Source: Oscillibacter hominis (GTDB lineage Bacteria; Bacillota; Clostridia; Oscillospirales; Oscillospiraceae). Taken from it: a stretch of DNA of 64,000 nt. The stretch lies in the NCBI RefSeq assembly GCF_014334055.1, contig NZ_CP060490.1, forward strand, positions 1,612,001-1,676,000, given 5' to 3'. Shown one piece after another: positions 1 through 64,000 of the stretch. The translations under genes and the position numbers were made by a program. The notes beneath the pieces are model-generated. The model was given only the letters and a program-made list of their open reading frames with translations. It had not been told where the DNA came from and ran no database searches. Position 1 is the first letter of the stretch. Each line of letters begins with the position of its first letter.

Positions 1-323
1 GGGATGGCCACCAGAATGCACAGTCCAATCACCCGGTACTTGCGCACCACCCGTCCCTTGATGTGGGCCTTGCGCTCCAGCCATTGGATCTTCGGTCCCC
101 AGTACCTGCCTGTGCGCAGCCAGTCGAACACCCGCCGCACCAGCAAAATGATGAAGGGCACCGGCAGCATATTGCCAATCACTGCCGCCCAAAAGGCCTC
201 CCCCGCGCCCAGTCCGCAGGCGATTCCATAGGGGATGCCGCCCCGCAGTTCGATCACGGGGACCAGGGAGATGAACGCGGTGGAGAGCAGTTTTCCAAAC
301 TGGGTTCCCAAAAATTCCGTCAC
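1..323 (-). CDS. Small multidrug export family membrane protein (COG2426-like), C-terminus off window
   Basis: The first 107 codons are present and the gene runs off the left edge. The start is GTG, preceded by a GGGGAGGA site. Its GTG overlaps the TGA of the upstream PAP2 gene (GTGA), so the two are translationally coupled. The N-terminal part reads as a membrane segment followed by VIELRGGIPYGIACGLG, whose ELRGGIP motif is characteristic of the small multi-drug export (COG2426) family. A second hydrophobic stretch (AAVIGNMLPVPFIILLV) and a basic loop follow. The transported substrate of this family is not established. The family call rests on the motif; drug export would be inference from the family name only. 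Confidence 0.75.
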   Translation of the reverse strand, partial: MTEFLGTQFGKLLSTAFISLVPVIELRGGIPYGIACGLGAGEAFWAAVIGNMLPVPFIILLVRRVFDWLRTGRYWGPKIQWLERKAHIKGRVVRKYRVIGLCILVAI

Positions 324-856
324 GACGCCTTCCTCCCCACCTTACGCTCCAGAAAGAGGAACAGCTTTCTGCCCAACACGCCCAAAACGGTGCCCAGCAC
401 CAGCCCCGCCAACACGTCGGTGGGGTAGTGGACATAGAGGTACAGCCGGGAAAAGGCAATCAGCACCGACAGCACCGCCGCCGGAATCCACAGGGGTTCC
501 CCGCTTGCATACAGCGCCGCCGTGGAGGCAAAGGAGGCCGCCGTGTGGCCGGAGGGGAAGGACCAGTCCGTGGGACGGCCCACGATCAGCTCCACCAGCG
601 GGTTCGCGTCAAAGGGCCTGACCCGGGCCACCAGTGGCTTGAGCAGCAAATTGCAGCACACCACATCCAGCGCCAGGGCGCAGGCCATGGTGAGGCCGGT
701 GCGGCGGTACCGGGGGATGCAGAGGAGGACAAGGGTCAGAAGGATCCAGATTATCCCCGAGTCCCCCAAAGTCGTGATGATGGGCATCACCGCGTCCAAA
801 AAGCCGCAGCGGGCGGTCTGGATCCAGTCCAATATGGAAAGTTCAATGGCAGTCAT
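320..856 (-). CDS. PAP2 superfamily membrane phosphatase
   Basis: A 178-residue membrane phosphatase of the PAP2/phosphatidylglycerophosphatase-B type. All three signature motifs are visible: K-x6-RP (KPLVARVRP), PSGH (in WSFPSGHTAAS) and SR-x5-H-x3-D (SRLYLYVHYPTD), within four to six hydrophobic helices. Members dephosphorylate lipid pyrophosphates or phospholipids such as undecaprenyl-PP or PGP; the exact substrate cannot be read from sequence. The open frame extends upstream to about 1000, but the ATG at 856 has an AGGA about 9 bases away, begins a typical PAP2 N-terminus (MTAIELSILDW), and lies downstream of a good promoter. An ATG at 862 is the alternative. It overlaps the downstream export-family gene by GTGA. 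Confidence 0.88.
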   Translation of the reverse strand: MTAIELSILDWIQTARCGFLDAVMPIITTLGDSGIIWILLTLVLLCIPRYRRTGLTMACALALDVVCCNLLLKPLVARVRPFDANPLVELIVGRPTDWSFPSGHTAASFASTAALYASGEPLWIPAAVLSVLIAFSRLYLYVHYPTDVLAGLVLGTVLGVLGRKLFLFLERKVGRKAS

Positions 857-1060
857 GTACATGATCCTAACTCTTAGGCGATTTGCGTCCGCACAGGAGG
901 AAATGCGCCGGCGCGGCCGCTTTGGTGCAAAAAGGCAGCGAAATTGCGCGCCGCAGGCACATGTCAGCTTACCTGCCGCGGCAATGGAATTGAAATTCAC
1001 TTGGACAGGCGGCTGTCAGATGTATAGCGCAGCAAATGCAGCAGCCGCTCTCCCGGGGGT

Positions 1061-1089
1061 ATTATAACCCGGTCCCCTTTAAATTACAA
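1061..1089 (-). promoter_or_regulatory. Candidate sigma-A promoter for the PAP2 operon
   Basis: Read on the minus strand, TTGTAA (1084-1089) is separated by 17 bases from a perfect TATAAT (1061-1066). Transcription would give a leader of about 200 bases before the PAP2 start. The leader holds GC-rich self-complementary stretches (for example GGCAGG paired with CCTGCG near 955-975), but no recognised riboswitch was seen. Confidence 0.55.
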
Positions 1090-1121
1090 TGAACATTCCA
1101 TAAACTTTACCAGTTGGCGTC

Positions 1122-1148
1122 GAAAAGCGGCCTGTTTCCCAGGCCGCT
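1122..1148 (-). terminator. Rho-independent terminator of the MerR gene
   Basis: AGCGGCCTG (1126-1134) pairs with CAGGCCGCT (1140-1148) around a 5-base loop, giving a 9-bp perfect stem followed on the minus strand by TTTTC. It begins 4 bases after the MerR stop codon. Confidence 0.85.
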
Positions 1149-1151
1149 CTT

Positions 1152-1880
1152 TCACGCTTTATTGCAGTACGCTGCGATGGCCCGGCTCATCCGCTGGGCC
1201 GTGCCCGGTCCAAAGCGGTCCAGATTTTCCTGGAACCGCATGTCCTCCACATACATCCGTCCCAACTCCAAAAGAAGCTCCGGGGTGCACTCATAGTAGT
1301 TGTCGCTGATGAACTGCCTCCACTGCTCCGCCAGTTCCTGCCCCTCCCGGGACTCCGGGTCCTTCAGGGCGGCAAAGCGGGCAAAGAGTTCCTCCATCCG
1401 GCGCTGGAGCTCCTGCTCCTGGTCCGGGGTGCGGCGCTTTTCTACGCTCTGGGCATAGGCCTCCGTATGCCCCCAGCGCTCTTTTGCCTCCGCGGCGTAA
1501 CGCTCCTTCTCCGCCTGATACGCACTGTCGTCAAAGGCGCTCAAATTCATGGTATCCTCTCCTTTCAGATTCCGCTCCAGCAGTGCGATCAGCCCCATCA
1601 GCCGTTCACACTTGAGTGTGAGCAGACTGCGCTGCCGCTCCATGGCCTGGGTGCGGTCGTAATTCGGTGTATCCAGCATGCGCCGGATTTCCTCCAGCGA
1701 AAAGTCCAGTTCCCGGTAAAACAAAATCTCCCGCAGACGAAGCAGGCTGGACTCATCGTAGCTGCGGTAGCCCGACGGGCTGGAATCCGCCGGCTTTAAA
1801 AGGCCGATCTGGTCATAATAGCGCAGCGTGCGTACGCTCACGCCGCACCGCTCCGCGGCCTGTCCGATGGAATAGCGCAT
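1152..1880 (-). CDS. MerR family regulator with C-terminal TipAS drug-binding domain
   Basis: 242 residues. Residues 1-70 form a MerR winged helix (YSIGQAAERCGVSVRTLRYYD, then the wing GLLKPADSSPSGYRSYDES). A long dimerisation helix follows at about 75-110. The C-terminal 120 residues match the TipAS domain, including the hallmark YAAEAKERWGHTEAYAQS. In TipAL/Mta-type proteins this domain captures hydrophobic or antibiotic ligands and the protein activates multidrug-resistance genes by untwisting a promoter with a long spacer. No drug pump is co-transcribed with it; the nearest transporter gene (1..323) lies beyond the PAP2 gene in its own unit. The gene is monocistronic with its own terminator, and its promoter carries a 19-bp spacer with a dyad, so autoregulation is likely. 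Confidence 0.9.
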   Translation of the reverse strand: MRYSIGQAAERCGVSVRTLRYYDQIGLLKPADSSPSGYRSYDESSLLRLREILFYRELDFSLEEIRRMLDTPNYDRTQAMERQRSLLTLKCERLMGLIALLERNLKGEDTMNLSAFDDSAYQAEKERYAAEAKERWGHTEAYAQSVEKRRTPDQEQELQRRMEELFARFAALKDPESREGQELAEQWRQFISDNYYECTPELLLELGRMYVEDMRFQENLDRFGPGTAQRMSRAIAAYCNKA

Positions 1881-1899
1881 CTTTCCTCACCTCGCATTC

Positions 1900-1930
1900 A
1901 GCTTACGCCTTGACGCAGCGTCAGAGTCAA
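1900..1930 (-). promoter_or_regulatory. MerR-type autoregulated promoter with 19-bp spacer and dyad operator
   Basis: On the minus strand TTGACT (1925-1930) and TAAGCT (1900-1905) are 19 bases apart, the overlong spacing that MerR activators correct. The spacer contains TGACGCTGCGTCA, an odd-centred perfect palindrome, closely resembling operators of Mta/TipA-type regulators. It lies about 20 bases upstream of the MerR start. Confidence 0.7.
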
Positions 1931-1971
1931 GTCTTTTTTTCAGTGTACCACTTTTTTGGTCAAAGAAACAG

Positions 1972-2000
1972 TGCACAAACGGCTTCCGCCGTGGTAAAAT
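1972..2000 (+). promoter_or_regulatory. Candidate promoter for the LRR-VWA-MoxR operon
   Basis: TGCACA (1972-1977), a 17-base spacer and TAAAAT (1995-2000). The -35 is weak (4 of 6). A hairpin TGTGCGGC/GCCGCACA (about 2092-2113) sits between this promoter and the ribosome binding site of the first gene. Confidence 0.4.
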
Positions 2001-2132
2001 AGCCGGGAACGGCTGTTTTTTGGAATCCATTGAGATGCCGCGGCGGCACCGCGCGCCCATCCATCACAGCCTGAACCGACAGTTTTTTCATTGTGCGGCA
2101 AACTGGCCGCACATGCAGAGGGGAGGCTTTTT

Positions 2133-3080
2133 ATGGACGGCACGATGCTGCTTCGCTGCCGCAGGGAGGAGCGGGGTGTCACCATACTGCGGCTTCTCTC
2201 CTCCGCCCCCTCCGTGGTGCTGCCGGAAGAGCTCTGGGGCCTGCCGGTGACAGCCATCGCGGGACACGCCTTTGCCCCCGGCGGCGACACGGGAGAGGGA
2301 GAGCTGGTGGCATTCGGCCCCCAGGGGGAAACGGACAACCGGCGCATCAGGAGCGTCACGCTGCCGCAAAGCGTCTGCTCCGTGGGGGACTACGCCTTTT
2401 ATAACTGCACATCCCTTCGCTCCCTCACCCTCTCCGGGGACACGGAGCGCTGGGGCGGATGCGCCCTGATGAACTGCACGGAGCTGCGCTCCCTCCACAT
2501 CCATCTCTCCGGGGAGACCTCCTCCGCCATGGCCTACTTTGCCGACGAACTGCCCTGGGAGTTAGACATGACCCTCTCCTACCCCGACGGCGGGACGGCG
2601 CGGCTGATCTTTCCGGGCTACCGGGAGTCCTATGAGGAGAACTCCCCGGCCCACCACTTCGACTACTTCATTCACGGGGCCGGTTACCCCTACCACCACT
2701 GCTTCCAGGACAAGCACTTCTCCTTTTTCCGCTATGACAGCCTCTGGCAGCCCTTTCTCCAGATGGATCACGAGCCGGACTGCGCGCTGCGGCTGGCTTG
2801 CTGCCGGCTGCGCCACCCAAGGGAGCTGTCGAAGGAGGCGGGGGCGGAGTACCTCCGCTATCTCCGCGCCCACAGCGGCGAGGCGATGGGCTGGTTCATC
2901 GATCAGCGGGACGCGGACGGCCTCTCCTGGGCGCTGCCCCTGCTCCAGCCGGACCGGGATGCCCTCTCGGCAGCCTGCGCCCTGGCTCGTGAAACAGGCG
3001 CCACGGAAGCCCTGGCCCTGCTGCTTGAGGAGCGTCACCGCCGCTTCGCAGCGGGCAGCAGTGCGGCATTCGACCTATAG
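2133..3080 (+). CDS. Leucine-rich-repeat (BspA/LRR_5-like) protein, first gene of MoxR operon
   Basis: 315 residues with no signal peptide, so cytoplasmic. Residues about 40-120 contain degenerate BspA-type LRR units (for example IRSVTLPQSVCSVGDYAFYN, then SLRSLTLSG and LRSLHIHLSG). The C-terminal half is rich in H, Y and W, then becomes helical (DALSAACALARETGATEALALLLEERH), reminiscent of an ankyrin-type repeat. The start was placed at the ATG preceded by AGGGGAGG at 6 bases; the frame stays open further upstream. It sits 16 bases before the VWA gene, so the two are probably co-transcribed. Its role is unknown; a scaffold or substrate-recognition part for the downstream AAA/VWA pair is inference. 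Confidence 0.65.
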   Translation: MDGTMLLRCRREERGVTILRLLSSAPSVVLPEELWGLPVTAIAGHAFAPGGDTGEGELVAFGPQGETDNRRIRSVTLPQSVCSVGDYAFYNCTSLRSLTLSGDTERWGGCALMNCTELRSLHIHLSGETSSAMAYFADELPWELDMTLSYPDGGTARLIFPGYRESYEENSPAHHFDYFIHGAGYPYHHCFQDKHFSFFRYDSLWQPFLQMDHEPDCALRLACCRLRHPRELSKEAGAEYLRYLRAHSGEAMGWFIDQRDADGLSWALPLLQPDRDALSAACALARETGATEALALLLEERHRRFAAGSSAAFDL

Positions 3081-3096
3081 GAAAGGAGGACTCCGC

Positions 3097-4449
3097 TTGG
3101 AAAAAGACCTGACGGCAATCGGCCGGGAGATTTTGGAAACCGCCCGCAACGAGCTCTACGTCAACCTGCCCTATCTGGACGCGGCGCTCTGCTCCCTTAC
3201 CTTTACGCCCGGGAATGAAACCCAGTTTGTGGCCACCGACGGGCAGAAGCTGGTCTACAGCGGCGCCTATCTCAGTGACCGCTTCCTCCGGTCCCGGACG
3301 CTGGTCAACCGGATTTACCTCCATGTCATCCTGCACTGCATGCTCCGCCACCCCTGGCGCCGCCAGGGCAGGGACAGCGCGCTGTGGGATCTAAGCTGCG
3401 ACATCGCGGTGGAGAGCATCCTGGACTCCCTGGACTATCCCTGTCTGAGAGGCTCAGGCGCCCTCCCCCTGCGCCAGAGCCTTTACGGCCAGCTGCGCCG
3501 CAACATGGCGGTCCTCACCGCGGAGGGAATCTACCTCTCCCTCTCCCGGCGGACGCTCAGCGAATACGACCAGGGCCGGCTCTCCCGGGAGTTCTTTGCC
3601 GACGACCACACCCTCTGGGACCCACCCCAGGGAGATGAAGAGCGCAAAAAGCAGAGCCAGCGCTGGGAGGACATCTCCCAGCGGACCCAAACCGGGATGG
3701 AGACCGTGCTGGCCGGGACCGCCCAAGGCGGCGAGGCTGTCTACGAGCAGGTAAAGGTGGCCAACCGGGAGAGCCCGGACTACCGTTCCTTCCTTCGCCG
3801 CTTTGCCGCCATCCGGGAGACAGCCGCCGTGGACGGCGACGCCTTTGAGTACGGGTTTTACAGCTATGGCCTCCGTCTGTACGGCAATATGCCCCTGATC
3901 GAGCCGCCGGAGACCCGGGAGGACAGGCGCATCGAGGACTTCGTCATCGCCATCGACACGTCCATGTCCACCTCCGGCGCCCTGGTCCGTCAATTTCTCT
4001 CCACCACCTATTCCATATTGAAGAGCACGGAGACCTTCACCCGGAAGATGAACCTGCGGATTTTACAGTGCGACGATCAGCTCCGCTCCGACCGGGAGCT
4101 CCACACGCTCGAGGAACTGCGGGAGTATATGGAGGACTTCGAGCTGGCGGGCGGCAGCGCCACGGATTTCCGCCCCGTCTTCGAACATGTGGCCCGCCTC
4201 CAGGAGCAGGGGGCCCTCCGCCGCCTGCGGGGCCTTTTGTATTTTACCGACGGCATGGGCATCTATCCCAAAAAGCGGCCGCCCTATGACACGGCGTTCA
4301 TCCTGATGGAGGAGTCCGCCATTGACGTGCCTGTTCCGCCCTGGGCCATCCGCATGGTGCTGACCGCTCCGGACTTGGAGCGCGCCGCCCGGGAGGAAGG
4401 CGTCTGGGAGGAGGACAGCCTTCCCCCGGAAGACCTTCCCATCTTGTAA
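3097..4449 (+). CDS. VWA-like domain / putative metallopeptidase protein (COG3864, DUF2201 type)
   Basis: 450 residues with a TTG start preceded by AAAGGAGG at 7 bases. The N-terminal third resembles the DUF2201 putative metallopeptidase region: VNRIYLHVILHCMLRHPWRR carries the HxxxHxxxxH arrangement typical of that family, without a canonical zincin HExxH. The C-terminal third is a VWA-like fold with a MIDAS-type DTSMSTSG at about residues 288-295. Such proteins are usually encoded next to a MoxR AAA ATPase and are thought to act as a metal-dependent chaperone or protease partner; the substrate is unknown. The next gene, 17 bases downstream, is exactly such a MoxR ATPase. Confidence 0.82.
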   Translation: MEKDLTAIGREILETARNELYVNLPYLDAALCSLTFTPGNETQFVATDGQKLVYSGAYLSDRFLRSRTLVNRIYLHVILHCMLRHPWRRQGRDSALWDLSCDIAVESILDSLDYPCLRGSGALPLRQSLYGQLRRNMAVLTAEGIYLSLSRRTLSEYDQGRLSREFFADDHTLWDPPQGDEERKKQSQRWEDISQRTQTGMETVLAGTAQGGEAVYEQVKVANRESPDYRSFLRRFAAIRETAAVDGDAFEYGFYSYGLRLYGNMPLIEPPETREDRRIEDFVIAIDTSMSTSGALVRQFLSTTYSILKSTETFTRKMNLRILQCDDQLRSDRELHTLEELREYMEDFELAGGSATDFRPVFEHVARLQEQGALRRLRGLLYFTDGMGIYPKKRPPYDTAFILMEESAIDVPVPPWAIRMVLTAPDLERAAREEGVWEEDSLPPEDLPIL

Positions 4450-4466
4450 CCAAAACGGAGGACATT

Positions 4467-5975
4467 ATGAACATCAAAGAGGCAAAGCAGGAGATCGCCA
4501 ACACGCTGCGGGCCTATCTGACCCGGGACGAGTTAGGCGGTTATCTCATCCCCACCATCCGCCAGCGGCCCATTTTGCTGATGGGCCCTCCGGGGATCGG
4601 AAAAACCCAGATCATGGAGCAGATTGCCGCCGAGACCGGGGTGGGGCTGGTTTCCTACACCATCACCCACCACACCCGCCAAAGCGCCATGGGCCTGCCC
4701 TTCATCCGCCAGCGCACTTACGGCGGCCTGGAGCGCTCAGTCACCGAGTACACCATGAGCGAAATCCTGGCCTCGGTCCATGAACTGATGGAGCGGACCG
4801 GCATCCGGGAGGGCATACTCTTTCTGGACGAGATCAACTGCGTCTCTGAAACCCTGGCCCCCATGATGCTCCAGTTCCTCCAGTGCAAGACCTTCGGCAA
4901 CCAGCTTCTGCCGGAGGGCTGGATGATCGTGGCGGCGGGCAATCCGCCGGAGTACAACAAGTCTGTCCGGGACTTTGACGTGGTGACGCTGGACCGGGTC
5001 AAGCGCATCGACGTCACCGAGGACTTCGGCGTGTGGAAGGAGTACGCCTACCGCCGCGGCCTCCACGGAGCCGTCATCTCCTATCTGGACATCAAAAAGG
5101 AAAACTTCTACCAGGTGGAGACATCGGTGGACGGCCTTCAGTTCGCCACCGCAAGAGGCTGGGAGGACCTGAGCGAGCTGATGCAGGTCTATGAGCGCCT
5201 TGGAATCCCCGTCACCCGGGAGGTCATCGGCCAGTATATCCAGCTTCCCCGGATCGCAAGGGATTTTGCCGGCTATCTGGCCCTTTACTACAAGTACCAG
5301 CGCACCTATCACGTGGAGGAGATCCTCCGGGGCACGTATCCGGCCGCCACCGCCTCCGAGCTGCGCTCCGCGCCCTTTGACGAGCGCCTGTCCGTAATGG
5401 GGCTGATGATGTCCCGGCTATCGGAGGCCGCCCGCAAGGTGCGGATGCAGGATCAGCTCACCCAATCGCTCCATGGCGACCTGCTGCAATTCCGGGAGCG
5501 GATCGGCGCCGAGGCGCCGGACGCCGTCCTCCAGGATTTGACGCATCGGCTCCAGGCGGAGGCCAAACGCAGAAAAGACGCCGGGCAGGAGAGCCGGGAG
5601 CTCCGCGCGTTGACGGCACGCCGGATCCAGGCCCTGGACTCCTGCCGCCACGCGCTGGCCGAAAGAAGTGGCAGCCCCATGGACGCGGTCCGCCCTCTCC
5701 TTCAAACGGAGGTGGACGAACGGAAGGCCCTGGCGGAGGAGGCCTCCGGCCTCTTTGACCACGCCTTCTCCTTCCTGGAGGCCGTCTTCGGCCCCAGCCA
5801 GGAGCTGGTGATCTTTGTGACGGAGATCACCGCCGGCTACGATACTTCCTGGTTCGTGGAGGCCTTTGGCTGTGACGCCTATTTCCGCCACAACAAGGAG
5901 CTGATGTTCGACTCCGCCCGCAGCCGCATCCGCTCGGAGATCGAGGCCGCCCGGTCCGCAGAGCAGGCGCCGTAA
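4467..5975 (+). CDS. MoxR-type AAA+ ATPase
   Basis: 502 residues. Walker A GPPGIGKT lies at residues 40-47, Walker B GILFLDEIN at about 113-121, and a sensor-1 region (MIVAAGNPPEYNKSVRDFD) follows. The C-terminal about 170 residues are helical and charged, longer than in a minimal MoxR. The start ATG is preceded by CGGAGG. MoxR proteins remodel or load metals into partner complexes using ATP, typically with a VWA protein, and the adjacent upstream gene encodes one. A terminator 40 bases downstream closes the three-gene operon. Confidence 0.88.
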   Translation: MNIKEAKQEIANTLRAYLTRDELGGYLIPTIRQRPILLMGPPGIGKTQIMEQIAAETGVGLVSYTITHHTRQSAMGLPFIRQRTYGGLERSVTEYTMSEILASVHELMERTGIREGILFLDEINCVSETLAPMMLQFLQCKTFGNQLLPEGWMIVAAGNPPEYNKSVRDFDVVTLDRVKRIDVTEDFGVWKEYAYRRGLHGAVISYLDIKKENFYQVETSVDGLQFATARGWEDLSELMQVYERLGIPVTREVIGQYIQLPRIARDFAGYLALYYKYQRTYHVEEILRGTYPAATASELRSAPFDERLSVMGLMMSRLSEAARKVRMQDQLTQSLHGDLLQFRERIGAEAPDAVLQDLTHRLQAEAKRRKDAGQESRELRALTARRIQALDSCRHALAERSGSPMDAVRPLLQTEVDERKALAEEASGLFDHAFSFLEAVFGPSQELVIFVTEITAGYDTSWFVEAFGCDAYFRHNKELMFDSARSRIRSEIEAARSAEQAP

Positions 5976-6015
5976 GCAGCGTGGGGCTCCTGATCAGCCA
6001 TATCGCCATTTATGT

Positions 6016-6047
6016 AGAGACGCCGTTTCGGCGTCTCTTCCCTTTTT
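6016..6047 (+). terminator. Rho-independent terminator of the LRR-VWA-MoxR operon
   Basis: AGAGACGCCG (6016-6025) and CGGCGTCTCT (6029-6038) form a 10-bp perfect stem with a TTT loop, followed by TCCCTTTTT. Confidence 0.92.
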
Positions 6048-6205
6048 CAGGCCGTGTGATTTCTTCACGTGGTGCAGCTCATTCGGACATTGGACCCCCG
6101 GTGTCTGATTCACGGACACTGCCAGCCGTTTGTCGGTTGTTTTTCCCTCCGCCCGCCGCTAAAATCAACAGCGTTGATAAAACTTCTATGGAAGGAGCAT
6201 GTCCG

Positions 6206-8461
6206 ATGAATACACAATACAAGCCCCGCCGGATCCTGGCGGCCGCCACTGCCGCCGCCATGGCCTTCGCCATCGTGCCCGCGGCCGCGGCGGAGCCCAT
6301 CAGCGACGGAGTCACCCCCACCTATGATGAAGCCTACTACGCCACGGTGGACTACTACGGGAACCTCACCGAGGGCAGCATGGTGAAAAGCTACATCACA
6401 AACGGCGTTTCCACCCTGACTGACTACGGCCAGTACGACGAGGTCAAAAATCTGACCAACGATGTGGAGGCGGTGAGCCGGGACGGCAAAACCACCTTCG
6501 ACTTTGGCTCCAGCGTCCCCAGCCACTTCTACTTTGAGGGCAAAACCACAGCGCCCTTCCAGCAGCTGCCCTGGACGCTCACCATCAGCTACCGGCTCAA
6601 CGGCGTTCCCACCCGGGCCGAAGAGCTCTATGGCAAGACCGGGGAGGTGGAGATCAACGTGGACGCCATCCCCAATGGGTCGGCCAGCGAATACGCCCGC
6701 AACAACTACACCCTGGAGGCCATGGCCCTCTTCAATCAGGACGACATTCTCTCCCTGGAGGCGCCCGGGGCCCAGGTACAGTTGATTGGCAACCTGCGGG
6801 CTGTGCTGTTTCTGGCTCTGCCCGGCGAGGAGCAGCACTTCACCATCCGGGTGGGCGCGGAGGACTTCTCCTTTGACGGCATGACCTTTTTGATGGTGCC
6901 CGCCACCCTTTCCCAACTCTCCCAGATCGCGGATTTAAGCGACAAGGCCGACGACCTCGAGGACTCCTACAACAAGCTCAACACCAGCCTGGATACCCTG
7001 TTAGGTGCGCTGGACGGCATGAGCGGCAGCCTCTACGCCACCGCCGAGGGACTGGATGAGCTCAATTCCGCAAGGGACGTCATCTCCTCCGGCAAGGGCC
7101 AGGTCTACGACGACTTGGACGGTGTGATCGCAAGCTTGGGAGACCTGGAGACCTCCCTCACACCGGCCTCCGGCCACATCACCTATGCCAAGGACACGCT
7201 GACCAAGGCAAAGGGCAGCCTGTCCGATCTGGATAAAACCATGCTGGAGGTCCAGGGGGATCTGAAGGATATCAAATCCCTGCTCAGCGACCTGAAGGGC
7301 GACTTCAGCGACGGCCAGAATCTGGCCGACGACCTAAAGACCGACCTGAACCGCCTGGACCGCAGCATCTCCAAGCTGAAGACCTCCCTCAACAGCGTGG
7401 GCTCCATGGCCGATACCGCAATTGGCCAGCAGGTGGTGGAGCTGCCCACCGCCGAGGGCACCGTGAAGGTGACGGTGGCGGAGCTTCAGGAGACGCTGGG
7501 CAGCGCCGCACAGCTCTATCAGGCCTACCTCCAGGCCCAGGCCAATCCGGACGCCCCGTTCACAGGGGAATTCAGCGAATTCATCACCTACTACCTGGCC
7601 CAGAAAGCCATGGCGGAAGCCGCCGCGGCCGGTCAGGAGATCACCCTGGAGCAGGCCATTGCCGCCGTCTCCGGCCAGAGCGCACAGCTCTACCAGCTCT
7701 GGACCATGCGGGATGAATTTGAGCAGGAGATGGCCTCCGCCGGGACACTGAAGTCCGGCCTCTCCCAGATCGCCTCTGACACATCCGATCTGCTGGATAA
7801 GCTTCAGGGCTTCCGCTCCTCCTATGCCGACGACCTGTTGGAGGCCGTTTTGAAGCACGGTGAGAGCGCCGCCGGCCTTGGCGCCACGCTGGCCGACCGG
7901 GCCGGGGCGCTGATCAGCGAGGCGGACGACCTCTACAAGGTCCTGGACGAAGCCGAGCCTGAGGCCCAGGAGGCCCTCAGCGACGCCGCCGCCCTGCTGG
8001 ATGCCATGACAAACAGCCTCAGCGCCATGAAGGCCTTTGCCGAAGACGCCCAGGCCCTTTTGAAAGAGAGCGGCTCGTTGTTGGACGAGGGCACCCGGAA
8101 GACCCTGGAGGGCCTGGCGGCCACGCTGCGCAAAGCGGCGGGCAGTGTCTCCTCCACCCGGGACATCCGCTCCGCCAAGGACAGCATCAGCGACATCATC
8201 GAGGACACCTGGAATGAATACCGGGGCGAGACCAGCAACCTCCTTCTGATGGATGCCGATGCGGAGGCGGTCTCCATGACCTCGGAGCAAAACCCGTCTC
8301 CCTCCAGCATCCAGGTGCTGATCCGCTCCCAGGAGATCAAGGAGGCGGAACAGGAGGAGACCGAGCAGGAGGAAAATACCGCGGATAAGGGTACCTTCTG
8401 GAGCCGTCTGGGCCAAATGCTCAGCGACTTCTGGGTGGGCCTGACCCGGATTTTCCGCTGA
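6206..8461 (+). CDS. Secreted coiled-coil protein partnered with MMPL transporter
   Basis: 751 residues beginning with a Sec signal peptide (basic MNTQYKPRR, hydrophobic core, AAAAEP cleavage region). The open frame reaches back to 5981, but GGAGC before the ATG at 6206 and the signal peptide fix this start. After a beta-rich N-terminal domain (to about residue 230) the rest is long helical heptad sequence with several breaks, resembling the extracellular coil of YhgE/Pip and of MmpL-associated proteins. No C-terminal membrane helix or LPXTG was seen. The next gene, 26 bases downstream, is an MMPL transporter, so this probably works as its extracytoplasmic partner (inference). No enzyme motif was recognised. 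Confidence 0.72.
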   Translation: MNTQYKPRRILAAATAAAMAFAIVPAAAAEPISDGVTPTYDEAYYATVDYYGNLTEGSMVKSYITNGVSTLTDYGQYDEVKNLTNDVEAVSRDGKTTFDFGSSVPSHFYFEGKTTAPFQQLPWTLTISYRLNGVPTRAEELYGKTGEVEINVDAIPNGSASEYARNNYTLEAMALFNQDDILSLEAPGAQVQLIGNLRAVLFLALPGEEQHFTIRVGAEDFSFDGMTFLMVPATLSQLSQIADLSDKADDLEDSYNKLNTSLDTLLGALDGMSGSLYATAEGLDELNSARDVISSGKGQVYDDLDGVIASLGDLETSLTPASGHITYAKDTLTKAKGSLSDLDKTMLEVQGDLKDIKSLLSDLKGDFSDGQNLADDLKTDLNRLDRSISKLKTSLNSVGSMADTAIGQQVVELPTAEGTVKVTVAELQETLGSAAQLYQAYLQAQANPDAPFTGEFSEFITYYLAQKAMAEAAAAGQEITLEQAIAAVSGQSAQLYQLWTMRDEFEQEMASAGTLKSGLSQIASDTSDLLDKLQGFRSSYADDLLEAVLKHGESAAGLGATLADRAGALISEADDLYKVLDEAEPEAQEALSDAAALLDAMTNSLSAMKAFAEDAQALLKESGSLLDEGTRKTLEGLAATLRKAAGSVSSTRDIRSAKDSISDIIEDTWNEYRGETSNLLLMDADAEAVSMTSEQNPSPSSIQVLIRSQEIKEAEQEETEQEENTADKGTFWSRLGQMLSDFWVGLTRIFR

Positions 8462-8487
8462 GCCAGTGAAAGGTGAGGTGCATTCCC

Positions 8488-10590
8488 TTGATAGAAAAGA
8501 TCGCCCATACCCTGACCCGCAAGCCCAGATTGGTGGCGCTGATCGCGGTGGCTCTGCTGATCCCCTCTGTCCTTGGCGCCGTGGCCACCCGCATCAACTA
8601 CGACATTTTAACCTACCTGCCCGAGGATTTGGAGTCCACCCAGGGCGAGGCCCTGCTGGAGGACCCCTTCCACGACGCGGCCATCAGCATGCTGATCGTG
8701 GAGGATATGCCCTCCGGCTACACCGACCGCCTGATCCAGGACATCCAGAAGGTCCCCGGCGTCAGCAATGCCATCTGGGTGTCCAACCTGGTGGGCATCC
8801 AGATTCCCACCGACATGATCCCCGCCGACATTCGGAACATGTTCTACTCCGGGGACTCCACCATGATGATCATCCAGTATGAAAAGCCCGGCGCCTCCGA
8901 GGAGACCATGTCCGCCATCGACCAGGTCCGGTCCGTTTGCAACGAGCACTGCTTCCTGGCCGGGTTCTCCGTGGTCATCAAGGACACCAAGGACTTGGTG
9001 GACGAGGAGCTGCCCCTCTATGTGCTGTTAGCGGTGGTGCTGGCCTTTGCGGCCATGTCGCTGACCATGGACTCCTGGATTCTGCCCCTGGTGTTCCTGG
9101 CCGACATCGGCATCGCCATTCTCTACAACTTCGGCACCAACCTCTTCCTGGGGGAGATCTCCTACATCACCAAGGCCATTGCCGCCGTGCTTCAGTTGGG
9201 CGTGACCATGGACTACTCCATCTTCCTCTACCGCCGGTACGAGGAGGAGCGCAGCAACTATGACGACAACCGGGACGCCATGGCCCAGGCCATCGAGGCG
9301 GCCTTCACCTCCCTCTCCGGCAGCAGCCTCACCACGATTGCCGGCTTTCTGGCCCTGTGCTTCATGCAGCTGACCCTGGGCCGCGATATCGGCATTGTCA
9401 TGGCAAAGGGCGTGGTGCTGGGCGTGGCCTCCGTGATTTTGGTGCTGCCCGCCCTGCTGCTGATCTTTGATGGGCCCATCAACCGCTTCCGCCACAGGGC
9501 CTTCCTCCCCCGCTTTGAAAAAGTCAACAGCCATATTGTCCGCCGCAGCAAGCGGTATGTAGCGCTGTTCCTGCTGCTGTTCCTCCCCTTTGTCTACGCC
9601 CAGAACCACGCCGGCGTCTACTACAAGTTAGATGAGGCCCTGCCCCAGGACATGGCCTCCATCGTGGCCAACAACAAGCTGAAAAACGACTACAACATGG
9701 CCTCCACCCATTTTGTGGTGCTGCGCAGCGACCTCTCCGCCACGGAGATGAATGCCCTCGAATCCCAGGTCAAGGACCTGGCCGGCATCGACGCGGTGGT
9801 TTCCTGCTCCAGCCTGCTCGGCACCGGCATCCCCGATTTCTTCATTCCTGAGTCAGTGACCGGCATGCTCAAGCAGGGTGGCTATCAACTGATGATGATC
9901 AACTCCCGCTACGCAACCGCGTCCGATCAGGTCTCCGAGCAGCTCCGGCAGCTGGGCGAGGTGGTCAAGCGCTATGACCCGGAGGCCAAGATCACCGGCG
10001 AGGCGGCCCTGACCGCCGACCTGATCTCCACCTCCAGCGTGGACTTCAAGGTCACCAACTACATCTCCATCGCCGCCATCTTCCTCATCATCGCCGTGCT
10101 GTTCGGCTCCCTCTCCGTGCCGCTGGTGCTGGTGGCCACCATTGAGCTGGCCATTTTCATCAACCAGGGCATCCCCTATTTCACCGGCTCCGTCATCCCC
10201 TTTGTCTCCCCCACCATCATCGGATGCGTGCAGTTGGGCGCCACGGTGGACTACGCCATTTTGATGACCACCCGGTTCCGGGAGGAGCTGAACCGCGGAC
10301 TGGACCGCAAGGAAGCCATCGCTGTGGCCGCCACCGCCTCTGATTCCTCCATCATCACCAGCTCCCTGGTCCTGTTCTGCGCCACCCTTGGCGTGGGGAT
10401 GATCTCCAAAATTGAGATCATTAGCTCCATCTGCATCATGTTGGCCCGGGGCGCGCTGATCTCCGCCGTGGTCAGCATCTTCATCCTCCCCTCCGTGCTG
10501 TGCGTCTGTGAGCCGCTGATCGCAAAGACCAGCCTGAAGTGGAGGCCCCGGACCAAAGCGGAAAACCCGGAGCTCACCTCTGTCAAATAG
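8488..10590 (+). CDS. MMPL/RND family transporter
   Basis: 700 residues with two halves, each with one N-terminal helix, a large extracytoplasmic loop and a cluster of about five helices, which is the RND/MMPL layout. Helix 4 of each half carries the conserved acidic motif region (AVLQLGVTMDYSIFLYRRYE and CVQLGATVDYAILMTTRFRE). Family members export lipids, siderophores or drugs using the proton gradient. TTG 8488 is preferred because AGGTGAGGTG precedes it at 7 bases; an in-frame GTG at 8473 has a poorer site. It follows the secreted coiled-coil gene and ends in a bidirectional terminator. The substrate is unknown. Confidence 0.88.
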   Translation: MIEKIAHTLTRKPRLVALIAVALLIPSVLGAVATRINYDILTYLPEDLESTQGEALLEDPFHDAAISMLIVEDMPSGYTDRLIQDIQKVPGVSNAIWVSNLVGIQIPTDMIPADIRNMFYSGDSTMMIIQYEKPGASEETMSAIDQVRSVCNEHCFLAGFSVVIKDTKDLVDEELPLYVLLAVVLAFAAMSLTMDSWILPLVFLADIGIAILYNFGTNLFLGEISYITKAIAAVLQLGVTMDYSIFLYRRYEEERSNYDDNRDAMAQAIEAAFTSLSGSSLTTIAGFLALCFMQLTLGRDIGIVMAKGVVLGVASVILVLPALLLIFDGPINRFRHRAFLPRFEKVNSHIVRRSKRYVALFLLLFLPFVYAQNHAGVYYKLDEALPQDMASIVANNKLKNDYNMASTHFVVLRSDLSATEMNALESQVKDLAGIDAVVSCSSLLGTGIPDFFIPESVTGMLKQGGYQLMMINSRYATASDQVSEQLRQLGEVVKRYDPEAKITGEAALTADLISTSSVDFKVTNYISIAAIFLIIAVLFGSLSVPLVLVATIELAIFINQGIPYFTGSVIPFVSPTIIGCVQLGATVDYAILMTTRFREELNRGLDRKEAIAVAATASDSSIITSSLVLFCATLGVGMISKIEIISSICIMLARGALISAVVSIFILPSVLCVCEPLIAKTSLKWRPRTKAENPELTSVK

Positions 10591-10598
10591 TTCCATGC

Positions 10599-10639
10599 AA
10601 AAAAGAGAGCCGTGCACCTTCGTGCAGGGCTCTCTTTTC
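10599..10639. terminator. Bidirectional terminator between MMPL and GltS-like genes
   Basis: AAAAGAGAGCC-GTGCAC and GTGCA-GGGCTCTCTTTT form a long stem flanked by A and T runs, so it can end transcription from both converging genes. Confidence 0.88.
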
Positions 10640-10669
10640 ACAGATACGGCCATGGCTTTTGGAGGCGAA

Positions 10670-12025
10670 TCATTCCCCATATGCCCCACGGCCCGCCTTT
10701 GGTAATTTACCGTACCACCAGCCGCAGCTCCTGCTGGCAATCAGGCAGGCCGCGGCGATGGCCCCAAAGAGGCCGACCACAAGCCAGACCCTTCCGGCCA
10801 TGAGCATCGCGGGGCAGAACGACCAGGTGAAAATCTCCAGCAGCGTGGTGAACGGCGTTGTGATCGCCGTATCGCTCAAGGTCCTGCTCTTGTTCTGCGG
10901 GTCCACGATGCGCAGCAGCACAAAGCCAATGGCAAACACGCCGGTCAGGTATCCATAGCAGAATATGCTTCGCTCACACCAGCACTTTTCATTCATCCGG
11001 GAACCGAAAAACGTATAGTTCACCACCACAAGCACAATTCCGGTGAGCATCAGGATCAGCAGCGGCAGCGCGTACTTGACCACCACGGGGATTTTGATGA
11101 GCGCCACGCCGAAAAACACCAGATAATCCGTGGCGCAGCCGGAAATCCGGCCGAACAGCTCGGTGTCCACATACTCGTACACGCCCGCTTTTTTCAGAGC
11201 CGCCCAGAAGACCAGCCCGAAGAGGAACCCCACGCAGTAGTCGGGGATGCTCAGGCTGAAGGTGCTGCTCACCCATCGGGCGCCTAAAATACCCAGTCCG
11301 GCCGGCACCAGCAGCAGCGCCGTATGCCAGGCCAGCGGGTCAATGGACACCACGGAAACGCCGTCCCGGCACATGGACTGCTGCTTTTCCTTTGGGATCA
11401 GGCCGGTGCGCAGTTCACCGGAGATGAACCGGAAATCCTTGATAAACTCCGTATAGCCTTTTTTTGTGGCGATCTTAATGAGGATCATGCCTCCAAACAC
11501 GCCTGTCAGGATGCCCACCGTAGCAGACGTCATACAGAGGTCCATGGCATCCGCAAACCCCAGGTCGCCCAAGGCGACGCCGACGGCGGCCGCTGTCCCA
11601 TGACCGCCGCAAAAGCCGGAAATCAGGATAAAGCCGAAAGCGTCGCTGGTCCCCGGCACAAGGCGGGCGATGAGCAGGACGGAGATCAAAACCGGGATTG
11701 CCACCTGGATGCAGTGCCCAAAAAACCGATAGGACAGAAAACTCATCATGCGTCCAATCTCCTTCTTTGCCCCTGTGGCAAAGTGGAAGCCCTGGACACC
11801 GACGGCGGTAAACACAATGACGATCAGGATACCGGCGTAAGAACCCGCGCTCTCTGAAAACTTCAGGACATCAAAGCCATAGCTCCCCATGATCAGGCCG
11901 ATGATGCCGGCAATCAGGCTTGCGGGGACAAAGAAGGCCTGCACCGCCTTCACCTTGGAGCGGATGAGCTGCCCCGCCAGAATCAATGCGGAAGCAATCG
12001 CAAAATCCAAAAATATATCCGTCAT
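10670..12025 (-). CDS. Sodium/glutamate symporter family transporter (GltS-like)
   Basis: 451 residues with about 11-13 hydrophobic helices. The N-terminus (VKAVQAFFVPASLIAGIIGL) and the glycine-rich stretch SGFCGGHGTAAAVG match the two-fold repeated re-entrant regions of the ESS/GltS family, which carries out sodium-coupled uptake of glutamate. The substrate may differ here, because the gene is linked to an amino-acid-modifying OCD-family enzyme and a radical SAM protein rather than to glutamate metabolism. The ATG is preceded by GGAGG at 10 bases. It lies downstream of the OCD gene on the same strand, with a terminator-like hairpin between them. Confidence 0.82.
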   Translation of the reverse strand: MTDIFLDFAIASALILAGQLIRSKVKAVQAFFVPASLIAGIIGLIMGSYGFDVLKFSESAGSYAGILIVIVFTAVGVQGFHFATGAKKEIGRMMSFLSYRFFGHCIQVAIPVLISVLLIARLVPGTSDAFGFILISGFCGGHGTAAAVGVALGDLGFADAMDLCMTSATVGILTGVFGGMILIKIATKKGYTEFIKDFRFISGELRTGLIPKEKQQSMCRDGVSVVSIDPLAWHTALLLVPAGLGILGARWVSSTFSLSIPDYCVGFLFGLVFWAALKKAGVYEYVDTELFGRISGCATDYLVFFGVALIKIPVVVKYALPLLILMLTGIVLVVVNYTFFGSRMNEKCWCERSIFCYGYLTGVFAIGFVLLRIVDPQNKSRTLSDTAITTPFTTLLEIFTWSFCPAMLMAGRVWLVVGLFGAIAAACLIASRSCGWWYGKLPKAGRGAYGE

Positions 12026-12054
12026 ATTTGCCGATCCTCCGTATTCTAAATTTT

Positions 12055-12092
12055 TTGAAAAGCGGACACCGCATGGAACCGCGGTGCCCGCT
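12055..12092 (-). terminator. Terminator between the OCD-family gene and the GltS-like gene
   Basis: On the minus strand AGCGGGCACCGC pairs with GCGGTGTCCGCT (one G-U pair that would be A-C in the plus-strand transcript, favouring minus-strand function), followed by TTTTCAAAAAATTT. It lies upstream of the symporter start, so it may reduce read-through into the symporter. Confidence 0.75.
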
Positions 12093-12184
12093 TTCCGGAA
12101 CCTGATATTTGTTAGCAGCAGTTGGTCAGGCTGTCGTTGACTGAATCGTTCGCTTGTTTTGGCTTGCTGAGGGAATCTGGAACG

Positions 12185-13240
12185 TTACATATTGTGGGGC
12201 TCTTTCCACTGGTAGACTTCCGTCCCGAGCCCCTTTTCCAGACAGCCCTTGTAGACCTCGTAGCAGTTGAGCACATCGGTGATGACGATGCCGATGGTCG
12301 CAAACAGGTAGATGTCGTCGGGGTTGGTGCGGCCGGGCTTATTGCCAAGCAGCACATCGGACACCTGGGTCACCAGCGGATAGGTGGGCTTTGCCATCTT
12401 GCCGTCAAGCACCATGTTGGCCAGCGTGCAGGAGTCCCGGTCATTCAGGCGGTCCAGCCAATCCATGCCGAATTTGACATTGGGCAGCAGATGGCACTCC
12501 TCCTTATAGTCATACTGGGAAACAAACGAGTGGAAGGAGCCCTTCTTCAGCCAGGCAGGCTCCACATATTCCTCTCCCACGTCCACGGTGGTGACGGTAT
12601 GTACAATGTCCGAATCCCGGATGGCCTCTTCGGCGCTGTCCACCACTGAGAATTCATACCCCAGGTGCTTCCACCGTTCACAGAACTTCTCGGCGTTTTC
12701 CCTGCGGATATCATACACCTTGATCTTCTTGATGTGCTTCATAAACATCAGAGTGGCCTGCATGCAGTATCCGGCGATGACGCCGCTGCCCACCAGGCCC
12801 ATCACCTCTGAATCCTCCCGGGCAAAACACTTGGCCCCCAGGCCGCTGCCGCAGCCGGTCCGGATGCCGCTGACAAGGGTGTCGTCCACCACGGCCAGCG
12901 GATAGCCGGTCTCCTCATCAAACAGCTCCACCAAGCCGTTGGAACGGGGCTTTCCCAGCTTGCGGGGATTGGTGGGGTTGGAGGGGATCTCCTTTACGCC
13001 GGCCACATGGACGTTTTCCTCGTCGCTGTTGAGGATGCACGCGTGCAGGCCGATCCGCTTTCCGGCGTGCTTTCCTTCCTGCCACATCATGTGAAAGAGC
13101 GGAATTTCGATGGTCTCGCCCCGGCCCAGCATCTTATTTGCACGAATGACATTGTTCATGACCCAATTGAGATCCCCGGCGCCAATTTCCATTGCCTCTT
13201 CCTGGGAAATCCACAGCACTTTGTTTTCTTTACCAGCCAT
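12185..13240 (-). CDS. Ornithine cyclodeaminase / mu-crystallin family enzyme
   Basis: 351 residues with the NAD-binding core GLVGSGVIAGYCMQATLMF at about 147-165, KVYDIRRENAEKF after beta-2, and DSDIVHTVTTVD. The ligand region includes GLHACILN, HVAGVKEIPSN and VDDTLVSGIRTG. OCD-family proteins are dimeric NAD(P) enzymes acting on imines and amino acids: lysine/ornithine deamination, ketimine reduction or alanine dehydrogenation. The subtype is not certain. Long variants of this kind have been annotated as tyramine oxidase subunit B, which I cannot verify. The start ATG follows GGAGG (TAGGAGGATGTCAAG). The promoter is shared with the divergent radical SAM gene. Confidence 0.8.
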   Translation of the reverse strand: MAGKENKVLWISQEEAMEIGAGDLNWVMNNVIRANKMLGRGETIEIPLFHMMWQEGKHAGKRIGLHACILNSDEENVHVAGVKEIPSNPTNPRKLGKPRSNGLVELFDEETGYPLAVVDDTLVSGIRTGCGSGLGAKCFAREDSEVMGLVGSGVIAGYCMQATLMFMKHIKKIKVYDIRRENAEKFCERWKHLGYEFSVVDSAEEAIRDSDIVHTVTTVDVGEEYVEPAWLKKGSFHSFVSQYDYKEECHLLPNVKFGMDWLDRLNDRDSCTLANMVLDGKMAKPTYPLVTQVSDVLLGNKPGRTNPDDIYLFATIGIVITDVLNCYEVYKGCLEKGLGTEVYQWKEPHNM

Positions 13241-13292
13241 CTTGACATCCTCCTAAATTGTTCATTTCCGCTAAGCAATAGCTCGTGCTATC

Positions 13293-13321
13293 AAAATACA
13301 TCACTATTGCTATCATGTCAA
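13293..13321 (-). promoter_or_regulatory. Promoter of the OCD-family gene
   Basis: On the minus strand TTGACA (13316-13321), 17-base spacer, TATTTT (13293-13298). The CTATCA box at 13310-13315 abuts the -35 and the box at 13288 partly overlaps the -10. Confidence 0.7.
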
Positions 13322-13370
13322 GTATTTTATCTCTCAAATTTTCTATCATATTTTTGTTTACTATCACTAT

Positions 13371-13399
13371 TTGCATTATTTTCTATCTTAATGTATCAT
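13371..13399 (+). promoter_or_regulatory. Candidate promoter of the radical SAM gene
   Basis: TTGCAT (13371-13376), 17-base spacer containing CTATCT, TATCAT (13394-13399). Two CTATCA boxes lie immediately upstream of the -35. Confidence 0.55.
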
Positions 13400-13443
13400 A
13401 TTTACGATAGCAAGTCTATATCATTTCCGGGAGGTTATATCAC

Positions 13444-14361
13444 ATGGCACCCAATCCGTATAAAACCCGAATAGGCGGCGCCACCGTCACCATTTTTGTT
13501 CCTTACGACTGTACCAACCACTGCCCGTTCTGCATCAATAAAGAGGAATACGCCCACTCCGAGGGCTTCTCCCTGGAGCATATCTGCCAAAGCATCCGTC
13601 AGATGAACGCGCTCACCCCTCGGTGTGATGTTGTGTTCACCGGCGGGGAGCCCTTCGCCGACCTGGCCGCGCTGCAAAAAATGCTGGATGAAGTCCCATC
13701 CAGCCACAACATCTACATCAACACCACATTGCCGGTAACGCCCCGGCAGCCCAAAGGGGAGCTTCTATCCTTTTTGAACCGCAACCGGCAAAAAATCTCC
13801 TGTCTGAACATCTCACGCCTTATGCGCCGATACGTCGTGGAATCCAACGACGATCTGCTGGCTTGCCTTCCGGTCCCCCTGCGCATCAACTGTGTTTTGT
13901 ATCAGGACTATCCTTCGGAAAAGCTGGTGCCGTTTTTGAACCGCTTCCGCCCGATTCCCGGCGTCTCGGTACAGTTCCGCTGCGATTACACCGCCACCAC
14001 GCCCGAAACGCTGTATGAACGGGACCACATTGTACAAAAACTCCAGCAAGTTGCCGAATTCATCGGCCTGGAGGGCTGCCGCATGCGCTGCGGCTTTCAT
14101 TTCGTGTACCGTGGCATGCCCTTGGCCTATCACAAGACGCTTCCCTATTCCACCATCCGGGAGACAGACCCTGTCAGCGGAATCACCTACGATGTCCTGT
14201 ACGACATTGTGATCAAGCAGACCGGGACCATCCACAGCGACTGGACCGGGGTTTCCCTGAATTTGGAAGGGTATCGGCACGCCGTGTACGAGCCTTATGA
14301 TTTAAAATGGTTGACCTCTATTTCAAATTCAAATCACGCAAGCGATTTTACTTCAAAATAA
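13444..14361 (+). CDS. Radical SAM protein of unknown reaction
   Basis: 305 residues. The 4Fe-4S motif CxxxCxxC is CTNHCPFC at about residues 23-30, and the SAM-binding FTGGEPF lies at about 66-72. The rest follows a partial TIM-barrel pattern (NIYINTTLP, CLNISRLMRRYV, INCVLY). A C-terminal Cys pair (GCRMRCGFHF) might help bind metal but is not a full SPASM domain. GGGAGG precedes the ATG at 9 bases. It shares a promoter region with the divergent OCD gene and precedes an RpiR regulator. No peptide substrate gene was found next to it, so a small-molecule substrate such as an amino acid is a reasonable but unproven guess. Confidence 0.8.
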   Translation: MAPNPYKTRIGGATVTIFVPYDCTNHCPFCINKEEYAHSEGFSLEHICQSIRQMNALTPRCDVVFTGGEPFADLAALQKMLDEVPSSHNIYINTTLPVTPRQPKGELLSFLNRNRQKISCLNISRLMRRYVVESNDDLLACLPVPLRINCVLYQDYPSEKLVPFLNRFRPIPGVSVQFRCDYTATTPETLYERDHIVQKLQQVAEFIGLEGCRMRCGFHFVYRGMPLAYHKTLPYSTIRETDPVSGITYDVLYDIVIKQTGTIHSDWTGVSLNLEGYRHAVYEPYDLKWLTSISNSNHASDFTSK

Positions 14362-14393
14362 TGGAATATTTTTAAAACCGCCCGTTACTTTTC

Positions 14394-14440
14394 CTATCAA
14401 ATGTGATATCATATGATTGGCGTAAATTGGCGCGCCAATT
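14394..14440 (+). promoter_or_regulatory. Promoter/operator region of the first RpiR gene with 16-bp palindrome
   Basis: It holds CTATCA (14394-14399) as part of TATCA-AATG-TGATA, a -10-like TATCAT, and a perfect palindrome AATTGGCGCGCCAATT (14425-14440) 36 bases before the RpiR start. The palindrome is a plausible autoregulatory operator; no T-run follows, so it is not a terminator. Confidence 0.5.
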
Positions 14441-14476
14441 CATCCGGAACACGGATCAGTAACGGAGTGTGGCAGT

Positions 14477-15340
14477 ATGGCACAATCTAAAATCGAAGAG
14501 CTTCTGCAGCATAAGGACCGCCTGCCCCGCCAGCAGCAGGCAATCTGCGAATACGTCTCACAGCATATTTCCGAACTGGACTCCCTGACCGCGAGCCAGC
14601 TGGCCAAGGCCGTGGGCGTGGGCGACGCCACGATTTTCCGCTTCCTGAAAAATATCGGCTACGAGTCTTACGGCGCGTTTCGGGCGGATGTGAAGCGCTA
14701 TGCCATCCAATTCTCACAGTCCTCCTACTGGAAAACCCTCGCTTCCCTGGATTCCCAGAAGGAATTGGGAGAGAGCTCCCTGATGCAGGTGTTTTCCGCG
14801 GCGATCGACGTGATGGACAAATCCATGACGGCCACCCTTATCCAGGGGCTCAATGAGGCGGCCAGCCTCATTTTATCCGCCCCCAAGGTGGGCTTTTTCG
14901 GCCTGCGCACCTCCAAGCCAGCGGCGCTGTATTTTTACTACCTGCTGCTCCCCTTTCTCTCCACCGTACAGCAGCTTGGCTATGATGAGCATTTCATCTT
15001 TGAACGGGTCCGGCAGCTGCCAACGGGTAGTGTGATCTTTTTTATCACCAGCTGGCCCAATACCAAAATGACCATTGATGTGGCGGAATTCTGCCATCAG
15101 TGCGGCCACCGGATCATCCTTTTGACCAACGAAGCTACCTGTCCCATTGCCGCTTATGCGGATTTGCTTCTGCAGATGCCAGAGATGGAGGGGCAGTACT
15201 CCATTGCACCCTACATCCTGATGGCGGACGCCCTGGCAAAGGAAATCGGCCTGCGGCTCAGGCCGGAATCCCTGCGCCAGCTCCATGAGGCGGACGCGAT
15301 TTTAGCCGAATGGGGCGTGACCAACTGGAGCGACCGCTGA
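14477..15340 (+). CDS. RpiR/MurR family transcriptional regulator
   Basis: 287 residues. The N-terminal HTH_6 region (residues 1-75) contains SQLAKAVGVGDATIFRFLKNIGYESYGAFR. A SIS sugar-isomerase-like domain covers about 110-250 (KVGFFGLRTSKPAALYFYYL, VIFFITSWPNTKMTIDVAEFC). RpiR proteins usually sense phosphosugars, but here the neighbours point to amino-acid-like metabolism. The ATG follows CGGAGTG. It is encoded right after the radical SAM gene with its own promoter region and ends in a strong terminator, so it probably controls the divergent cluster. Confidence 0.85.
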   Translation: MAQSKIEELLQHKDRLPRQQQAICEYVSQHISELDSLTASQLAKAVGVGDATIFRFLKNIGYESYGAFRADVKRYAIQFSQSSYWKTLASLDSQKELGESSLMQVFSAAIDVMDKSMTATLIQGLNEAASLILSAPKVGFFGLRTSKPAALYFYYLLLPFLSTVQQLGYDEHFIFERVRQLPTGSVIFFITSWPNTKMTIDVAEFCHQCGHRIILLTNEATCPIAAYADLLLQMPEMEGQYSIAPYILMADALAKEIGLRLRPESLRQLHEADAILAEWGVTNWSDR

Positions 15341-15385
15341 AGGGCCGATCTTCTCTACGGCTTTTCCGTCCGTAAATTTTCTGCA

Positions 15386-15420
15386 AAGCCGCTCCCTGCA
15401 AATGCAGGGGGCGGCTTTTT
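15386..15420 (+). terminator. Rho-independent terminator after the first RpiR gene
   Basis: AAGCCGC-T-CCCTGCA and TGCAGGG-G-GCGGCTT pair almost perfectly and are followed by TTTTT. Confidence 0.9.
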
Positions 15421-15434
15421 CGCGAAATCTTCCC

Positions 15435-15462
15435 TTGACAAATGAAAATTTCATGCTATTAT
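15435..15462 (+). promoter_or_regulatory. Strong promoter of the fatty-acid synthesis operon
   Basis: A perfect TTGACA (15435-15440), a 16-base spacer and TATTAT (15457-15462) with an extended -10 TG. It precedes acpP by about 70 bases and drives the acpP-acc-fab operon. Confidence 0.85.
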
Positions 15463-15474
15463 ACTTTTAAAAAT

Positions 15475-15496
15475 TTAGTTAAATATTTTTAGCTAA
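15475..15496 (+). promoter_or_regulatory. Candidate FabT/MarR-type operator upstream of acpP
   Basis: TTAGTTAA (15475-15482) and the self-palindrome TTAGCTAA (15489-15496) are 14 bases apart, in the initially transcribed region. They resemble the TTAGTTTG-type half sites known for FabT in lactic acid bacteria. The last gene of the operon encodes a MarR protein, the natural candidate to bind here (inference). Confidence 0.45.
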
Positions 15497-15529
15497 TATT
15501 TTTGAATGCAAAGTAAAGGAGTATTTCAT

Positions 15530-15760
15530 ATGTCTTTTGAAGAAGTCCGCGAGGTAATCGTCGACACACTGGCCTGCGACGCGGAGCAGGTGACCCTTGA
15601 CGCCACGTTGATGGAGGATCTGTCGGCCGACTCACTGTCCATTGTGGAGCTGACCATGGCACTGGAGGAAAAGAGCGGCATCACCATCGACGACGAAGCC
15701 ACGGCCAAGCTGAAAACCGTCGGCGACATTGTCCAGTACCTGCAGGCCCATCAGTCCTGA
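15530..15760 (+). CDS. acpP: Acyl carrier protein
   Basis: 76 residues, acidic and helical, with the phosphopantetheine attachment serine in ADSLSIVEL (about residue 37). The start ATG follows AAAGGAG at 9 bases; an upstream in-frame ATG at 15506 lacks a site. It is the first gene of the fatty-acid operon and supplies the acyl carrier for all the Fab enzymes encoded downstream. The usual DSLD motif is DSLS here, a small variation. accB starts 53 bases downstream. Confidence 0.93.
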   Translation: MSFEEVREVIVDTLACDAEQVTLDATLMEDLSADSLSIVELTMALEEKSGITIDDEATAKLKTVGDIVQYLQAHQS

Positions 15761-15813
15761 TGCAAAGCGGCGGCTTTTTCCGGGCGCCGCTTTCCTCACG
15801 GGAAAGGATATAT

Positions 15814-16224
15814 ATGACCAACCAAGAACTCTCTGAGCTGATTGCTCTTTTTGACCGAAGCACCGCATTGACCATGAAACTTTCCGAAGAGGGGTTCTCC
15901 CTGGAACTGGATCGCAGGGGACGCGGGGAGGCGGCCGTCCCTCCTGTTCCGCAGCCCGCAGCGCCGGAGGAGTCCGGCCATGACGGCAAGTGGGTCAGGG
16001 CCCCGTTGGTGGGCACCTTTTACGCCGCCCCCGGCCCTGACCAGCCGCCCTTTGTCCAGCCCGGCAGCCATGTCGCAAAGGGGCAGACGCTCTGCCTCAT
16101 CGAGGCCATGAAGATGATGAGCGAGGTCTGCGCGCCCTGCGAGTGCATCATCGAGGAAACGGCGGCCCAAAACGGCCAGCTGCTCTCCTATGACGCGCCC
16201 ATCTTCCGGTACCGGGAGGCCTGA
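15814..16224 (+). CDS. accB: Acetyl-CoA carboxylase biotin carboxyl carrier protein
   Basis: 136 residues. The C-terminal biotinyl domain has the lysine acceptor in IEAMKMMSEV (about residue 95), preceded by RAPLVGTFYAAPGP. A Pro/Ala-rich linker joins it to a short helical N-terminus. GGGAAAGGA precedes the ATG at 15814; the ATG at 15760 that overlaps the acpP stop has no ribosome binding site. It carries carboxyl-biotin between AccC and the AccDA transferase. accC begins 3 bases after its stop. Confidence 0.93.
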   Translation: MTNQELSELIALFDRSTALTMKLSEEGFSLELDRRGRGEAAVPPVPQPAAPEESGHDGKWVRAPLVGTFYAAPGPDQPPFVQPGSHVAKGQTLCLIEAMKMMSEVCAPCECIIEETAAQNGQLLSYDAPIFRYREA

Positions 16225-16227
16225 GCC

Positions 16228-17616
16228 ATGTTCAAGCGCGTTTTGATCGCCAACCGGGGCGAGATCGCCCTGCGGATTCTGCGTGCCTGCCGGGAGATGG
16301 ACATTGAGACGGTGGCGGCGTACTCTCAGGCGGACGCGGATTCCCTCCCCGTCCAGCTTGCCACCGAGGCCGTGTGCATCGGACCGGCCCGGGCATCGGA
16401 GAGCTATCTCAACCAAGACGCCCTGCTGACGGCGGCGATGGGCACCGGTTGCGATGCCGTCCACCCCGGCTACGGCTTTCTCTCCGAGAGTGCCGAATTC
16501 GCCGACCGCTGCAAGGAGGCGGGGCTCACCTTCATCGGCCCCTCCGGTGACTGCATCCGCAGGGCCGGCAGCAAGGCCTCCGCCTGTGCCCTGATGCGCC
16601 GGGCCGGCGTACCCACGGTGCCCGGCTCCGAAGGAGCGGTGGCCGATGCCGAATCGGCCCTGGCCGTGGCGGAGCAGGTGGGATATCCTGTGCTGGTGAA
16701 GGCTTCCGCCGGAGGGGGCGGACGGGGCATCCGCCGCTGTGACAGCCCCGAACAGCTGCCCTCCGCCTTTGATGAGGCCCGGGCAGAGGCACTCTCCTGC
16801 TTTGGCAACGGGGAGATGTACCTGGAAAAGTGCATCGTGAATCCCCGCCATATCGAAGTGCAGATCTTAGCCGACCAGGAGGGCCGCACCATCCACCTCT
16901 ACGACCGGGACTGCTCCGTCCAGCGACGGAACCAAAAGCTGATCGAAGAGGCCCCCGCCCGGTGCCTGACGGCGGAGCTGCGCCGGGAGATGGGCGTGGC
17001 CGCAGTGCGGGCGGCCAGGGCCGTGGGCTATGAAAACGCCGGAACGGTGGAATTTCTTCTGGATGAGGGCAACCGCTTCTACTTCATGGAGATCAACACC
17101 AGGATTCAGGTGGAGCACGGCGTCACTGAGCTGGTCACCGGGATCGACCTGGTGCGCCAGCAGCTTCGCATTGCCGCCGGCCTTCCCCTTCCCTGCACCC
17201 AGGAGGAGGTTCCCCTGCAGGGCCATGCCATCGAGTGCCGCATCAACGCCGAGGACCCTGGCGCGGACTTTCGCCCCTGCCCCGGCAGGGCCGGGTTTGT
17301 CCACTTTCCCGGCGGCTGCGGCGTCCGGGTGGACTCCTGCCTGTACACCGGCTGGTCCCTTCCACCCTACTACGATTCGCTGGCGGCGAAGCTCCTGGTC
17401 CACGCCCCCACGCGCTTAGAGGCCATCCGGCGGATGCGCCGCTGTTTGGAGGAACTCACCATCGAGGGCTTTCCTACCAACGCGGAGCTGTCCCATCTGG
17501 TGCTCTATCACCCGGACTTCCTCCGGGGCACATGCACCACCTCGTTTCTGAACGAGCAGCTTGATGCCCTGCTGTCCTGGGACCGCAGGGCCGGGGAACG
17601 GGAGGAAACGCTATGA
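16228..17616 (+). CDS. accC: Acetyl-CoA carboxylase biotin carboxylase subunit
   Basis: 462 residues of the ATP-grasp type. The N-terminal domain starts FKRVLIANRGEIALRILRAC, the glycine-rich ATP loop is KASAGGGGRGIR, and the catalytic segment is EINTRIQVEHGVTE; biotin carboxylases usually read EMNTRLQVEH at this position, so the change is conservative. It carboxylates the biotin on AccB using bicarbonate and ATP. It overlaps accD by ATGA, so production is coupled. Length is normal for the family (about 450). Confidence 0.94.
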   Translation: MFKRVLIANRGEIALRILRACREMDIETVAAYSQADADSLPVQLATEAVCIGPARASESYLNQDALLTAAMGTGCDAVHPGYGFLSESAEFADRCKEAGLTFIGPSGDCIRRAGSKASACALMRRAGVPTVPGSEGAVADAESALAVAEQVGYPVLVKASAGGGGRGIRRCDSPEQLPSAFDEARAEALSCFGNGEMYLEKCIVNPRHIEVQILADQEGRTIHLYDRDCSVQRRNQKLIEEAPARCLTAELRREMGVAAVRAARAVGYENAGTVEFLLDEGNRFYFMEINTRIQVEHGVTELVTGIDLVRQQLRIAAGLPLPCTQEEVPLQGHAIECRINAEDPGADFRPCPGRAGFVHFPGGCGVRVDSCLYTGWSLPPYYDSLAAKLLVHAPTRLEAIRRMRRCLEELTIEGFPTNAELSHLVLYHPDFLRGTCTTSFLNEQLDALLSWDRRAGEREETL

Positions 17617-18473
17617 ACTCTGTTTTTACCAGGCGCCGCCAAAAGCTTTTGGCCATGAAGGCCCTGCGGGACAGCCACAGCCCCTCCTCTGCGACGGACG
17701 AGCGGGCCTGCCCCCGCTGCGGAGGGCGCTTTTCTCTCCGCCAGCTCTCTGAGTGCCTGTATGTCTGTCCCCAGTGCGGCTACCACCATCCCATCGGCGC
17801 CTATTACCGGCTCAGCATTCTGCTGGACGGCGGATCGTTTCATGAGCTGAACGGGAAGCTCTCCTCCGCCGACCCCCTTGGCTTTCCGGGCTATCGGGAG
17901 AAGTTGGGGGACGCCCGGCGGCGGACCGGGCTCACTGAGGCGGTTGTCACCGCCGTGGGCAGTATCGACGGCCAGCGGGCGGTGTTCGCCGTATTGGACA
18001 GCCGCTTTCTCATGGGCAGCATGAGCGCCGCCGTGGGGGAAAAGGTCACACTGGCCATTGAATACGCGATCCGGGAGAAACTGCCCCTCATCATTTTCTC
18101 CGCCAGCGGCGGGGCCAGGATGCAGGAGGGGATTGTCTCTTTGATGCAGATGGCAAAAACCAGCGCCGCCCTGGCCCGGCTGGACGAAAAGGGAGGGCTC
18201 TTTCTCTCCGTCCTCACCGACCCCACCACCGGCGGCGTCACCGCCAGCTTTGCCTCCTTAGGCGACATCATTCTTGCCGAGCCCGGCGCCCTGATCGGCT
18301 TTGCCGGCCCCCGGGTCATCGAGCAGACCATCGGCCAATCCCTGCCGGAGGGCTTTCAGCGCTCGGAATTTTTGGCCGAGCACGGCTTTGTGGACGCCAT
18401 TGTGGAGCGGAGCGAACTGCGCCGGACACTGAGCCGCCTCCTGTCGCTCCATGGGAGAGGAGGCCGCCCATGA
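17613..18473 (+). CDS. accD: Acetyl-CoA carboxylase carboxyltransferase beta subunit
   Basis: 286 residues. An N-terminal four-cysteine zinc ribbon (CPRCGGRF at about 33, CPQCGYHH at about 52) is followed by the crotonase-fold carboxyltransferase domain with FSASGGARMQEGIVSLMQM and TDPTTGGVTASFA. With AccA it transfers carboxyl from biotin to acetyl-CoA, making malonyl-CoA. Start and stop are ATGA-coupled to accC and accA. Confidence 0.94.
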   Translation: MNSVFTRRRQKLLAMKALRDSHSPSSATDERACPRCGGRFSLRQLSECLYVCPQCGYHHPIGAYYRLSILLDGGSFHELNGKLSSADPLGFPGYREKLGDARRRTGLTEAVVTAVGSIDGQRAVFAVLDSRFLMGSMSAAVGEKVTLAIEYAIREKLPLIIFSASGGARMQEGIVSLMQMAKTSAALARLDEKGGLFLSVLTDPTTGGVTASFASLGDIILAEPGALIGFAGPRVIEQTIGQSLPEGFQRSEFLAEHGFVDAIVERSELRRTLSRLLSLHGRGGRP

Positions 18474-19282
18474 CTCCCCTGACTCCTTCCCAGCGGCTGA
18501 GCCTGGCCCGTTCCCCGGACCGCCCCGGCACGGCCGACTATATCGAGGCCCTGTTCACCGACTTCTTCTTGCAGCGTGGCGACCGGCTGTGCGGCGAGGA
18601 CCCCAGCATCCTGGGCGGCATTGCCCGCTTCCACGGCCGCAGCGTCACGGTCATCGGCACCCGCAAGGGCAGGACGCTGGAGGAAAACTTAAACTGCAAC
18701 TTCGGCATGCCCAGCCCGGAGGGGTATCGCAAGGCGCTGCGGCTGATGCGCCAGGCAGAGAAGTTCGGCCGGCCGGTCCTCACCTTCATCGATACGCCGG
18801 GGGCCTATCCCGGCCTGGAGGCGGAGGCCCGGGGCCAGGGCGAGGCCATTGCCCGGAACCTTTTGGAGATGAGCCGCCTCCGTGTCCCGGTGATCGCCGT
18901 GGTCATCGGCGAGGGAAACAGCGGCGGGGCGTTGGCGCTGGCCGTGGCAAACCGGGTGCTGATGCTGGAAAACGCGGTTTACTCCATCCTTTCACCAGAG
19001 GGATTCGCCTCCATCTTGTGGAAGGACGCCGCCCGGTCCGGCGAGGCCTGCGAGTTGATGAAGCTCACCGCCGCCGATCTGAAGGCCGCCGGCATCGTGG
19101 ACGGCGTGATCCGGGAGCCGGAGGGCGGCGCCCAGGCGGACCCACGGCAGATGATGGAGCGGCTGGACCGCTGCCTTCAGGAGCATTTGGAAGCCCTCTC
19201 AAAAGAGAGCGGCGGCGCCTTGGTCCAAGCGCGCCGCTGGAAGTTCAGACGGATGGGCTCCGTCCGAAAGGAGACGCCATGA
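18470..19282 (+). CDS. accA: Acetyl-CoA carboxylase carboxyltransferase alpha subunit
   Basis: 270 residues, shorter than the E. coli protein (319) but typical of Firmicutes. Conserved carboxyltransferase segments are visible: FGMPSPEGYRKALRLM, FIDTPGAYPGLEAEARGQGE, GEGNSGGALALAVANRVLM and YSILSPEGFASILWKD. It forms the heterotetramer with AccD. It overlaps accD and fabH by ATGA at both ends. Confidence 0.94.
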   Translation: MTPLTPSQRLSLARSPDRPGTADYIEALFTDFFLQRGDRLCGEDPSILGGIARFHGRSVTVIGTRKGRTLEENLNCNFGMPSPEGYRKALRLMRQAEKFGRPVLTFIDTPGAYPGLEAEARGQGEAIARNLLEMSRLRVPVIAVVIGEGNSGGALALAVANRVLMLENAVYSILSPEGFASILWKDAARSGEACELMKLTAADLKAAGIVDGVIREPEGGAQADPRQMMERLDRCLQEHLEALSKESGGALVQARRWKFRRMGSVRKETP

Positions 19283-20226
19283 ATGGAATCAAAATCCGGG
19301 GCACAGGCCGCTGCGTACCGGCCCACATTGTCACCAACCGGGACATGACCGGCCTGGTGGACACGACCGAGGAGTGGATCGCCAGCCGCACCGGCATCCA
19401 GCGCCGCCGCCACCTGACCACGGAGACCCACAGGGACCTCTGCGTGGGAGCGGCCCGACAGGCCATCGAAAACGCCGGAATCTCCCCGGAGGAGATCGGC
19501 GCCTGCATTGTGGCCACGCTGACCGCGGACACCCTGGTGCCCTCCGCCGCCTGCGCGCTGCAGCGGGATCTGGGCCTTCCCAACGACAGCATCTGCTTTG
19601 ACCTGAACGCCGCCTGCACCGGCTTTCTCTTCGCACTGCACACCATGGAGTGCCTGCTGCCCTCCTCGCCCAGAAAGTACGGCTTGGTTTTGGGTGCGGA
19701 GTGCCTGAGCAGGATCACCAACTGGGCTGACCGCTCCACCTGCATCCTCTTCGGCGACGGTGCCGGGGCGGCGGTGGTGGAATCCAACCCCGCCTACGAG
19801 TCTATCCACGCCTGCCTGGGCTGCCACGGCAACGACAAGCTGCTCCACGTGGGCGGTGTGGGCCCGGACAAGGAGCAGTTGATCTCCATGGAGGGGCAGG
19901 GCGTGTTCAAATTTGCCGTGGAGGCAGTGCCCTACTGCATGGACGCGGTGCTTTCCCACACCGGCAGGCGTATGGAGGACGTGGACTTTTTTGTGTTCCA
20001 CCAGGCAAACGCCCGCATCATCGACTTGGTGGTGCGCAGGTACCGCATCCCCCCGGAAAAGTACTACAAAAACATCAGCGAATACGGCAATACATCCGCG
20101 GCCAGCATCCCCCTTGTCATCAGCGAGCTGTGGGACCTGGGCAAGGTCCGCCCCGGAAGCCGGGTGCTGGTGGTGGGCTTTGGCGGCGGCCTCACCTGGG
20201 GCGGCGCAATGGTGGAGTTTGCCTGA
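19279..20226 (+). CDS. fabH: 3-oxoacyl-ACP synthase III
   Basis: 315 residues. The catalytic triad is visible: Cys in LNAACTGFLFAL (about 112), His in FHQANARI, and Asn in NISEYGNTSAAS. It condenses acetyl-CoA (or branched starters) with malonyl-ACP to begin chain elongation. Its ATG overlaps the accA stop (ATGA). The frame also stays open far upstream through accA, but that extension is only a shadow. It is followed by a 45-base gap with a hairpin before fabK. Confidence 0.94.
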   Translation: MNGIKIRGTGRCVPAHIVTNRDMTGLVDTTEEWIASRTGIQRRRHLTTETHRDLCVGAARQAIENAGISPEEIGACIVATLTADTLVPSAACALQRDLGLPNDSICFDLNAACTGFLFALHTMECLLPSSPRKYGLVLGAECLSRITNWADRSTCILFGDGAGAAVVESNPAYESIHACLGCHGNDKLLHVGGVGPDKEQLISMEGQGVFKFAVEAVPYCMDAVLSHTGRRMEDVDFFVFHQANARIIDLVVRRYRIPPEKYYKNISEYGNTSAASIPLVISELWDLGKVRPGSRVLVVGFGGGLTWGGAMVEFA

Positions 20227-20241
20227 ACAAATAAGGAAAGG

Positions 20242-20260
20242 GCTTCCCGCCGCGGGAAGC
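20242..20260 (+). promoter_or_regulatory. Hairpin in the fabH-fabK gap
   Basis: GCTTCCCGC-C-GCGGGAAGC is a perfect odd palindrome. It lies between an AAGGAAAGGG purine tract (20233-20242) and the fabK ATG, with no T-run. Folding would bring the purine tract near the start codon, so it may affect fabK translation or act as an mRNA processing or stability element. Confidence 0.4.
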
Positions 20261-20271
20261 ATTGGAACAAT

Positions 20272-21204
20272 ATGTTGCTGAATGAACTGCTGGGGACGGA
20301 GTTCCCCTTCATCCAGGGCGGCATGGCCAACATCGCCACCGGTGAGTTTGCCGCCGCCGTGTCCAACGCCGGGGCATTGGGCATGATTGCCACCGGCGGC
20401 TGGGACGGCGAACGGGTCCGCCGGGAAATCCGTCATGCCCGGGAGCTGACCGGCAAGCCCTTCGGTGTCAATTTGATGCTGATGAGCCCTTACGTGGAGG
20501 ACATCGCCCGCATCCTCATCGAGGAGCAGGTGCAGGTGGTCACCACCGGAGCCGGCAATCCCGGCAAATACATCCCCGCCTGGAAGGAGGCGGGCATCAA
20601 GGTGCTGCCGGTGGTGGCCGCGGCAGTGCTGGCCAGGCGGCTGGAGCGCTACGGCGTGGACGCCTTCATCGCCGAGGGATGCGAATCCGGCGGCCACATC
20701 GGCGAGATGAACACCATGGCCCTGGTCCCCCAGGTGGTGGACGCGGTGGGCGTGCCGGTGGTGGCCGCTGGCGGCATTGCCGACGGCCGCCAGCTCACCG
20801 CTGCCTTTGCCCTTGGCGCCTGCGGCGTCCAGATGGGCACCTGTCTGTTAGTCAGCAAAGAGTGCCCCATCCACCCCAATTACAAGCAGGCGCTCTTAGA
20901 CGCCAAGGACAGCGACACCCTGGTCACCGGCCGCTCCAGCGGAGCGCCCGTCCGGGTGCTGAAGAACAAAATGGCCAGGGCCTACCTCAGGATGGAGCGG
21001 GAAAACCTGCCCCTTGAGAAGCTGGAACAACTGACCCTTGGCTCTTTGCGCCGTGCCGTGCAGGAGGGTGACGTAGACGGCGGCAGCCTGATGGCCGGCC
21101 AGGTGGCGGGCATGCTCCACGAGATCCGCCCCCTGCGCCGGATTTTTGAGGAGTTATACAGCGGCTACCAAGCCCGCCTGGATGAGTTGGTGGCACAGCG
21201 ATGA
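20272..21204 (+). CDS. fabK: Enoyl-ACP reductase II (FabK-type)
   Basis: 310 residues. An FMN-binding TIM barrel of the 2-nitropropane-dioxygenase/FabK family: FIQGGMANIATGEFAAAVSNAG at the N-terminus, TTGAGNPGKYIPAWKE, EGCESGGHIGEMNTMALVPQV and AAGGIADGRQLTAAFALGACGVQMGT. It reduces trans-2-enoyl-ACP in the last step of each elongation cycle and takes the place of FabI. It overlaps fabD by ATGA. The local ribosome site is weak (TTGGAAC), with a hairpin just upstream. Confidence 0.92.
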   Translation: MLLNELLGTEFPFIQGGMANIATGEFAAAVSNAGALGMIATGGWDGERVRREIRHARELTGKPFGVNLMLMSPYVEDIARILIEEQVQVVTTGAGNPGKYIPAWKEAGIKVLPVVAAAVLARRLERYGVDAFIAEGCESGGHIGEMNTMALVPQVVDAVGVPVVAAGGIADGRQLTAAFALGACGVQMGTCLLVSKECPIHPNYKQALLDAKDSDTLVTGRSSGAPVRVLKNKMARAYLRMERENLPLEKLEQLTLGSLRRAVQEGDVDGGSLMAGQVAGMLHEIRPLRRIFEELYSGYQARLDELVAQR

Positions 21205-22136
21205 AGCTTGGGTTTTTATACGCCGGCCAGGGCGTCCAGCACGTCGGCATGGGGGCGGACCTCTATGCGCTCCACCCGGAGTTCCGGGCCGTCATCGACG
21301 CGGCCCGCCCGGGCTTTGATCTCAAAGCCGTTTGCTTTGAGGGCCCTCAGGAACTTTTGGACCAGACCCAGTACACCCAGCCCTGCATGGTGGCTTTTGC
21401 CGCCGGGCTCACAGCCGTCCTGCGCCGTCTTGGCATAACGCCCTCCGTGACCGCCGGGCTCTCCCTTGGGGAATACTCCGCCCTCCACGCCGCCGGTGTC
21501 CTGGACGCCCAGACCGCCGTCTCCACCGCCGCCTTCCGGGGAAGGGCCATGGCCGACGCCGCTCAGGGGTTGGAGTGCGCCATGGTGGCGGTGCTGGGGC
21601 TGGACCGTTCCGGCGTGCTGGAGGCCTGTGCCCAAGCGAATTCGCTTGGTGTGGCCGAGGCCTGCAACTTCAACTGTCCCGGCCAGATCGTCATCAGCGG
21701 CGAGGCAGCCGCCGTGGCCCGGGCTGCGGAGCTGTGCAGGGAAAAGGGCGCCAGGCGCTGCCTTCCCCTGAAGGTCAGCGGGCCGTTCCACACCTCGCTG
21801 CTGCGCAGCGCGGGAGACGCCCTGCACTCCTATTTTGAGCATGTCCCGTTTGCACCGCCCGCCATCCCCGTGCTCTTCAACTGTCTGGGACAGGAGATGG
21901 GGCCCGGGGATTCCATCCCTGACCTTCTGGAGCGGCAGGTGCAAAGCCCGGTCTGCCTGGAGGACTGCATCCGCCGCATGGCCCGGATGGAGGTGGACGC
22001 CGTGGTGGAGATCGGCCCCGGCAAGACGCTGGCCGGATTTGTCCGCAAGACCGTGCCCGGCCTGCCCTGCTTCAGCGTGGAGACCGAGGAGGATGTGCTG
22101 GCCCTGCCGAAACAGTTGAAAGGAGTGAGCCGATGA
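21201..22136 (+). CDS. fabD: Malonyl-CoA:ACP transacylase
   Basis: 311 residues. FLYAGQGVQHVGMGADLY at the N-terminus, the nucleophile serine in GLSLGEYSALHAAG (GxSxG), the Arg region AFRGRAMADAA, and the catalytic His in SGPFHTSLL. It loads malonyl units onto ACP. It is ATGA-coupled to both fabK and fabG. Malonyl-transferases usually read GQG at the N-terminal oxyanion loop, as here. Confidence 0.93.
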   Translation: MKLGFLYAGQGVQHVGMGADLYALHPEFRAVIDAARPGFDLKAVCFEGPQELLDQTQYTQPCMVAFAAGLTAVLRRLGITPSVTAGLSLGEYSALHAAGVLDAQTAVSTAAFRGRAMADAAQGLECAMVAVLGLDRSGVLEACAQANSLGVAEACNFNCPGQIVISGEAAAVARAAELCREKGARRCLPLKVSGPFHTSLLRSAGDALHSYFEHVPFAPPAIPVLFNCLGQEMGPGDSIPDLLERQVQSPVCLEDCIRRMARMEVDAVVEIGPGKTLAGFVRKTVPGLPCFSVETEEDVLALPKQLKGVSR

Positions 22137-22876
22137 GTTTTGCCAATCAAACCGCCGTCGTCACCGGCGGAAGCCGGGGCATCGGCCGGGCGGTCTGCTT
22201 AACGCTGGCCCGGGGCGGCGCCAACATCATTTTTTCCTACGCCGGGAACACTGCCGCCGCAGAGGAGACTGTTTCCGCCGTCCGCAGCCTGGGCGCCGCC
22301 TGCGCTGCCGTGCGGGGAGACGTGTCCCAAAGCGGCTGCGTCAAAGAGTTAGTGGACACCGCCATGGAGGCCTTCGGCCGCATCGACATCCTGGTCAACA
22401 ACGCCGGCATCACCCGGGACGGGCTGCTGATGACCATGAAGGAGCCTGATTTTGACGCGGTGGTGGACACCAATCTCCGGGGGACGTTTCTCACCATGAA
22501 GGCTGTCTCCCGCATCATGCTGCGCCAGCGCTCCGGCCGCATTGTCAATGTGAGCTCCGTGGTGGGCCTCCATGGCAACGCGGGACAGGTCAACTATGCC
22601 GCCAGCAAGGCCGGCATCCTCGGCATGACCAAATCCGCCGCCAAGGAGCTTGCTTCCCGGGGAATCACCGTCAATGCGGTGGCGCCGGGCTTCATTGAAA
22701 CGGACATGACCGCCGAACTGCCGGAGGAGGCAAAATCCGCCCTGGTGCGCTCCATCCCCATGGGTACACTGGGCAGGGCGGAGGACGTGGCCGCCGCCGT
22801 GGCCTTCCTGTCCGGCAGCGAGGCCGGTTACATCACCGGACAGGTGTTGGGCATCGACGGCGGCATGGGTATGTAA
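22133..22876 (+). CDS. fabG: 3-oxoacyl-ACP reductase
   Basis: 247 residues, a short-chain dehydrogenase: cofactor loop TGGSRGIGRA (about 12-21), NNAG, the catalytic Ser in NVSSVVGLHGN, YxxxK as YAASK, and the C-terminal GQVLGIDGGMGM typical of FabG. It uses NADPH to reduce 3-oxoacyl-ACP. It overlaps fabD by ATGA and is followed 11 bases later by fabF with an AAAGGAGG site. Confidence 0.94.
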   Translation: MSFANQTAVVTGGSRGIGRAVCLTLARGGANIIFSYAGNTAAAEETVSAVRSLGAACAAVRGDVSQSGCVKELVDTAMEAFGRIDILVNNAGITRDGLLMTMKEPDFDAVVDTNLRGTFLTMKAVSRIMLRQRSGRIVNVSSVVGLHGNAGQVNYAASKAGILGMTKSAAKELASRGITVNAVAPGFIETDMTAELPEEAKSALVRSIPMGTLGRAEDVAAAVAFLSGSEAGYITGQVLGIDGGMGM

Positions 22877-22887
22877 AGGAGGTACGA

Positions 22888-24129
22888 ATGGAGAAACGAC
22901 GAGTTGTCATCACCGGAATCGGCGCCATCACCCCCATCGGCCACAGCGCGCCGGAGAGCTGGAGCGCGGTCTGCCGCGGGATCTGCGGGATCGGCCCGAT
23001 CACGGCCTACGACCCCTCCGGCCAGAAGGTCAAGCTGGCGGCGGAGGTGAAGGACTACCGGGCGGAGGACTTTTTGGACAAGAAGGAAGCAAAGCATATG
23101 GAGCGCTTCACCCAGTTTGCGCTGATCGCCGCCCGGGAGGCCCTCTCCGACAGCGGCCTGGCCATTGAGCGGGAAGACGCGGAGCGCTGCGGAGTCATCC
23201 TCTCCAGCGGCATCGGTTCCCTCTCCAACACGGAGCGGGAGCACGACCGGGGCACAGAGCGGGGCTTTGACAAGGTCTCCCCCTTCTACATCCCCTCCAC
23301 CATCTGCAACATGGCCGCCGGGCAGGTGGCCATTGACGCCGGGTTCCGGGGCATGTGCTCCTGCCCGGTGACGGCTTGTGCCGGCGGCACCTATGCCGTG
23401 GGCGACGCCTTCCACTACATCCGGAACGGCTATGCGGAAGTCATGCTCTGCGGCGGTACGGAGGCCTCCATCACGCCCTTGGCGGTGGGCGGCTTTACCT
23501 CCATGAAGGCCCTCTGCACCAGCGAAGACCCCGCCCGGGCCTCCATCCCCTTTGACGCCCAGCGCAGCGGCTTCGTGTTGGGCGAGGGCGCGGGCGTGCT
23601 GGTGCTGGAAGAGCTGGACCACGCCCTGGCGCGAAACGCCAGGCCCTACGCGGAGGTGGTGGGCTACGGCGCCACCTGCGACGCCTACCACATCACGGCG
23701 CCCCGGCCCGACGGCAGCGGCGGCGCAAAAGCCATGGCCATGGCCCTTGCGGACGGCGGCGCCGCGCCGGAGGACGTGGACTACATCAATGCCCACGGCA
23801 CCTCCACGCCCTTAAACGACGCCTGCGAAACCGCGGCCATCCGCTCCGTCTTCGGCGCCTGGGCCCGGCGCCTTGCCGTCAGCTCCACCAAGTCCATGAC
23901 CGGCCACATGTTGGGCGCCGCCGGCGCGGTGGAGGCCATCTTCTCCGCCCTGGCGCTGCGCGACGGCTTTTTGCCCGCCACCATTCACTACGCCGTGCCC
24001 GACCCGGATTGCGATCTGGACGTGGTGCCCAACGAGGGCAGACGGGCTGCGCTGCGCTGCGCCCTGTCCAACTCCCTTGGGTTCGGCGGACACAACGGCA
24101 GCATTTTGCTGCGGAACTGGGAGGGATGA
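22888..24129 (+). CDS. fabF: 3-oxoacyl-ACP synthase II
   Basis: 413 residues. Cys-His-His catalysis: Cys in VTACAGGTYAVGDA, His in NAHGTSTPLND, and Lys/His in STKSMTGHMLGAAGAVE. The N-terminus reads RRVVITGIGAITPIG. It elongates acyl-ACP with malonyl-ACP. The usual TACATG of FabF is TACAGG here. The ATG follows AAAGGAGG. fabZ begins 1 base after its stop. Confidence 0.94.
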   Translation: MEKRRVVITGIGAITPIGHSAPESWSAVCRGICGIGPITAYDPSGQKVKLAAEVKDYRAEDFLDKKEAKHMERFTQFALIAAREALSDSGLAIEREDAERCGVILSSGIGSLSNTEREHDRGTERGFDKVSPFYIPSTICNMAAGQVAIDAGFRGMCSCPVTACAGGTYAVGDAFHYIRNGYAEVMLCGGTEASITPLAVGGFTSMKALCTSEDPARASIPFDAQRSGFVLGEGAGVLVLEELDHALARNARPYAEVVGYGATCDAYHITAPRPDGSGGAKAMAMALADGGAAPEDVDYINAHGTSTPLNDACETAAIRSVFGAWARRLAVSSTKSMTGHMLGAAGAVEAIFSALALRDGFLPATIHYAVPDPDCDLDVVPNEGRRAALRCALSNSLGFGGHNGSILLRNWEG

Positions 24130-24130
24130 C

Positions 24131-24586
24131 ATGCAGCTCAATTCCAATGAGATCGCGGAGATCCTGCCCCACCGCTACCCCTTCGCCCTGGTGGACCGCA
24201 TCACCGACGGTGAGCCCGGCCGGTGGGCAAAGGGCATCAAGTGCGTCAGCGCGGGAGAGCCGGTATTCTGCGGCCACTTTCCCCAGGAGCACGTGATGCC
24301 CGGCGTGCTGATCGTGGAGGCCATGGCCCAGGTGGGGGCGGTGGCCATTTTGTCCGCGCCGGAAAACCGGGGCAGGACCGCCTATTTCGGCGGCATCAAA
24401 AACGCCCGGTTCAAGGCCAAGGTAACGCCCGGGGACGTGCTGGAGCTGGAGTGCGTTCTCACAGCGCAGCGCGGCCCGGTGGGCATCGGCTCCGCCAAAG
24501 CCAGCGTAAACGGGACCGTGGTGGCCACGGCGGAGATGACCTTTGCCATAGGCCCAAATGGGCTTGCCGTTTCGCCTGAGACTTGA
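24131..24586 (+). CDS. fabZ: 3-hydroxyacyl-ACP dehydratase
   Basis: 151 residues with a hot-dog fold. The substrate motif is LPHRYPFALVDRI, the catalytic His lies in CGHFPQEHVMPG and the catalytic Glu in LIVEAMAQVGA. It dehydrates 3-hydroxyacyl-ACP. The start is the ATG that almost abuts the fabF stop, with GGGAGGGATGAC upstream providing the ribosome site inside the end of fabF. It is the last enzyme gene of the operon. Confidence 0.94.
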   Translation: MQLNSNEIAEILPHRYPFALVDRITDGEPGRWAKGIKCVSAGEPVFCGHFPQEHVMPGVLIVEAMAQVGAVAILSAPENRGRTAYFGGIKNARFKAKVTPGDVLELECVLTAQRGPVGIGSAKASVNGTVVATAEMTFAIGPNGLAVSPET

Positions 24587-24625
24587 TATACTGAGATGTA
24601 TCATTCACAAAAGGGGACGGTCTCT

Positions 24626-25078
24626 TTGTTAAAACAGTCGTTTTTTGAAGTGTTCACGAAATTTAAGCTGCATTTTTATCAGGAGATTTTTCAGCGCTTC
24701 CAGGACCGGGAAGCCAGCCTCACTACGGTGGAGACCTTCTGCATGGAGACCATCCAGGCGTTGGGTGCGCCCACTGTCAACGAGTTCGCCGCCTTTATGC
24801 GCATCTCCTCACCCAACGCGGCCTATAAGGTGAACAGCCTGATCCGCAAGGGCTATCTCCGCAAGCGCCAGTCCCCGGAGGACCGCCGGGAATATCACCT
24901 GGAGGTCACGCAGAAATATACGGACTACTACAACATCAGCACCTCCTATCTGACTTTGGTCATGGACCGCATCACCAGCCGCTTTTCCCAGGAGGAGTGC
25001 GCGCAGCTGGACAGGATCCTTCAGATCATCAGCCGCGAACTGATGCCGGAGGTGGAACTCCCCCAAAAGGGCAGTTGA
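24626..25078 (+). CDS. MarR family regulator, FabT-like, last gene of the fab operon
   Basis: 150 residues. A winged helix-turn-helix: VNEFAAFMRISSPNAAYKVN as the HTH, LIRKGYLRKRQSPEDRREYHLEV as the wing, and a long C-terminal dimer helix. TTG 24626 is chosen because AAGGGG lies 9 bases upstream and LKQSFFEVF starts a normal MarR N-terminus; the ATG at 24596 is the alternative without a clear site. In streptococci the FabT repressor sits in the fab locus and senses acyl-ACP. The position here at the 3' end suggests feedback on the same operon, probably through the dyad near 15475-15496 (inference). Confidence 0.78.
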   Translation: MLKQSFFEVFTKFKLHFYQEIFQRFQDREASLTTVETFCMETIQALGAPTVNEFAAFMRISSPNAAYKVNSLIRKGYLRKRQSPEDRREYHLEVTQKYTDYYNISTSYLTLVMDRITSRFSQEECAQLDRILQIISRELMPEVELPQKGS

Positions 25079-25102
25079 TTGGCAGGAGCAAAACAGCGCT
25101 GG

Positions 25103-25138
25103 ATTCTCTCCCGGAACCACCGGGAGAGAATTTTTTTC
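25103..25138 (+). terminator. Rho-independent terminator of the fatty-acid operon
   Basis: ATTCTCTCCCGG (25103-25114) pairs with CCGGGAGAGAAT (12-bp perfect stem, 5-base loop) followed by TTTTTTTC. Confidence 0.94.
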
Positions 25139-25219
25139 ATCCGCGGCGGACAGCGTTTCCCTTCCCAATTCATAATCGAGGCATGAAGCGCATAATTCTC
25201 CTACGAGGAGGGATCTCAC

Positions 25220-26038
25220 TTGAAAATATTTGTCGTCAAACACAAAAACATCACACTGTTGGCCGGGCTGCTGGCCGCCTGCGCAATCTTCTATGCCGTC
25301 TCCTACCCGTCGGCGGTCGGGGCCTACGCCACTGACCGTCAGCTGCCCATCTACTGTGTGGAAAAGGATCAGAAGGTCTGCTCCATCAGCTTTGACGCCG
25401 CCTGGGGCAACGAGGACACCCAGACACTCATCGACATCCTGGAACAGTACAAGGTGAAGGCCACCTTTTTCGTGGTGGGCCAGTGGGTGGATAAGTACCC
25501 CGAATCCGTGAAGGCCCTGTCCGACGCCGGGCACGAGGTGATGAACCACTCAGCCACCCACGCCCACTACAACCAGCTCTCCGCCGATGAGATCACAGCC
25601 GACGTCAACACCTGCAACGACAAAGTGGAAGCAGTCACCGGCGTGCGCCCCACTTTGATCCGCTGCCCCTACGGGGAATACGACGACCACGTGGTCTCCG
25701 CCATCCGCTCCATCGGCATGGAGCCCATCCAGTGGGATGTGGACAGTCTGGACTGGAAAGAAATCCCCGCCTCCGAGATCACCCAGCGGGTCACCTCAAA
25801 GGTCCAGCCCGGCAGCATCGTGCTGTTCCACAACGCCGCCAAGCACACTCCGGAGGCGCTGCCCTCCATCCTGGAAAACCTGATCTCCCAGGGCTATACC
25901 ATCGTCCCCATCTCTCAGCTCATCATCAAGGGACAGTGCGGCACGGACTATACCATCGACCACACCGGCAAGCAGCTGGCCATCCAGGCCGCCCCGGAAG
26001 GCTCCGCCTCTTCCGCAGGCTCCTCCGCAAAGCAGTAG
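25220..26038 (+). CDS. Polysaccharide deacetylase (PdaB-like), membrane-anchored or secreted
   Basis: 272 residues with a TTG start behind GAGGAGGG. An N-terminal hydrophobic segment (residues 9-30) works as a signal or anchor. The NodB domain shows SFDAAWG (motif 1, with a single Asp as in sporulation PdaB where FDISWG occurs), NHSATHAHYNQL (motif 2 HxxxH), RCPYGEYDD (motif 3) and WDVDSLDW, plus LFHN. The known relative PdaB is needed for spore cortex modification in Bacillus, so a role in spore or wall peptidoglycan is plausible. A Ser/Ala-rich tail ends the protein. Confidence 0.85.
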   Translation: MKIFVVKHKNITLLAGLLAACAIFYAVSYPSAVGAYATDRQLPIYCVEKDQKVCSISFDAAWGNEDTQTLIDILEQYKVKATFFVVGQWVDKYPESVKALSDAGHEVMNHSATHAHYNQLSADEITADVNTCNDKVEAVTGVRPTLIRCPYGEYDDHVVSAIRSIGMEPIQWDVDSLDWKEIPASEITQRVTSKVQPGSIVLFHNAAKHTPEALPSILENLISQGYTIVPISQLIIKGQCGTDYTIDHTGKQLAIQAAPEGSASSAGSSAKQ

Positions 26039-26081
26039 GAAGCACAGCGCGCCAATTTTTGTTAAATATCCGGAAATTTTC

Positions 26082-26109
26082 TTGACATTCTATCGCTTTC
26101 CTCTAAAAT
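26082..26109 (+). promoter_or_regulatory. Promoter of the c-di-AMP receptor gene
   Basis: A perfect TTGACA (26082-26087), 16-base spacer and TAAAAT (26104-26109), about 60 bases before the start codon. Confidence 0.75.
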
Positions 26110-26170
26110 AAAACTATTAAGCACTGCGAACTACTTCCAACGGCCCATCTTATTTGCGAGGTGACATGCG

Positions 26171-26524
26171 ATGAATGAAAACGGAAATGACAAGCTGATC
26201 CTGGCTGTGCTGCAGGGGGACGACTACGCCGAGACCGTGGCGGAGCTGAACCGGAACGGGTTTTCCGCGACGCTGCTCAGTTCCACCGGCGGATTTCTAA
26301 AGAAAAAGAGCACCACTGTGATGATCGGCGTCCCCAGGGAGAAGCTGGAAGATGCACTGGCAATCCTCAAACGATGCGCTGGCCGGCGGAAGCGGACCAT
26401 CTACCGCGAGGTCACGGTGCCCCACACCGGAGAGCTGAGCGCCATGCCGCTGATCCCGGTGGATGTGGAGGTCGGAGGGGCCGCCGTGTTTGTACTGGAC
26501 ATTCAGCAGATGGAAAAATATTGA
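26171..26524 (+). CDS. darA: Cyclic-di-AMP receptor, DarA/PstA family (PII-like)
   Basis: 117 residues. The PII-like fold signature LILAVLQGDDYAETVAELNRNGF followed by LSSTGGFLKKKSTTVMIGV matches the DarA/PstA (DUF970) family, in which the TGGFL loop and the following residues bind c-di-AMP. Family length is about 110. The downstream partner of DarA is not generally established. It has its own promoter and terminator, and the next gene is a cation:proton antiporter; c-di-AMP commonly controls potassium and osmolyte transport, so the neighbourhood is suggestive only. The symbol reflects family membership. Confidence 0.85.
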   Translation: MNENGNDKLILAVLQGDDYAETVAELNRNGFSATLLSSTGGFLKKKSTTVMIGVPREKLEDALAILKRCAGRRKRTIYREVTVPHTGELSAMPLIPVDVEVGGAAVFVLDIQQMEKY

Positions 26525-26527
26525 TGG

Positions 26528-26563
26528 AAAAAGCCTGCGGGAAAATCCCGCAGGCTTTTTTTC
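26528..26563 (+). terminator. Terminator of the c-di-AMP receptor gene
   Basis: AAAAGCCTGCGGGA and TCCCGCAGGCTTTT form a long perfect stem with an AAA loop, ending in a T-run. It starts 4 bases after the stop codon. Confidence 0.94.
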
Positions 26564-26657
26564 TTAGATAGAACCGGCATCCCATACGCCCCAATGCCTC
26601 TATCATTTGTTAGCAATACTGTCCAATTTATCTGACTATTTTTATGCAATTTAACCA

Positions 26658-26685
26658 TTGCAAACCATGGTCAAATGACTATGAT
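26658..26685 (+). promoter_or_regulatory. Candidate promoter of the antiporter gene
   Basis: TTGCAA (26658-26663), 16-base spacer and TATGAT (26680-26685). Confidence 0.5.
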
Positions 26686-26743
26686 AGGAGAGGTTTGTAG
26701 ATTGGAAGGCGCTTCACGTCTCCCTACGGAAAGGGGTTTTGAT

Positions 26744-28036
26744 ATGTCGTATCACTATTTGTTGGACCTGGCTCTCATTATTCTCAGCACAAAGCTTTTG
26801 GGGTTGGTGACCCAGCGGATACAGATGCCCCAGGTGGTGGGCGCGCTGCTGGCGGGCCTGATTTTAGGCCCTGCCTGCCTGAACATACTGGGAGAGACGG
26901 CGTTTCTCACGCAGCTCTCAGAAATGGGCGTCATCGTCCTGATGTTCACCGCCGGCCTGGGGACAGACGTCCAGGAGCTCAAGCGCAGCGGCAAGGCGGG
27001 CTTCTTAGTGGCCCTGCTTGGCGTTCTGGTGCCGCTGGTGATGGGCACCTGCCTTGCCTGGCTGGCCGGGCGGACCGGAATGATCGATTATGGCGGCTTC
27101 TTGGAGGCTGTGTTTGTGGGCACCATCCTTACCGCCACCTCGGTGAGCATTACGGTGGAGACCCTCCGTGAGCTGGGAAAGCTGGAGACCACGGTGGGCA
27201 ACACCATTCTTGCAGCCGCGCTGATCGACGATGTCCTGGGCTTGATCGCCCTGACTCTGGTCAGCTCCCTGGCTGGCAGCGGGGAGCGCATTTCCCTGGT
27301 CCTTTTGAAAATCCTGCTGTTTTTTGTGTTCGTGGCGGTGGCCAGCCTGGTGGTGCTGTGGTTTTTCCGCTGGCTGGTATTCTGCGGAAAGGGTCAGAAC
27401 CTCCGCCGCTATCCGGTTTTGGCCTTTGTCCTGTGCCTTCTGATGGCCTATTGCTCTGAGGAGTTTTTTGGCGTGGCGGATATCACCGGCGCCTACGCAG
27501 CGGGATTGATGATCTCCTGCACGCCAAAGGCCAAATACATTGAGTCCAAATTTGAGCCGCTGTCCTACCTGCTGCTCACCCCGGTCTTTTTCGCCAGCAT
27601 CGGCATCAACGTGGAGCTGCCGCGGATGGATGGTTCGCTGATCCTGTTCTCGCTGCTGCTGTTGGTTGTCTCGGTCCTCTCCAAGTTGGCGGGCTGCGGG
27701 CTGGGCGCCCGTTTTTGCCGGTTTGACAAGCGGGAGAGCATGCAGGTGGGCGTGGGCATGGTATGCCGCGGCGAGGTGGCCCTGATTGTGGCAAACCGGG
27801 GCCTTGCCTTGGGCGTGCTCAGCTCCGCCATGATGACGCCTGTGATCATCACGGTGATCGGCGGCACCATTTTGACGCCGGTGCTGCTGAAACTGGCCTT
27901 CCAGTCTCCCTCCAAGCCGGAGGCCAGCTCCCTGCTGGATCACTACCAGGAGACGGAGCAGTTGGACTATGTGTCTGAACAGCTGTTGGAGGAAAACCGG
28001 AAGGGACTGGAGAGCGGCCGTAAGCAGCCCGATTGA
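26744..28036 (+). CDS. CPA2-type cation:proton antiporter (KefB/NapA-like)
   Basis: 430 residues with about 12 membrane helices. Family features: RIQMPQVVGALLAGLILGPA at helix 1-2, FTAGLGTDVQELKRSGKAG, and the ion-site region in AAALIDDVLGLIALTL with adjacent Asp residues (DD, NapA-like and so possibly electrogenic Na/H exchange). The C-terminal charged tail is short and lacks a TrkA-N/RCK domain. The start is the ATG at 26744 behind AAAGGGG; the frame stays open further upstream. The substrate, Na or K, is uncertain. Confidence 0.85.
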   Translation: MSYHYLLDLALIILSTKLLGLVTQRIQMPQVVGALLAGLILGPACLNILGETAFLTQLSEMGVIVLMFTAGLGTDVQELKRSGKAGFLVALLGVLVPLVMGTCLAWLAGRTGMIDYGGFLEAVFVGTILTATSVSITVETLRELGKLETTVGNTILAAALIDDVLGLIALTLVSSLAGSGERISLVLLKILLFFVFVAVASLVVLWFFRWLVFCGKGQNLRRYPVLAFVLCLLMAYCSEEFFGVADITGAYAAGLMISCTPKAKYIESKFEPLSYLLLTPVFFASIGINVELPRMDGSLILFSLLLLVVSVLSKLAGCGLGARFCRFDKRESMQVGVGMVCRGEVALIVANRGLALGVLSSAMMTPVIITVIGGTILTPVLLKLAFQSPSKPEASSLLDHYQETEQLDYVSEQLLEENRKGLESGRKQPD

Positions 28037-28088
28037 TCAGGCTCACTTTGTGGCATCATAGAGTATCCATCAGAAGGGAGTGCTGCAA

Positions 28089-28127
28089 TTGCACCGCATT
28101 TTATTTGTCTGCCACGGCAGAATATGA
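28089..28127 (+). pseudogene. Severed 5' end of the LMW phosphotyrosine phosphatase gene (left junction)
   Basis: Behind AGAAGGGAG, a TTG start opens the frame LHRILFVCHGRI and then meets TGA. ILFVCHG is the start of the P-loop of the phosphatase whose complete gene now begins at 38142. The host frame is interrupted after the GGC codon by the element. The stub therefore encodes only 12 codons and marks the original promoter and leader of the phosphatase. Confidence 0.8.
28098..28119 (+). other. attL of the integrative element
   Basis: Left copy of the direct repeat at the junction. The perfectly shared core is TGCCACGGCA (28110-28119). Including the upstream codons for I-L-F-V-C-H-G, left and right copies differ only at third codon positions (ATT/ATC, TTT/TTC, GTC/GTT). 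Confidence 0.8.
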
Positions 28128-28180
28128 ACATAATCCCTCAAAGCCTTGGTATTACTTGAAAAAATCCCTTGATACATACG

Positions 28181-28201
28181 GATTTACACATGATTTACAC
28201 A
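28181..28201 (+). repeat. Left arm-type integrase repeats
   Basis: Two copies of GATTTACACA at 28181 and 28192, 11 bases apart. The same pair occurs at the right end (38007 and 38018) in the same orientation and spacing, as expected for arm sites bound by the N-terminal domain of a Tn916-type integrase. Confidence 0.7.
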
Positions 28202-28235
28202 CTTTGCGCTTGATATGGGTATATATTCAGAAAAG

Positions 28236-28267
28236 ACCGCCTTGCTTGGAAAGCACGGCGGTTCTTT
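28236..28267. terminator. Terminator downstream of the beta-helix/SLH gene
   Basis: ACCGCCTTGCTT and AAGCACGGCGGT form a 12-bp stem with one mismatch and a 3-base loop. T-rich tracts follow on both strands (TTCTTTTT on plus, TCTTTTC on minus). Confidence 0.75.
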
Positions 28268-28275
28268 TTCATATG

Positions 28276-29973
28276 TTACTGTTTGCAGCGTTCAAAGATT
28301 GAATTAACCAGTTCAACAACTTCACCGCGCGTTACGATGCGGTCAGGCTGGACGGATGCAGCGTCTTGAATCCAGCCATAGGCAGCAGCGGTTACAATGT
28401 TCTTGTAAGCCCAATGTGCGGCATAGGGAACGTCAGGCATGGGTGCAGTTTTAGCGTCCACAAAGCGTGTCAGGATGGCGATAAGCTGTCCGTAGGTTAA
28501 GTTATCATTTGGACGGAAGAAGCCGTTACAGCCATTCAGAACGCCTACAGACGCGAATACAGAAACAGCATCGCGATACCATGAATCGTTGGGAACGTCC
28601 GTAAAAACGCTTGTACTGCCCGCCAAAGCAGCCTTGCTGTCATCAGTCAGAGAACGATAGAGCAGCACGGCAAACTGCGCTCTTGTGATAGGGTCATTTT
28701 CATGTAACTGTCCATCGCCATAGCCTGCAAGCACAAAAGGTTTGTCAGAGTCAAGTTCTGCGTTACCAGCGCATAGTTTTACCGTTTCATCCTTTTGCGG
28801 GGTCATGCTTGGCGTGGAATGATGGTGCCCAGAATGAGAGGGGCGCGTAGGCGCTGGCGCTGTTTCTTCGGGAAGTTCCGGTTGTTCGGGTTCTTTGGGG
28901 AGGTCAGATGCAAAGACAAACTTTGCGCCAAAATCAGGGCTGTCGATTTCACAGTCAATGACTTCACCGATGAAAACGGCGTTTGTGCTTGCGTCAAAGC
29001 GATTTCCCATATAGTCTTTATAGAATCCGATGGGCTGATTTTCGGTATAGATGCTATCCATACTTTCGGTGTAACTCATGCTGAATGGTATTCTTGTTGC
29101 AACGCGCACATCATCAGCGCCGTTTTTGCCAATGTTCCCATAGATGGCGGTATCAATAATATTGGTGTCTCCATCAATGGCAACACCACCGCCTAAAGTT
29201 GCAACATTCTCTGTAATGGTGCAGGAGGTTATATTGGCAGTCCCCGTTACCTGAAGCCCACCACCAACATATGCGTCTGTTGTTTCATATGCTGCTTGGT
29301 TTTTGCTGATAGTGCAATCTGTAATTTTAAGTGTGCCTTGACAGGTGATTGCGCCGCCGCAACCAGTTGATTTGTTATTACAAAATGCTGATTTGCACAT
29401 ATTGATAGACGATGCTCTACTTATCCATATTGCGCCCGCACGATTTCCTTGGTTATTTTCAAAATGACAATTTTCAATTTGGGCGGCAGTTGCAAATAGT
29501 GATATGGGAACCCAGTTTGACGAAACGTTTTTAACGGTGACATTCAGCAGCGAGAGGTTCGTTTTTATTTCACCTGTATTATACTTATTTACATCAATGG
29601 CGGCACTACACGGATAATTCATGCCGTCCAGAATGATGTTTTGAAATACAATGCTGTTGACGTTATCTCCATAAATGCTGAAATATGTATTTATAGTTTC
29701 GTCCAACGGTACGACTGTGATTTGCTTTTCGGTATCGCCAACTATGCAGTTTTCGATGATGTTTATTCCGCTACTGAGAGCGATGGTATCTCCATCCTTG
29801 GCGGCAGCAATCGCGGCTTGCAATTCCTCCAAAGATGAAACGACTACGGGCGTTTCAGATTGAGAATCATCGGGAGATTCTTCATCTTCTGTTGCAAGCG
29901 CAGTTGTTGAGAACAGGGAAAAGAGCAGTAAACAGGAAAGCAGCGCGGAGAGCAAGCGGTTTCTTCTTTTCAT
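28276..29973 (-). CDS. Secreted parallel beta-helix protein with C-terminal SLH domains
   Basis: 565 residues. A signal peptide (residues 1-27, ending TTALAT) is followed by an acidic stretch, then about 250 residues of right-handed beta-helix repeats (recurrent N/C-rich turns such as VTVKNVSS, ITDCTISKNQAAY, ITSCTITENVATLGGGV). A Pro/His-rich linker (about 375-400) leads to three SLH units (RAQFAVLLYRSL; FTDVPNDSWYRDAVSVFA; HWAYKNIVTAAAYGWIQD). SLH domains bind pyruvylated secondary wall polymer, so it is a wall-displayed protein, perhaps for glycan or host-surface contact. It is cargo on the element, 18 bases downstream of an XRE repressor gene that may control it. Confidence 0.85.
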   Translation of the reverse strand: MKRRNRLLSALLSCLLLFSLFSTTALATEDEESPDDSQSETPVVVSSLEELQAAIAAAKDGDTIALSSGINIIENCIVGDTEKQITVVPLDETINTYFSIYGDNVNSIVFQNIILDGMNYPCSAAIDVNKYNTGEIKTNLSLLNVTVKNVSSNWVPISLFATAAQIENCHFENNQGNRAGAIWISRASSINMCKSAFCNNKSTGCGGAITCQGTLKITDCTISKNQAAYETTDAYVGGGLQVTGTANITSCTITENVATLGGGVAIDGDTNIIDTAIYGNIGKNGADDVRVATRIPFSMSYTESMDSIYTENQPIGFYKDYMGNRFDASTNAVFIGEVIDCEIDSPDFGAKFVFASDLPKEPEQPELPEETAPAPTRPSHSGHHHSTPSMTPQKDETVKLCAGNAELDSDKPFVLAGYGDGQLHENDPITRAQFAVLLYRSLTDDSKAALAGSTSVFTDVPNDSWYRDAVSVFASVGVLNGCNGFFRPNDNLTYGQLIAILTRFVDAKTAPMPDVPYAAHWAYKNIVTAAAYGWIQDAASVQPDRIVTRGEVVELVNSIFERCKQ

Positions 29974-29991
29974 GGGTGCAGCGACCTTTCT

Positions 29992-30279
29992 TTATTTTTT
30001 GGAGCGCAGCAAGCCGACCATGTTTACAATCGCCGCAATTTCCTGTTCATTTAACCCCGAAACGTCCACAAAGGAGCGGCGATTTCCGCATAACAGGTAG
30101 TCCGTTGTAACGCCGTAGAGCCGAGCCAGTGCAATAATGATTTCCGGACTTGGCTGACGCATTTCATTCTCATAGAGCGAGACAACCGAGCGGGTCACGC
30201 CGATAGCGGCAGCAACCTCCGTTTGGGTCAATCCCCGTTGATTCCGTAATTGTTTCAGCCGAGCGGCAAAACAGGTCAT
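29992..30279 (-). CDS. XRE family HTH repressor 1
   Basis: 95 residues. A HTH_3 motif covers residues 5-60 (LKQLRNQRGLTQTEVAAAIGVTRSVVSLYENEMRQPSPEII), followed by GVTTDYLL and a short C-terminal tail. The ATG at 30279 follows AGGAGG at 12 bases; upstream frame extensions lack a start with a site. It is a paralogue of the neighbouring XRE protein (shared GVTTDYLL and a DVS-L tail). Its upstream DNA has TACCGCAAACGG, similar to the operator of the second gene. It probably acts as a repressor of itself and possibly of the SLH gene just downstream. Confidence 0.85.
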   Translation of the reverse strand: MTCFAARLKQLRNQRGLTQTEVAAAIGVTRSVVSLYENEMRQPSPEIIIALARLYGVTTDYLLCGNRRSFVDVSGLNEQEIAAIVNMVGLLRSKK

Positions 30280-30303
30280 AACAAGTACAATCCTCCTAAA
30301 TTC

Positions 30304-30315
30304 TACCGCAAACGG
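30304..30315 (-). promoter_or_regulatory. Candidate XRE operator 1
   Basis: TACCGCAAACGG lies 25 bases upstream of the first XRE gene and shares TACCGCAAA with the inverted repeat upstream of the second XRE gene. Confidence 0.4.
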
Positions 30316-30350
30316 CGTTACTCTTGGTGTCGCGTTATGCTGCAAATTGC

Positions 30351-30380
30351 AACAAAAAAGGACGGGCAGAAACCCGTCCA
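30351..30380 (-). terminator. Distal terminator-like hairpin after the second XRE gene
   Basis: GGACGGG (30360-30366) pairs with CCCGTCC (30373-30379), followed on the minus strand by TTTTTTG. It lies 85 bases after the stop codon. Confidence 0.75.
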
Positions 30381-30429
30381 GCGCCGCTTGGTACTCTATC
30401 CGATTACGGAAAATGAATACAAAAATGAA

Positions 30430-30466
30430 ACCACCGCAGCGGGTGAATCGCCCAGCCTACGGTGGT
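30430..30466 (-). terminator. Proximal hairpin after the second XRE gene
   Basis: ACCACCG and CGGTGGT flank an inner GGG/CCC pairing. The hairpin starts at the stop codon and is followed on the minus strand by TTTCATTTTTG. It works in tandem with the hairpin at 30351-30380. Confidence 0.65.
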
Positions 30467-30765
30467 TATTCTTTTCCGACTTTCTTAAACTCCGTTATGA
30501 TGCGATGCAGCGTATCAATCTGACTGTCGGACAGTTCGGAAACATCAATCGTCTTTCCTCCGGTCACGCCGAGCAGATAGTCCGTTGTAACACCGAAGTA
30601 TGCGGCAATCCGAATCAGAACGTCGAATGTTGGATAGCCAAGACCATTTTCGTATTTGCTGACAACCGCTTTGGAAAGACCGACCTTTGCGCCAAGTTCC
30701 TGTTGCGTGAGGTCACGGGCAGTTCGGAGCTTTTTAAGATTTTCTCCAAATTCAGAGTAATACAT
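30466..30765 (-). CDS. XRE family HTH repressor 2
   Basis: 99 residues. A HTH_3 domain (LKKLRTARDLTQQELGAKVGLSKAVVSKYENGLGYPTFDVL) is followed by GVTTDYLLGVTGG and a tail starting IDVSELSDSQID. ATG 30765 starts MYYSEFGENLKKLR, the usual N-terminus of the family; the frame extension upstream to 30828 is unlikely. It is divergent from the SLOG operon, with a perfect TACCG/CGGTA inverted repeat in the gap, so it is the likely repressor of both sides. Confidence 0.85.
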   Translation of the reverse strand: MYYSEFGENLKKLRTARDLTQQELGAKVGLSKAVVSKYENGLGYPTFDVLIRIAAYFGVTTDYLLGVTGGKTIDVSELSDSQIDTLHRIITEFKKVGKE

Positions 30766-30789
30766 AGCATCACCGCCTTGCGGATAGTT

Positions 30790-30805
30790 TACCGCAAAAA
30801 CGGTA
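30790..30805. promoter_or_regulatory. Candidate XRE operator 2
   Basis: TACCG-CAAAAA-CGGTA is a perfect 5-bp inverted repeat with a 6-base spacer, 24 bases upstream of the second XRE gene and 30 bases upstream of the -35 of the SLOG operon promoter. Confidence 0.55.
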
Positions 30806-30835
30806 TATAAATCATAGACTACAATCAACGATATA

Positions 30836-30864
30836 TTGATTTAAGAAAAGAAGTGTAGTAAAAT
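30836..30864 (+). promoter_or_regulatory. Promoter of the SLOG operon
   Basis: TTGATT (30836-30841), a 17-base spacer and TAAAAT (30859-30864), 43 bases before the GTG start of the SLOG gene. Confidence 0.7.
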
Positions 30865-30906
30865 GGCGGTAAGCATGAGACTTTTGAACGTTAGGGGTGC
30901 TGCGTT

Positions 30907-31353
30907 GTGCGAGTTTGTACCTTTTGCGGTCACAGTAAAATATATTCCCCGTATGAGGATATAAAGGTAGCAACGCGGCAAATTGTGTCGGGCTTGATTC
31001 AAGATGGCTACGATTATTTTCTTGTTGGAAACTACGGACAGTTTGACAGGTTAGCAGCGTCAGTGTGCTTGACACTAAAGCGGGGATATCCGTCTATCGG
31101 GGTCAACCTCGTTGTGCCTTACTATCAGCCGCAACTGGACAGCTACGAAAAAGAATACCGCGCACGGTTCGATGATGTTATTGTCCCAGCTTTGGAAAGT
31201 ACGCCCTATCAGTACCGTATTGTCCGTGCAAATGAGTATATGGTAGACCGCGCTGATACTATCATCGCATATGTAAATACGTCCACAGGCGGGGCAGCAA
31301 AGACGCTCGCCTATGCGGAGCGGAAGAAGAAACGGATTATACGGATAAAATAG
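30907..31353 (+). CDS. SLOG (Rossmann-like nucleotide-sensing) family protein
   Basis: 148 residues with a GTG start behind AGGGGTG. It begins RVCTFCGHSKIY, has DYFLVGNYGQFDRLAA after the first helix, and ends DTIIAYVNTSTGGAAKTLAYAERKKKRI, the glycine-rich nucleotide-contact pattern of the SLOG/YpsA-like group. SLOG proteins bind nucleotide derivatives and appear both as metabolic enzymes (LOG) and as sensors in defence or conflict systems. It is the first gene of a three-gene operon with two unrecognised partners on a mobile element. Function is unknown. Confidence 0.7.
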   Translation: MRVCTFCGHSKIYSPYEDIKVATRQIVSGLIQDGYDYFLVGNYGQFDRLAASVCLTLKRGYPSIGVNLVVPYYQPQLDSYEKEYRARFDDVIVPALESTPYQYRIVRANEYMVDRADTIIAYVNTSTGGAAKTLAYAERKKKRIIRIK

Positions 31354-31367
31354 AAAGGGTAGGTTTT

Positions 31368-31727
31368 ATGGACGAGCTGTTTGAATCCTTTGACGCTTGG
31401 ATTGAAGATGTCGGACAGGAGATATTGGACGAAGAAAATAAACCGATGCTACTTAACCCCGCAAGACTAACGCAGATGCAATTTGTGTATGCAGTATTGA
31501 AAAAATACGCGCTTGCCAACGATGCGATAGTGACGTACAAGCTGAATGAACCGTTTACAAGTATGGGTAGCGTTACGATTGAGGGCGAGGATTTTATCTT
31601 GAACAGTCCAAAGTGGTTTGCAAGAGCAGCAGAAATGGCAAGTAACGTAGAGATTTACACCTTAGAGAATGAAAATATCCGTATCACATTTACTTTCCAT
31701 GAATATGCGAAGCCGATAGAATCATAG
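31368..31727 (+). CDS. Hypothetical acidic protein, second gene of the SLOG operon
   Basis: 119 residues, acidic, no membrane segment and no family recognised. The N-terminal 40 residues are helical (LFESFDAWIEDVGQEILDEE); the rest looks mixed alpha/beta (VTIEGEDFILNS, NVEIYTLENENIRITFTFHE). The site GAAAGGGTAGG precedes the ATG. It starts 14 bases after the SLOG stop codon, so it is translated from the same message and probably works with it. Confidence 0.65.
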   Translation: MDELFESFDAWIEDVGQEILDEENKPMLLNPARLTQMQFVYAVLKKYALANDAIVTYKLNEPFTSMGSVTIEGEDFILNSPKWFARAAEMASNVEIYTLENENIRITFTFHEYAKPIES

Positions 31728-31743
31728 GCTTTGGAGTGAGATT

Positions 31744-32331
31744 ATGGAACTTGTAATTGCTGTAATACTTGTAATTATCCTATTTGTTAAAATTAACTCA
31801 GATAAAGAAGCAAAAAGGAGCGCTTGCGAAAGATTCGATGAAAAACAGCGGAAAATATCTGAATGGAAAGCAAGAGTAACAGACAGGAATCTTGAACGGC
31901 AGCTTAAAGCCTTTATTCAGAATCCAGAAAATAAAGAGACTGTTTCTATGACGGTTTCGCCTGTGTATGACAGCATTTGGCGAGATAAGGATTTTTCTGA
32001 TTTGTTTCCTAAAGACCGTTGGTGCAGGCGCAAAGATGATTGGACATTGGAGTATCACGAACAGGTTCAGCGTGAATTATGCAAAATGAATACAGAAAAT
32101 GCACTCAGGATTATGATGGCAAAGCGCGGTAAGATTTTGGATTACGACGCAGATAGAAGTTCATCATATAGCCAGAATGTAATGGCGAGCGGCATTTCTG
32201 CGGATTCCCCACTAACGGCGTATGTCCTTATTTGGTGCGCAAAAGAGTTGGAAAAGCAAGGCATAGGCAATCGGTTTGTTGTTCCGTCAATCGGAAAATA
32301 TGGTGCGGGAGGCTTGCATTGGGAACTATGA
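31744..32331 (+). CDS. Hypothetical membrane-anchored protein, third gene of the SLOG operon
   Basis: 195 residues. One N-terminal hydrophobic helix (ELVIAVILVIILFVKI) is followed by a basic, helical body of about 175 residues ending AGGLHWEL. No catalytic motif was recognised. It sits 16 bases behind the second gene and before a terminator, completing the operon. With a single membrane helix and a long soluble region it could be a membrane effector or receptor for the SLOG protein, which is inference. Confidence 0.65.
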   Translation: MELVIAVILVIILFVKINSDKEAKRSACERFDEKQRKISEWKARVTDRNLERQLKAFIQNPENKETVSMTVSPVYDSIWRDKDFSDLFPKDRWCRRKDDWTLEYHEQVQRELCKMNTENALRIMMAKRGKILDYDADRSSSYSQNVMASGISADSPLTAYVLIWCAKELEKQGIGNRFVVPSIGKYGAGGLHWEL

Positions 32332-32414
32332 TATAGGCAAGGAGTGGTGTCCTTGTTTATATACGGGGGCATTGGTGTTCGCCCCCCACAATTCCTTTCT
32401 GCTATCTGGCAGAG

Positions 32415-32446
32415 AAAACGGGCAGGATTTTTCCTGCCCGTTTTTC
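32415..32446. terminator. Bidirectional terminator between the SLOG operon and the short recombinase
   Basis: AAAACGGGCAGGA and TCCTGCCCGTTTT form a long perfect stem with a TTTT-rich loop, flanked by A and T runs, serving both converging units. Confidence 0.92.
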
Positions 32447-33011
32447 ATACGTCCAGACACAAGTGATTTTCTATGGCTTGCTCTAATTCCCTTTGCTGGA
32501 TTCCGATATATGCTTGTGTGACTGCGGCGCTGCTATGTTGTAGCAGCTTTTGAACAAGAACGATATTGTAGCCGTTCTTTGTGTAGATTTCTGTTGCGTA
32601 GAACTTTCGGAATGAATGTGTGCTGATTCCGGTATAGCCGAGGTAGTCACAGACGATTTGCAGATGCTTTTGGATTTGCCGTGTAGTGAGCGGGAATATC
32701 TGTGCGTCTGCGGAAATGTTGTTGTCCATGCAGTAAAGCCGTATAAACTGGTACAAGGCAAGCGGAACGGTAAATACGCGGGCTTTACCTGTTTTCTGTT
32801 CAATGATAGAGAGCCGATAGCGTTCACCATCTTTTACGATATCAGAGAGCCGCAGTCGGACGATATCAGAAATACGCAAGCCTAAGTTTGCTTCAAGCAT
32901 GAGCGCCGCAGCGATGCGCTCATTTGGTCGGCAACCGGAAAAGCCTTGCTTCATGGTTTGAATGATTTCTTTGTATTGTTCTGCGCTCAGTGCGATTGTT
33001 CTTTTGTTCAT
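32445..33011 (-). CDS. Short tyrosine recombinase (FimB/FimE-sized)
   Basis: 188 residues consisting of the catalytic domain alone. The catalytic set is visible: Arg in GLRISDIVRLR, Lys in EQKTGKARVF, HxxR in STHSFRKFY, His in LLQHSSAAVTQ and Tyr in QAYIGIQQ. There is no N-terminal core-binding domain, so it has the size of invertase-type recombinases such as FimB/FimE rather than of integrases. It is the second tyrosine recombinase of the element and lies near a surface protein gene. Whether it inverts a switch, resolves dimers or is a remnant is open. Confidence 0.85.
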   Translation of the reverse strand: MNKRTIALSAEQYKEIIQTMKQGFSGCRPNERIAAALMLEANLGLRISDIVRLRLSDIVKDGERYRLSIIEQKTGKARVFTVPLALYQFIRLYCMDNNISADAQIFPLTTRQIQKHLQIVCDYLGYTGISTHSFRKFYATEIYTKNGYNIVLVQKLLQHSSAAVTQAYIGIQQRELEQAIENHLCLDV

Positions 33012-33046
33012 GTAAGTACCCCCCTAAAACGAAGTCTTGAAGAAGA

Positions 33047-33112
33047 AAAAACGAACTTTTTCGCTTACCAACAGAAAACGCTTGAAAATGCTTGACTTTG
33101 CGGTTCGTTTTT
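33047..33112. repeat. Inverted repeat upstream of the short recombinase
   Basis: AAAAACGAAC (33047-33056) and GTTCGTTTTT (33103-33112) are perfect 10-bp inverted arms around 46 bases, which contain two GCTTGA direct repeats. It lies 36 bases upstream of the recombinase start. It could be a recombinase target, an operator or an mRNA leader fold. Confidence 0.55.
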
Positions 33113-33134
33113 CTGATGTTATAGGAACAGTGTG

Positions 33135-33159
33135 GGAAAAGCGGGGATTTCTCCCCGCT
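33135..33159 (-). terminator. Terminator after the small hydrophobic peptide gene
   Basis: AGCGGGGA (33140-33147) pairs with TCCCCGCT (33152-33159) around a 4-base loop, followed on the minus strand by TTTTCCC. It lies 7 bases after the peptide stop codon. Confidence 0.75.
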
Positions 33160-33166
33160 CCCAAAC

Positions 33167-33268
33167 TCAGAGATTGAACAGCCCAAACGCAAGCAGAAGC
33201 AGCAGTGCAAGCAGCGGACAGGCACAGGCAAGAACGGCGATAAGAATACAGGCGATAGCTTTTCCCAT
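33167..33268 (-). CDS. 33-residue hydrophobic membrane peptide
   Basis: A small ORF reading MGKAIACILIAVLACACPLL and then LALLLLLAFGLFNL-type sequence. It is a single predicted membrane helix with an N-terminal lysine and two cysteines near the middle. AAAGGAAACC lies 9 bases before the ATG, and a terminator follows. It begins 28 bases after the ardC stop, so it is probably the last gene of the ardC operon. Similar tiny hydrophobic peptides are common on conjugative elements, but its role is unknown. Confidence 0.55.
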   Translation of the reverse strand: MGKAIACILIAVLACACPLLALLLLLAFGLFNL

Positions 33269-33296
33269 GATATGGTTTCCTTTCTATGTACGATAT

Positions 33297-34136
33297 TTAG
33301 CCCAAAATATAATCAACAGCTTTTGCGGCTGCACCGCTGGCGGCAACGACCATCCGTTTATCATTTTTCAAGACAGTTAGCCAGCTTTGAATATAAGCGG
33401 CATTATTGCGGAATGTTCCTTTGGTTTCAATTCCCGCATAGTTGAGAAGCGCGGCAGCGCCGATTTCAGCGGTCAATTCTTCCTTGCTGTACTCTGCGTT
33501 TCCAAAGTGTGCGGTTGCTTTTAGGCGGTTTAGACGTGTGCGGTGTCCGGTGCTGTGTGTGATTTCGTGAAAAGCGGTAGAATAGAACTCGCCCATACTC
33601 CGAAACTGCTCAACGAGCGGCAGAACGATACAGTCTCTTGATGGGCTGTAATAGGCTTCATCGCCCAACTGATGGTGGATTATGATATGCTCCCGTTGGC
33701 TGTAGTGGTCGATGATTTCATCGGCGGCGGGTATTGGCGTCGGTTCTGCGGGCTGATTGAATCGCGGGGTTAGACCGTCGCATTGGTCGATATGGAACAC
33801 GTTATAGTAACGCAGCATAGGAATCAGACGGTCAACGGGCGATTGCGTTTCATCGTCCTGCATATCGGACACTTTGACCTGTTTCCAAAACACAACGATT
33901 TGTGATTTCTCGCCCTTGCGGACAGCGCCGCCGCGTGACAATACTTGACTGTAGGTGTAGTATTCGCCGGGTTTGCCTAACAGCATTTGATTCAACAGAC
34001 TGTACGGTTTTCCGGTTGTTCCGCTGATAGCGCCGTGCTGTGTACCTGTCCAAGGCTTTTGCCAAGGAATAACGCCTTGCTGTAGCTGTTGGATGATTCT
34101 TTCGGTTACGGCTTCGTAAATATCAAACTTTGCCAT
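33297..34136 (-). CDS. ArdC-type antirestriction protein
   Basis: 279 residues. The N-terminal DUF1738/ArdC-N region (FDIYEAVTERIIQQLQQGVIPWQKPWTG, SLLNQMLLGKPGEYYTYSQ) binds single-stranded DNA in known ArdC. The C-terminal zincin-like MPTase domain has HExxH in FYSTAFHEITHSTGH with a following NAEYSKEELTAEIG. ArdC proteins protect entering DNA from host restriction during transfer, supporting a conjugal past for the element. AGGAGCG precedes the ATG. The hydrophobic peptide gene lies downstream. Confidence 0.9.
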   Translation of the reverse strand: MAKFDIYEAVTERIIQQLQQGVIPWQKPWTGTQHGAISGTTGKPYSLLNQMLLGKPGEYYTYSQVLSRGGAVRKGEKSQIVVFWKQVKVSDMQDDETQSPVDRLIPMLRYYNVFHIDQCDGLTPRFNQPAEPTPIPAADEIIDHYSQREHIIIHHQLGDEAYYSPSRDCIVLPLVEQFRSMGEFYSTAFHEITHSTGHRTRLNRLKATAHFGNAEYSKEELTAEIGAAALLNYAGIETKGTFRNNAAYIQSWLTVLKNDKRMVVAASGAAAKAVDYILG

Positions 34137-34221
34137 TATAAACGCTCCTGTTCTTCTTGATTTGGAGCGGGGCGGCGTGTTATAATCACACTACCACCCC
34201 GCAAGGGTTGGTGTTAGGCTG

Positions 34222-34255
34222 CTTGTCCGCTTGCTTTGGTCGGCGTTCGGACAAG
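34222..34255 (-). repeat. Inverted repeat after the Gp157-like gene
   Basis: CTTGTCCG and CGGACAAG are separated by 18 bases. It lies between the 92-residue protein gene and ardC. No T-run follows on the minus strand, so a terminator is not established. Confidence 0.4.
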
Positions 34256-34265
34256 TGGTCTTTCT

Positions 34266-34544
34266 TTATGCGCTGACGGAAAAGCGGCGGCTTTGGCTCT
34301 GTCGCGTAAATGCAGCGTAAACATCGGGCATAGCCTTTTTGAACTCGCTGCTATTGAAGCGTGAAGTCAATACAGAGCGCCAACGGACGATAAAACGTCC
34401 TGCGGTCAATTCCTCGGTATCACGCGCCAGCATTTCCGCTTTGATGGTGTCGCGGATAGCTTCGGCTTCTGCGGCTGCGTCCTGTGCAAGCTGCTCCCAC
34501 TCCTGCATTTTGACAATACGGGTTTCCAATTCTGTTACTGACAT
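34266..34544 (-). CDS. Small coiled protein, Gp157-like pattern
   Basis: 92 residues, helical N-terminus (VTELETRIVKMQEWEQLAQDAAAEAEAIRDTIK) followed by TAGRFIVRWRSVLTSRFNSSEF and SRRFSVSA. Proteins of this kind occur on conjugative elements and phages with a Gp157-like arrangement; no function was recognised. ATG 34544 follows GGAAGATACAAA. It is divergent from the ribbon-helix-helix gene, with three palindromic operators in the 304-base gap, so it may be repressed by that protein. Confidence 0.6.
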   Translation of the reverse strand: MSVTELETRIVKMQEWEQLAQDAAAEAEAIRDTIKAEMLARDTEELTAGRFIVRWRSVLTSRFNSSEFKKAMPDVYAAFTRQSQSRRFSVSA

Positions 34545-34728
34545 TTTGTATCTTCCTTTCATTCTTTTAGGGCTTTGGACAGGCAGCAGGTGGCATTAAA
34601 CATCTATGCCCGTTGGCAATCTCAATCTCTCTTATCCATTTCTGCTTTTGTCTTGCGTTCTTGGTTTCGGCTTGCGCTTACTTTCGTCCGCCTTGACCTG
34701 CCCGGTGTTCCCTTGTGTGATTACAATA

Positions 34729-34812
34729 TATCAGTTAACTGATAATTTGTAAAGATGGCAGAGTGCATAAAAGTTAACTGACATTCTTGTGCAATATATC
34801 AGTTTACTGATA
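34729..34812. promoter_or_regulatory. Three palindromic operators in the 34545-34848 gap
   Basis: The 304-base gene-free gap holds TATCAGTTAACTGATA (34729-34744, perfect 16-bp palindrome), AGTTAACTGACA (core AGTTAACT at 34772-34779) and TATCAGTTTACTGATA (34797-34812). Core spacings are 39 and 29 bases. The third site covers the -35 of the promoter of the ribbon-helix-helix gene. The left part of the gap (34545-34720) shows nothing recognisable. Confidence 0.75.
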
Positions 34813-34831
34813 TTTCTATAATAGGTATAAT
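34803..34831 (+). promoter_or_regulatory. Promoter of the ribbon-helix-helix gene
   Basis: TTTACT (34803-34808), a 17-base spacer and a perfect TATAAT (34826-34831). The -35 lies inside the third palindromic operator, so binding there would block the promoter. Confidence 0.65.
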
Positions 34832-34848
34832 GAAACGGGGGTGATACT

Positions 34849-35085
34849 ATGTCAACAGAAGCGCAGAAGCGGGCAAGCACGAATTATAATCGTAAGCAGG
34901 ATAATATAATGGTGCGCCCGACGAAAGAAGAAGGTGCGGCAATACGCGCCGCCGCTGCAAGTGTCGGACAGTCTGTGCAGGCGTATATCCTGCAAGCAAT
35001 CAGAGAACGCATGGAGCGGGAACAGGCACAGGCGGGGGGCGGTTTTGGTATTTCTGCCGCCTGTCCAGAAGAAAAACATATGTAG
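34849..35085 (+). CDS. Ribbon-helix-helix (Arc-like) DNA-binding protein
   Basis: 78 residues. The segment NIMVRPTKEEGAAIRAAAAS followed by VGQSVQAYILQAIRERME matches the beta strand plus two helices of the Arc/MetJ fold, as in plasmid mobilisation and antitoxin proteins. GGGGGTGAT precedes the ATG. It follows the three palindromes, so autorepression is likely. No relaxase or toxin gene is adjacent; a former role as a relaxase accessory protein is possible. A Gly-rich tail ends the protein. Confidence 0.75.
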   Translation: MSTEAQKRASTNYNRKQDNIMVRPTKEEGAAIRAAAASVGQSVQAYILQAIRERMEREQAQAGGGFGISAACPEEKHM

Positions 35086-35210
35086 TCGGTCAGTGTAACT
35101 GAGAGAAAAATTTTTCATTCTGTCTATATACTCACCTTGATTCACACAATTCCGTATGGTACGATATATCCAGAATTAAAAATCACGCCAACGTCAGTAA
35201 GACAAAAGTA

Positions 35211-35270
35211 AGCCGTGACTTGCCAAGTGGGGAAACTCCCACACGGGCAAGCACGGCTTTTTCTTTTTGG
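35211..35270 (+). terminator. Terminator after the ribbon-helix-helix gene
   Basis: A long hairpin: AGCCGTG and CACGGCT outer arms, CTTGCC and GGGCAAG middle arms, and TGGG/CCCA inner arms, followed by TTTTTCTTTTT. Confidence 0.85.
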
Positions 35271-35331
35271 ATGCACCTTGACAACAGAATATGGTTCTCT
35301 GCAAGAGCAAAAAAAGATTGGGGGTGAGGAA

Positions 35332-35559
35332 ATGTCAGAACTCTTGAAGCGGCTTCAGACCGGACAGCGGCATATCGCAGAATACACCCGTCCAAATGCG
35401 GATTTTATATGCCCTGTCTGCAAACAGGAATCGCCTTGTTATGCGTCTTTCGTGACGCTGCAAGCTGGCTATGGCAGCGTCCATGATGGCGAAAGGGCAA
35501 AGGTCAGAATATGCGGAGAGTGCATAGACCGACTGTTTGAAAAATTAGAAACAAAATAA
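35332..35559 (+). CDS. Small zinc-finger-like protein
   Basis: 75 residues with two Cys pairs, CPVCKQESPC and CGEC, spaced about 36 residues apart as in a zinc ribbon. GGGGGTGAGGAA precedes the ATG at 35332. The frame stays open upstream through the terminator, but that part is not a gene. It is followed 16 bases later by the DUF6291-like protein. No function can be assigned. Confidence 0.6.
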   Translation: MSELLKRLQTGQRHIAEYTRPNADFICPVCKQESPCYASFVTLQAGYGSVHDGERAKVRICGECIDRLFEKLETK

Positions 35560-35575
35560 GGAAGTGAACAATTCA

Positions 35576-36214
35576 TTGGAAAATACAAGAAATGATGTAG
35601 AACGGAAAAAAGCTTTTGATGCGACTGTGTGTTTCTCGTTCTTTGGAACATGGCTGGAAGCAATCGAAGCATACGAAACGGAAGCAGATACAAGCAGCAA
35701 TGCCTATAAGTTGTTTAAGGCGATTGCATACTACTCGATGTATGGAGTAGAACCAGAATTTGAAAATTCGGGCTTAGATGCGATGTGGAAAATTCTTTCC
35801 AGAGAGATTGACAATAGCGTAAGCCGCCGCAAATGTCGCTTTGGCAAAGAAGAAGTAACCGAGCGGGAACAAGCGGTTATTGACGCTTGGAAAGTATCTC
35901 CCCATGCTTCTGTGCGTGAAGTATCAATGACAACTGGCATTCATAGGAGCAGTGTTGAGCGAATCAAGCGAAAATACTGGAGACAATTAGAAGAATTGCG
36001 GCGGACTGCTATTGCTGCTGGTGATAGTGAATGTGTTTCTTTTAATAGTCAAGATGGTGCTATTGATTGTTCTCATGGTAATAGTATTACCGAGACGAGA
36101 CAGCGAGACACAGCGGAGGAACTAATCTTTGACGAGGATGAAGCAGATATGCGAGAATGGCAAGAAGAGCATCCAAATGAGCATAGAATAAGAGATGACG
36201 AATTACCATTTTGA
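35576..36214 (+). CDS. DUF6291-like protein with C-terminal HTH, phage/element type
   Basis: 212 residues. The N-terminal part (AFDATVCFSFFGTWLEAIEAYET, YKLFKAIAYYSMYGVEPEFENS, IDNSVSRR) matches the arrangement of DUF6291-type element proteins. A HTH-like stretch SVREVSMTTGIHRSSVERIK follows, then an acidic tail (FDEDEADMREWQEE). TTG 35576 is preferred because AAGGAAG lies 9 bases upstream; GTG 35564 has it too close. It probably acts in element DNA metabolism or regulation, not proven. Confidence 0.55.
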   Translation: MENTRNDVERKKAFDATVCFSFFGTWLEAIEAYETEADTSSNAYKLFKAIAYYSMYGVEPEFENSGLDAMWKILSREIDNSVSRRKCRFGKEEVTEREQAVIDAWKVSPHASVREVSMTTGIHRSSVERIKRKYWRQLEELRRTAIAAGDSECVSFNSQDGAIDCSHGNSITETRQRDTAEELIFDEDEADMREWQEEHPNEHRIRDDELPF

Positions 36215-36534
36215 AAATGGCGTTTATGTGTTTTGGATGCCAACAAAAATATATGCACAGAGCGTGTCAACATTTTCTTTTTGGATGCTCTGCTCATTGT
36301 GGCACAAGGGATTGCAGGCGTAAAAAAACAAGATTTTATCCAGAAAAGACCTGATAGTTAAGGCGTTTTTGGCAATTTTGAAATCAAATGTGAAAATACC
36401 ACCGATTATCGGTGCATAGACGCTGCGCCAAAGGTCAGCGCAATAAATAAAAGTTACCTTGAATTATCAACCACCTTGTGTGGTCATATCCTCGCCAAAG
36501 GCAGGAGGGCAACAGTGCATAACAGGAGGTTTTA
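36215..36534 (+). other. Gene-free 320-base gap before xis
   Basis: AT-rich. It contains a short dyad ACCGATTATCGGT (36402-36414) and GCTG/CAGC arms near 36423-36438, and the xis ribosome site AACAGGAGG just before 36535. No ORF with a convincing start, no promoter close to consensus and no RNA gene was recognised. By position it could hold the regulatory region for xis-int. Confidence 0.4.
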
Positions 36535-36732
36535 ATGAACAGCACTGTTCCCATTTGGGAAAAAGCAAATTTGACGCTTGAAGAAGCAGCGGCATATTTC
36601 AACATAGGAGTAAACAAAATACGGGAAATCAGCAATGATGATAATTGCACATTCGTCCTCTGGGTTGGGAATAAGCGGCTAATCAAACGGAAGATGTTTG
36701 ATGCCTACTTGGAAAAAGCCTATTCCATTTGA
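36535..36732 (+). CDS. xis: Excisionase (Tn916 Xis family)
   Basis: 65 residues with the pattern PIWEKANLTLEEAAAYFNIG then VNKIREISND, CTFVLWVGNKRLIKRKMFDAYL, typical of the Tn916/Tn1549 excisionase family, a winged-helix protein that bends DNA at the arm sites and directs Int towards excision. AACAGGAGG precedes the ATG. It ends 82 bases before the integrase start, the usual order. Confidence 0.88.
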   Translation: MNSTVPIWEKANLTLEEAAAYFNIGVNKIREISNDDNCTFVLWVGNKRLIKRKMFDAYLEKAYSI

Positions 36733-36814
36733 AAAATGAACTGTGCAAGAGCATTTGATATGTGCTATAATCGCTATACCATATCAAGTGCTTTTCGTTG
36801 AAAAGGAGGAACGA

Positions 36815-37972
36815 ATGTCCGAAAAGCGCAAAGATAAAAAGGGGCGCATTTTGAGAACAGGCGAAAGCCAGCGCCCTAATCTTACATACCAATTCCGTTA
36901 TAAAGACATCCGAGGAAAGACGCACTATGTGTACGCTCCGACCTTGGAGGAGCTACGGGAAAAAGAAATAGCTATCCAGAAAGACATAACAGATGGTATC
37001 GATTACTGTGCAGGGGAAACTACCGTGCTTGAACTGATAGAACGATACATCAGTCAAAAGCAAGGCGTACGTTATAATACAAAGGTTGGATATAATTTTG
37101 TTTTCAACCTTGTCAAACGAGAGGACTTTGGCTATCGAAAGATAAAAACCGTCAAGCCCTCTGATGCAAAGCAGTGGTTCATTAAATTGCACGATGATGG
37201 ATACAGCTACAGTACGCTAACTTCGGTTAGAGGTGTATTGAAACCGGCGTTTGAAATGGCTGTCGAGGATGATGTTGTGCGGCGCAATCCGTTCTTGTTC
37301 CGAGTTGTTGATGTGATTCAAAATGACACCGTTCCGAGAAAAGCACTCACAAAGGACGAACAGAGCAAACTACTTGAATATGTGCAGAGCGATAAGTGCC
37401 GCAGGCGTTATTATGATGAAATTGTAATCCTGCTTGGAACGGGTATGCGTATCAGTGAACTATATGGATTGACAAAGTCCGATGTTGATTTCCAAAAAGG
37501 CGTTGTCCGTATTGAACGACAATTAACACGTACACGGAACTGCGAATATTACATTGAAAACCCAAAGACGGAGAGCGGTTTTAGGCAGATACCTATGAGC
37601 GCAGAAGTACAGCGGGCGTTTCATAATGTAATCCGCAGCAGAAAGTCACCCAAAGTGGAAGTCATTGTCGGCGGACACACAGGTTTTCTCTTTTTGGACA
37701 AGGACGGAAAGCCCAAAGTGGCGGGACATATGGAACACGCAATGAAGCGGATAGTGGACAATTACAACAAAAGTCATACGGATAAACTTGTTGTAACGCC
37801 TCATGTGCTTCGACATACTTTTTGTACTGAAATGGCACAGGCAGGTATGCCGGTCAAAGAGTTGCAGTACCTGATGGGACATGCCGACGCAAACACGACG
37901 ATGAACACCTACACCCACATGAGTTTTGAAGCGGCAAAACAGGCGTTTGATAGAATCGCCGTGAATCATTAA
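36815..37972 (+). CDS. int: Tn916-type tyrosine integrase
   Basis: 385 residues. The N-terminal arm-binding domain (RILRTGESQRPNLTYQFRYKD, YVYAPTLEELREKE) is followed by a SAM-like core-binding domain (about 75-165) and a catalytic domain: Arg in GTGMRISELYG, Lys in NPKTESGFRQ, HxxR in TPHVLRHTFC, His in LMGHADANTTM and Tyr in NTYTHMSF. The ATG at 36815 follows AAAGGAGG. It lies at the right end next to the attachment site and is the enzyme that integrates this element into the phosphatase gene. Confidence 0.95.
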   Translation: MSEKRKDKKGRILRTGESQRPNLTYQFRYKDIRGKTHYVYAPTLEELREKEIAIQKDITDGIDYCAGETTVLELIERYISQKQGVRYNTKVGYNFVFNLVKREDFGYRKIKTVKPSDAKQWFIKLHDDGYSYSTLTSVRGVLKPAFEMAVEDDVVRRNPFLFRVVDVIQNDTVPRKALTKDEQSKLLEYVQSDKCRRRYYDEIVILLGTGMRISELYGLTKSDVDFQKGVVRIERQLTRTRNCEYYIENPKTESGFRQIPMSAEVQRAFHNVIRSRKSPKVEVIVGGHTGFLFLDKDGKPKVAGHMEHAMKRIVDNYNKSHTDKLVVTPHVLRHTFCTEMAQAGMPVKELQYLMGHADANTTMNTYTHMSFEAAKQAFDRIAVNH

Positions 37973-38006
37973 ACTTGACACGTTTTCTGGATAGACCATA
38001 CACATT

Positions 38007-38027
38007 GATTTACACACTATTTACACA
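38007..38027 (+). repeat. Right arm-type integrase repeats
   Basis: GATTTACACA at 38007 and TATTTACACA at 38018, 11 bases apart, matching the left-end pair in sequence, orientation and spacing. They lie 35 bases after the int stop and about 136 bases from the crossover core. Confidence 0.7.
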
Positions 38028-38141
38028 TTTTGCCCGTTTAGGTACGGAGACTTCTAAAGATTTACAAAGAAGCGGGCAAAAAAGAATGAGAATAACGCCT
38101 GAAAATACAAGCGTTTGAAGGCTTACAGAGGGTTACGGAGA

Positions 38142-38585
38142 ATGACAAAAATCTTATTCGTTTGCCACGGCAACATCTGCCGATCCCCTATGGCGGAATG
38201 TCTGCTGAAGGATATGGTCCGGGACCGCTCCGGCGACTTTGCCATCTCCTCCGCCGCCACCAGCACCGAGGAGATCGGCAACCCCATCCACCCCGGCACC
38301 CGTCAAAAGCTGAAAGAGATGGGCGTGCCGCTCTGCGATCACCGGGCCGTACAGCTCACAGTCCAAGACTATCGGCTCTATGACTGGATCTTAGGCATGG
38401 ACTCCGCCAACATCCGCAATATCCTCCGCATCACCGGCGGAGACCCCAAGGGAAAGGTCCGGAGGCTGCTGGACTTTTCACAGCGGCCACGGGACATTGC
38501 CGACCCCTGGTACACGGGAAATTTTGACGTCACTTATGAAGACATCGAGGAGGGCTGCATCGCCCTCCTGCGGGCCTTACAGTAG
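38142..38585 (+). CDS. Low-molecular-weight phosphotyrosine protein phosphatase
   Basis: 147 residues. The catalytic P-loop CHGNICRS lies at about residues 8-15, and the general acid Asp in IADPWYTGNF near residue 119. The ATG and first 10 codons lie in the right end of the integrated element; the coding sequence continues into host DNA at TGCCACGGCA (38163-38172). The ATG is preceded by GAGGG and by an adjacent GGAGA. The original start is stranded at 28089. Such enzymes dephosphorylate protein tyrosines or arginines and often act on bacterial tyrosine kinases or wall-linked targets. Confidence 0.9.
   Translation: MTKILFVCHGNICRSPMAECLLKDMVRDRSGDFAISSAATSTEEIGNPIHPGTRQKLKEMGVPLCDHRAVQLTVQDYRLYDWILGMDSANIRNILRITGGDPKGKVRRLLDFSQRPRDIADPWYTGNFDVTYEDIEEGCIALLRALQ
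38151..38172 (+). other. attR of the integrative element
   Basis: Right copy of the junction repeat, core TGCCACGGCA (38163-38172), inside codons 8-11 of the restored phosphatase. Compared with attL, the codons for I-L-F-V-C-H-G differ only at three third positions. Confidence 0.8.
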
Positions 38586-38594
38586 CCATGCAAC

Positions 38595-38634
38595 AAAGAG
38601 GAGGCGCAAATCGCGCCTCCTCTTGTCATTTTCT
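38595..38634. terminator. Terminator between the phosphatase and the GGDEF-EAL gene
   Basis: AGAGGAGGCGC (38597-38607) and GCGCCTCCTCT (38613-38623) form an 11-bp perfect stem. The T-rich tail on the plus strand (TGTCATTTTC) serves the phosphatase; the A-rich left flank gives TTTG on the minus strand for the converging gene. Confidence 0.85.
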
Positions 38635-41601
38635 CTCCTGTCCGCTGTGGGATCGCAGCAACTCTAACGCCGCCTGCGAAATCTGAGGCGGCACTGCCGC
38701 CGGGCGGGCCAGGTAATAGCCCTGGAGCAGGTCCACATCCAGGTCCAGCACCTTCTCCACCTCCGCCGCAGTCTCCAGCCCCTCCGCAATGATGTACATT
38801 TCCCGCTCATGGGCATAGGCCACGATGTTGGCCACAATCTGCTGCTTGTTCCGGTCTGAGTCAATGTCCCGGATGATGGAGATGTCGACCTTGATGAACT
38901 GGGGCGTCAGCTCCAGCAGGTTCTTTTCGCTGTTGTAGCCGCTTCCGTAATCATCCAGGGCAAACATGCCGGAAATCCCCAACATCTTCCGCTTTTCCTG
39001 AGTGGACTCCTGATCCAGATGCTCCGACTCGGTGATCTCCACCACCACCCTGGGCTGGAGCAGCATGAATTTCTTCTTGTACGCCTCCCAATCCTTCTGG
39101 CTCATGCACTGGTTGGCAATGGAGTTTAGGAACAGCAGCGAGTCATTGGTCACCAGGCGGTTCTCCTGCAGCTTACTGAATGCTTCGGATGCCTTATACC
39201 AGGTCATACGCTCAATCTCAGAGAGCTTCCCCTCCTCCCTGGCGATCCGGAGCACCGCCTCAGGGGAGCGCAGCGTGGGCAGATCCACCCGCATCAGCGC
39301 CTCGTAGGCCACTGCCCTGCCCGTCTTGGCACTGACAATGGGCTGGAAGAAATAGGCGACCAGCTCCTGCTCCAGGAACTGATGGAACTCCCGCTTGTTT
39401 TGTAGCAGGAACTCCTCCCTGCTGTATACACCCAAGTCGAAATCCGCCAGTTCCCCCTTGCGGGACTGCTTGACCTGATACATGGCAAAGTCGGCAAATT
39501 TGGTCAGCTCGTTCATGTTGGTGCTGTCTTCAGGATACCACGCCACGCCGCCGGACGCGCTGATGTGGAGCACCTCGCCGCTGGGAAGCGTCAAAGTGGT
39601 GCTGCAGATCGCCTCACGCAGGCGATGGATCGCCTCACGGATCTCCTCACGGCTCTCATATCCGTGGTACAGAAGGAAGAACTCGTCCCCGGACACCCTG
39701 GCACAGAGCGTGCCGGCCGGGGCGTTGGCGGCGAAGCACTGGCCGGCCCTGCGGATATACTGATCCCCCCAGTCGTGCCCGAAGCGGTCGTTGGTGGTCT
39801 TCAGATTATCCAGGTCCAGCATGATCATGGCGGCGTGTTTCAGGGTTTCCGGATGCGCAAACAACTCCGTCGCCGTGCGCAGGAAGGCCGGCCGGTTATA
39901 AAGCCCGGTCAGCAGGTCGTAATCCCGCTCGTGCTCGATGCGCAGCCGCTCCAGGGTGCTGGCCGTGACATCCTCCACCAGCCCTACGTGCCGTTCCCCC
40001 TCCTGGGTCATCTCATAACGCAGGTAGCGCACCCCGCCCCGGGGCACGGGGATGCAGTAGAGTTCGCTCCCATCCGGCGAAGTATGATGCTCCAGCGTCT
40101 GATTCCGCTCCTTCATCAGCTCCAAAAACCGCTGGGCGGTCAACTCCGGCACCTGTATCCCATCCAGTCCCATCAGCGGGAAGAAATTGTCCGTTACATA
40201 GACCAGGTCCTGATTTTGGCGCAGCTCAAAACCGCCCATCTCCACGCTGGCCATCTCCATAATCCGCAAGAATTTGGTGGAGGCATCCAACACCTCCCGG
40301 CTCAGGTCTGTGATGGCGCCGGAAAACCGGTCGATCTCTGTGATTCCGGTATGGGAGAGCTGGGGAAGGCCGCCCCGGTCCCGCTGGGCCAGGGCCACTT
40401 CTTCAGAGAGCTTCCGGATGGGGGCGGAGAGCCTCCGGCTCACCAAAACGCTGCCGATAAGGCCGGCCGCCAGGCACAAAAGCACCACCATCGTCAGAAC
40501 TTCCAATACCTGGCCGGAGAAGCTGTAAAGGCGGCCCTCCCGGACAGCGCCGAACAGGACCCAGTGCTGAGCGGCAAAAGGCGTGTTGGTGTTATAGAGG
40601 CCCAGCGGCTGCATGGCCGCAAAGTAGCGTTCCCCCTCCATGTTAAAATAGAGGCCCTCATCACCATCCTGTTCCAAAACAAACTCCTCTCCCGTCCCAT
40701 TTTGGGGAAGGATCGGGCCGGTGCTCAGGACTGTGGTGTACTTGCCCTCCTCCCGCTCCACTGCCAAGAGATAGGAGCCCTGCTTGTCGTCAAAGAGCTC
40801 GGCGGAAGGTAGCAGGGATTTGAGGTAGTCGGTCAGCAGCTCCACGCCCAACACGCCGTATATCGTTCCATCCTCCAATATCAGGGGAACGGAATATGAT
40901 ACCGCCCAGCGGTCGTCCCCGGGAAGGATGTAGGGCTCCGGGTTCCAATACCCATAATCCCGCGCGTCGGAGAGCTCCTGGGCTTGATAGGCCGCCTGAA
41001 ATGGGTCATAGAGAAAGCCGGGATACTCGTCTTCAAAATTGAACAGGGGCTGCCAGGCGTTGTCCGTGGAGATATTCAGCCCCTTCACCACGTCAATGGG
41101 CGCCCGTTCCAGCAGGAGGTCGGCGTTGCGGTAGGACGGCGTGGACGCCGGGTCCAGATCCCGGATATAGAATCCGGTCCGGGGGGATTTTTCCCCCGCA
41201 TCCAGGTCTTGGGTGTTGAACACCACAAAGATGCCAGATACCTTTTTGCTGTAGAGCGTGGAGATCAGCTCATCGCTGATGTTCAGCACCAACTGTGCAC
41301 ACTCATCTGACTTGCTGTCTATCTCATCCAGTGACAGCTCACCCCTGCTCAGCATCTGCTGGGTGGTTTTATTGATGTCGGCGGCAAGCATGGAAAGGTC
41401 CGACCAAGTGCCCACCATGGACCCCTCCAGATATCCCCGCCTGTTTTCCGCCTGTTTACTCAAAATATCCCTGGCGTTCTGGTCCAGCTTCTCCACCATC
41501 CCGCTGGCCCGGATGCCGCCTAACAGCAGGCAGGTCTCCAACAGAAGGATCAGGATGAGTGGAATCAAAATGGTGCGAAAGACCGACCGGCTTTTCTTCA
41601 T
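38626..41601 (-). CDS. Membrane Cache-domain GGDEF/EAL cyclic-di-GMP enzyme
   Basis: 991 residues. TM helix 1 (about 10-30), a large extracytoplasmic dCache-like sensor (about 35-370), TM helix 2 (EVLTMVVLLCLAAGLIG), a HAMP segment (SRRLSAPIRKLSEEV), a PAS-like region, a GGDEF domain with degenerate but often active SGDEF in RVSGDEFFLLY, and an EAL domain with YEALMR, ITESEHL, DDYGSGYNS, KVDISIIRDI and AEGLET. The phosphodiesterase residues look intact, so it may make and/or degrade c-di-GMP. AAGGAGG precedes the ATG. The stop of the upstream binding-protein gene is 34 bases away. Confidence 0.9.
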   Translation of the reverse strand: MKKSRSVFRTILIPLILILLLETCLLLGGIRASGMVEKLDQNARDILSKQAENRRGYLEGSMVGTWSDLSMLAADINKTTQQMLSRGELSLDEIDSKSDECAQLVLNISDELISTLYSKKVSGIFVVFNTQDLDAGEKSPRTGFYIRDLDPASTPSYRNADLLLERAPIDVVKGLNISTDNAWQPLFNFEDEYPGFLYDPFQAAYQAQELSDARDYGYWNPEPYILPGDDRWAVSYSVPLILEDGTIYGVLGVELLTDYLKSLLPSAELFDDKQGSYLLAVEREEGKYTTVLSTGPILPQNGTGEEFVLEQDGDEGLYFNMEGERYFAAMQPLGLYNTNTPFAAQHWVLFGAVREGRLYSFSGQVLEVLTMVVLLCLAAGLIGSVLVSRRLSAPIRKLSEEVALAQRDRGGLPQLSHTGITEIDRFSGAITDLSREVLDASTKFLRIMEMASVEMGGFELRQNQDLVYVTDNFFPLMGLDGIQVPELTAQRFLELMKERNQTLEHHTSPDGSELYCIPVPRGGVRYLRYEMTQEGERHVGLVEDVTASTLERLRIEHERDYDLLTGLYNRPAFLRTATELFAHPETLKHAAMIMLDLDNLKTTNDRFGHDWGDQYIRRAGQCFAANAPAGTLCARVSGDEFFLLYHGYESREEIREAIHRLREAICSTTLTLPSGEVLHISASGGVAWYPEDSTNMNELTKFADFAMYQVKQSRKGELADFDLGVYSREEFLLQNKREFHQFLEQELVAYFFQPIVSAKTGRAVAYEALMRVDLPTLRSPEAVLRIAREEGKLSEIERMTWYKASEAFSKLQENRLVTNDSLLFLNSIANQCMSQKDWEAYKKKFMLLQPRVVVEITESEHLDQESTQEKRKMLGISGMFALDDYGSGYNSEKNLLELTPQFIKVDISIIRDIDSDRNKQQIVANIVAYAHEREMYIIAEGLETAAEVEKVLDLDVDLLQGYYLARPAAVPPQISQAALELLRSHSGQERK

Positions 41602-41635
41602 CGGGCCCCGCCTCCTTCCTGATGGATTGTGGGAA

Positions 41636-43069
41636 TTACCCTTCCAGGGCCTCGAGCTGAGTCAACGTATCCTTATACCAGGTCTTAAAATACTCCTCAG
41701 AGGTGAATTCAGCGCAGGCTTCCTCCAGGCTCTGGCCAGCCTTCAGCCGTTCCTCCACCGTCTGACGGTCGGCCGCGGCCAGGTCGCTCATGGAGTACTC
41801 CAGGATACTGCGGGCCGTGGTGCCGTCGGAAAACGCCCGGGGTGTATAGAGCGTATTATTGTTGACCGTATCCACCGCCACGGTGAGGATCTGCTCCATC
41901 ACATCATCCACCTGGACGCCGCTGCCCATAATGGCCTCCATGTCATTGGCACTTTTCGTCACCGGCAGATACCCGGAATTGACGGAGAACTGGATATTCC
42001 GCTCGTCGCTGGTAAACCATTTGAGAAACTGTACGGAAGCATAGACCTCTGCCTCGGAAGCGGTGGTCACCACCATGCCGGCGCCCTGCTGGACCGCGTA
42101 AGATTCGCCGCCCGTAAAAGAGGGGCAGGGCAAAACCGTCATTTCGATGGGGTAGCTCTCGGTGTCGCTGATGATCACCTGGTTGGGGAAGAAGGTGGCG
42201 CCAGAGCAGGAGCCCACAAAGGATACGATGTTTCCGGTCTTGATATCGTCGCTGCGGAACCGTCCGGAGGAGGCAAAGTACCCCTTCACATAGGGCACAT
42301 AGAAGTTGTCCCAAAGCTTATGCAGCACCTCTTCGTCAAAGTGCAGCGTCATCTTGCCGTCCTCCACCGAAAAGAGCTCACAGCCCAACTGCATGGCGCC
42401 GATGAGGAAGTAGTTTGCCATGGCGTCCCTTCCGAAAAATGCCTTCCCATCGTTGCTCTCCGGGGTCTGGGCATCCGTCCATTCATAATACGCCTGGGCC
42501 GTGGCAACCAGCCCCTCCACCGTGGCCAGGTCGCTGTAGCTGGCGCCGGTGGCATTTGCAAACTCCGCCCAATCCGTTTCATTGAGCATGAAGATTTCCG
42601 TGGACTTGGCGGTGGGGAAAATTTTCAATCCCCCGTCCTTGGAAAAACGGCCTTCCTCCAGATAGCTGTTCACATACTTCGCCTGCTCCTCCTCACTGAG
42701 GTAGGTGCTCAGGTCCGCCGCCTGTCCCATCTGGTCCAGCGCATAGGCTGTATCGGCATAAGCGGCAAAAATGTTGGGCACCTCGCCGGCTCCCACCTTG
42801 CCTTGGGCCGCAGCCATTACGTTCGTCTCCAGGTCGTTGACGCTGCCCTGGCTGAAGCCCTCCACGTAGATGCCCTGCTCTTTGCCTTCGGTTTCGTTGA
42901 ATTCATCCACCAGCGCGTTGAACGAGGCCAGCTGGTCACCGTTGTAGTAAGTCCACACACTGATTGTAACAGGGTTTTTCGGGTCCAGCAGCTGCTGTGT
43001 CTCATTGCCGCAGCCTCCAAGCATCAATACTGCCAGCGCAGCAGCAGCCATACGCATGTACCGTCTCAT
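41636..43069 (-). CDS. Sugar-type extracellular solute-binding lipoprotein
   Basis: 477 residues. Lipobox LMLGGC after a hydrophobic leader; SBP_bac_1 type (ISVWTYYNGDQLASFNALVDEFN, PTAKSTEIFMLNETDWAEF, QQGAGMVVTTASEAE, FLKWFTSDERNIQF). The ATG at 43069 follows AAAGGAG. Such proteins usually serve ABC sugar importers, but no permease is nearby; instead the next gene encodes a Cache-GGDEF-EAL protein. It may deliver ligand to that receptor rather than to a transporter (inference). It has its own promoter upstream. Confidence 0.85.
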   Translation of the reverse strand: MRRYMRMAAAALAVLMLGGCGNETQQLLDPKNPVTISVWTYYNGDQLASFNALVDEFNETEGKEQGIYVEGFSQGSVNDLETNVMAAAQGKVGAGEVPNIFAAYADTAYALDQMGQAADLSTYLSEEEQAKYVNSYLEEGRFSKDGGLKIFPTAKSTEIFMLNETDWAEFANATGASYSDLATVEGLVATAQAYYEWTDAQTPESNDGKAFFGRDAMANYFLIGAMQLGCELFSVEDGKMTLHFDEEVLHKLWDNFYVPYVKGYFASSGRFRSDDIKTGNIVSFVGSCSGATFFPNQVIISDTESYPIEMTVLPCPSFTGGESYAVQQGAGMVVTTASEAEVYASVQFLKWFTSDERNIQFSVNSGYLPVTKSANDMEAIMGSGVQVDDVMEQILTVAVDTVNNNTLYTPRAFSDGTTARSILEYSMSDLAAADRQTVEERLKAGQSLEEACAEFTSEEYFKTWYKDTLTQLEALEG

Positions 43070-43159
43070 AAGTAACTTCTCCTTTTTGCCTCTTTTGCCT
43101 CTAAGGGGGCTTGAAGCATAGTAACCAGCCATCTGGTTTTTCTGAATCTAAATTGACTT

Positions 43160-43188
43160 ATTATATCACACTTTTTTCCAGTCTTCAA
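43160..43188 (-). promoter_or_regulatory. Promoter of the binding protein / GGDEF-EAL operon
   Basis: On the minus strand TTGAAG (43183-43188), a 17-base spacer and a perfect TATAAT (43160-43165). Confidence 0.75.
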
Positions 43189-43218
43189 TGGTCATCGACC
43201 TTTTGTGCAGCACAAAAA

Positions 43219-43248
43219 AACCATCCGTTTCCAGGAGACGGATGGCTT
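43219..43248 (-). terminator. Terminator of tyrA
   Basis: CCATCCGT (43221-43228) and ACGGATGG (43238-43245) form an 8-bp stem; the minus strand continues into a T-run of seven. Confidence 0.88.
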
Positions 43249-43254
43249 TTTCAA

Positions 43255-44115
43255 TTACTCCGACGGCTCCTCGCTGTTCAGCCGGTCGATCTCCTCCTTG
43301 CAGAGACGGCCCTGCCGCAGCAGTTCTTCCAGCCTCTGTTCGTCCCGGTCCTGCAATGCATCCCGCACCTCGGTGATGTTGGCGATGAGCGCGTCGGTCT
43401 CCAAAAGCAGCGCCTCACGGTTATAGAGGAACAGTTCCTTCCAAATCATCTCGTTGAGGCAGGCGATCCGGGTCATATCCTTATAGCTGCCGCCGGTATA
43501 TCCCACGTAATGGGCGGATACCGGGCTTTTCACATAGGCGTTGGACACCACGTGGGCCAGTTGAGAGGTGTGGGCAATCATCCGGTCGTGGGTCTTTTTG
43601 TCGCAGACCTTGATCCGCCCAAACCCAAGGCTTTGGAACAGGGCGCCCAACTCCTCCAAGTCGCCCTCTGCCGTGGCCGCCGTGGGGACCAGGATCATGT
43701 TGGCGCCTTTGTACAAATCGGCAAATGACCGCTGAAACCCGCCCTTTGCCAGGCCGGCCATGGGGTGGCCGCCTGTGTAACGCAAGCCGTACTCCAGGGC
43801 CAGGGGTTCCACCGCGTCGATCACCGCCGTCTTGACACCCACCAGGTCCACGATCACGGCGTCCTGTTTCATCAGGGGGATGCTGCTGCGCAAAAACGCA
43901 ATGGTGCTCCGTGGATAGAGCACAGGGATCAGCAGATCGCACGCTGCAATGTCGCTCTCATCGGCAATGCCGTCAATCGCCCCCTCGGCCAGCGCCTGCT
44001 CCGCCACGGCCCGGGTGCGGTTCCACCCCAGGACCCGCCAGCTGGCGTGGGCCTTAAACGCCTTCGCCATAGAGCCTCCGATCAGGCCCAGCCCCGCAAT
44101 GACCACTGTTTTCAT
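43255..44115 (-). CDS. tyrA: Prephenate dehydrogenase
   Basis: 286 residues. The NAD-binding loop IAGLGLIGGSMAKAF lies at residues 6-20, with DLVGVKTAVIDAV, GGHPMAGLAKGGF (catalytic His region) and AHTSQLAHVVSNAYV (family helix with conserved His). It oxidatively decarboxylates prephenate to 4-hydroxyphenylpyruvate for tyrosine synthesis. The ATG at 44115 is preferred over 44121 because GGGGGA lies 6 bases upstream. No ACT domain is present. The gene appears monocistronic. Confidence 0.88.
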   Translation of the reverse strand: MKTVVIAGLGLIGGSMAKAFKAHASWRVLGWNRTRAVAEQALAEGAIDGIADESDIAACDLLIPVLYPRSTIAFLRSSIPLMKQDAVIVDLVGVKTAVIDAVEPLALEYGLRYTGGHPMAGLAKGGFQRSFADLYKGANMILVPTAATAEGDLEELGALFQSLGFGRIKVCDKKTHDRMIAHTSQLAHVVSNAYVKSPVSAHYVGYTGGSYKDMTRIACLNEMIWKELFLYNREALLLETDALIANITEVRDALQDRDEQRLEELLRQGRLCKEEIDRLNSEEPSE

Positions 44116-44295
44116 ATCCATTCCCCCATCCAGTTTGGAACCTTTCCCGTTTCCCAATGCAAATATTTTAGCACAGCAAAGTGTAAAATTCAACAGAAGT
44201 CTCAATCAGGATGGATGAAATTCCACCGGCCAAGGCACGTAATTTTAGTACTTTTCGTGCACAGGCGTACTTTTCTCCTCTTAGACCCACAGATA

Positions 44296-44333
44296 CGGCA
44301 GAAACCGGGGCGGTTTCGCCCCGGTTTCTGCCG
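44296..44333 (-). terminator. Long 16-bp stem-loop downstream of the second OCD gene
   Basis: CGGCAGAAACCGGGGC pairs perfectly with GCCCCGGTTTCTGCCG around a 6-base loop. There is no T-run, so it is either an atypical terminator or an mRNA 3' end stabiliser for the OCD/octopine dehydrogenase message. Confidence 0.5.
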
Positions 44334-44375
44334 TTATGAATGCCTTGCTTGTAAGTATAAAAGGATGGCGCCCTC

Positions 44376-45395
44376 TTATTTCTCCCAGTAGTTGACCTGG
44401 ACGCCCTTGTTCTGCTCCACGGCCAGCTTATAGGCGTGGGCAACCACGCACAGGTCCTCGATGCCCATGCCCACGGCGTTGAAGTAGATGATCTCGTCGT
44501 CGTTCTCGCGGCCGGGCTTTTTGCCGTTGATGATGCCGCCCAATTCAGAATAGATGTCCTCGTCCTTCAGAAGGCCCTGGCTGTACATCAGGGCGATGGG
44601 GCTGATCATGCGGTGCTTGATGCCGTCCCAAGTGTCGCAGACGATCTTGCTGGCCTTGCGCACGCAGTCATAGGTCACCTCGTAGTCGGCCATCTGAACC
44701 ATCAGGCAGCCCTTCTTCAGCCATTCGGCCTCCACAAAGGGCTCGTTGGCCAATGTGACGGTGATGATGACATCGGCCTCCCGGGCGGCGGGCTCCACGG
44801 TCTCGGTGGCAGTCACCTTGACGCCGAACTTAGCGGACATCTCATCGGCAAAGGCCTGGGCGCGGTCCAGGAACAGGTCGTAGATGTAAACCTGCTCGAT
44901 GCCGGGGCGCACCAGCAGGGCGGCCTCCAGCTGAGTGCGGCCCTGGGCGCCGGCGCCGCAGATCAGGACGGTCTTCACGTCCTTGCGGGCCAGATACTTG
45001 ATGGCCAGGCCGCCGGCCGCGCCGGTGCGCTTGGCGCTCACGGTGGTGGCGTCGGAGACGGCCAGGGGCAGCTTGGTGTCGGGATCGTTGAGGATGACGG
45101 TGACGCTGGCGCGGGGCAGGCCCTTCTTATAGTTCTGGGGGCCGCTGCCGATCCACTTGATGCCGGCCATATTGACGTCGCCGCCCACATAACCGGGCAT
45201 GGCGTTGATGCGGCCGTAGACATTCTCGTCCTCCGGCGTCTTGCCCCAGCGCATCACGCACTTGGTGGGGTTGATCACATCGCCCTTGTCAAAGATGGAC
45301 AGGCACTTTTCCACGTCCTCCATCACAAGGCCCATGTCATTGGCCACCAGGGAGTTGACGACTGCGTCGTTCATGAACAGGATATCGTGTTTCAT
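44376..45395 (-). CDS. Ornithine cyclodeaminase / alanine dehydrogenase family enzyme
   Basis: 339 residues with the Rossmann signature VLICGAGAQGRTQLEAALLV (about 135-155), IYDLFLDRAQAFADEM, EADVIITVT and the substrate segment VSDATTVSAKRTGAAGGLAIKYLA. It belongs to the same superfamily as the enzyme at 12185-13240 but has its own subtype. ATG 45395 follows GAGGTGG; a GTG three codons upstream is possible. It is encoded directly downstream of the octopine-dehydrogenase-family gene (24-base gap), so the two probably act on one opine-like or imine metabolite (inference). Confidence 0.82.
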   Translation of the reverse strand: MKHDILFMNDAVVNSLVANDMGLVMEDVEKCLSIFDKGDVINPTKCVMRWGKTPEDENVYGRINAMPGYVGGDVNMAGIKWIGSGPQNYKKGLPRASVTVILNDPDTKLPLAVSDATTVSAKRTGAAGGLAIKYLARKDVKTVLICGAGAQGRTQLEAALLVRPGIEQVYIYDLFLDRAQAFADEMSAKFGVKVTATETVEPAAREADVIITVTLANEPFVEAEWLKKGCLMVQMADYEVTYDCVRKASKIVCDTWDGIKHRMISPIALMYSQGLLKDEDIYSELGGIINGKKPGRENDDEIIYFNAVGMGIEDLCVVAHAYKLAVEQNKGVQVNYWEK

Positions 45396-45419
45396 TTTTA
45401 CCACCTCATATAAAAATTT

Positions 45420-46511
45420 TTATTTTACGCCGGTTTTGAAGTACTCGATGATCTCATCCCTGCTCAGCCCCTCCAGGCCCAGGTTCTTGAGAGAACGGCC
45501 CTCCGTACGGAAGTCCTTGCCGTAGATGCTGCAGGCCAGGGTGATCACCGCGTCGATGTTGGGCGTCTCCACCCCGGCCGCGTGGCCCAGCGCCGCGATG
45601 GGAACCAGTCCGTTGGGCACATCCTCCGTCATGTAGCGGGCCTGGATGGTCTTGGGAGCCATGATGTCGCCGTAGGCGTCGTTATTCTGAATCCGCTCAT
45701 ACAGCGTGTCTCCGTGGGTGTCGTAACTGCGCACCAGCCACTCCTTGGCGGAGAGAAGCTCAACGCCGTAGGCCCTGCCCACCGCCACGCGCTCGGCGTC
45801 CAATTGTTCGATCAGGCCAGCCACGGAAGGGGTGATGCCGTCCCAATAATAGCGGTAGCCCCGGGGATCGTTTTCAATCCGTCCAATGTTCAGCAGCACG
45901 GGCGTGGGATGGAACATGCTGCCAATGTTGGCCAGGCTGGTGCCCAATACGCTCTGGGCCGGGGTGAACTGGGGATAGAAGGGCGCCAACACATCCAGAA
46001 CCTCCTGAATGCGGTTGCCCGGGAAGGAACTGATATCCACTGAGGTCTTTACGCCGTAAATATGTACCGAGGCCGGCCCGGTCTTCCGGCAGGAGTAGAT
46101 CAGTGTCTGGGTCTCGGAGACGATGATGTCCTTCTTGCAGCCACAGGCTCGGACGGTCTCCAAAAACTCCAGCGCCCCCGCGGTCCTGCCCGGGTTCAGC
46201 ACCACGATCTGGCCGTCCTCCAGAGAGTCGGCGCAGGCCTTGGCGATCATCTTATGGGTGAAGGCCGGGGTGACCACCATCACAAGCTTCGCGCCGCTGA
46301 GGGCCGCCTTTACGTCTGAGGTGACCAACGCCGGAGTCACCTTCCGGGTCATTCCCTCACAATTGAGCTCAATGCCCCCGCTTTTCTGAATCCCCTCCAA
46401 AAACTCAGGGAACAAATCACACAGGCGCACCTGCCCACCCTGGCTGGCAATGTGGGCCGCTATGGCGGTTCCGCCGTTTCCAGCTCCGATCACTGCTACT
46501 GCTGTACTCAT
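45420..46511 (-). CDS. NAD/NADP octopine/nopaline dehydrogenase family protein
   Basis: 363 residues. The N-terminal NAD domain (VAVIGAGNGGTAIAAHIASQGG; VVTPAFTHKMIAKA) and the C-terminal octopine-dehydrogenase domain (NIGSMFHPTPVLLNIGRIEND, conserved His and Asn, then YYWDGITPSVAGLIEQLDAER) match opine dehydrogenases, which reductively join amino acids to 2-oxoacids or the reverse. AAGGAGCG precedes the ATG at 46511. It has its own promoter, divergent from an RpiR regulator. Confidence 0.85.
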   Translation of the reverse strand: MSTAVAVIGAGNGGTAIAAHIASQGGQVRLCDLFPEFLEGIQKSGGIELNCEGMTRKVTPALVTSDVKAALSGAKLVMVVTPAFTHKMIAKACADSLEDGQIVVLNPGRTAGALEFLETVRACGCKKDIIVSETQTLIYSCRKTGPASVHIYGVKTSVDISSFPGNRIQEVLDVLAPFYPQFTPAQSVLGTSLANIGSMFHPTPVLLNIGRIENDPRGYRYYWDGITPSVAGLIEQLDAERVAVGRAYGVELLSAKEWLVRSYDTHGDTLYERIQNNDAYGDIMAPKTIQARYMTEDVPNGLVPIAALGHAAGVETPNIDAVITLACSIYGKDFRTEGRSLKNLGLEGLSRDEIIEYFKTGVK

Positions 46512-46619
46512 GAAACGCGCTCCTTCTATTTTCAATTTGAAATCATCTGGGTCCGAAGCTCTTCCACAATATTTATCGTTCTTGTACACTTCATTTAGAA
46601 GAAAATTATTGTTATTTCT

Positions 46620-46647
46620 ATTATATCGAAATAATTATATTTTTCAA
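46620..46647 (-). promoter_or_regulatory. Promoter of the octopine dehydrogenase / OCD operon
   Basis: On the minus strand TTGAAA (46642-46647), 16-base spacer and TATAAT (46620-46625), about 110 bases before the start codon. Confidence 0.65.
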
Positions 46648-46794
46648 TATAATTTTCAATATTATTTTTATTCCGATTGTAGATTTTCTATGCGTTTCTT
46701 TGGTAAAAACAGAGAATAAGATAAGTTTTCTTGTTTATCTGCCAAATTAAGTTATTTTTTTCCATTTTATTCGCAAGGATTATTTTATTTTTTC

Positions 46795-46823
46795 TTGCCA
46801 TTGCGTTGAAAAAGGTCTAAAAT
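46795..46823 (+). promoter_or_regulatory. Promoter of the second RpiR gene
   Basis: TTGCCA (46795-46800), a 17-base spacer and TAAAAT (46818-46823). Confidence 0.65.
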
Positions 46824-46848
46824 GACCAACAGAAATAAAACTTTTTAA

Positions 46849-46871
46849 GGGAGTAAGAGGTTCTCTTACCC
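46849..46871 (+). promoter_or_regulatory. Leader hairpin before the second RpiR gene
   Basis: GTAAGAG (46853-46859) and CTCTTAC (46863-46869), extended by GG/CC, with a 3-base loop and TTTT following. It lies between the promoter and the start codon and could attenuate transcription or cover the ribosome site. Confidence 0.4.
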
Positions 46872-46888
46872 TTTTGGGAGGGATGTCC

Positions 46889-47761
46889 GTGCAAAAGCTA
46901 TTGAAACAGATCCAACAGTCCAGCCAGGACCTTCCCCAGGCCCAGCGGGCTGTGGCGGAATACGTTCTGACCCACTATATGGACATCCCCTTTATGTCCG
47001 TCACCAGCCTGGCGCGGGCCATCGGGGTCAGCGATACCACCATCATCAAGTTCTGCATCCAGCAGGGATTTGACGGCTATTCCAGCTTTAAGAAGATGCT
47101 GGCCGACCACGTCCAATCGGAGGTCACCATGTACAACAAGCTGGAACAGCAGTTGGACACCATGACCGGCAACAACACGCTGGAGCAGGTGCTGGCCTGT
47201 GACGTGGGCAATCTGGAGACCACGCTCAGCAACCCCATCAACCACGAGAATTTTGACCGCTTTTTGGATGCCCTGGACAAGGCGAATCAGATTTATGTCC
47301 TGGGCCTGCGGACCGCCTCCATGCAGGCGGAATACCTGGCCTCCAGCCTGCGGGTGCAAAACCGCAAGGTATTTACCTTCCCCAACAACGGCCACTTTGT
47401 GGACCAGCTGTGCCAGGTCACCCCGGACGATTTGTTCATCGCCGTCACCTTCTCCCGCTACTCCACCAACACCGTCAAGGCCCTGCAGTACCTCTCCACC
47501 CGGAAGGTGCCCTGCGCCGCCATCACCGATTCCACCACCAGCCCGGCCTATGGGCTGGCGGACATCGCCTTCATTTGTGAGACCAAGTCCTTCAGCTACC
47601 AGGGTTCCTACGTGGCCTGCGCGGCGCTGATCGACGCAATCATTACAGCTTCCGCCAAGCGACGCAAGGAGGAGACCACCCAGCACCTCCACTGTCTGGA
47701 GGACGCCTTCAAGGAGTTCAACTCCTTCTTGTCCTACGACATGCACGACGGCACGCTCTGA
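46889..47761 (+). CDS. RpiR/MurR family regulator 2
   Basis: 290 residues. HTH_6 (residues 1-78: VTSLARAIGVSDTTIIKFCIQQGFDGYSSFKKM) plus a SIS domain (about 125-250: IYVLGLRTASMQAEYLASSL; LFIAVTFSRYSTNTVKALQYLS). GTG 46889 is preferred because GGGAGGG lies 6 bases upstream; the ATG at 46883 would overlap that site. It probably controls the divergent octopine dehydrogenase/OCD operon. This pairing of an RpiR regulator with an OCD enzyme repeats the arrangement at 12-15 kb. Confidence 0.82.
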   Translation: MQKLLKQIQQSSQDLPQAQRAVAEYVLTHYMDIPFMSVTSLARAIGVSDTTIIKFCIQQGFDGYSSFKKMLADHVQSEVTMYNKLEQQLDTMTGNNTLEQVLACDVGNLETTLSNPINHENFDRFLDALDKANQIYVLGLRTASMQAEYLASSLRVQNRKVFTFPNNGHFVDQLCQVTPDDLFIAVTFSRYSTNTVKALQYLSTRKVPCAAITDSTTSPAYGLADIAFICETKSFSYQGSYVACAALIDAIITASAKRRKEETTQHLHCLEDAFKEFNSFLSYDMHDGTL

Positions 47762-47766
47762 ACATC

Positions 47767-47806
47767 AAAAAAAGAGGCCCGGTTCCGTAGAACCGGGCCT
47801 CTTTTT
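47767..47806 (+). terminator. Terminator of the second RpiR gene
   Basis: AAAGAGGCCCGGTTC and GAACCGGGCCTCTTT form a 15-bp perfect stem with a CGTA loop, followed by TT. Confidence 0.93.
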
Positions 47807-47817
47807 GGCCGTCTAAG

Positions 47818-47852
47818 AAAATGCCCGCCTTCTGAACAGGCGGGCATTTTTC
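47818..47852 (-). terminator. Terminator of argD
   Basis: AAATGCCCGCC and GGCGGGCATTT form an 11-bp stem, with A- and T-rich flanks. It lies 6 bases after the argD stop on the minus strand. Confidence 0.88.
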
Positions 47853-47857
47853 GATTG

Positions 47858-49021
47858 TTATGCGCCGCAGACCTCCACCAAAATGTCGATGGCCTGCTTC
47901 AGCTGCTCCATGGGAATGGTCAGCGCCGGCAGCAGCCGAACCTTGCCATGGGCATTGAGCACCAGAACGCCCTTTTCCATACAGGCGGCAATCACTTCGG
48001 CCGCGCTCTTTTCCGTGGCCACGCCCAGCATCAGCCCCATGCCGCTGACGCCCAGGATGCCCTTCTTCCCTGTCAGCGTCTCTTTGATGTAGGCGGACTT
48101 CTCCCGCACCTCGGCAAGGAGCTTTTCGTCAATGCGGCTGATGGTGGAGATGGCACCGGCGCAGCAGATGGGGTTGCCGCCGAAGGTGGAGCCGTGGGTG
48201 CCGGCGGTGAGGGTGTCCTGCAGCTTCTCCCCCAACAGCGTGGCGCCCAGGGGCAGGCCACCGCAGAGTCCCTTGGCCGTGGACACGATGTCCGGCTTCA
48301 GGCCGAAGTTCATGTAGCCGTAAAGCTGTCCGCTGCGGCCGTTGCCCAACTGCACCTCATCCACCATCATGAGGAGGTCCTCTTTGGCGCAGAGGTCAGC
48401 GATGCCGGCAATAAACTCCGCGTCCAATGCATTGACGCCGCCCTCGCCCTGGACACACTCAAAAAGGATGCCGGCCACCTTGTTTTCCGCCACCTTCTGC
48501 TCCAGGTCCTTTAGGTCGTTGGTTTTGGCGTACACAAAGCCCGGGGTGAGAGGCTGAAACTGCTGGTGGAGCTCATCCTGGCCTGTGGCGGCCAAGGTGG
48601 TGATGGTCCTGCCGTGGAAGCTGCTGGTCAGGGTGACGATGGTATGGTACTCCGGCCCCTTGTGGTCGGCGGCGTATTTCCGGGCGGCCTTGATGGCGCA
48701 CTCATTGGCCTCCGCGCCGGAGTTGGAGAAGAACACCTTCTTCATCCCCGTCCGCTCGCAGAGCATCCGGGCCAGGGTGACGCAGGGCTCCGTATAGTAG
48801 AGGTTGGAGGTATGCTGGAATTTGTTCATCTGGTCGATGACCGCCTGCTTCCACGCCTCGTCGCCGATGCCGAAGTTGTTGACGCCGATGCCGGTGCCCA
48901 GGTCGATGTACTGCTTGCCGTTCTCATCCTCCACCACCGAGCCCTTGCCCCTGACGATCTGGAGCGGGAAGCGGTGATAGGTATTTGCCACATAGGTCTG
49001 GTCAAGCTCTTTGACGTTCAT
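47858..49021 (-). CDS. argD: Acetylornithine aminotransferase
   Basis: 387 residues, class III PLP transaminase: FSNSGAEANECAIKAARKYA, SFHGRTITTLAATGQ, DEVQLGNGRSGQLYGY, and the PLP lysine in STAKGLCGGLPLGA. It converts N-acetylglutamate semialdehyde to N-acetylornithine. The ATG at 49021 follows GGAGGACAA and overlaps the end of argB by 20 bases. It is the last gene of argC-argJ-argB-argD. Confidence 0.93.
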   Translation of the reverse strand: MNVKELDQTYVANTYHRFPLQIVRGKGSVVEDENGKQYIDLGTGIGVNNFGIGDEAWKQAVIDQMNKFQHTSNLYYTEPCVTLARMLCERTGMKKVFFSNSGAEANECAIKAARKYAADHKGPEYHTIVTLTSSFHGRTITTLAATGQDELHQQFQPLTPGFVYAKTNDLKDLEQKVAENKVAGILFECVQGEGGVNALDAEFIAGIADLCAKEDLLMMVDEVQLGNGRSGQLYGYMNFGLKPDIVSTAKGLCGGLPLGATLLGEKLQDTLTAGTHGSTFGGNPICCAGAISTISRIDEKLLAEVREKSAYIKETLTGKKGILGVSGMGLMLGVATEKSAAEVIAACMEKGVLVLNAHGKVRLLPALTIPMEQLKQAIDILVEVCGA

Positions 49022-49889
49022 TGTTCTTGTCCTCCACAACCATAGTTCCGGCGCCTTCGTCGGTCAGCATTTCAATCAGGATCGCATGGGGCACCCGCCC
49101 GTCCAGGATAATCACTTTTTTCACCCCGTGGTTGATGGCCTCGATGCAGCACTCCACCTTGGGGATCATTCCTCCGGAGATCACGCCGCTGCGGAAGAGC
49201 TCCACCGCGTCATTGATGTCGATGCAGGGGATCAGGGAATCCGGGTCGTCCTTGTCCGCCAGAATTCCCGCGATGTCCGTCATGGTGATCAGCCGCTCCG
49301 CCCCCATGGCCCCCGCGATGTAGGCTGCGGCGGTGTCCGCATTGATGTTGTAGACATTGCCTTCCATATCGCAGCCCACGGTGGATACCACGGGGATGTA
49401 CCCCTTCTCCAGAAGGTCCGTGATGGGGTTGATGTTCACTGCGGTGATTTTCCCCACATAGCCCAGGCGGTCATCCTTCATTTGGGCCTCAATCAGGTGC
49501 CCGTCGATGCCGGAGAGGCCGATGGCCACGCCGCCCTTGGCCTCCAGGTAGTTGACCAGGCTCTTGTTGATCTTGCCCGCCAGCACCATCTGGACGATCT
49601 CCGCCGTCTCTTTGTCCGTGACCCGCAATCCGTCCACAAAGCGGCTCTCCTTGCCCACCCGCTGGAGCATATCCGTGATCTCCGGGCCGCCGCCGTGGAC
49701 CAGCACCACCTTGACGCCGATGAGGGACAACAGGACAATGTCCTCCATCACCTGCTGCTTCAGGATTTCATTGACCATGGCGTTTCCGCCGTATTTGATG
49801 ACCACCACTTTATTGTAGTACTTCTGAATATAGGGCAGGGCCTGGGTCAGGACCTCCGCCCGCTGGGAATTGGTAAGATTGACTGACAT
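49002..49889 (-). CDS. argB: Acetylglutamate kinase
   Basis: 295 residues, amino acid kinase fold: VIKYGGNAMVN, LVHGGGPEITDML, AGKINKSLVNYLEAKGG, and the ADIAGILADKDDP region. It phosphorylates N-acetylglutamate. The start ATG follows GGGAGGG. It has the length and N-terminal extension of arginine-sensitive forms, but feedback inhibition cannot be confirmed by reading. It lies 17 bases from argJ. Confidence 0.94.
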   Translation of the reverse strand: MSVNLTNSQRAEVLTQALPYIQKYYNKVVVIKYGGNAMVNEILKQQVMEDIVLLSLIGVKVVLVHGGGPEITDMLQRVGKESRFVDGLRVTDKETAEIVQMVLAGKINKSLVNYLEAKGGVAIGLSGIDGHLIEAQMKDDRLGYVGKITAVNINPITDLLEKGYIPVVSTVGCDMEGNVYNINADTAAAYIAGAMGAERLITMTDIAGILADKDDPDSLIPCIDINDAVELFRSGVISGGMIPKVECCIEAINHGVKKVIILDGRVPHAILIEMLTDEGAGTMVVEDKNNERQRA

Positions 49890-49906
49890 GTCGTTTCCCT
49901 CCCGGA

Positions 49907-51118
49907 TCAGGTGCGATAATCGCCGTTGATCTTCACATAGTCGTAGGTGAGGTCGCAGCCCCAGGCCGTGGCGGTGCTCTCGCCGTCGTGGAGGTCAATG
50001 AGGATGTCGATCTCACTCTCCAACAGAATCTCCTTGGCGGTTTCCTCGGAGAAGTCCACTCCAGCCCCGTCTTTGCACACCAGGACCTCGCCCTTGGGTG
50101 AGGAGAAGCTGACCTCCACCTTTGCAACGTCCACATCCGCACCGCTGTAGCCGATGGCGCAGAGGACGCGGCCCCAGTTGGCGTCGGCGCCGAACATGGC
50201 GGCCTTGGTCAGGGAGGAGCAGATCACCCCCTTGGCCACCACCTTGGCGACAGATTCGCTCTTGGCGCCGGAGACCTTGCACTCCAGCAGCTTGGTGGCC
50301 CCCTCGCCGTCGGCGGCAATGCAGCGGCACAAATACACGGTCAGGGTGTTCAGCGCCTCCATGAAGGCGTTAAAATCCGGGCCCTCGGAGGTGATCTCCT
50401 GATTCCCGGCCAGGCCGTTGGCCATCACCGTCACCATGTCGTTGGTGGAGGTATCCCCGTCCACGCTGACCATGTTGAAGGTGCTCTGGATATCAGTGGA
50501 CAGCGCCTTTTGCAGCATGGCCGGGCTGATGGCGCAGTCGGTGGTGAGGAAGACCAGCATGGTGGCCATATTGGGGTGGATCATACCGGAGCCCTTGGCG
50601 ATGCCGCCGATCTTACAGGTCTTGCCCCCGGCAAGAAAGCTCACTGCAAGCTCCTTGCGCTTGGTATCGGTGGTCATAATGCCCTCTGCCGCCAAGTCGC
50701 TGTGGTCGCCCAGCCCCTCCACCAATCCGGGGATGCCGCCGGCGATGGGCGTGATGTCCAGAGGCTGGCCGATGACGCCGGTGGAGGCCACGATCACATC
50801 CTCCGGCTTGATGTGCAGCGCCTGGGCCGTCAGCACGCTCATCTGCTCCGCCACTTCAATGCCGTCGGCGTTGCAGGTGTTGGCATTGCCGCTGTTGCAG
50901 ATCAGGGCCTGGGCCTTGCCGTCGGCGATGTGCTTTTTCGTCACATAGAGGGGCGCCCCCTTGACCAGGTTGGTGGTGTAGACCGCCGCAGCGCTGGCCG
51001 CCACCTCGCTGTAGATCAATGTCAGGTCCCGCTTGGCCCGATTCTTCCGGATGCCGCAGTGTACGCCGTTGGCCGTAAAGCCCTTGGCCGCGCAGATGCC
51101 TCCGCTGATGAGTTCCAT
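49907..51118 (-). CDS. argJ: Bifunctional glutamate N-acetyltransferase / ornithine acetyltransferase
   Basis: 403 residues. The self-cleavage region KGSGMIHPNMATMLVF supplies the catalytic Thr of MATM, with the glycine-rich GVIGQPLDI segment upstream. It recycles acetyl groups from N-acetylornithine to glutamate. The start ATG follows AAGGAAGAGG, 15 bases after argC. The presence of ArgJ agrees with the cyclic arginine pathway and fits the lack of argE here. Confidence 0.94.
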   Translation of the reverse strand: MELISGGICAAKGFTANGVHCGIRKNRAKRDLTLIYSEVAASAAAVYTTNLVKGAPLYVTKKHIADGKAQALICNSGNANTCNADGIEVAEQMSVLTAQALHIKPEDVIVASTGVIGQPLDITPIAGGIPGLVEGLGDHSDLAAEGIMTTDTKRKELAVSFLAGGKTCKIGGIAKGSGMIHPNMATMLVFLTTDCAISPAMLQKALSTDIQSTFNMVSVDGDTSTNDMVTVMANGLAGNQEITSEGPDFNAFMEALNTLTVYLCRCIAADGEGATKLLECKVSGAKSESVAKVVAKGVICSSLTKAAMFGADANWGRVLCAIGYSGADVDVAKVEVSFSSPKGEVLVCKDGAGVDFSEETAKEILLESEIDILIDLHDGESTATAWGCDLTYDYVKINGDYRT

Positions 51119-51133
51119 AGTCCTCTTCCTTTC

Positions 51134-52066
51134 TCAAAGCTCCAGGCCGCAGGTGGGGTCTACTCCCAACACCAGGTTGAGGCATTCCACCGCGGCGCCG
51201 GAAGCGCCTTTTCCCAAATTGTCGTACCGGGCAATGAGCGTCATACGCTCGTCGTTTCCGCAGACGGTGATCTGCATGGAGTCCTTGCCCGTCAGGGCCC
51301 CCGCCGAGAGGAATCCCTCCTCGTCCGCCGCCGGACAGTAGCGAACCACCGGCCCCGTGTAGTTCGCCTGGTAACAGGCCTTCACATCCGCCGCCGTTTT
51401 CCCCGCCGCCAGGTCCTGGGCAAAGAGGGGCACCGTCACCACCATTCCACTGTAAAAATCCGACACAATGGGGCAGAAGATGGGGGCAGTGTCCAGCCCC
51501 GTCACTGCCTGCATCTCTTTCAGATGCTTATGCTGCTGCGTCAGCCCATACTGGCGGGGCGCGTCCAACAGCGCATCCCGCCCATCCGCCTCATACTGGG
51601 CGATCATCTTTTTGCCGCCTCCACTATAGCCGGTGATGGAGTGGCAGCTCAGATGGGAAGAGGCCGGGATCAGCCCCGCTTCCACCAATGGCTGCACCAG
51701 GGCGATGAAACCGCTGGCATGGCAGCCGGGAACCGCGATCCGCCGCCCCTTCTCCACACCCCGGGCAAAGGAGCCGCCCAACTCCGGGAAGCCGTAGGCC
51801 CAGCCCGGTGCCGTACGGTGGGCGGTGGAGGTGTCCAACACCACCACGCCCTCATGCTCAATCAGCCCCACCGCTTCCACAGAGGCCGCGTCCGGCAGGC
51901 ACAAAAAAGCCACGTCGCAGCTGTTGAGCATCCTGGCACGGCAGGAGACGTCCTTTCGCTCCTCCTCTGACAATGTCAGCAGCTCAATGTCCTCACGGCT
52001 CTCCAGCCGCTCGTAAATCCGAAGGCCGGTGGTGCCGGCCCTGCCGTCAATAAATACCTTTGCCAT
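51134..52066 (-). CDS. argC: N-acetyl-gamma-glutamyl-phosphate reductase (short type)
   Basis: 310 residues, the short ArgC subtype (AGTTGLRIYERL near the N-terminus; catalytic Cys in AVPGCHASGFIALVQPLV; SITGYSGGGKKMI). It reduces acetylglutamyl phosphate to the semialdehyde. AAAGGGG lies about 10 bases before the ATG. First gene of the arg operon, behind a promoter with ArgR-like boxes. Confidence 0.92.
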   Translation of the reverse strand: MAKVFIDGRAGTTGLRIYERLESREDIELLTLSEEERKDVSCRARMLNSCDVAFLCLPDAASVEAVGLIEHEGVVVLDTSTAHRTAPGWAYGFPELGGSFARGVEKGRRIAVPGCHASGFIALVQPLVEAGLIPASSHLSCHSITGYSGGGKKMIAQYEADGRDALLDAPRQYGLTQQHKHLKEMQAVTGLDTAPIFCPIVSDFYSGMVVTVPLFAQDLAAGKTAADVKACYQANYTGPVVRYCPAADEEGFLSAGALTGKDSMQITVCGNDERMTLIARYDNLGKGASGAAVECLNLVLGVDPTCGLEL

Positions 52067-52118
52067 CCTGATCGCCCCTTTGACCTATGTGCGGGAACTT
52101 CCCGTCCATTCCAATTCT

Positions 52119-52154
52119 TATGAATAATCATACTACTTATTCGCAAAAAGTCAA
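52119..52154 (-). promoter_or_regulatory. Promoter of argCJBD with ArgR-like box over the -10
   Basis: On the minus strand TTGACT (52149-52154), 16-base spacer and TATGAT (52127-52132). The -10 lies inside TATGAATAATCATA (52119-52132), a dyad close to the ARG-box consensus TGAATAATTATTCA. Confidence 0.65.
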
Positions 52155-52182
52155 TAAAAATACGGTAATTTCTGTGTATATT

Positions 52183-52196
52183 CGTATTTTTATTCG
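52183..52196 (-). promoter_or_regulatory. Second ArgR-like box upstream of argC
   Basis: CGAATAAAAATACG (minus strand) resembles the Firmicutes ARG box core TGAATAAAAATTCA and lies about 30 bases upstream of the -35. Confidence 0.45.
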
Positions 52197-52386
52197 TACC
52201 CCTCAAAGTTGACGGCAGACTTGCCCCGATTTATGGCAATTTGCACAACCTTTTCCCTGTTTTACTCTCTCCAAGGGGCACCGACAGGGGAACTTGGATG
52301 TGGTTTTTCCGGCTGGTATGCAGGTTTTTTGTATACCATTCATAGTTTTCTGTATGTTTTCTGTGGATTGCGTCAAAATTTTCTCC

Positions 52387-52415
52387 TTGACTTCCGGGAG
52401 GGCGCCTTGTATAAT
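52387..52415 (+). promoter_or_regulatory. Promoter of the T-box metY-metA operon
   Basis: TTGACT (52387-52392), 17-base spacer and perfect TATAAT (52410-52415). Transcription would start near 52422, just at the T-box leader. Confidence 0.85.
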
Positions 52416-52419
52416 GAAG

Positions 52420-52697
52420 CAAATTTACAAAGGCAATGAGGAAGAGGGACGGCATGTAAGCCTTCAGAGAGCCGGCGGGTGGTGCGAGTCCGGCGGGGAG
52501 CATGCCAATGTCCTATGACTTCTGAGCCGAGGGTTCGAGCGCGAAAGCAGTAAGGGCCTCTCCGTGTATGCTACGTCAGTGCAAAGGGATTGTTGGATCC
52601 TGAAGGTGGCGGACTATGGGCCGCAATTTGAGTGGTACCGCGGGTGCAGAGAACGCTCCCGTCTCAAAGCTTTCTTTGAGACGGGAGCTTTTTTTAT
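52420..52697 (+). promoter_or_regulatory. T-box riboswitch leader, methionine-specific
   Basis: The gene-free stretch 52067-52737 holds the arg promoter, the operon promoter and this leader. The conserved T-box sequence TGGTACCGCGG is at 52633-52643. Stem I shows the AGAGAGCC...GTGCGAGTCCGG distal-loop type segment near 52465-52495, and an ATG at 52515-52517 lies in the specifier-loop position (CCT-ATG-ACTTCTGAG). A strong terminator hairpin (GCTCCCGTCTCAAAG / CTTTGAGACGGGAGC, 52655-52688) with a T-run (to 52697) follows. Uncharged tRNA-Met would promote antitermination. The downstream genes are methionine-biosynthetic, which supports the reading. Confidence 0.88.
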
Positions 52698-52737
52698 TTG
52701 CCGCAAGCCGGCTGAATCAGCGAAAGGAGCAAATCAT

Positions 52738-54021
52738 ATGAGCTATCATCTGGAAACCAAATGCGTCCAGGGGGGCTACACCCCCGGAAACGGTGAACCC
52801 CGGCAGATCCCCATTGTACAGAGCACCACCTTCAAATACGCCACCTCCGAGGACATGGGCAAGCTCTTTGACCTGGAGGCCAGCGGCTATTTCTACACCC
52901 GGCTCCAAAACCCCACCAACGACTTTGTTGCGGCCAAGATCGCGGAATTGGAGGGTGGGACCGCGGCCATGCTGACCTCCTCCGGCCAGGCGGCCAACTT
53001 CTTCGCCCTGTTTAACATCGCCTCCTGCGGCGACCACATCGTCTCCTCCTCCAGCATCTATGGCGGCACCTTCAACCTGATCTCCGTCACCATGGCAAAA
53101 ATGGGCGTCGACGTGACCTTTGTCTCCCCCGACGCCTCAGAGGAGGAGCTGGAGAAGGCCTTCCGGCCCAACACCAAGTGTGTGTTCGGCGAGACCATTG
53201 CCAATCCGGCCCTGACGGTGCTGGATATCGAGCGGTTTGCCGCCGCCGCCCACGCCCACGGCGTACCGCTGATCGTGGACAACACCTTTGCCACTCCCGT
53301 CAACTGCCGGCCCTTTGAGTGGGGCGCGGACATCGTCACCCACTCCACCACCAAGTATATGGATGGCCACGGCGCGGCGGTGGGCGGCGCCATTGTGGAC
53401 AGCGGCGCCTTCGACTGGATGGCCCACGCGGAGAAGTTCCCCGGGCTGTGCACGCCCGACGAGAGCTACCACGGCATCACCTATGCGGAGAAGTTCGGCA
53501 GGGAGGGCGCCTTCATCACCAAGTGCACCGCCCAGCTGATGCGGGACTTTGGCTCCACCCAGTCCCCCCAGAACGCATTTTATCTCAACCTGGGCCTTGA
53601 GAGCCTCCACGTGCGCATGGCCCGTCACTGTGAAAACGGCCAGGCAGTGGCGGAGTTTTTGGCCGGCCATCCCAAGGTAGCCTCCGTCAGCTACTGCGGC
53701 CTTCCCGGCGACAAGTACTACGACATCGCCCGGAAGTATCTGCCCAACGGCTCCTGCGGCGTGGTGTCCTTTGAGCTCCGCGGAGGCCGCGAGGCTGCTG
53801 CCGCCTTCATGAAGGAGCTGAAGCTGGCCGCCATTGAAACCCATGTGGCCGACGCACGCACCTGCTGCCTGAATCCCGCCACCTCCACCCACCGCCAGAT
53901 GACCGACGAGCAGCTCCTTCAGGCGGGCATTCCCGCCGGGCTGGTGCGCATGTCCTGCGGCCTGGAAAGTGCCCGGGACCTGATCGCCGACATCGCCCAG
54001 GCCCTGGACGCCGTGCGGTAA
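52738..54021 (+). CDS. metY: O-acetylhomoserine sulfhydrylase (MetY-type)
   Basis: 427 residues, Cys/Met-metabolism PLP family of the long OAHS type: [37 protein letters not shown], the PLP lysine in [12 protein letters not shown], and the C-terminal [13 protein letters not shown]. It makes homocysteine from O-acetylhomoserine and sulfide. AAAGGAGC precedes the ATG at 52738; the frame stays open back to 52564 through the terminator. Controlled by the T-box leader. Confidence 0.92.
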
Positions 54022-54034
54022 AAGGAGAAGAGCC

Positions 54035-54952
54035 ATGCCCATCCGGATTCCCAACCAGCTGCCTGCCACAGCCACACTGACCGGCGAAAACATCTTCGTC
54101 ATGACGGAGACCCGGGCCATGACCCAGGACATCCGCCCGCTGGAAATTCTGCTTTTGAACCTGATGCCCACCAAGGTGGACACGGAGACCCAGCTGGCCC
54201 GTGTGCTGGGCAACACACCCCTTCAAATCCAGCTGGAGCTGATCGCCCCATCCGGCCATGTGTCCAAAAACACCTCGGAGCAGCATATGCTGGCCTTTTA
54301 TAAGTCCTTTGACGAGGTGAAGCACCGCAATTTCGACGGCCTGATCATCACCGGCGCGCCAGTGGAGAACCTGGCCTTTGAAGAGGTGGATTACTGGCCG
54401 GAGCTCTGCACCATCATGGAGTGGAGCAAGACCCACGTCCACTCCACGCTCCACATCTGCTGGGGCGCCCAGGCGGGGCTCTACTACCACTACGGCATAC
54501 CCAAGATCCCGCTGCCGCAAAAACTGTTCGGCGTGTTCCTACACACGGTGGAGGACCCCAACTTCATCCTCTTCCGGGGATTTGACGACCAGTTTTGGGT
54601 CCCCCACTCCCGCAACACCACGGTGCTCCGGGAGGACGTGGAGCAGGTCCCCGAGCTCAAGGTCCTGGCCTCCTCCCCGGAGGCGGGAATCTATGCTGTC
54701 AAGACCGACCAGGGCCGGCAGATTTTCGTCATGGGCCACTCGGAATACGACCGAGACACGCTGAAGCGGGAGTATCTGCGGGACGTGGCCGCCGGAGTGC
54801 CCATCCAGCTGCCCCGGCACTACTTTCCCCAGGATGATACCGCCCGTACGCCGGTGGTGAACTGGCGCTCCTGCGCCAACCTGTTTTACTCCAACTGGCT
54901 CAACTATTTTGTCTATCAGACCACGCCCTACGACCTCTCCGCGATGCAGTAA
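54035..54952 (+). CDS. metA: Homoserine O-acyltransferase (MetA family)
   Basis: 305 residues. Catalytic Cys in [18 protein letters not shown], active-site His and Glu in [11 protein letters not shown]-terminus [10 protein letters not shown] as in the family. MetA members can be succinyl- or acetyl-transferases; pairing with a MetY-type sulfhydrylase makes acetyl transfer most likely. AAAAGGAGAAG precedes the ATG. It closes the metY-metA operon before a strong terminator. Confidence 0.92.
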
Positions 54953-54953
54953 T

Positions 54954-54995
54954 CAAAAAGGCCTGGCCGGAGCAATGCTCCGGCCAGGCCTTTTT
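54954..54995. terminator. Bidirectional terminator between metA and the guanine deaminase gene
   Basis: AAAAAGGCCTGGCCGGAGC and GCTCCGGCCAGGCCTTTTT form a 19-bp perfect stem with an AAT loop. Confidence 0.95.
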
Positions 54996-55010
54996 GATTG
55001 ATTGGTTTGC

Positions 55011-56318
55011 TTACAGCACCTGGCGGCCGTTGATGAACTTGGCGGCCACATGGCGGTCGTCGGACTGCTGGATCACCCGCTCCAGGCGCTGGCGGACGGA
55101 ACGCTGGTTAAAGTCCGCCAGGGAGGAATCGTCGATGACCACCGCGTCGAAGAGGCTCCCCTCTTCAAAGCTGCCAGCCTTGCCCCAGAAAGAGGCGCCG
55201 CCCTTGGTGGCGATGTAGAACGCCTCAGACAAGGAGAGATAGGTCTTCTGGGCAAAGGGATCGCCCCTCCGCTCATTGGCGGCCCAGTAGACCTTGGAGG
55301 CGGTGGTGGCGTCGGCGATGGCACGGAACAGGTTCAGCGTATTGGCGCCGGCCATGTCGCAGCCGATGCCCACATGGACGCCGGCCTCCAGATAGCGGCG
55401 GATGGGCGCGCCGGAGCCGCTGGAGTGGAGGTTGGACTGGGGGCAGTGTGCCACCCACAGGTTCTTCCGCTGGCTCATCATCTCAAACTCCGCGTCCGTG
55501 GGGTAGACGCAGTGGGCCATCACGGTGGGCACACCGCCGCCCAGCATGCCGTACATATCGTAGGCCTGTCCATAGAATTCAATCTCCGGCTTGAGTTCCT
55601 TCACCCACTCGATCTCATCCAGCCCCTCGGACAGATGGGACTGAACAGGCACGTTGAACTCTTCCACCAGTTTTTGCAGCCCTTCCATGCACGCGTCGGT
55701 ACAGGAGGGCGTGTAGCGGGGCGTGACCATGGGCTTGACATAGGGGTGGCGGTTCACCGTTTCCTCCAGCCACTTCCGGGTCTCGGACAGGCTCTCCTCC
55801 GTGGTCTCCTGGAGGCCCTCGATGGAGTTGCGGTCCATGTTCAGCTTGCCCACATAGGCAGCAAAGCCCTTCTCCGCCAGCTTGTCCATCAGCAGCTCCG
55901 TGGCGGGACGGTGGATGGTGCCGAAAATGCACAGCCGGGTGGTGGTGGTCTTCAGCAGGTCGCCCACAAACTTTTCATAGGCCATGTCGGCATAGCCCAG
56001 ATCGGCGTAATGGCTCTCCTCCGGCAGGGAGTAGGTCTCAAACCAAGTGTTCCACACGCTGTCCAAATCCAAATCCATGCCCAGGCCCCGGAACCCGTAC
56101 TGGGGCGCGTGGATGTGCATGTCCGCCATGCCGGGGATGATCAGCTTGCCGGTGTAGTCCCGCACCGGGATCCCCTGGAACTCCTCGGGCAGCTTTTCGT
56201 AAACGCCCTGCACCAGTCCGTTCTGACAGACCAGGTAGCCGTCGTCGACAATGGTGAAGCGCTTGGGATCGGGGGTGTGGATGATGGCGCCCTTGAGGGC
56301 AAACAAATTGTTGTTCAT
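55011..56318 (-). CDS. guaD: Guanine deaminase
   Basis: 435 residues, amidohydrolase family. Metal-site region PGMADMHIHAPQYGFRG, substrate segment VTPRYTPSC typical of guanine deaminases, then HLSEG and AHCVYPTDAE with metal-binding His, and GIGCDMAGANTLN with the metal Asp. It converts guanine to xanthine. ATG 56318 follows AAGGAAG. It lies downstream of the BMP-type nucleoside ABC genes on the same strand, 23 bases from the permease stop, consistent with a purine salvage operon. Confidence 0.88.
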   Translation of the reverse strand: MNNNLFALKGAIIHTPDPKRFTIVDDGYLVCQNGLVQGVYEKLPEEFQGIPVRDYTGKLIIPGMADMHIHAPQYGFRGLGMDLDLDSVWNTWFETYSLPEESHYADLGYADMAYEKFVGDLLKTTTTRLCIFGTIHRPATELLMDKLAEKGFAAYVGKLNMDRNSIEGLQETTEESLSETRKWLEETVNRHPYVKPMVTPRYTPSCTDACMEGLQKLVEEFNVPVQSHLSEGLDEIEWVKELKPEIEFYGQAYDMYGMLGGGVPTVMAHCVYPTDAEFEMMSQRKNLWVAHCPQSNLHSSGSGAPIRRYLEAGVHVGIGCDMAGANTLNLFRAIADATTASKVYWAANERRGDPFAQKTYLSLSEAFYIATKGGASFWGKAGSFEEGSLFDAVVIDDSSLADFNQRSVRQRLERVIQQSDDRHVAAKFINGRQVL

Positions 56319-56341
56319 CTGAAGCTTCCTTTCCATCTCAG

Positions 56342-57280
56342 TTATCGGGAGGTACGGATATAGGGCTTGCCAAGGGCCGCGGGATCGGAGTTGCGCTTTG
56401 CCACGAGGAGCAGCGAAAGGGCGGTCAGGAGATAGGGCAGGCCGGTGAAAAGCTGGGTGGGCAGCGTGATGCCAAGGGCCTGCATGCGGAACTGCAGCGC
56501 GTCCGCCGCACCGAAAAAGAGGGACGCAAGGAAGATGCCCAGAGGGTTGCGCTTACCGAATACCACCACGGCCAGGGCGATGTAGCCCCGCCCGGCGGTG
56601 ATGTTCTCATAGAACACGCCTAACTGGCCTAACAGAAGATAGGCGCCGCCCAGGCCGCCCATGATGCCGTTGAAGGCCGCGGCGGCGTACTGGATGCGGT
56701 AGACGGGAAGCCCCACCGTATCCGCCGCCCGGGGGTTTTCGCCGATGGAGCAAAGGGACATGCCCCACACGGTGCGCCGGAAGAAAACGATCATGGCGAT
56801 GATCAGGAGAAACACAATGTAGGTGACGATGTCCTTGTTGAACAATGCCTCGCCGATGAGCGGGATCTTGCACAGCCCTGGAATGGGGATGCTGGAGAGG
56901 GTGTGGATCTGGGGAATGCCGTAGGCGTTGACCAGCAGCATGAAAAGATAGCTGGTGATGCCGGTGGCCAGCAGGTTCAGCGCCACGCCCGCCACGTTCT
57001 GGTCCTGGCGCATGTAAATGGAGAGGAATGCGTGGAGCATGCTGAACACGAGCCCGCCCAGCATGCCGCAAAGGAAGCCGATCAGCAGGCTGTCGGTGAG
57101 ATAGGCGCCGGCAAAACCGAAAAACGCGCCGCCGATCATAACGGCCTCGATGCCCACGTTGATGAGGCCCGCCTTTTCCGACACATCCTCGCCAATGGCC
57201 GCGCACATCAGCGGCATGGCGGTGCGGACGGCGGCGGAGAGGAAGGTGGTCAGAAAACCAATGGTCAAAAATTCACTCAT
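56342..57280 (-). CDS. Nucleoside ABC transporter permease (BMP type, YufQ-like)
   Basis: 312 residues with about 8-9 membrane helices. Conserved features of this permease family are visible (AAIGEDVSEKAGLINVGIEAVMIGGAFFG; GENPRAADTVGLPVYRI; VVVFGKRNPLGIF). It pairs with the upstream permease (overlap ATGA) to form the channel of the nucleoside importer. Confidence 0.88.
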   Translation of the reverse strand: MSEFLTIGFLTTFLSAAVRTAMPLMCAAIGEDVSEKAGLINVGIEAVMIGGAFFGFAGAYLTDSLLIGFLCGMLGGLVFSMLHAFLSIYMRQDQNVAGVALNLLATGITSYLFMLLVNAYGIPQIHTLSSIPIPGLCKIPLIGEALFNKDIVTYIVFLLIIAMIVFFRRTVWGMSLCSIGENPRAADTVGLPVYRIQYAAAAFNGIMGGLGGAYLLLGQLGVFYENITAGRGYIALAVVVFGKRNPLGIFLASLFFGAADALQFRMQALGITLPTQLFTGLPYLLTALSLLLVAKRNSDPAALGKPYIRTSR

Positions 57281-58314
57281 GCCTGTTCCACACTCACTTT
57301 CTGCCGCTTGTGTTCCCGGTAGATCTTGACAAACTCCTTGCTGAGGATCATCACCACGATGAAGCCCGTGAGGATGGAGACGATGGACGCCGGGATGCCC
57401 ATCTGGCGCTGCATGGTGTTGGCGCCCACCTGCAGCGCGGCAAATCCGATGGACACGGCCACCACCGCCAGCGGGTGGTTCCGGGCCAGCAGAGCAACCA
57501 AAATGGCGGTGTAGCCGTTTCCGCCGGAGAGGTTTTCAAGGAGGCGGCGCTGCACGCCCAAAAGCTCGCTCATGCCAGCCATGCCGGCCAATCCGCCGCT
57601 GATGACCGCGGCCAGCAGCAGGCTCCTTTGAACGGGGATGCCGGTGCAGAAGGCGCTGCGCCGGTTGCTGCCGCTGATGCGCAGCTCAAAGCCCAGCGTG
57701 GTGCGCCGCATGATGAACCAGAGCAGCAGCGCGCATGCAACGGCGATGACAAAACCCAGGTGCAGCCGGGTGGGCGGCAGCAGGGCGGGCAGGGATGCCT
57801 CCACGCCGATGCGGGCGCTCTGGGGCAGGTTGTCCGAGGGGTCCTGAAGGAAGCCCCGGATGGCGATGCCCAAAATCATGGTGGCAATGTAGTTGAACAT
57901 GATGGTGTTTACCGTCTCGGAGATGCCCATGCGGTTTTTAAGAAAGGCGGGGATGAAGGCCCAGATGCCGCCGGCCACAAAAGAGGCGACGATGGACAAG
58001 ATCACCCGCACCACCCCGGGGGCGGGCAGCCACAGAGCGATGATGGCGGAGACCAAGGCGCCCATATAGAGCTGGCCCTCGCCGCCGATGTTGAAAAAGC
58101 CTGTGCTGAACGCCACGGACACGCCCAGTCCCACAAAAATCAGCGGCGTGGCCTTGACCATAATCTCTGCGAAGCCGTTGAGGCTTCCAAAGATGCCGTA
58201 GATAAAATAGTAGCCGGCCTCCACAGGGTCCGCCCCGGCGACCAGGATCAGCAGCACTGCAACCACCAGCACCGCCGCCGTCTGCATCCCCAAACGCAGC
58301 AGTTTCTTTTTCAC
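57277..58314 (-). CDS. Nucleoside ABC transporter permease (BMP type, YufP-like)
   Basis: 345 residues with about 9 helices, starting with GTG that overlaps the ATPase stop (GTGA). Family features: FNIGGEGQLYMGALVSAI, FIPAFLKNRMGISETVNTIMFNYIA, and the C-terminal GNGYTAILVALLARNHPLAVVAVSI. Forms the second membrane half of the importer. Confidence 0.88.
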   Translation of the reverse strand: MKKKLLRLGMQTAAVLVVAVLLILVAGADPVEAGYYFIYGIFGSLNGFAEIMVKATPLIFVGLGVSVAFSTGFFNIGGEGQLYMGALVSAIIALWLPAPGVVRVILSIVASFVAGGIWAFIPAFLKNRMGISETVNTIMFNYIATMILGIAIRGFLQDPSDNLPQSARIGVEASLPALLPPTRLHLGFVIAVACALLLWFIMRRTTLGFELRISGSNRRSAFCTGIPVQRSLLLAAVISGGLAGMAGMSELLGVQRRLLENLSGGNGYTAILVALLARNHPLAVVAVSIGFAALQVGANTMQRQMGIPASIVSILTGFIVVMILSKEFVKIYREHKRQKVSVEQA

Positions 58315-59837
58315 GCGTGCACCTCCTCCAGCTTGTGTCCGCCCATCAAAAGGCCGATGGTCTCCACGCTCAGATCCGGCGTGTTTTCCAGAACGCCCAT
58401 GATTTTGCCGGAAAAAATCACGGCAATGCGGTCAGACATCTTCATGATCTCCTCCAGGTCCGTGGAGATCAGCAGCACGCTTTTGCCGCTGTTGCGGCAG
58501 GCGATCAGCTGCTCATGGACATACTCCGAGGCGCCGATGTCCAGTCCCCGGGTGGGCTGCATGGCGATGAGCAGCTGCGGCTCCACGCCGATCTCCCGGG
58601 CCAGGATGATCTTCTGCTGGTTGCCGCCGGAGAGGTTGCCCACCCGGGCGGAGAGGCCCGGGGCGCGGACGTCGTACTTCTCCATGGCGGCGGCGGTGGA
58701 GGATTCAATCTGGCGGCGCTGGAAGATGCCGTGCTTTGCGTTTGGCGCCGCATAATAGCTGCGCAGCAGCAAATTGTCCTTTACGTCGGCGTCCAGCACC
58801 AGGCCATCCCGGTGGCGGTCGTCGGGAATATAGGAGATGCCCATGCGGAAGCGCTCCCGGATGCCGGCCCTTGTGATGTCCTTTCCCTGGTAGAGGATGG
58901 AGCCGCCGCTCTGACGGCGGATGCCGCAGATGGCCTCCGCCAGGTAGCCCTGGCCGTTGCCGTCCACACCGGCCACGCCTACGATCTCTCCCCGGCGCAC
59001 CTCCAGGTCAATGCCGTCCAAAAGAGGCGTGCCCCGGCTGCCGGAGAGGGTCAGGCCGCGGATGTTCAGCGTGGCCTCCCCCGGCTCCATAGCCGTCCGC
59101 TCCACCGTGTCCGTGTGGAGCTCACGGCCGATCATCATCTGGGAAAGCTGGGACTCGGTGCACGCGCCGGTCTCCACCGTGGCCACGTTCCGCCCGTCCC
59201 GCAGCACCGTGATTCGGTCGCTGACCTCCATAATCTCCGCCAGGTGGTGGGAGATCAGGATGATGCTGTGGCCGTCCGCCTTCAATGAGCGCAAAATGGC
59301 GAACAGCTCCCGGGCCTCCTGCGGGGTCAGCACGGCGGTGGGCTCGTCCAGCACCAGGAGCTTGGCGTTCCGGTAGAGGGCCTTGAGAATCTCCACCCGC
59401 TGCTGCTCGCCCACGGACAGCTGTTCGATCTTCTTGTTCACATCCACGATCAGTCCATAGCGCTGGGATACCTCGCTGAGCTGAGCCGCGATCTTCTTTG
59501 TATCCAGGAAGGGGTACCCCTCCGGCTTGAGGCCCAGGACGATGTTCTGCAGCACCGTCATGTTCTGCACCAGCATGAAGTGCTGGTGCACCATGCCGAT
59601 TCCGTGTAGGATGGCCTCCCCCGGCGTGCGGAACCGCACCGGCTCCCCTTTCCAGAAAATCTCCCCCCGGTCCGCCTGGTACAGCCCGAACAGGATGTTC
59701 ATCAGCGTGGTCTTACCCGCGCCGTTTTCTCCTAACAAGGCGTGGATCTGCCCTTCCTCCACGGTCAAATCCACGTCCGCATTGGCGATCACACCGGGAA
59801 ACTCCTTGGTGATGCCCTTCATCTTCAGCAATTCCAT
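58311..59837 (-). CDS. Nucleoside ABC transporter ATP-binding protein, two ABC domains
   Basis: 508 residues. First ABC: Walker A GENGAGKTT, signature LSVGEQQRVEIL, Walker B LLVLDEPT. Second ABC: degenerate Walker A-like VAGVDGNGQGYLA, signature LSGGNQQKIILA, Walker-B-like LLIAMQPTRGLD. The tandem layout is that of RbsA/YufO-type ATPases. ATG 59837 is chosen at MELLKMKGITKEF; GAAGGG lies 11 bases before it. Coupled to the permease by GTGA. Confidence 0.9.
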   Translation of the reverse strand: MELLKMKGITKEFPGVIANADVDLTVEEGQIHALLGENGAGKTTLMNILFGLYQADRGEIFWKGEPVRFRTPGEAILHGIGMVHQHFMLVQNMTVLQNIVLGLKPEGYPFLDTKKIAAQLSEVSQRYGLIVDVNKKIEQLSVGEQQRVEILKALYRNAKLLVLDEPTAVLTPQEARELFAILRSLKADGHSIILISHHLAEIMEVSDRITVLRDGRNVATVETGACTESQLSQMMIGRELHTDTVERTAMEPGEATLNIRGLTLSGSRGTPLLDGIDLEVRRGEIVGVAGVDGNGQGYLAEAICGIRRQSGGSILYQGKDITRAGIRERFRMGISYIPDDRHRDGLVLDADVKDNLLLRSYYAAPNAKHGIFQRRQIESSTAAAMEKYDVRAPGLSARVGNLSGGNQQKIILAREIGVEPQLLIAMQPTRGLDIGASEYVHEQLIACRNSGKSVLLISTDLEEIMKMSDRIAVIFSGKIMGVLENTPDLSVETIGLLMGGHKLEEVHA

Positions 59838-59876
59838 ACTTTTACAGCCCTTCTTTTCCGCTTGGCGCAGGCGCGC

Positions 59877-59929
59877 CAACATGCAGGCCTCTCCGCTGCG
59901 ATCCGCGGGGCAAAGAGGCCTGCATGTTG
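59877..59929 (-). promoter_or_regulatory. Intercistronic stem-loop between bmpA and the ATPase gene
   Basis: CAACATGCAGGCCTCT (59877-59892) and AGAGGCCTGCATGTTG (59914-59929) form a 16-bp perfect stem with a 21-base loop. The minus strand continues GGCGCG, not a T-run, so it is more likely an mRNA stabiliser/processing site that lets the binding protein message exceed the transporter message than a classic terminator. Confidence 0.6.
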
Positions 59930-59946
59930 CCTTTTCAATTCAGGAA

Positions 59947-60987
59947 TCAGTCGTTGGTGATCTGCTCGATGCGGGGCACTTCGATCTCGCCGCTTTTGAT
60001 TTTTTCCATGGTCTCGGCGACCAGGTCCTTGACCTCCTGGGGAACCTCACTGTCCAGCTCGCCGTAATCGGTGAGGCTCAGCACGTTGTCGGCGTAGCCG
60101 TACTCATGGATGCCGCCGGAGAAGGTGCCTTCCACCACTTCCTTCACAGCCACGGACACCAAATTCTCAATGTCGGACAGGTTGCACAGCAGCACGTTCT
60201 GAGGAGCCAGGTTCTGCTGGTCCAGCTCGCCCATGCAGTAGATGTCCGCCTCTTCGCAGGCCTTGATCATGCCGGCGTTGCTCTGGTTGGCACCGCCCAT
60301 GATGATGTCGGCACCCTTGTCGATCATGGCCTGGGCAGCCTCCTTGGACTTGGCTGCGTCGTCAAAGGAACCGGTGTAGGCGGTCATCACCTCGATGTCG
60401 GGGTTCTGGGCCTTGGCGCCCACCTTGTAGGCCTCCACGACCTTGATGATGGCGGGGCCCTCCACGCCGGCCACGGCGCCGATCTTGCCGCTCTCGCTCA
60501 TGGCGGCGGCCAGCACGCCCTGGATGTAGCCGGATTCCTGGGTCTTCAGGTTGTAGGAGGCCACGTTGTCCGCTTCCACCGTGCCGTCAATGATGGCAAA
60601 GGATACGTCGGGATAGCGCTCGGCCACGGCCAGTGCCGCGTCGCCGAAGGAGAAGCTGTGGCCAATGATCAGGTCAAAGCCCTGGGCGGCGTAGTCGGTG
60701 AAGACGGCCTCCATATCGGTGGGCTTCACGTTTTCCGTATATTTCACATCAATGTTGTAGAGCTCCTTGGCAGCCATCACCGCGTTGTATGCATAGCTGC
60801 TCCATGCGCCGTCATTGGCGGGACCCACCAGGCACAGCGCCACCTTGGCATCGTATTCTCCGCTGCCTGCGGAACCGGAGGCACTGCCGCTACCGGAGCC
60901 GGAGGCACTGCCGCCGCCGTTGCCGCCGCACGCTGCCAGGGAGAGCACCATCATCAGGGTCAGGATCAGAGACACTACTTTTTTCAT
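59947..60987 (-). CDS. bmpA: BMP family nucleoside-binding lipoprotein
   Basis: 346 residues. Lipobox SLAACG, a Gly/Ser-rich linker (about 21-42), then the basic membrane lipoprotein fold: ALCLVGPANDGAWSSYAYNAV, FDLIIGHSFSFGDA, SFAIIDGTVEADNVASYN, IGAVAGVEGPAIIKVVEAYKVGA and MGGANQSNAGMI. It binds (deoxy)nucleosides and hands them to the ABC permeases encoded downstream. GAAGGAGGAAG precedes the ATG. First gene of the importer operon. Confidence 0.9.
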   Translation of the reverse strand: MKKVVSLILTLMMVLSLAACGGNGGGSASGSGSGSASGSAGSGEYDAKVALCLVGPANDGAWSSYAYNAVMAAKELYNIDVKYTENVKPTDMEAVFTDYAAQGFDLIIGHSFSFGDAALAVAERYPDVSFAIIDGTVEADNVASYNLKTQESGYIQGVLAAAMSESGKIGAVAGVEGPAIIKVVEAYKVGAKAQNPDIEVMTAYTGSFDDAAKSKEAAQAMIDKGADIIMGGANQSNAGMIKACEEADIYCMGELDQQNLAPQNVLLCNLSDIENLVSVAVKEVVEGTFSGGIHEYGYADNVLSLTDYGELDSEVPQEVKDLVAETMEKIKSGEIEVPRIEQITND

Positions 60988-61327
60988 TTGATATCTTCCT
61001 CCTTCAATTTTGTTCCTCTCAGAGCCCCCCGTTCTCCCGGGAGAAGCTTCCGTTTATTTCATTCCGCAAAGCGGAAAGGAACCGCAACTGGCCCCGCTGT
61101 TGCAGGGCCTGGCCGCGCAAATCCCTCTGGGGGTTCCCAAAAAGCACTTGCGGCACAAGTGGGATTATAGGGGGTATTTTCGCGTTTGTACACTGATTTT
61201 TTGTCAAATTTTTGCTTTTTGTAGGAACTGGCAAAGTTCACCAATGTCCGCCCCATGCGGATAGGAAGATAGTTATATATCACTTTTACTTATAATAGAA
61301 ATCTAATTTTTTGTTAGGTAAACAAAC
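60988..61327 (-). promoter_or_regulatory. Leader and promoter region of the bmpA operon
   Basis: Minus-strand TGTACA (61187-61192), 17-base spacer and TATAAT (61164-61169) give a leader of about 170 bases. It contains a CACTTG/CAAGTG hairpin near its 5' end (about 61141-61162), a GGCCCTG/CGGGGCC hairpin (about 61092-61112) and further GC-rich pairings before GAAGGAGG. A possible second promoter lies further upstream. I compared it with the purine aptamer consensus and did not find the conserved loop bases, so no riboswitch class is assigned. Confidence 0.5.
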
Positions 61328-61366
61328 AAAAAAAGAGGTGAACACCAACGTTTCACCTCTTTTTTG
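61328..61366. terminator. Bidirectional terminator downstream of the sigma/DUF4179 operon
   Basis: AAAAAAAGAGGTGAA and TTTCACCTCTTTTTT form a long stem with a short loop and A/T runs on both sides. Confidence 0.9.
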
Positions 61367-61386
61367 TTAAAAACCTGTTTGACCGG

Positions 61387-62436
61387 TCAGCCGTTGTTCT
61401 GGATGGGGAATACAATTCCGCCCACGCTCAGGCTCTCCATTTCCTCAATGGGGATCACTTGTTCCAGCACCTCGCCCTTGACGCAATGGGTCTTCCCATT
61501 TTCAGGCCGGATACTGCCGCCGGAAGAGGAGAGATCCATGACCGTGCCGTCGGACTTGGTCAGCAGGACCTCCACATTCTCAAAGTAACGCTGTTGGGCG
61601 CGTTGGTCCGCGTCGCTGACCCGTCCGCTGGGCGCGTTGCTCCAATTTACCTCGCTGTCCACCTCATATTCCACCCGGACTGCCACAGGAGAGACCAGGA
61701 CATCCTTGATGGCAAAGGTCATGCCGTCCTGCTCAAAGGTCTTTCCGCCGCCCAGGGACACGGATGCGTCCTCATAGTCCACGTCAAAGCGGAACTTCCA
61801 ATGCCCTTCCACGATGGGCACCCGCTTCCCCTGATCCTCATCGAGCCAGTACAGCCCGTCAAACTCCGCCTTTGCGGTGGTGTGGGTCAGGGGGCTGTCG
61901 GCGCTGATGGTCTCCACGTACTGGATGGTATCGTCACCGGGGACCTCATCCACGAACCAGGCGGAGCCATGGGTGCCGCCCCGGACATTGAGGTCCGTGC
62001 CGCCGGTGCCGCCCACCAACAGCTGGTGGGAGCCGATGTCCTCCGGCAGAAGAGGCGTGCCGTCGTCCCGGCTGATGGTGTAGACAATGCAGGCGTTGTA
62101 CTGGTCGCCGATGATGGCGTCGGCGGTGATGGTCACGCCCTTGTCCGTGTCGCCGGCGCCGATGGGCCGGCCGATTTTGTCGATGACCTCCGTCTGGGCT
62201 ACGGAACCGCCCAACAGCGGGGAAAAGACCTCCACGGCGTCTTTCAGCACGCCTGTGGCTCCGGCGCCCACCACCAGGACGGCTGTCAGGGCGGCGGCCA
62301 CCAGGACCATCCGCTTCACCGGGCGGCGGTGGGCCTTGGGCTGGGCCGCCGCCAGTTCACCGATCAGCCGGGCCTTTTCCTCATCGCTGAAGCGGAGGGA
62401 GTCCAGCTCCCTGCGGTATTCAAACAGATTCTCCAT
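61387..62436 (-). CDS. DUF4179-type membrane protein, partner of the ECF sigma factor
   Basis: 349 residues. A cytoplasmic N-terminus of about 40 residues (SDEEKARLIGELAAAQPKAHRR) precedes one membrane helix (VLVAAALTAVLVVGAGATGVL), then an extracytoplasmic beta-rich domain typical of DUF4179 proteins that follow Clostridia ECF sigma genes. It overlaps the sigma gene by 17 bases, so it is likely its anti-sigma or sensor. ATG 62436 has GGAGGAG 7 bases before it; a TTG five codons earlier is disfavoured because that site would lie inside it. Confidence 0.78.
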   Translation of the reverse strand: MENLFEYRRELDSLRFSDEEKARLIGELAAAQPKAHRRPVKRMVLVAAALTAVLVVGAGATGVLKDAVEVFSPLLGGSVAQTEVIDKIGRPIGAGDTDKGVTITADAIIGDQYNACIVYTISRDDGTPLLPEDIGSHQLLVGGTGGTDLNVRGGTHGSAWFVDEVPGDDTIQYVETISADSPLTHTTAKAEFDGLYWLDEDQGKRVPIVEGHWKFRFDVDYEDASVSLGGGKTFEQDGMTFAIKDVLVSPVAVRVEYEVDSEVNWSNAPSGRVSDADQRAQQRYFENVEVLLTKSDGTVMDLSSSGGSIRPENGKTHCVKGEVLEQVIPIEEMESLSVGGIVFPIQNNG

Positions 62437-62908
62437 ATGCTGCTCCTCCAAATAAATCTCTCAATTTTGCCCTGCCCCGGGCCAGACGGGTGTGGACCGT
62501 GGCGGTGGGGATACCCAGAAGCTCCCCGATCTCCCCGGCCTGGTATCCCTCATAGTAATAAAGGTAGATCACGGCCCTGTAGTGGGGCGGAAGCTCATTC
62601 ACCGCCGCAAGCACTGCGCCGTCCGGCTGCTCCGGAGCCGCCACCTCCGCGCAGGCTTCCAGGTCACAGACCCTTTTGCGCCACGGGCTTTTCAGCACGT
62701 CCTTGCAGGCGTTTGCCGTCGTGCGCAGAATCCAGGCCTTCTCATGCTCCCTGCTTGCAAAGTCCCGCTCCTCTGACATGAGTTTCACCAATACGTTCTG
62801 GCACACGTCCTTTGCATCCTCTGTGTTTTTCAAATAACTGTAACTCAGCCGGAGAATGGTGTCCGCGTACGTATTCACCAAATACTCCGCCCGGGTGTTC
62901 TGATCCAT
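62420..62908 (-). CDS. ECF-type RNA polymerase sigma factor
   Basis: 162 residues. Region 2 (EYLVNTYADTILRLSYSYLKNTEDAKDVCQNVLVKL, WILRTTANACKDVLKSPWRK) and region 4 (LPPHYRAVIYLYYYEGYQAGEIGELLGIPTATVHTRLARGR) of the ECF family. AAAGGAG lies 9 bases before ATG 62908 and 6 before GTG 62911, so either start is possible; ATG is chosen. It is followed by the overlapping membrane protein, its probable regulator. A SigW-like candidate promoter upstream suggests autoregulation. Confidence 0.88.
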   Translation of the reverse strand: MDQNTRAEYLVNTYADTILRLSYSYLKNTEDAKDVCQNVLVKLMSEERDFASREHEKAWILRTTANACKDVLKSPWRKRVCDLEACAEVAAPEQPDGAVLAAVNELPPHYRAVIYLYYYEGYQAGEIGELLGIPTATVHTRLARGRAKLRDLFGGAAYGESV

Positions 62909-62975
62909 CACGGTTCACTCCTTTGCTTGCGGCGTCCCGCCGCATCAGCGCCATGGCCATGTCGCTTTCATCTGT

Positions 62976-63004
62976 AATACGACCAAAGCGGGGAAATCCT
63001 TTCA
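62976..63004 (-). promoter_or_regulatory. Candidate ECF autoregulatory promoter
   Basis: Minus-strand TGAAAG (62999-63004), a 17-base spacer and CGTATT (62976-62981), similar to the SigW-type TGAAAC-N16-CGTATA promoters. It lies about 65 bases before the sigma gene start. Confidence 0.5.
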
Positions 63005-63051
63005 CCGGGATTCCTCTATTTCTTATTTTCAAAAAATTCACAGGTCTCTCC

Positions 63052-63079
63052 TTGACATTCCTTTTCCCCGCGCTATAAT
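63052..63079 (+). promoter_or_regulatory. Promoter of the MarR-ABC exporter operon
   Basis: Perfect TTGACA (63052-63057), 16-base spacer and perfect TATAAT (63074-63079), 49 bases before the MarR start. Confidence 0.88.
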
Positions 63080-63092
63080 GTTTGACATCGAA

Positions 63093-63113
63093 CAATTTGC
63101 AAGCAAACAATTG
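63093..63113 (+). promoter_or_regulatory. Candidate MarR operator
   Basis: TTTGC-AA-GCAAA (63096-63107) forms the inner dyad with outer CAATT (63093-63097) and AATTG (63109-63113). It lies just downstream of the -10, an ideal position for autorepression by the encoded MarR protein. Confidence 0.55.
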
Positions 63114-63127
63114 AAAGGAGGGATTGC

Positions 63128-63586
63128 ATGTTTTGCCCGGATACCAATGCCCCGTTCCGGCAGGAGTCCATTTCACACCAGCTGCGTGTGCTGACCAACA
63201 AGATCAACCGCAGGGCGGAGGCTATGATCCAAATGGCATTGAACCGGGAGGTTACACAGATGCAGGGGCAGGTCATCGGGTATCTGTGCATACACAAAGA
63301 CCATGATGTGTTCCAGTACAACATTGAGGCCGTTTTCTCCATCAGCCGCTCCACCGCCTCCAAGATGCTCACGCTGATGGAGGACAATGGGCTGATCACC
63401 CGGACCGGAGTGGCCAGGGACGCGCGGCTGAAGAAAATTGTGCCGACCGAGAAATCAGTGCGCCTGTTCCACCAGATCACCCAGGGGATGGAGCAGTTTG
63501 AGCAGCTGCTCCGGACCGGCCTCACCGAGGAAGAAGTGACGGAGCTGCTGCGGCTGCTCCGAAAGGTACAAAAGAACGTGGAGTGA
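63128..63586 (+). CDS. MarR family transcriptional regulator, exporter-linked
   Basis: 152 residues with a winged HTH (YNIEAVFSISRSTASKMLTLMEDNGLITRT, then the wing VARDARLKKIVPTEK). GAAAGGAGGG precedes the ATG. It is followed 43 bases later by an ABC exporter gene. MarR-plus-heterodimeric ABC exporter operons commonly respond to toxic compounds, so repression of the exporter relieved by a ligand is the likely role (inference). Confidence 0.85.
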   Translation: MFCPDTNAPFRQESISHQLRVLTNKINRRAEAMIQMALNREVTQMQGQVIGYLCIHKDHDVFQYNIEAVFSISRSTASKMLTLMEDNGLITRTGVARDARLKKIVPTEKSVRLFHQITQGMEQFEQLLRTGLTEEEVTELLRLLRKVQKNVE

Positions 63587-63629
63587 GTTTCCCTCCACTG
63601 AAACGCAACTCAAAATAGGAGGATTTTTC

Positions 63630-64000
63630 ATGCTGAAAACCTTAAGCGCACGGGTCGGGCAATACAGGAAGGACTCGATCCTGGCGCCGCTGTTCACTGT
63701 GCTGGAGTCTGTGATGGAGACGCTGATCCCGCTGCTGATGGCCTCGATCATCGACGATGGCATCGAGGCCGGCAACGTGGGGCACGTGTACCAGTTCGGC
63801 CTGTTCATGATTTTGGCCGCGGCCATGGCGCTGCTGTTCGGCGTTCTGGCCGGCCGCTTTGCCGCCAGGGCGTCCACCGGCTTTGCATGCAACCTGCGCG
63901 CGGACATGTACCGCAACATCCAGACCTTCAGCTTTTCCAATATTGATAAATACAGCACCGCGGGGCTCATCACCCGCCTGACCACGGACGTCACCAATCT
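63630..64000 (+). CDS. ABC exporter, transmembrane/ATP-binding type, N-terminus only
   Basis: The first 123 codons; the gene runs off the right edge. AATAGGAGGA precedes the ATG. The visible part is the ABC transmembrane type 1 domain: helices near residues 18-40 (LAPLFTVLESVMETLIPLLMASIID) and 55-78 (FGLFMILAAAMALLFGVLAG), then FACNLRADMYRNIQTFSFSNIDKY and STAGLITRLTTDVTNL, typical of heterodimeric multidrug exporters. It probably forms an operon with the MarR gene. Confidence 0.88.
   Translation, partial: MLKTLSARVGQYRKDSILAPLFTVLESVMETLIPLLMASIIDDGIEAGNVGHVYQFGLFMILAAAMALLFGVLAGRFAARASTGFACNLRADMYRNIQTFSFSNIDKYSTAGLITRLTTDVTN

Follow-up and report, generated by a model that had tools for sequence, protein, structure and literature searches.

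The stretch of Oscillibacter hominis DNA analysed here, 64,000 nucleotides long and referred to throughout as the window, carries two starts of one low-molecular-weight phosphotyrosine phosphatase gene, separated by a segment that encodes an integrase and an excisionase. Measured between the two copies of a short shared core, the segment is 10,053 bp long. The features of the locus are as follows, G300 being a closely related genome in which the same site is uninterrupted.

26675..28036, + strand: host flank, Na+/H+ exchanger family gene (PF00999, E 7e-67); collinear in G300
28089..28127, + strand: stub, the phosphatase gene's native 5' end, left stranded, with a stop after CHGRI; 21/21 ILFVCHG bases as in G300
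28110..28119, + strand: attL core TGCCACGGCA, placed by the G300 alignment; in relatives, divergence sets in within the core or just after it
28183..28203, + strand: left arm-type repeats, TTTACACA twice; the right end also has TGATTTACACACT and ATTTACACAT
28230..28269, + strand: hairpin resembling a terminator, with a T run, within the left end; folding energy of 28225-28275 is -20.9 kcal/mol (z -4.4)
28276..29973, - strand: S-layer-homology protein, cargo (PF00395, E 1e-10)
29992..30345, - strand: XRE-type regulator (PF01381, E 1e-19)
30466..30828, - strand: XRE-type regulator (PF01381, E 1e-17)
30907..31353, + strand: SLOG/YpsA-like protein, cargo (PF06908, E 4e-8)
32445..33011, - strand: second, short tyrosine recombinase, catalytic part only, without the N-terminal domain (PF00589, E 5e-18)
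33297..34136, - strand: ArdC-type antirestriction protein (PF08401 and PF18818)
34849..35085, + strand: NikA-like mobilisation protein, below the Pfam cut-off (PF21983, 24.5 bits against a cut-off of 27; NF041264 weak)
36535..36732, + strand: excisionase (PF09035, Tn916-Xis, E 6e-23)
36812..37972, + strand: integrase, Tn916-type tyrosine recombinase (PF02920 arm-binding domain and PF00589)
38009..38029, + strand: right arm-type repeats, TTTACACA twice; words shared with the left end
38127..38162, + strand: element-borne leader end with a ribosome-binding-like AGAGGG, ATG and the codons for MTKILFV; missing from the empty site
38142..38585, + strand: reconstituted low-molecular-weight phosphotyrosine phosphatase, 147 aa (PF01451, E 1e-31)
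38163..38172, + strand: attR core TGCCACGGCA, placed by the G300 alignment and the window sequence
38626..41601, - strand: host flank, GGDEF-EAL protein (PF00563 and PF00990); collinear in G300

Gene content and ends of the element

Like Tn916, the element encodes an integrase that joins a PF02920 arm-binding domain to PF00589, with a Tn916-Xis excisionase adjoining it. Unlike the Tn916 integrative and conjugative element (ICE), it has no recognised conjugation module: the Pfam scan, which covered 14 element proteins and left smaller or overlapping open frames outside, recognised no relaxase, coupling protein or type IV secretion domain among them, so that the element appears, as far as can be seen, to be at most mobilisable. 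Seven element proteins compared with the PADLOC families gave no match.

In the window element, the left arm-type repeats are found about 65-85 bp inward of their core, and the right ones about 135-155 bp ahead of theirs. A word of at least 9 letters is common to the left and right ends in ten of the 14 elements with paired ends (the window element, G002_A, L010, L018, G390, G125, G127, G448, G004 and L113), and an exactly shared word is absent from the other four (G002_B, L003, L011 and G293). In G002_B and L003, the left word TTTACACCA differs from the right word TTACTCCA. The words vary from one element to the next (TTTACACA, TTTACACCA, TTTACTAC, TTTACGCCA) while agreeing between the ends of ten of the 14, as if they were co-evolving with the N-terminal domain of the integrase.

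The terminator-like hairpin inside the left end is not among the matches of a consensus scan for terminators. Folding was applied to 11 left-end stretches picked by eye; those of L108, L109, L011, L123 and L113 were not among them. Hairpins with z of -3.0 to -6.9 occur in the nine correctly placed stretches, and the other two are off position (L002:720-790, z 0.07; L118:690-750, z -1.0). A T run follows the hairpin in the window, in elements A and B and in G448, and is not clear in L010, L018 and L115.

The two phosphatase starts and the empty site

The stub begins with TTG and translates as L-H-R-I-L-F-V-C-H-G-R-I before its stop codon. The right copy begins with the ATG at 38142 and reads M-T-K-I-L-F-V-C-H-G-N-I-C-R-S-P-M. 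Across the seven codons of I-L-F-V-C-H-G (28098-28118 against 38151-38171), 18 of 21 bases are equal and the three differences, all at third positions, are silent; the probability that three random changes in 21 bases of this pair would all be silent is P=0.0065. The initial annotation had pointed to the repeated I-L-F-V-C-H-G stretch, the three silent third-base differences and the identical core, and the coordinates and translations confirm all of these to the base, with TGCCACGGCA as the core. A degenerate pattern for the start segment, which does not take in the TTG and H-R of the left stub, matches the window once (at 38142) and none of 100 shuffles.

A DNA search of 400 genomes for an empty site led to G300, in which the match to the left flank ends at 28119. 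Alignment of the fetched region makes window positions 25738-28119 (89%) and 38151-42952 (88%) contiguous in G300, and the two alignments overlap by 22 bp, exactly at the core. The crossover falls within TGCCACGGCA or at its 5' edge. The phosphatase gene at this locus of G300 is single and uninterrupted and reads LHRILFVCHGNICRSPM. Over ILFVCHG it matches the left stub in 21 of 21 bases and the right copy in only 18, which identifies the left copy as native and the right start as brought in by the element. The start codon is CTG in G300, TTG in the stub and ATG in the copy brought by the element. As proof against chance, this collinear empty site is stronger than the silent-change probability. 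It also bears on the initial annotation, which had looked to close relatives for an empty site with one phosphatase gene, and had held that two copies in a genome free of the element, or no empty site at all, would speak against insertion: what G300 contains is one unbroken gene with the codons of the stub.

A second genome, G431, was rejected as an empty site, the flanking genes of the window not being found beside its phosphatase. Near the locus, a polysaccharide deacetylase gene (window 25220-26038; L174) is interrupted in G300, at window position ~25738-25743, by about 11.7 kb; this DNA carries a serine-recombinase-like gene, judged by eye, and matches in many other genomes end at the same base as this break.

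Related integrases at the same gene start

A search of genome contigs returned 27 loci with related integrases, and in 16 of them a phosphatase match follows the integrase match by about 100-235 bp. Of 61 genomes in the genus of G002, 33 carry phosphatase matches, at 41 places in all; 30 of these places were examined as loci, and 11 of the 30 contain sequence of the integrase, in three of the 11 as fragments only. When 65 distinct related integrases were classified by their downstream DNA, 43 were found to be followed by a phosphatase start (41 called by script and two, L008 and L069, by eye), 16 by a groL-type 3' end (15 by script, L057 by eye) and 6 by other or undetermined sequence, a distribution that is no unbiased census because the relatives were gathered by searching with the window integrase. 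The target specificity of Tn916 is low (PMC4701971, in its available part) and its targets are AT-rich; the clade of the window integrase, in contrast, with 43 of the 65 relatives retrieved by that query at one gene start, looks site-specific. Duplication or rearrangement of a gene fragment, in place of site-specific insertion, would also leave two partial copies of one gene start 10 kb apart. It is nevertheless extremely improbable in view of the empty site in G300, the integrase and excisionase domains, the arm repeats that the window element has at its left and right ends and the recurrence of the same junction at 43 of 65 related integrase loci.

The groL-type calls rest on the motif GG-GG-ATG-TAY-stop. 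This 3' end (GGMY and stop) is used by a sub-clade of integrases that includes L014, L016, L017, L021 and L052, among others, and the left copy of L014 is the end of a 541-aa Cpn60 gene. In a tree of 60 of the 66 rows (L021 was left out as short, L131 for an internal stop, and L023, L029, L030 and L143 for less than 39% identity), one well-supported clade unites the groL-type rows with L019 and is placed among phosphatase rows under midpoint rooting. The target label changes three times on this tree, against 15.4 times in shuffles.

Integration leaves the phosphatase readable, as had been proposed: the frame is intact in the window, at 147 aa, and full-length in 37 of the 43 right ends of relatives (the window excluded). 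Exceptions include L008, which has lost the start segment, and L071, which is frameshifted; altered right copies are seen in L007 (LFCCHG) and in the G111 pair, L113 (ILLTCHG). Stacked elements, two in tandem, occur at the phosphatase of G002 (L126 with L002) and G293 (L109), and both of the integrases in L188 are accompanied by a start segment. L020 and L047 show the start segment running into other DNA, which is what a tandem or an excised form would look like. For clade B no left end was found, L105 giving only 14.5 kb upstream of the integrase gene.

The layout of the right end, in which a ribosome-binding-like stretch (AGAGGG at 38127-38132 in the window) is followed by ATG and the start codons, is repeated in 26 right ends chosen from 39 as representatives whose integrases are less than 80% identical in DNA; the stretch before the in-frame start is mostly purine-rich. 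This supply of a start, together with the 37 of 43 full-length genes, speaks against a different reading, in which insertion would switch the phosphatase off and excision would switch it back on, as described for SpyCI in mutL (PMC4701971, available part). Such a switch would be in keeping with the native leader staying with the stub, with a TATAAT-like box seen by eye before several relatives' stubs (no native promoter was identified for the window stub) and with the window right end, where a promoter scan that is itself uninformative gave nothing convincing (1 match against 0.7 expected). No + strand terminator was found between the integrase and phosphatase genes of the window, so that read-through into the phosphatase would be possible, and we regard the switch as quite unlikely.

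A phage relative bears on who owns the start segment. L201, which has terminase and minor-capsid genes, is integrated in a phosphatase gene, and its right end recurs in L198 joined to other DNA. The two are identical over 3,856 nt before the ATG and over 32 nt from the ATG on, and diverge just past the core; L198 in turn equals L190 at 100% over 4,728 bp. As judged from these junctions, this phage offers the most direct sign that the start segment belongs to the element. The joined ends of L190 and L198 could be those of a circle, a phage genome or a tandem copy, and no terminal repeat was found in L190, L198, L201, L191, L196, L202, L200, L028 or L041. A scan of viral contigs for the start segment gave 23 stretches, five of them with a phosphatase behind and others with the integrase in front and a different sequence behind; no joined form of the window element was among the viral contigs.

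Coding of the start segment and comparison with known systems

The recoded start that the initial annotation had suggested looking for at other insertions of the integrase was seen in the same integrase clade when 14 left/right pairs were compared. Their 64 nucleotide differences comprise 49 at third, 14 at first and one at second codon positions. Of 52 codons that differ, 10 change an amino acid, against a mean of 42 in random draws, none of 20,000 being as low; when each clade is represented by a single pair (8 of the 14), the figures are 8 amino acids and 28.5, again with none of 20,000 as low. Three of the ten amino-acid changes come from the G111 pair (L113), which differs at 3 of 7 residues. 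Across the 26 representative right ends, codon position 2 has an entropy of 0.24 bit and codon position 3 one of 1.21; the 24 nt leading up to the start have 1.52, with the minimum among them at the place of a ribosome-binding site. A fixed DNA-binding site would not leave the third positions free in this manner. Between L010 and L018, 45 of 152 aligned leader bases differ, as do 2 of 6 start codons, both silently. This comparison and the codon-position conservation in the 26 right ends support the earlier proposal that the element's copy of the attachment site is kept coding.

The silent differences might instead be no more than the signature of the last host whose gene start was captured, with no coding constraint. 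For such a history speak the right-end leader of element A, which resembles the native phosphatase leader of G422 (84% over 63 bp), and the start codons of clades A and B, which diverge more than their flanks. It sits poorly, however, with the position-2 conservation in the 26 diverged right ends and with the groups in which the start segment is inherited across hosts. In clades C and D and in G448/G420, zero to two codons of the segment have changed, all silently except in L007, the sole case with an amino-acid change, and in the same comparisons 24-55% of the third positions in the host gene beyond the core differ. G429 differs from both G448 and G420 at 5 codons, all silent, its integrase being 0.67 apart at third positions. 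We therefore consider a bare host signature rather unlikely, and favour constraint on the start codons. The phosphatase locus of G422 itself (L081/L136) has no integrase match, and its resemblance to element A points either to capture of a host leader by the element or to an excision scar in G422.

In clades A (L128-L133, L135, L064 and L066) and B (L152-L155), silent sites of the start codons are hypervariable when set against the leader and the integrase. In the clearest pair, G261 and G331, 6 of 6 start codons differ, with distances of 0.07 at integrase third positions, 0.03 in the leader and 0.17 in the phosphatase, so that here the start codons have also changed more than the host gene beyond the core. 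Because these two clades diverge more in the start codons than in integrase and leader, simple inheritance of the segment with the element does not always hold. One conceivable source, to which we give little credence, is repeated exchange of the start segment with host versions, as a cassette between the start codon and the core. If this were true, the attachment site would be rewritten from functional host codons at every passage through a host, the leader and integrase being left as they were, which would explain clade B (6 of 6 codons between G261 and G331, with leaders 97% identical) as well as clade A. The recombination tract would then be longer than the overlap of tyrosine recombinases, which is usually 6-8 bp.

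Very probably, then, a 10,053 bp integrative element has entered the 5' end of the phosphatase gene and supplies it with a replacement start. The insertion, its empty site, the native and element origins of the two copies, the intact frame and the recurrence are all legible at the level of sequence comparison. The Tn916-type integrase would presumably recombine the core TGCCACGGCA, which encodes the Cys-His-Gly of the P-loop. The ribosome-binding-like sequence, ATG and MTKILFV of the element replace the native leader, start and LHRILFV, with the frame running on, and the native leader and start are left stranded at the left end ahead of a stop codon and the terminator-like hairpin. The hairpin may act as insulation, the hybrid gene is probably expressed, and the element may excise. 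Its start codons would be constrained as codons and not as a fixed DNA site, and would therefore drift silently.

Integration at 5' ends is less usual than at 3' ends, as the initial annotation had remarked, yet it is a described strategy. In the available parts of two papers (PMC4482086, PMC8409611), dusA islands and prophages are reported to share an integrase family that targets a conserved gene at its 5' end, flanked by imperfect direct repeats, with the element supplying the gene's 5' end and excision restoring the native gene; expression and excision have been measured there. Our locus is alike in the 5'-end insertion in a conserved gene, with an empty site in a relative (G300), and in the imperfect direct repeats, of which the downstream copy comes from the element and here restores the reading frame. 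It differs from the dusA islands in its target, which is a phosphatase. The words 'silent' and 'synonymous' occur 0 times in the accessible portion of PMC4482086. The SXT ICE in prfC, as cited in the part of PMC8409611 available, likewise has a 5'-end target and supplies a new 5' end; it is a conjugative element in a different gene, likened here by description. Streptococcal ICEs in the 5' ends of ftsK, rbgA and ebfC (PMC4701971, available part) resemble our case as 5'-end insertions in Firmicutes, but are said to leave the N-terminus unchanged, whereas insertion in the window changes it from L-H-R to M-T-K.

The principle is thus known from the dusA islands and from SXT in prfC, and what appears to be new is the phosphatase target and the Tn916-type integrase clade. 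The phosphatase was not found as a target among the matches listed in the open-licence literature, an absence that carries little weight. The locus is a clean example of a mobile element whose attachment site is constrained by coding: which site is empty, which start is native and which came with the element can each be told. To the insertion targets it adds the P-loop of a phosphatase, used by phages and by a small island, mostly in Oscillospiraceae. The groL-type sub-clade could allow a change of integrase target to be studied, and at such loci gene prediction may get the stub or the exchanged N-terminus wrong.
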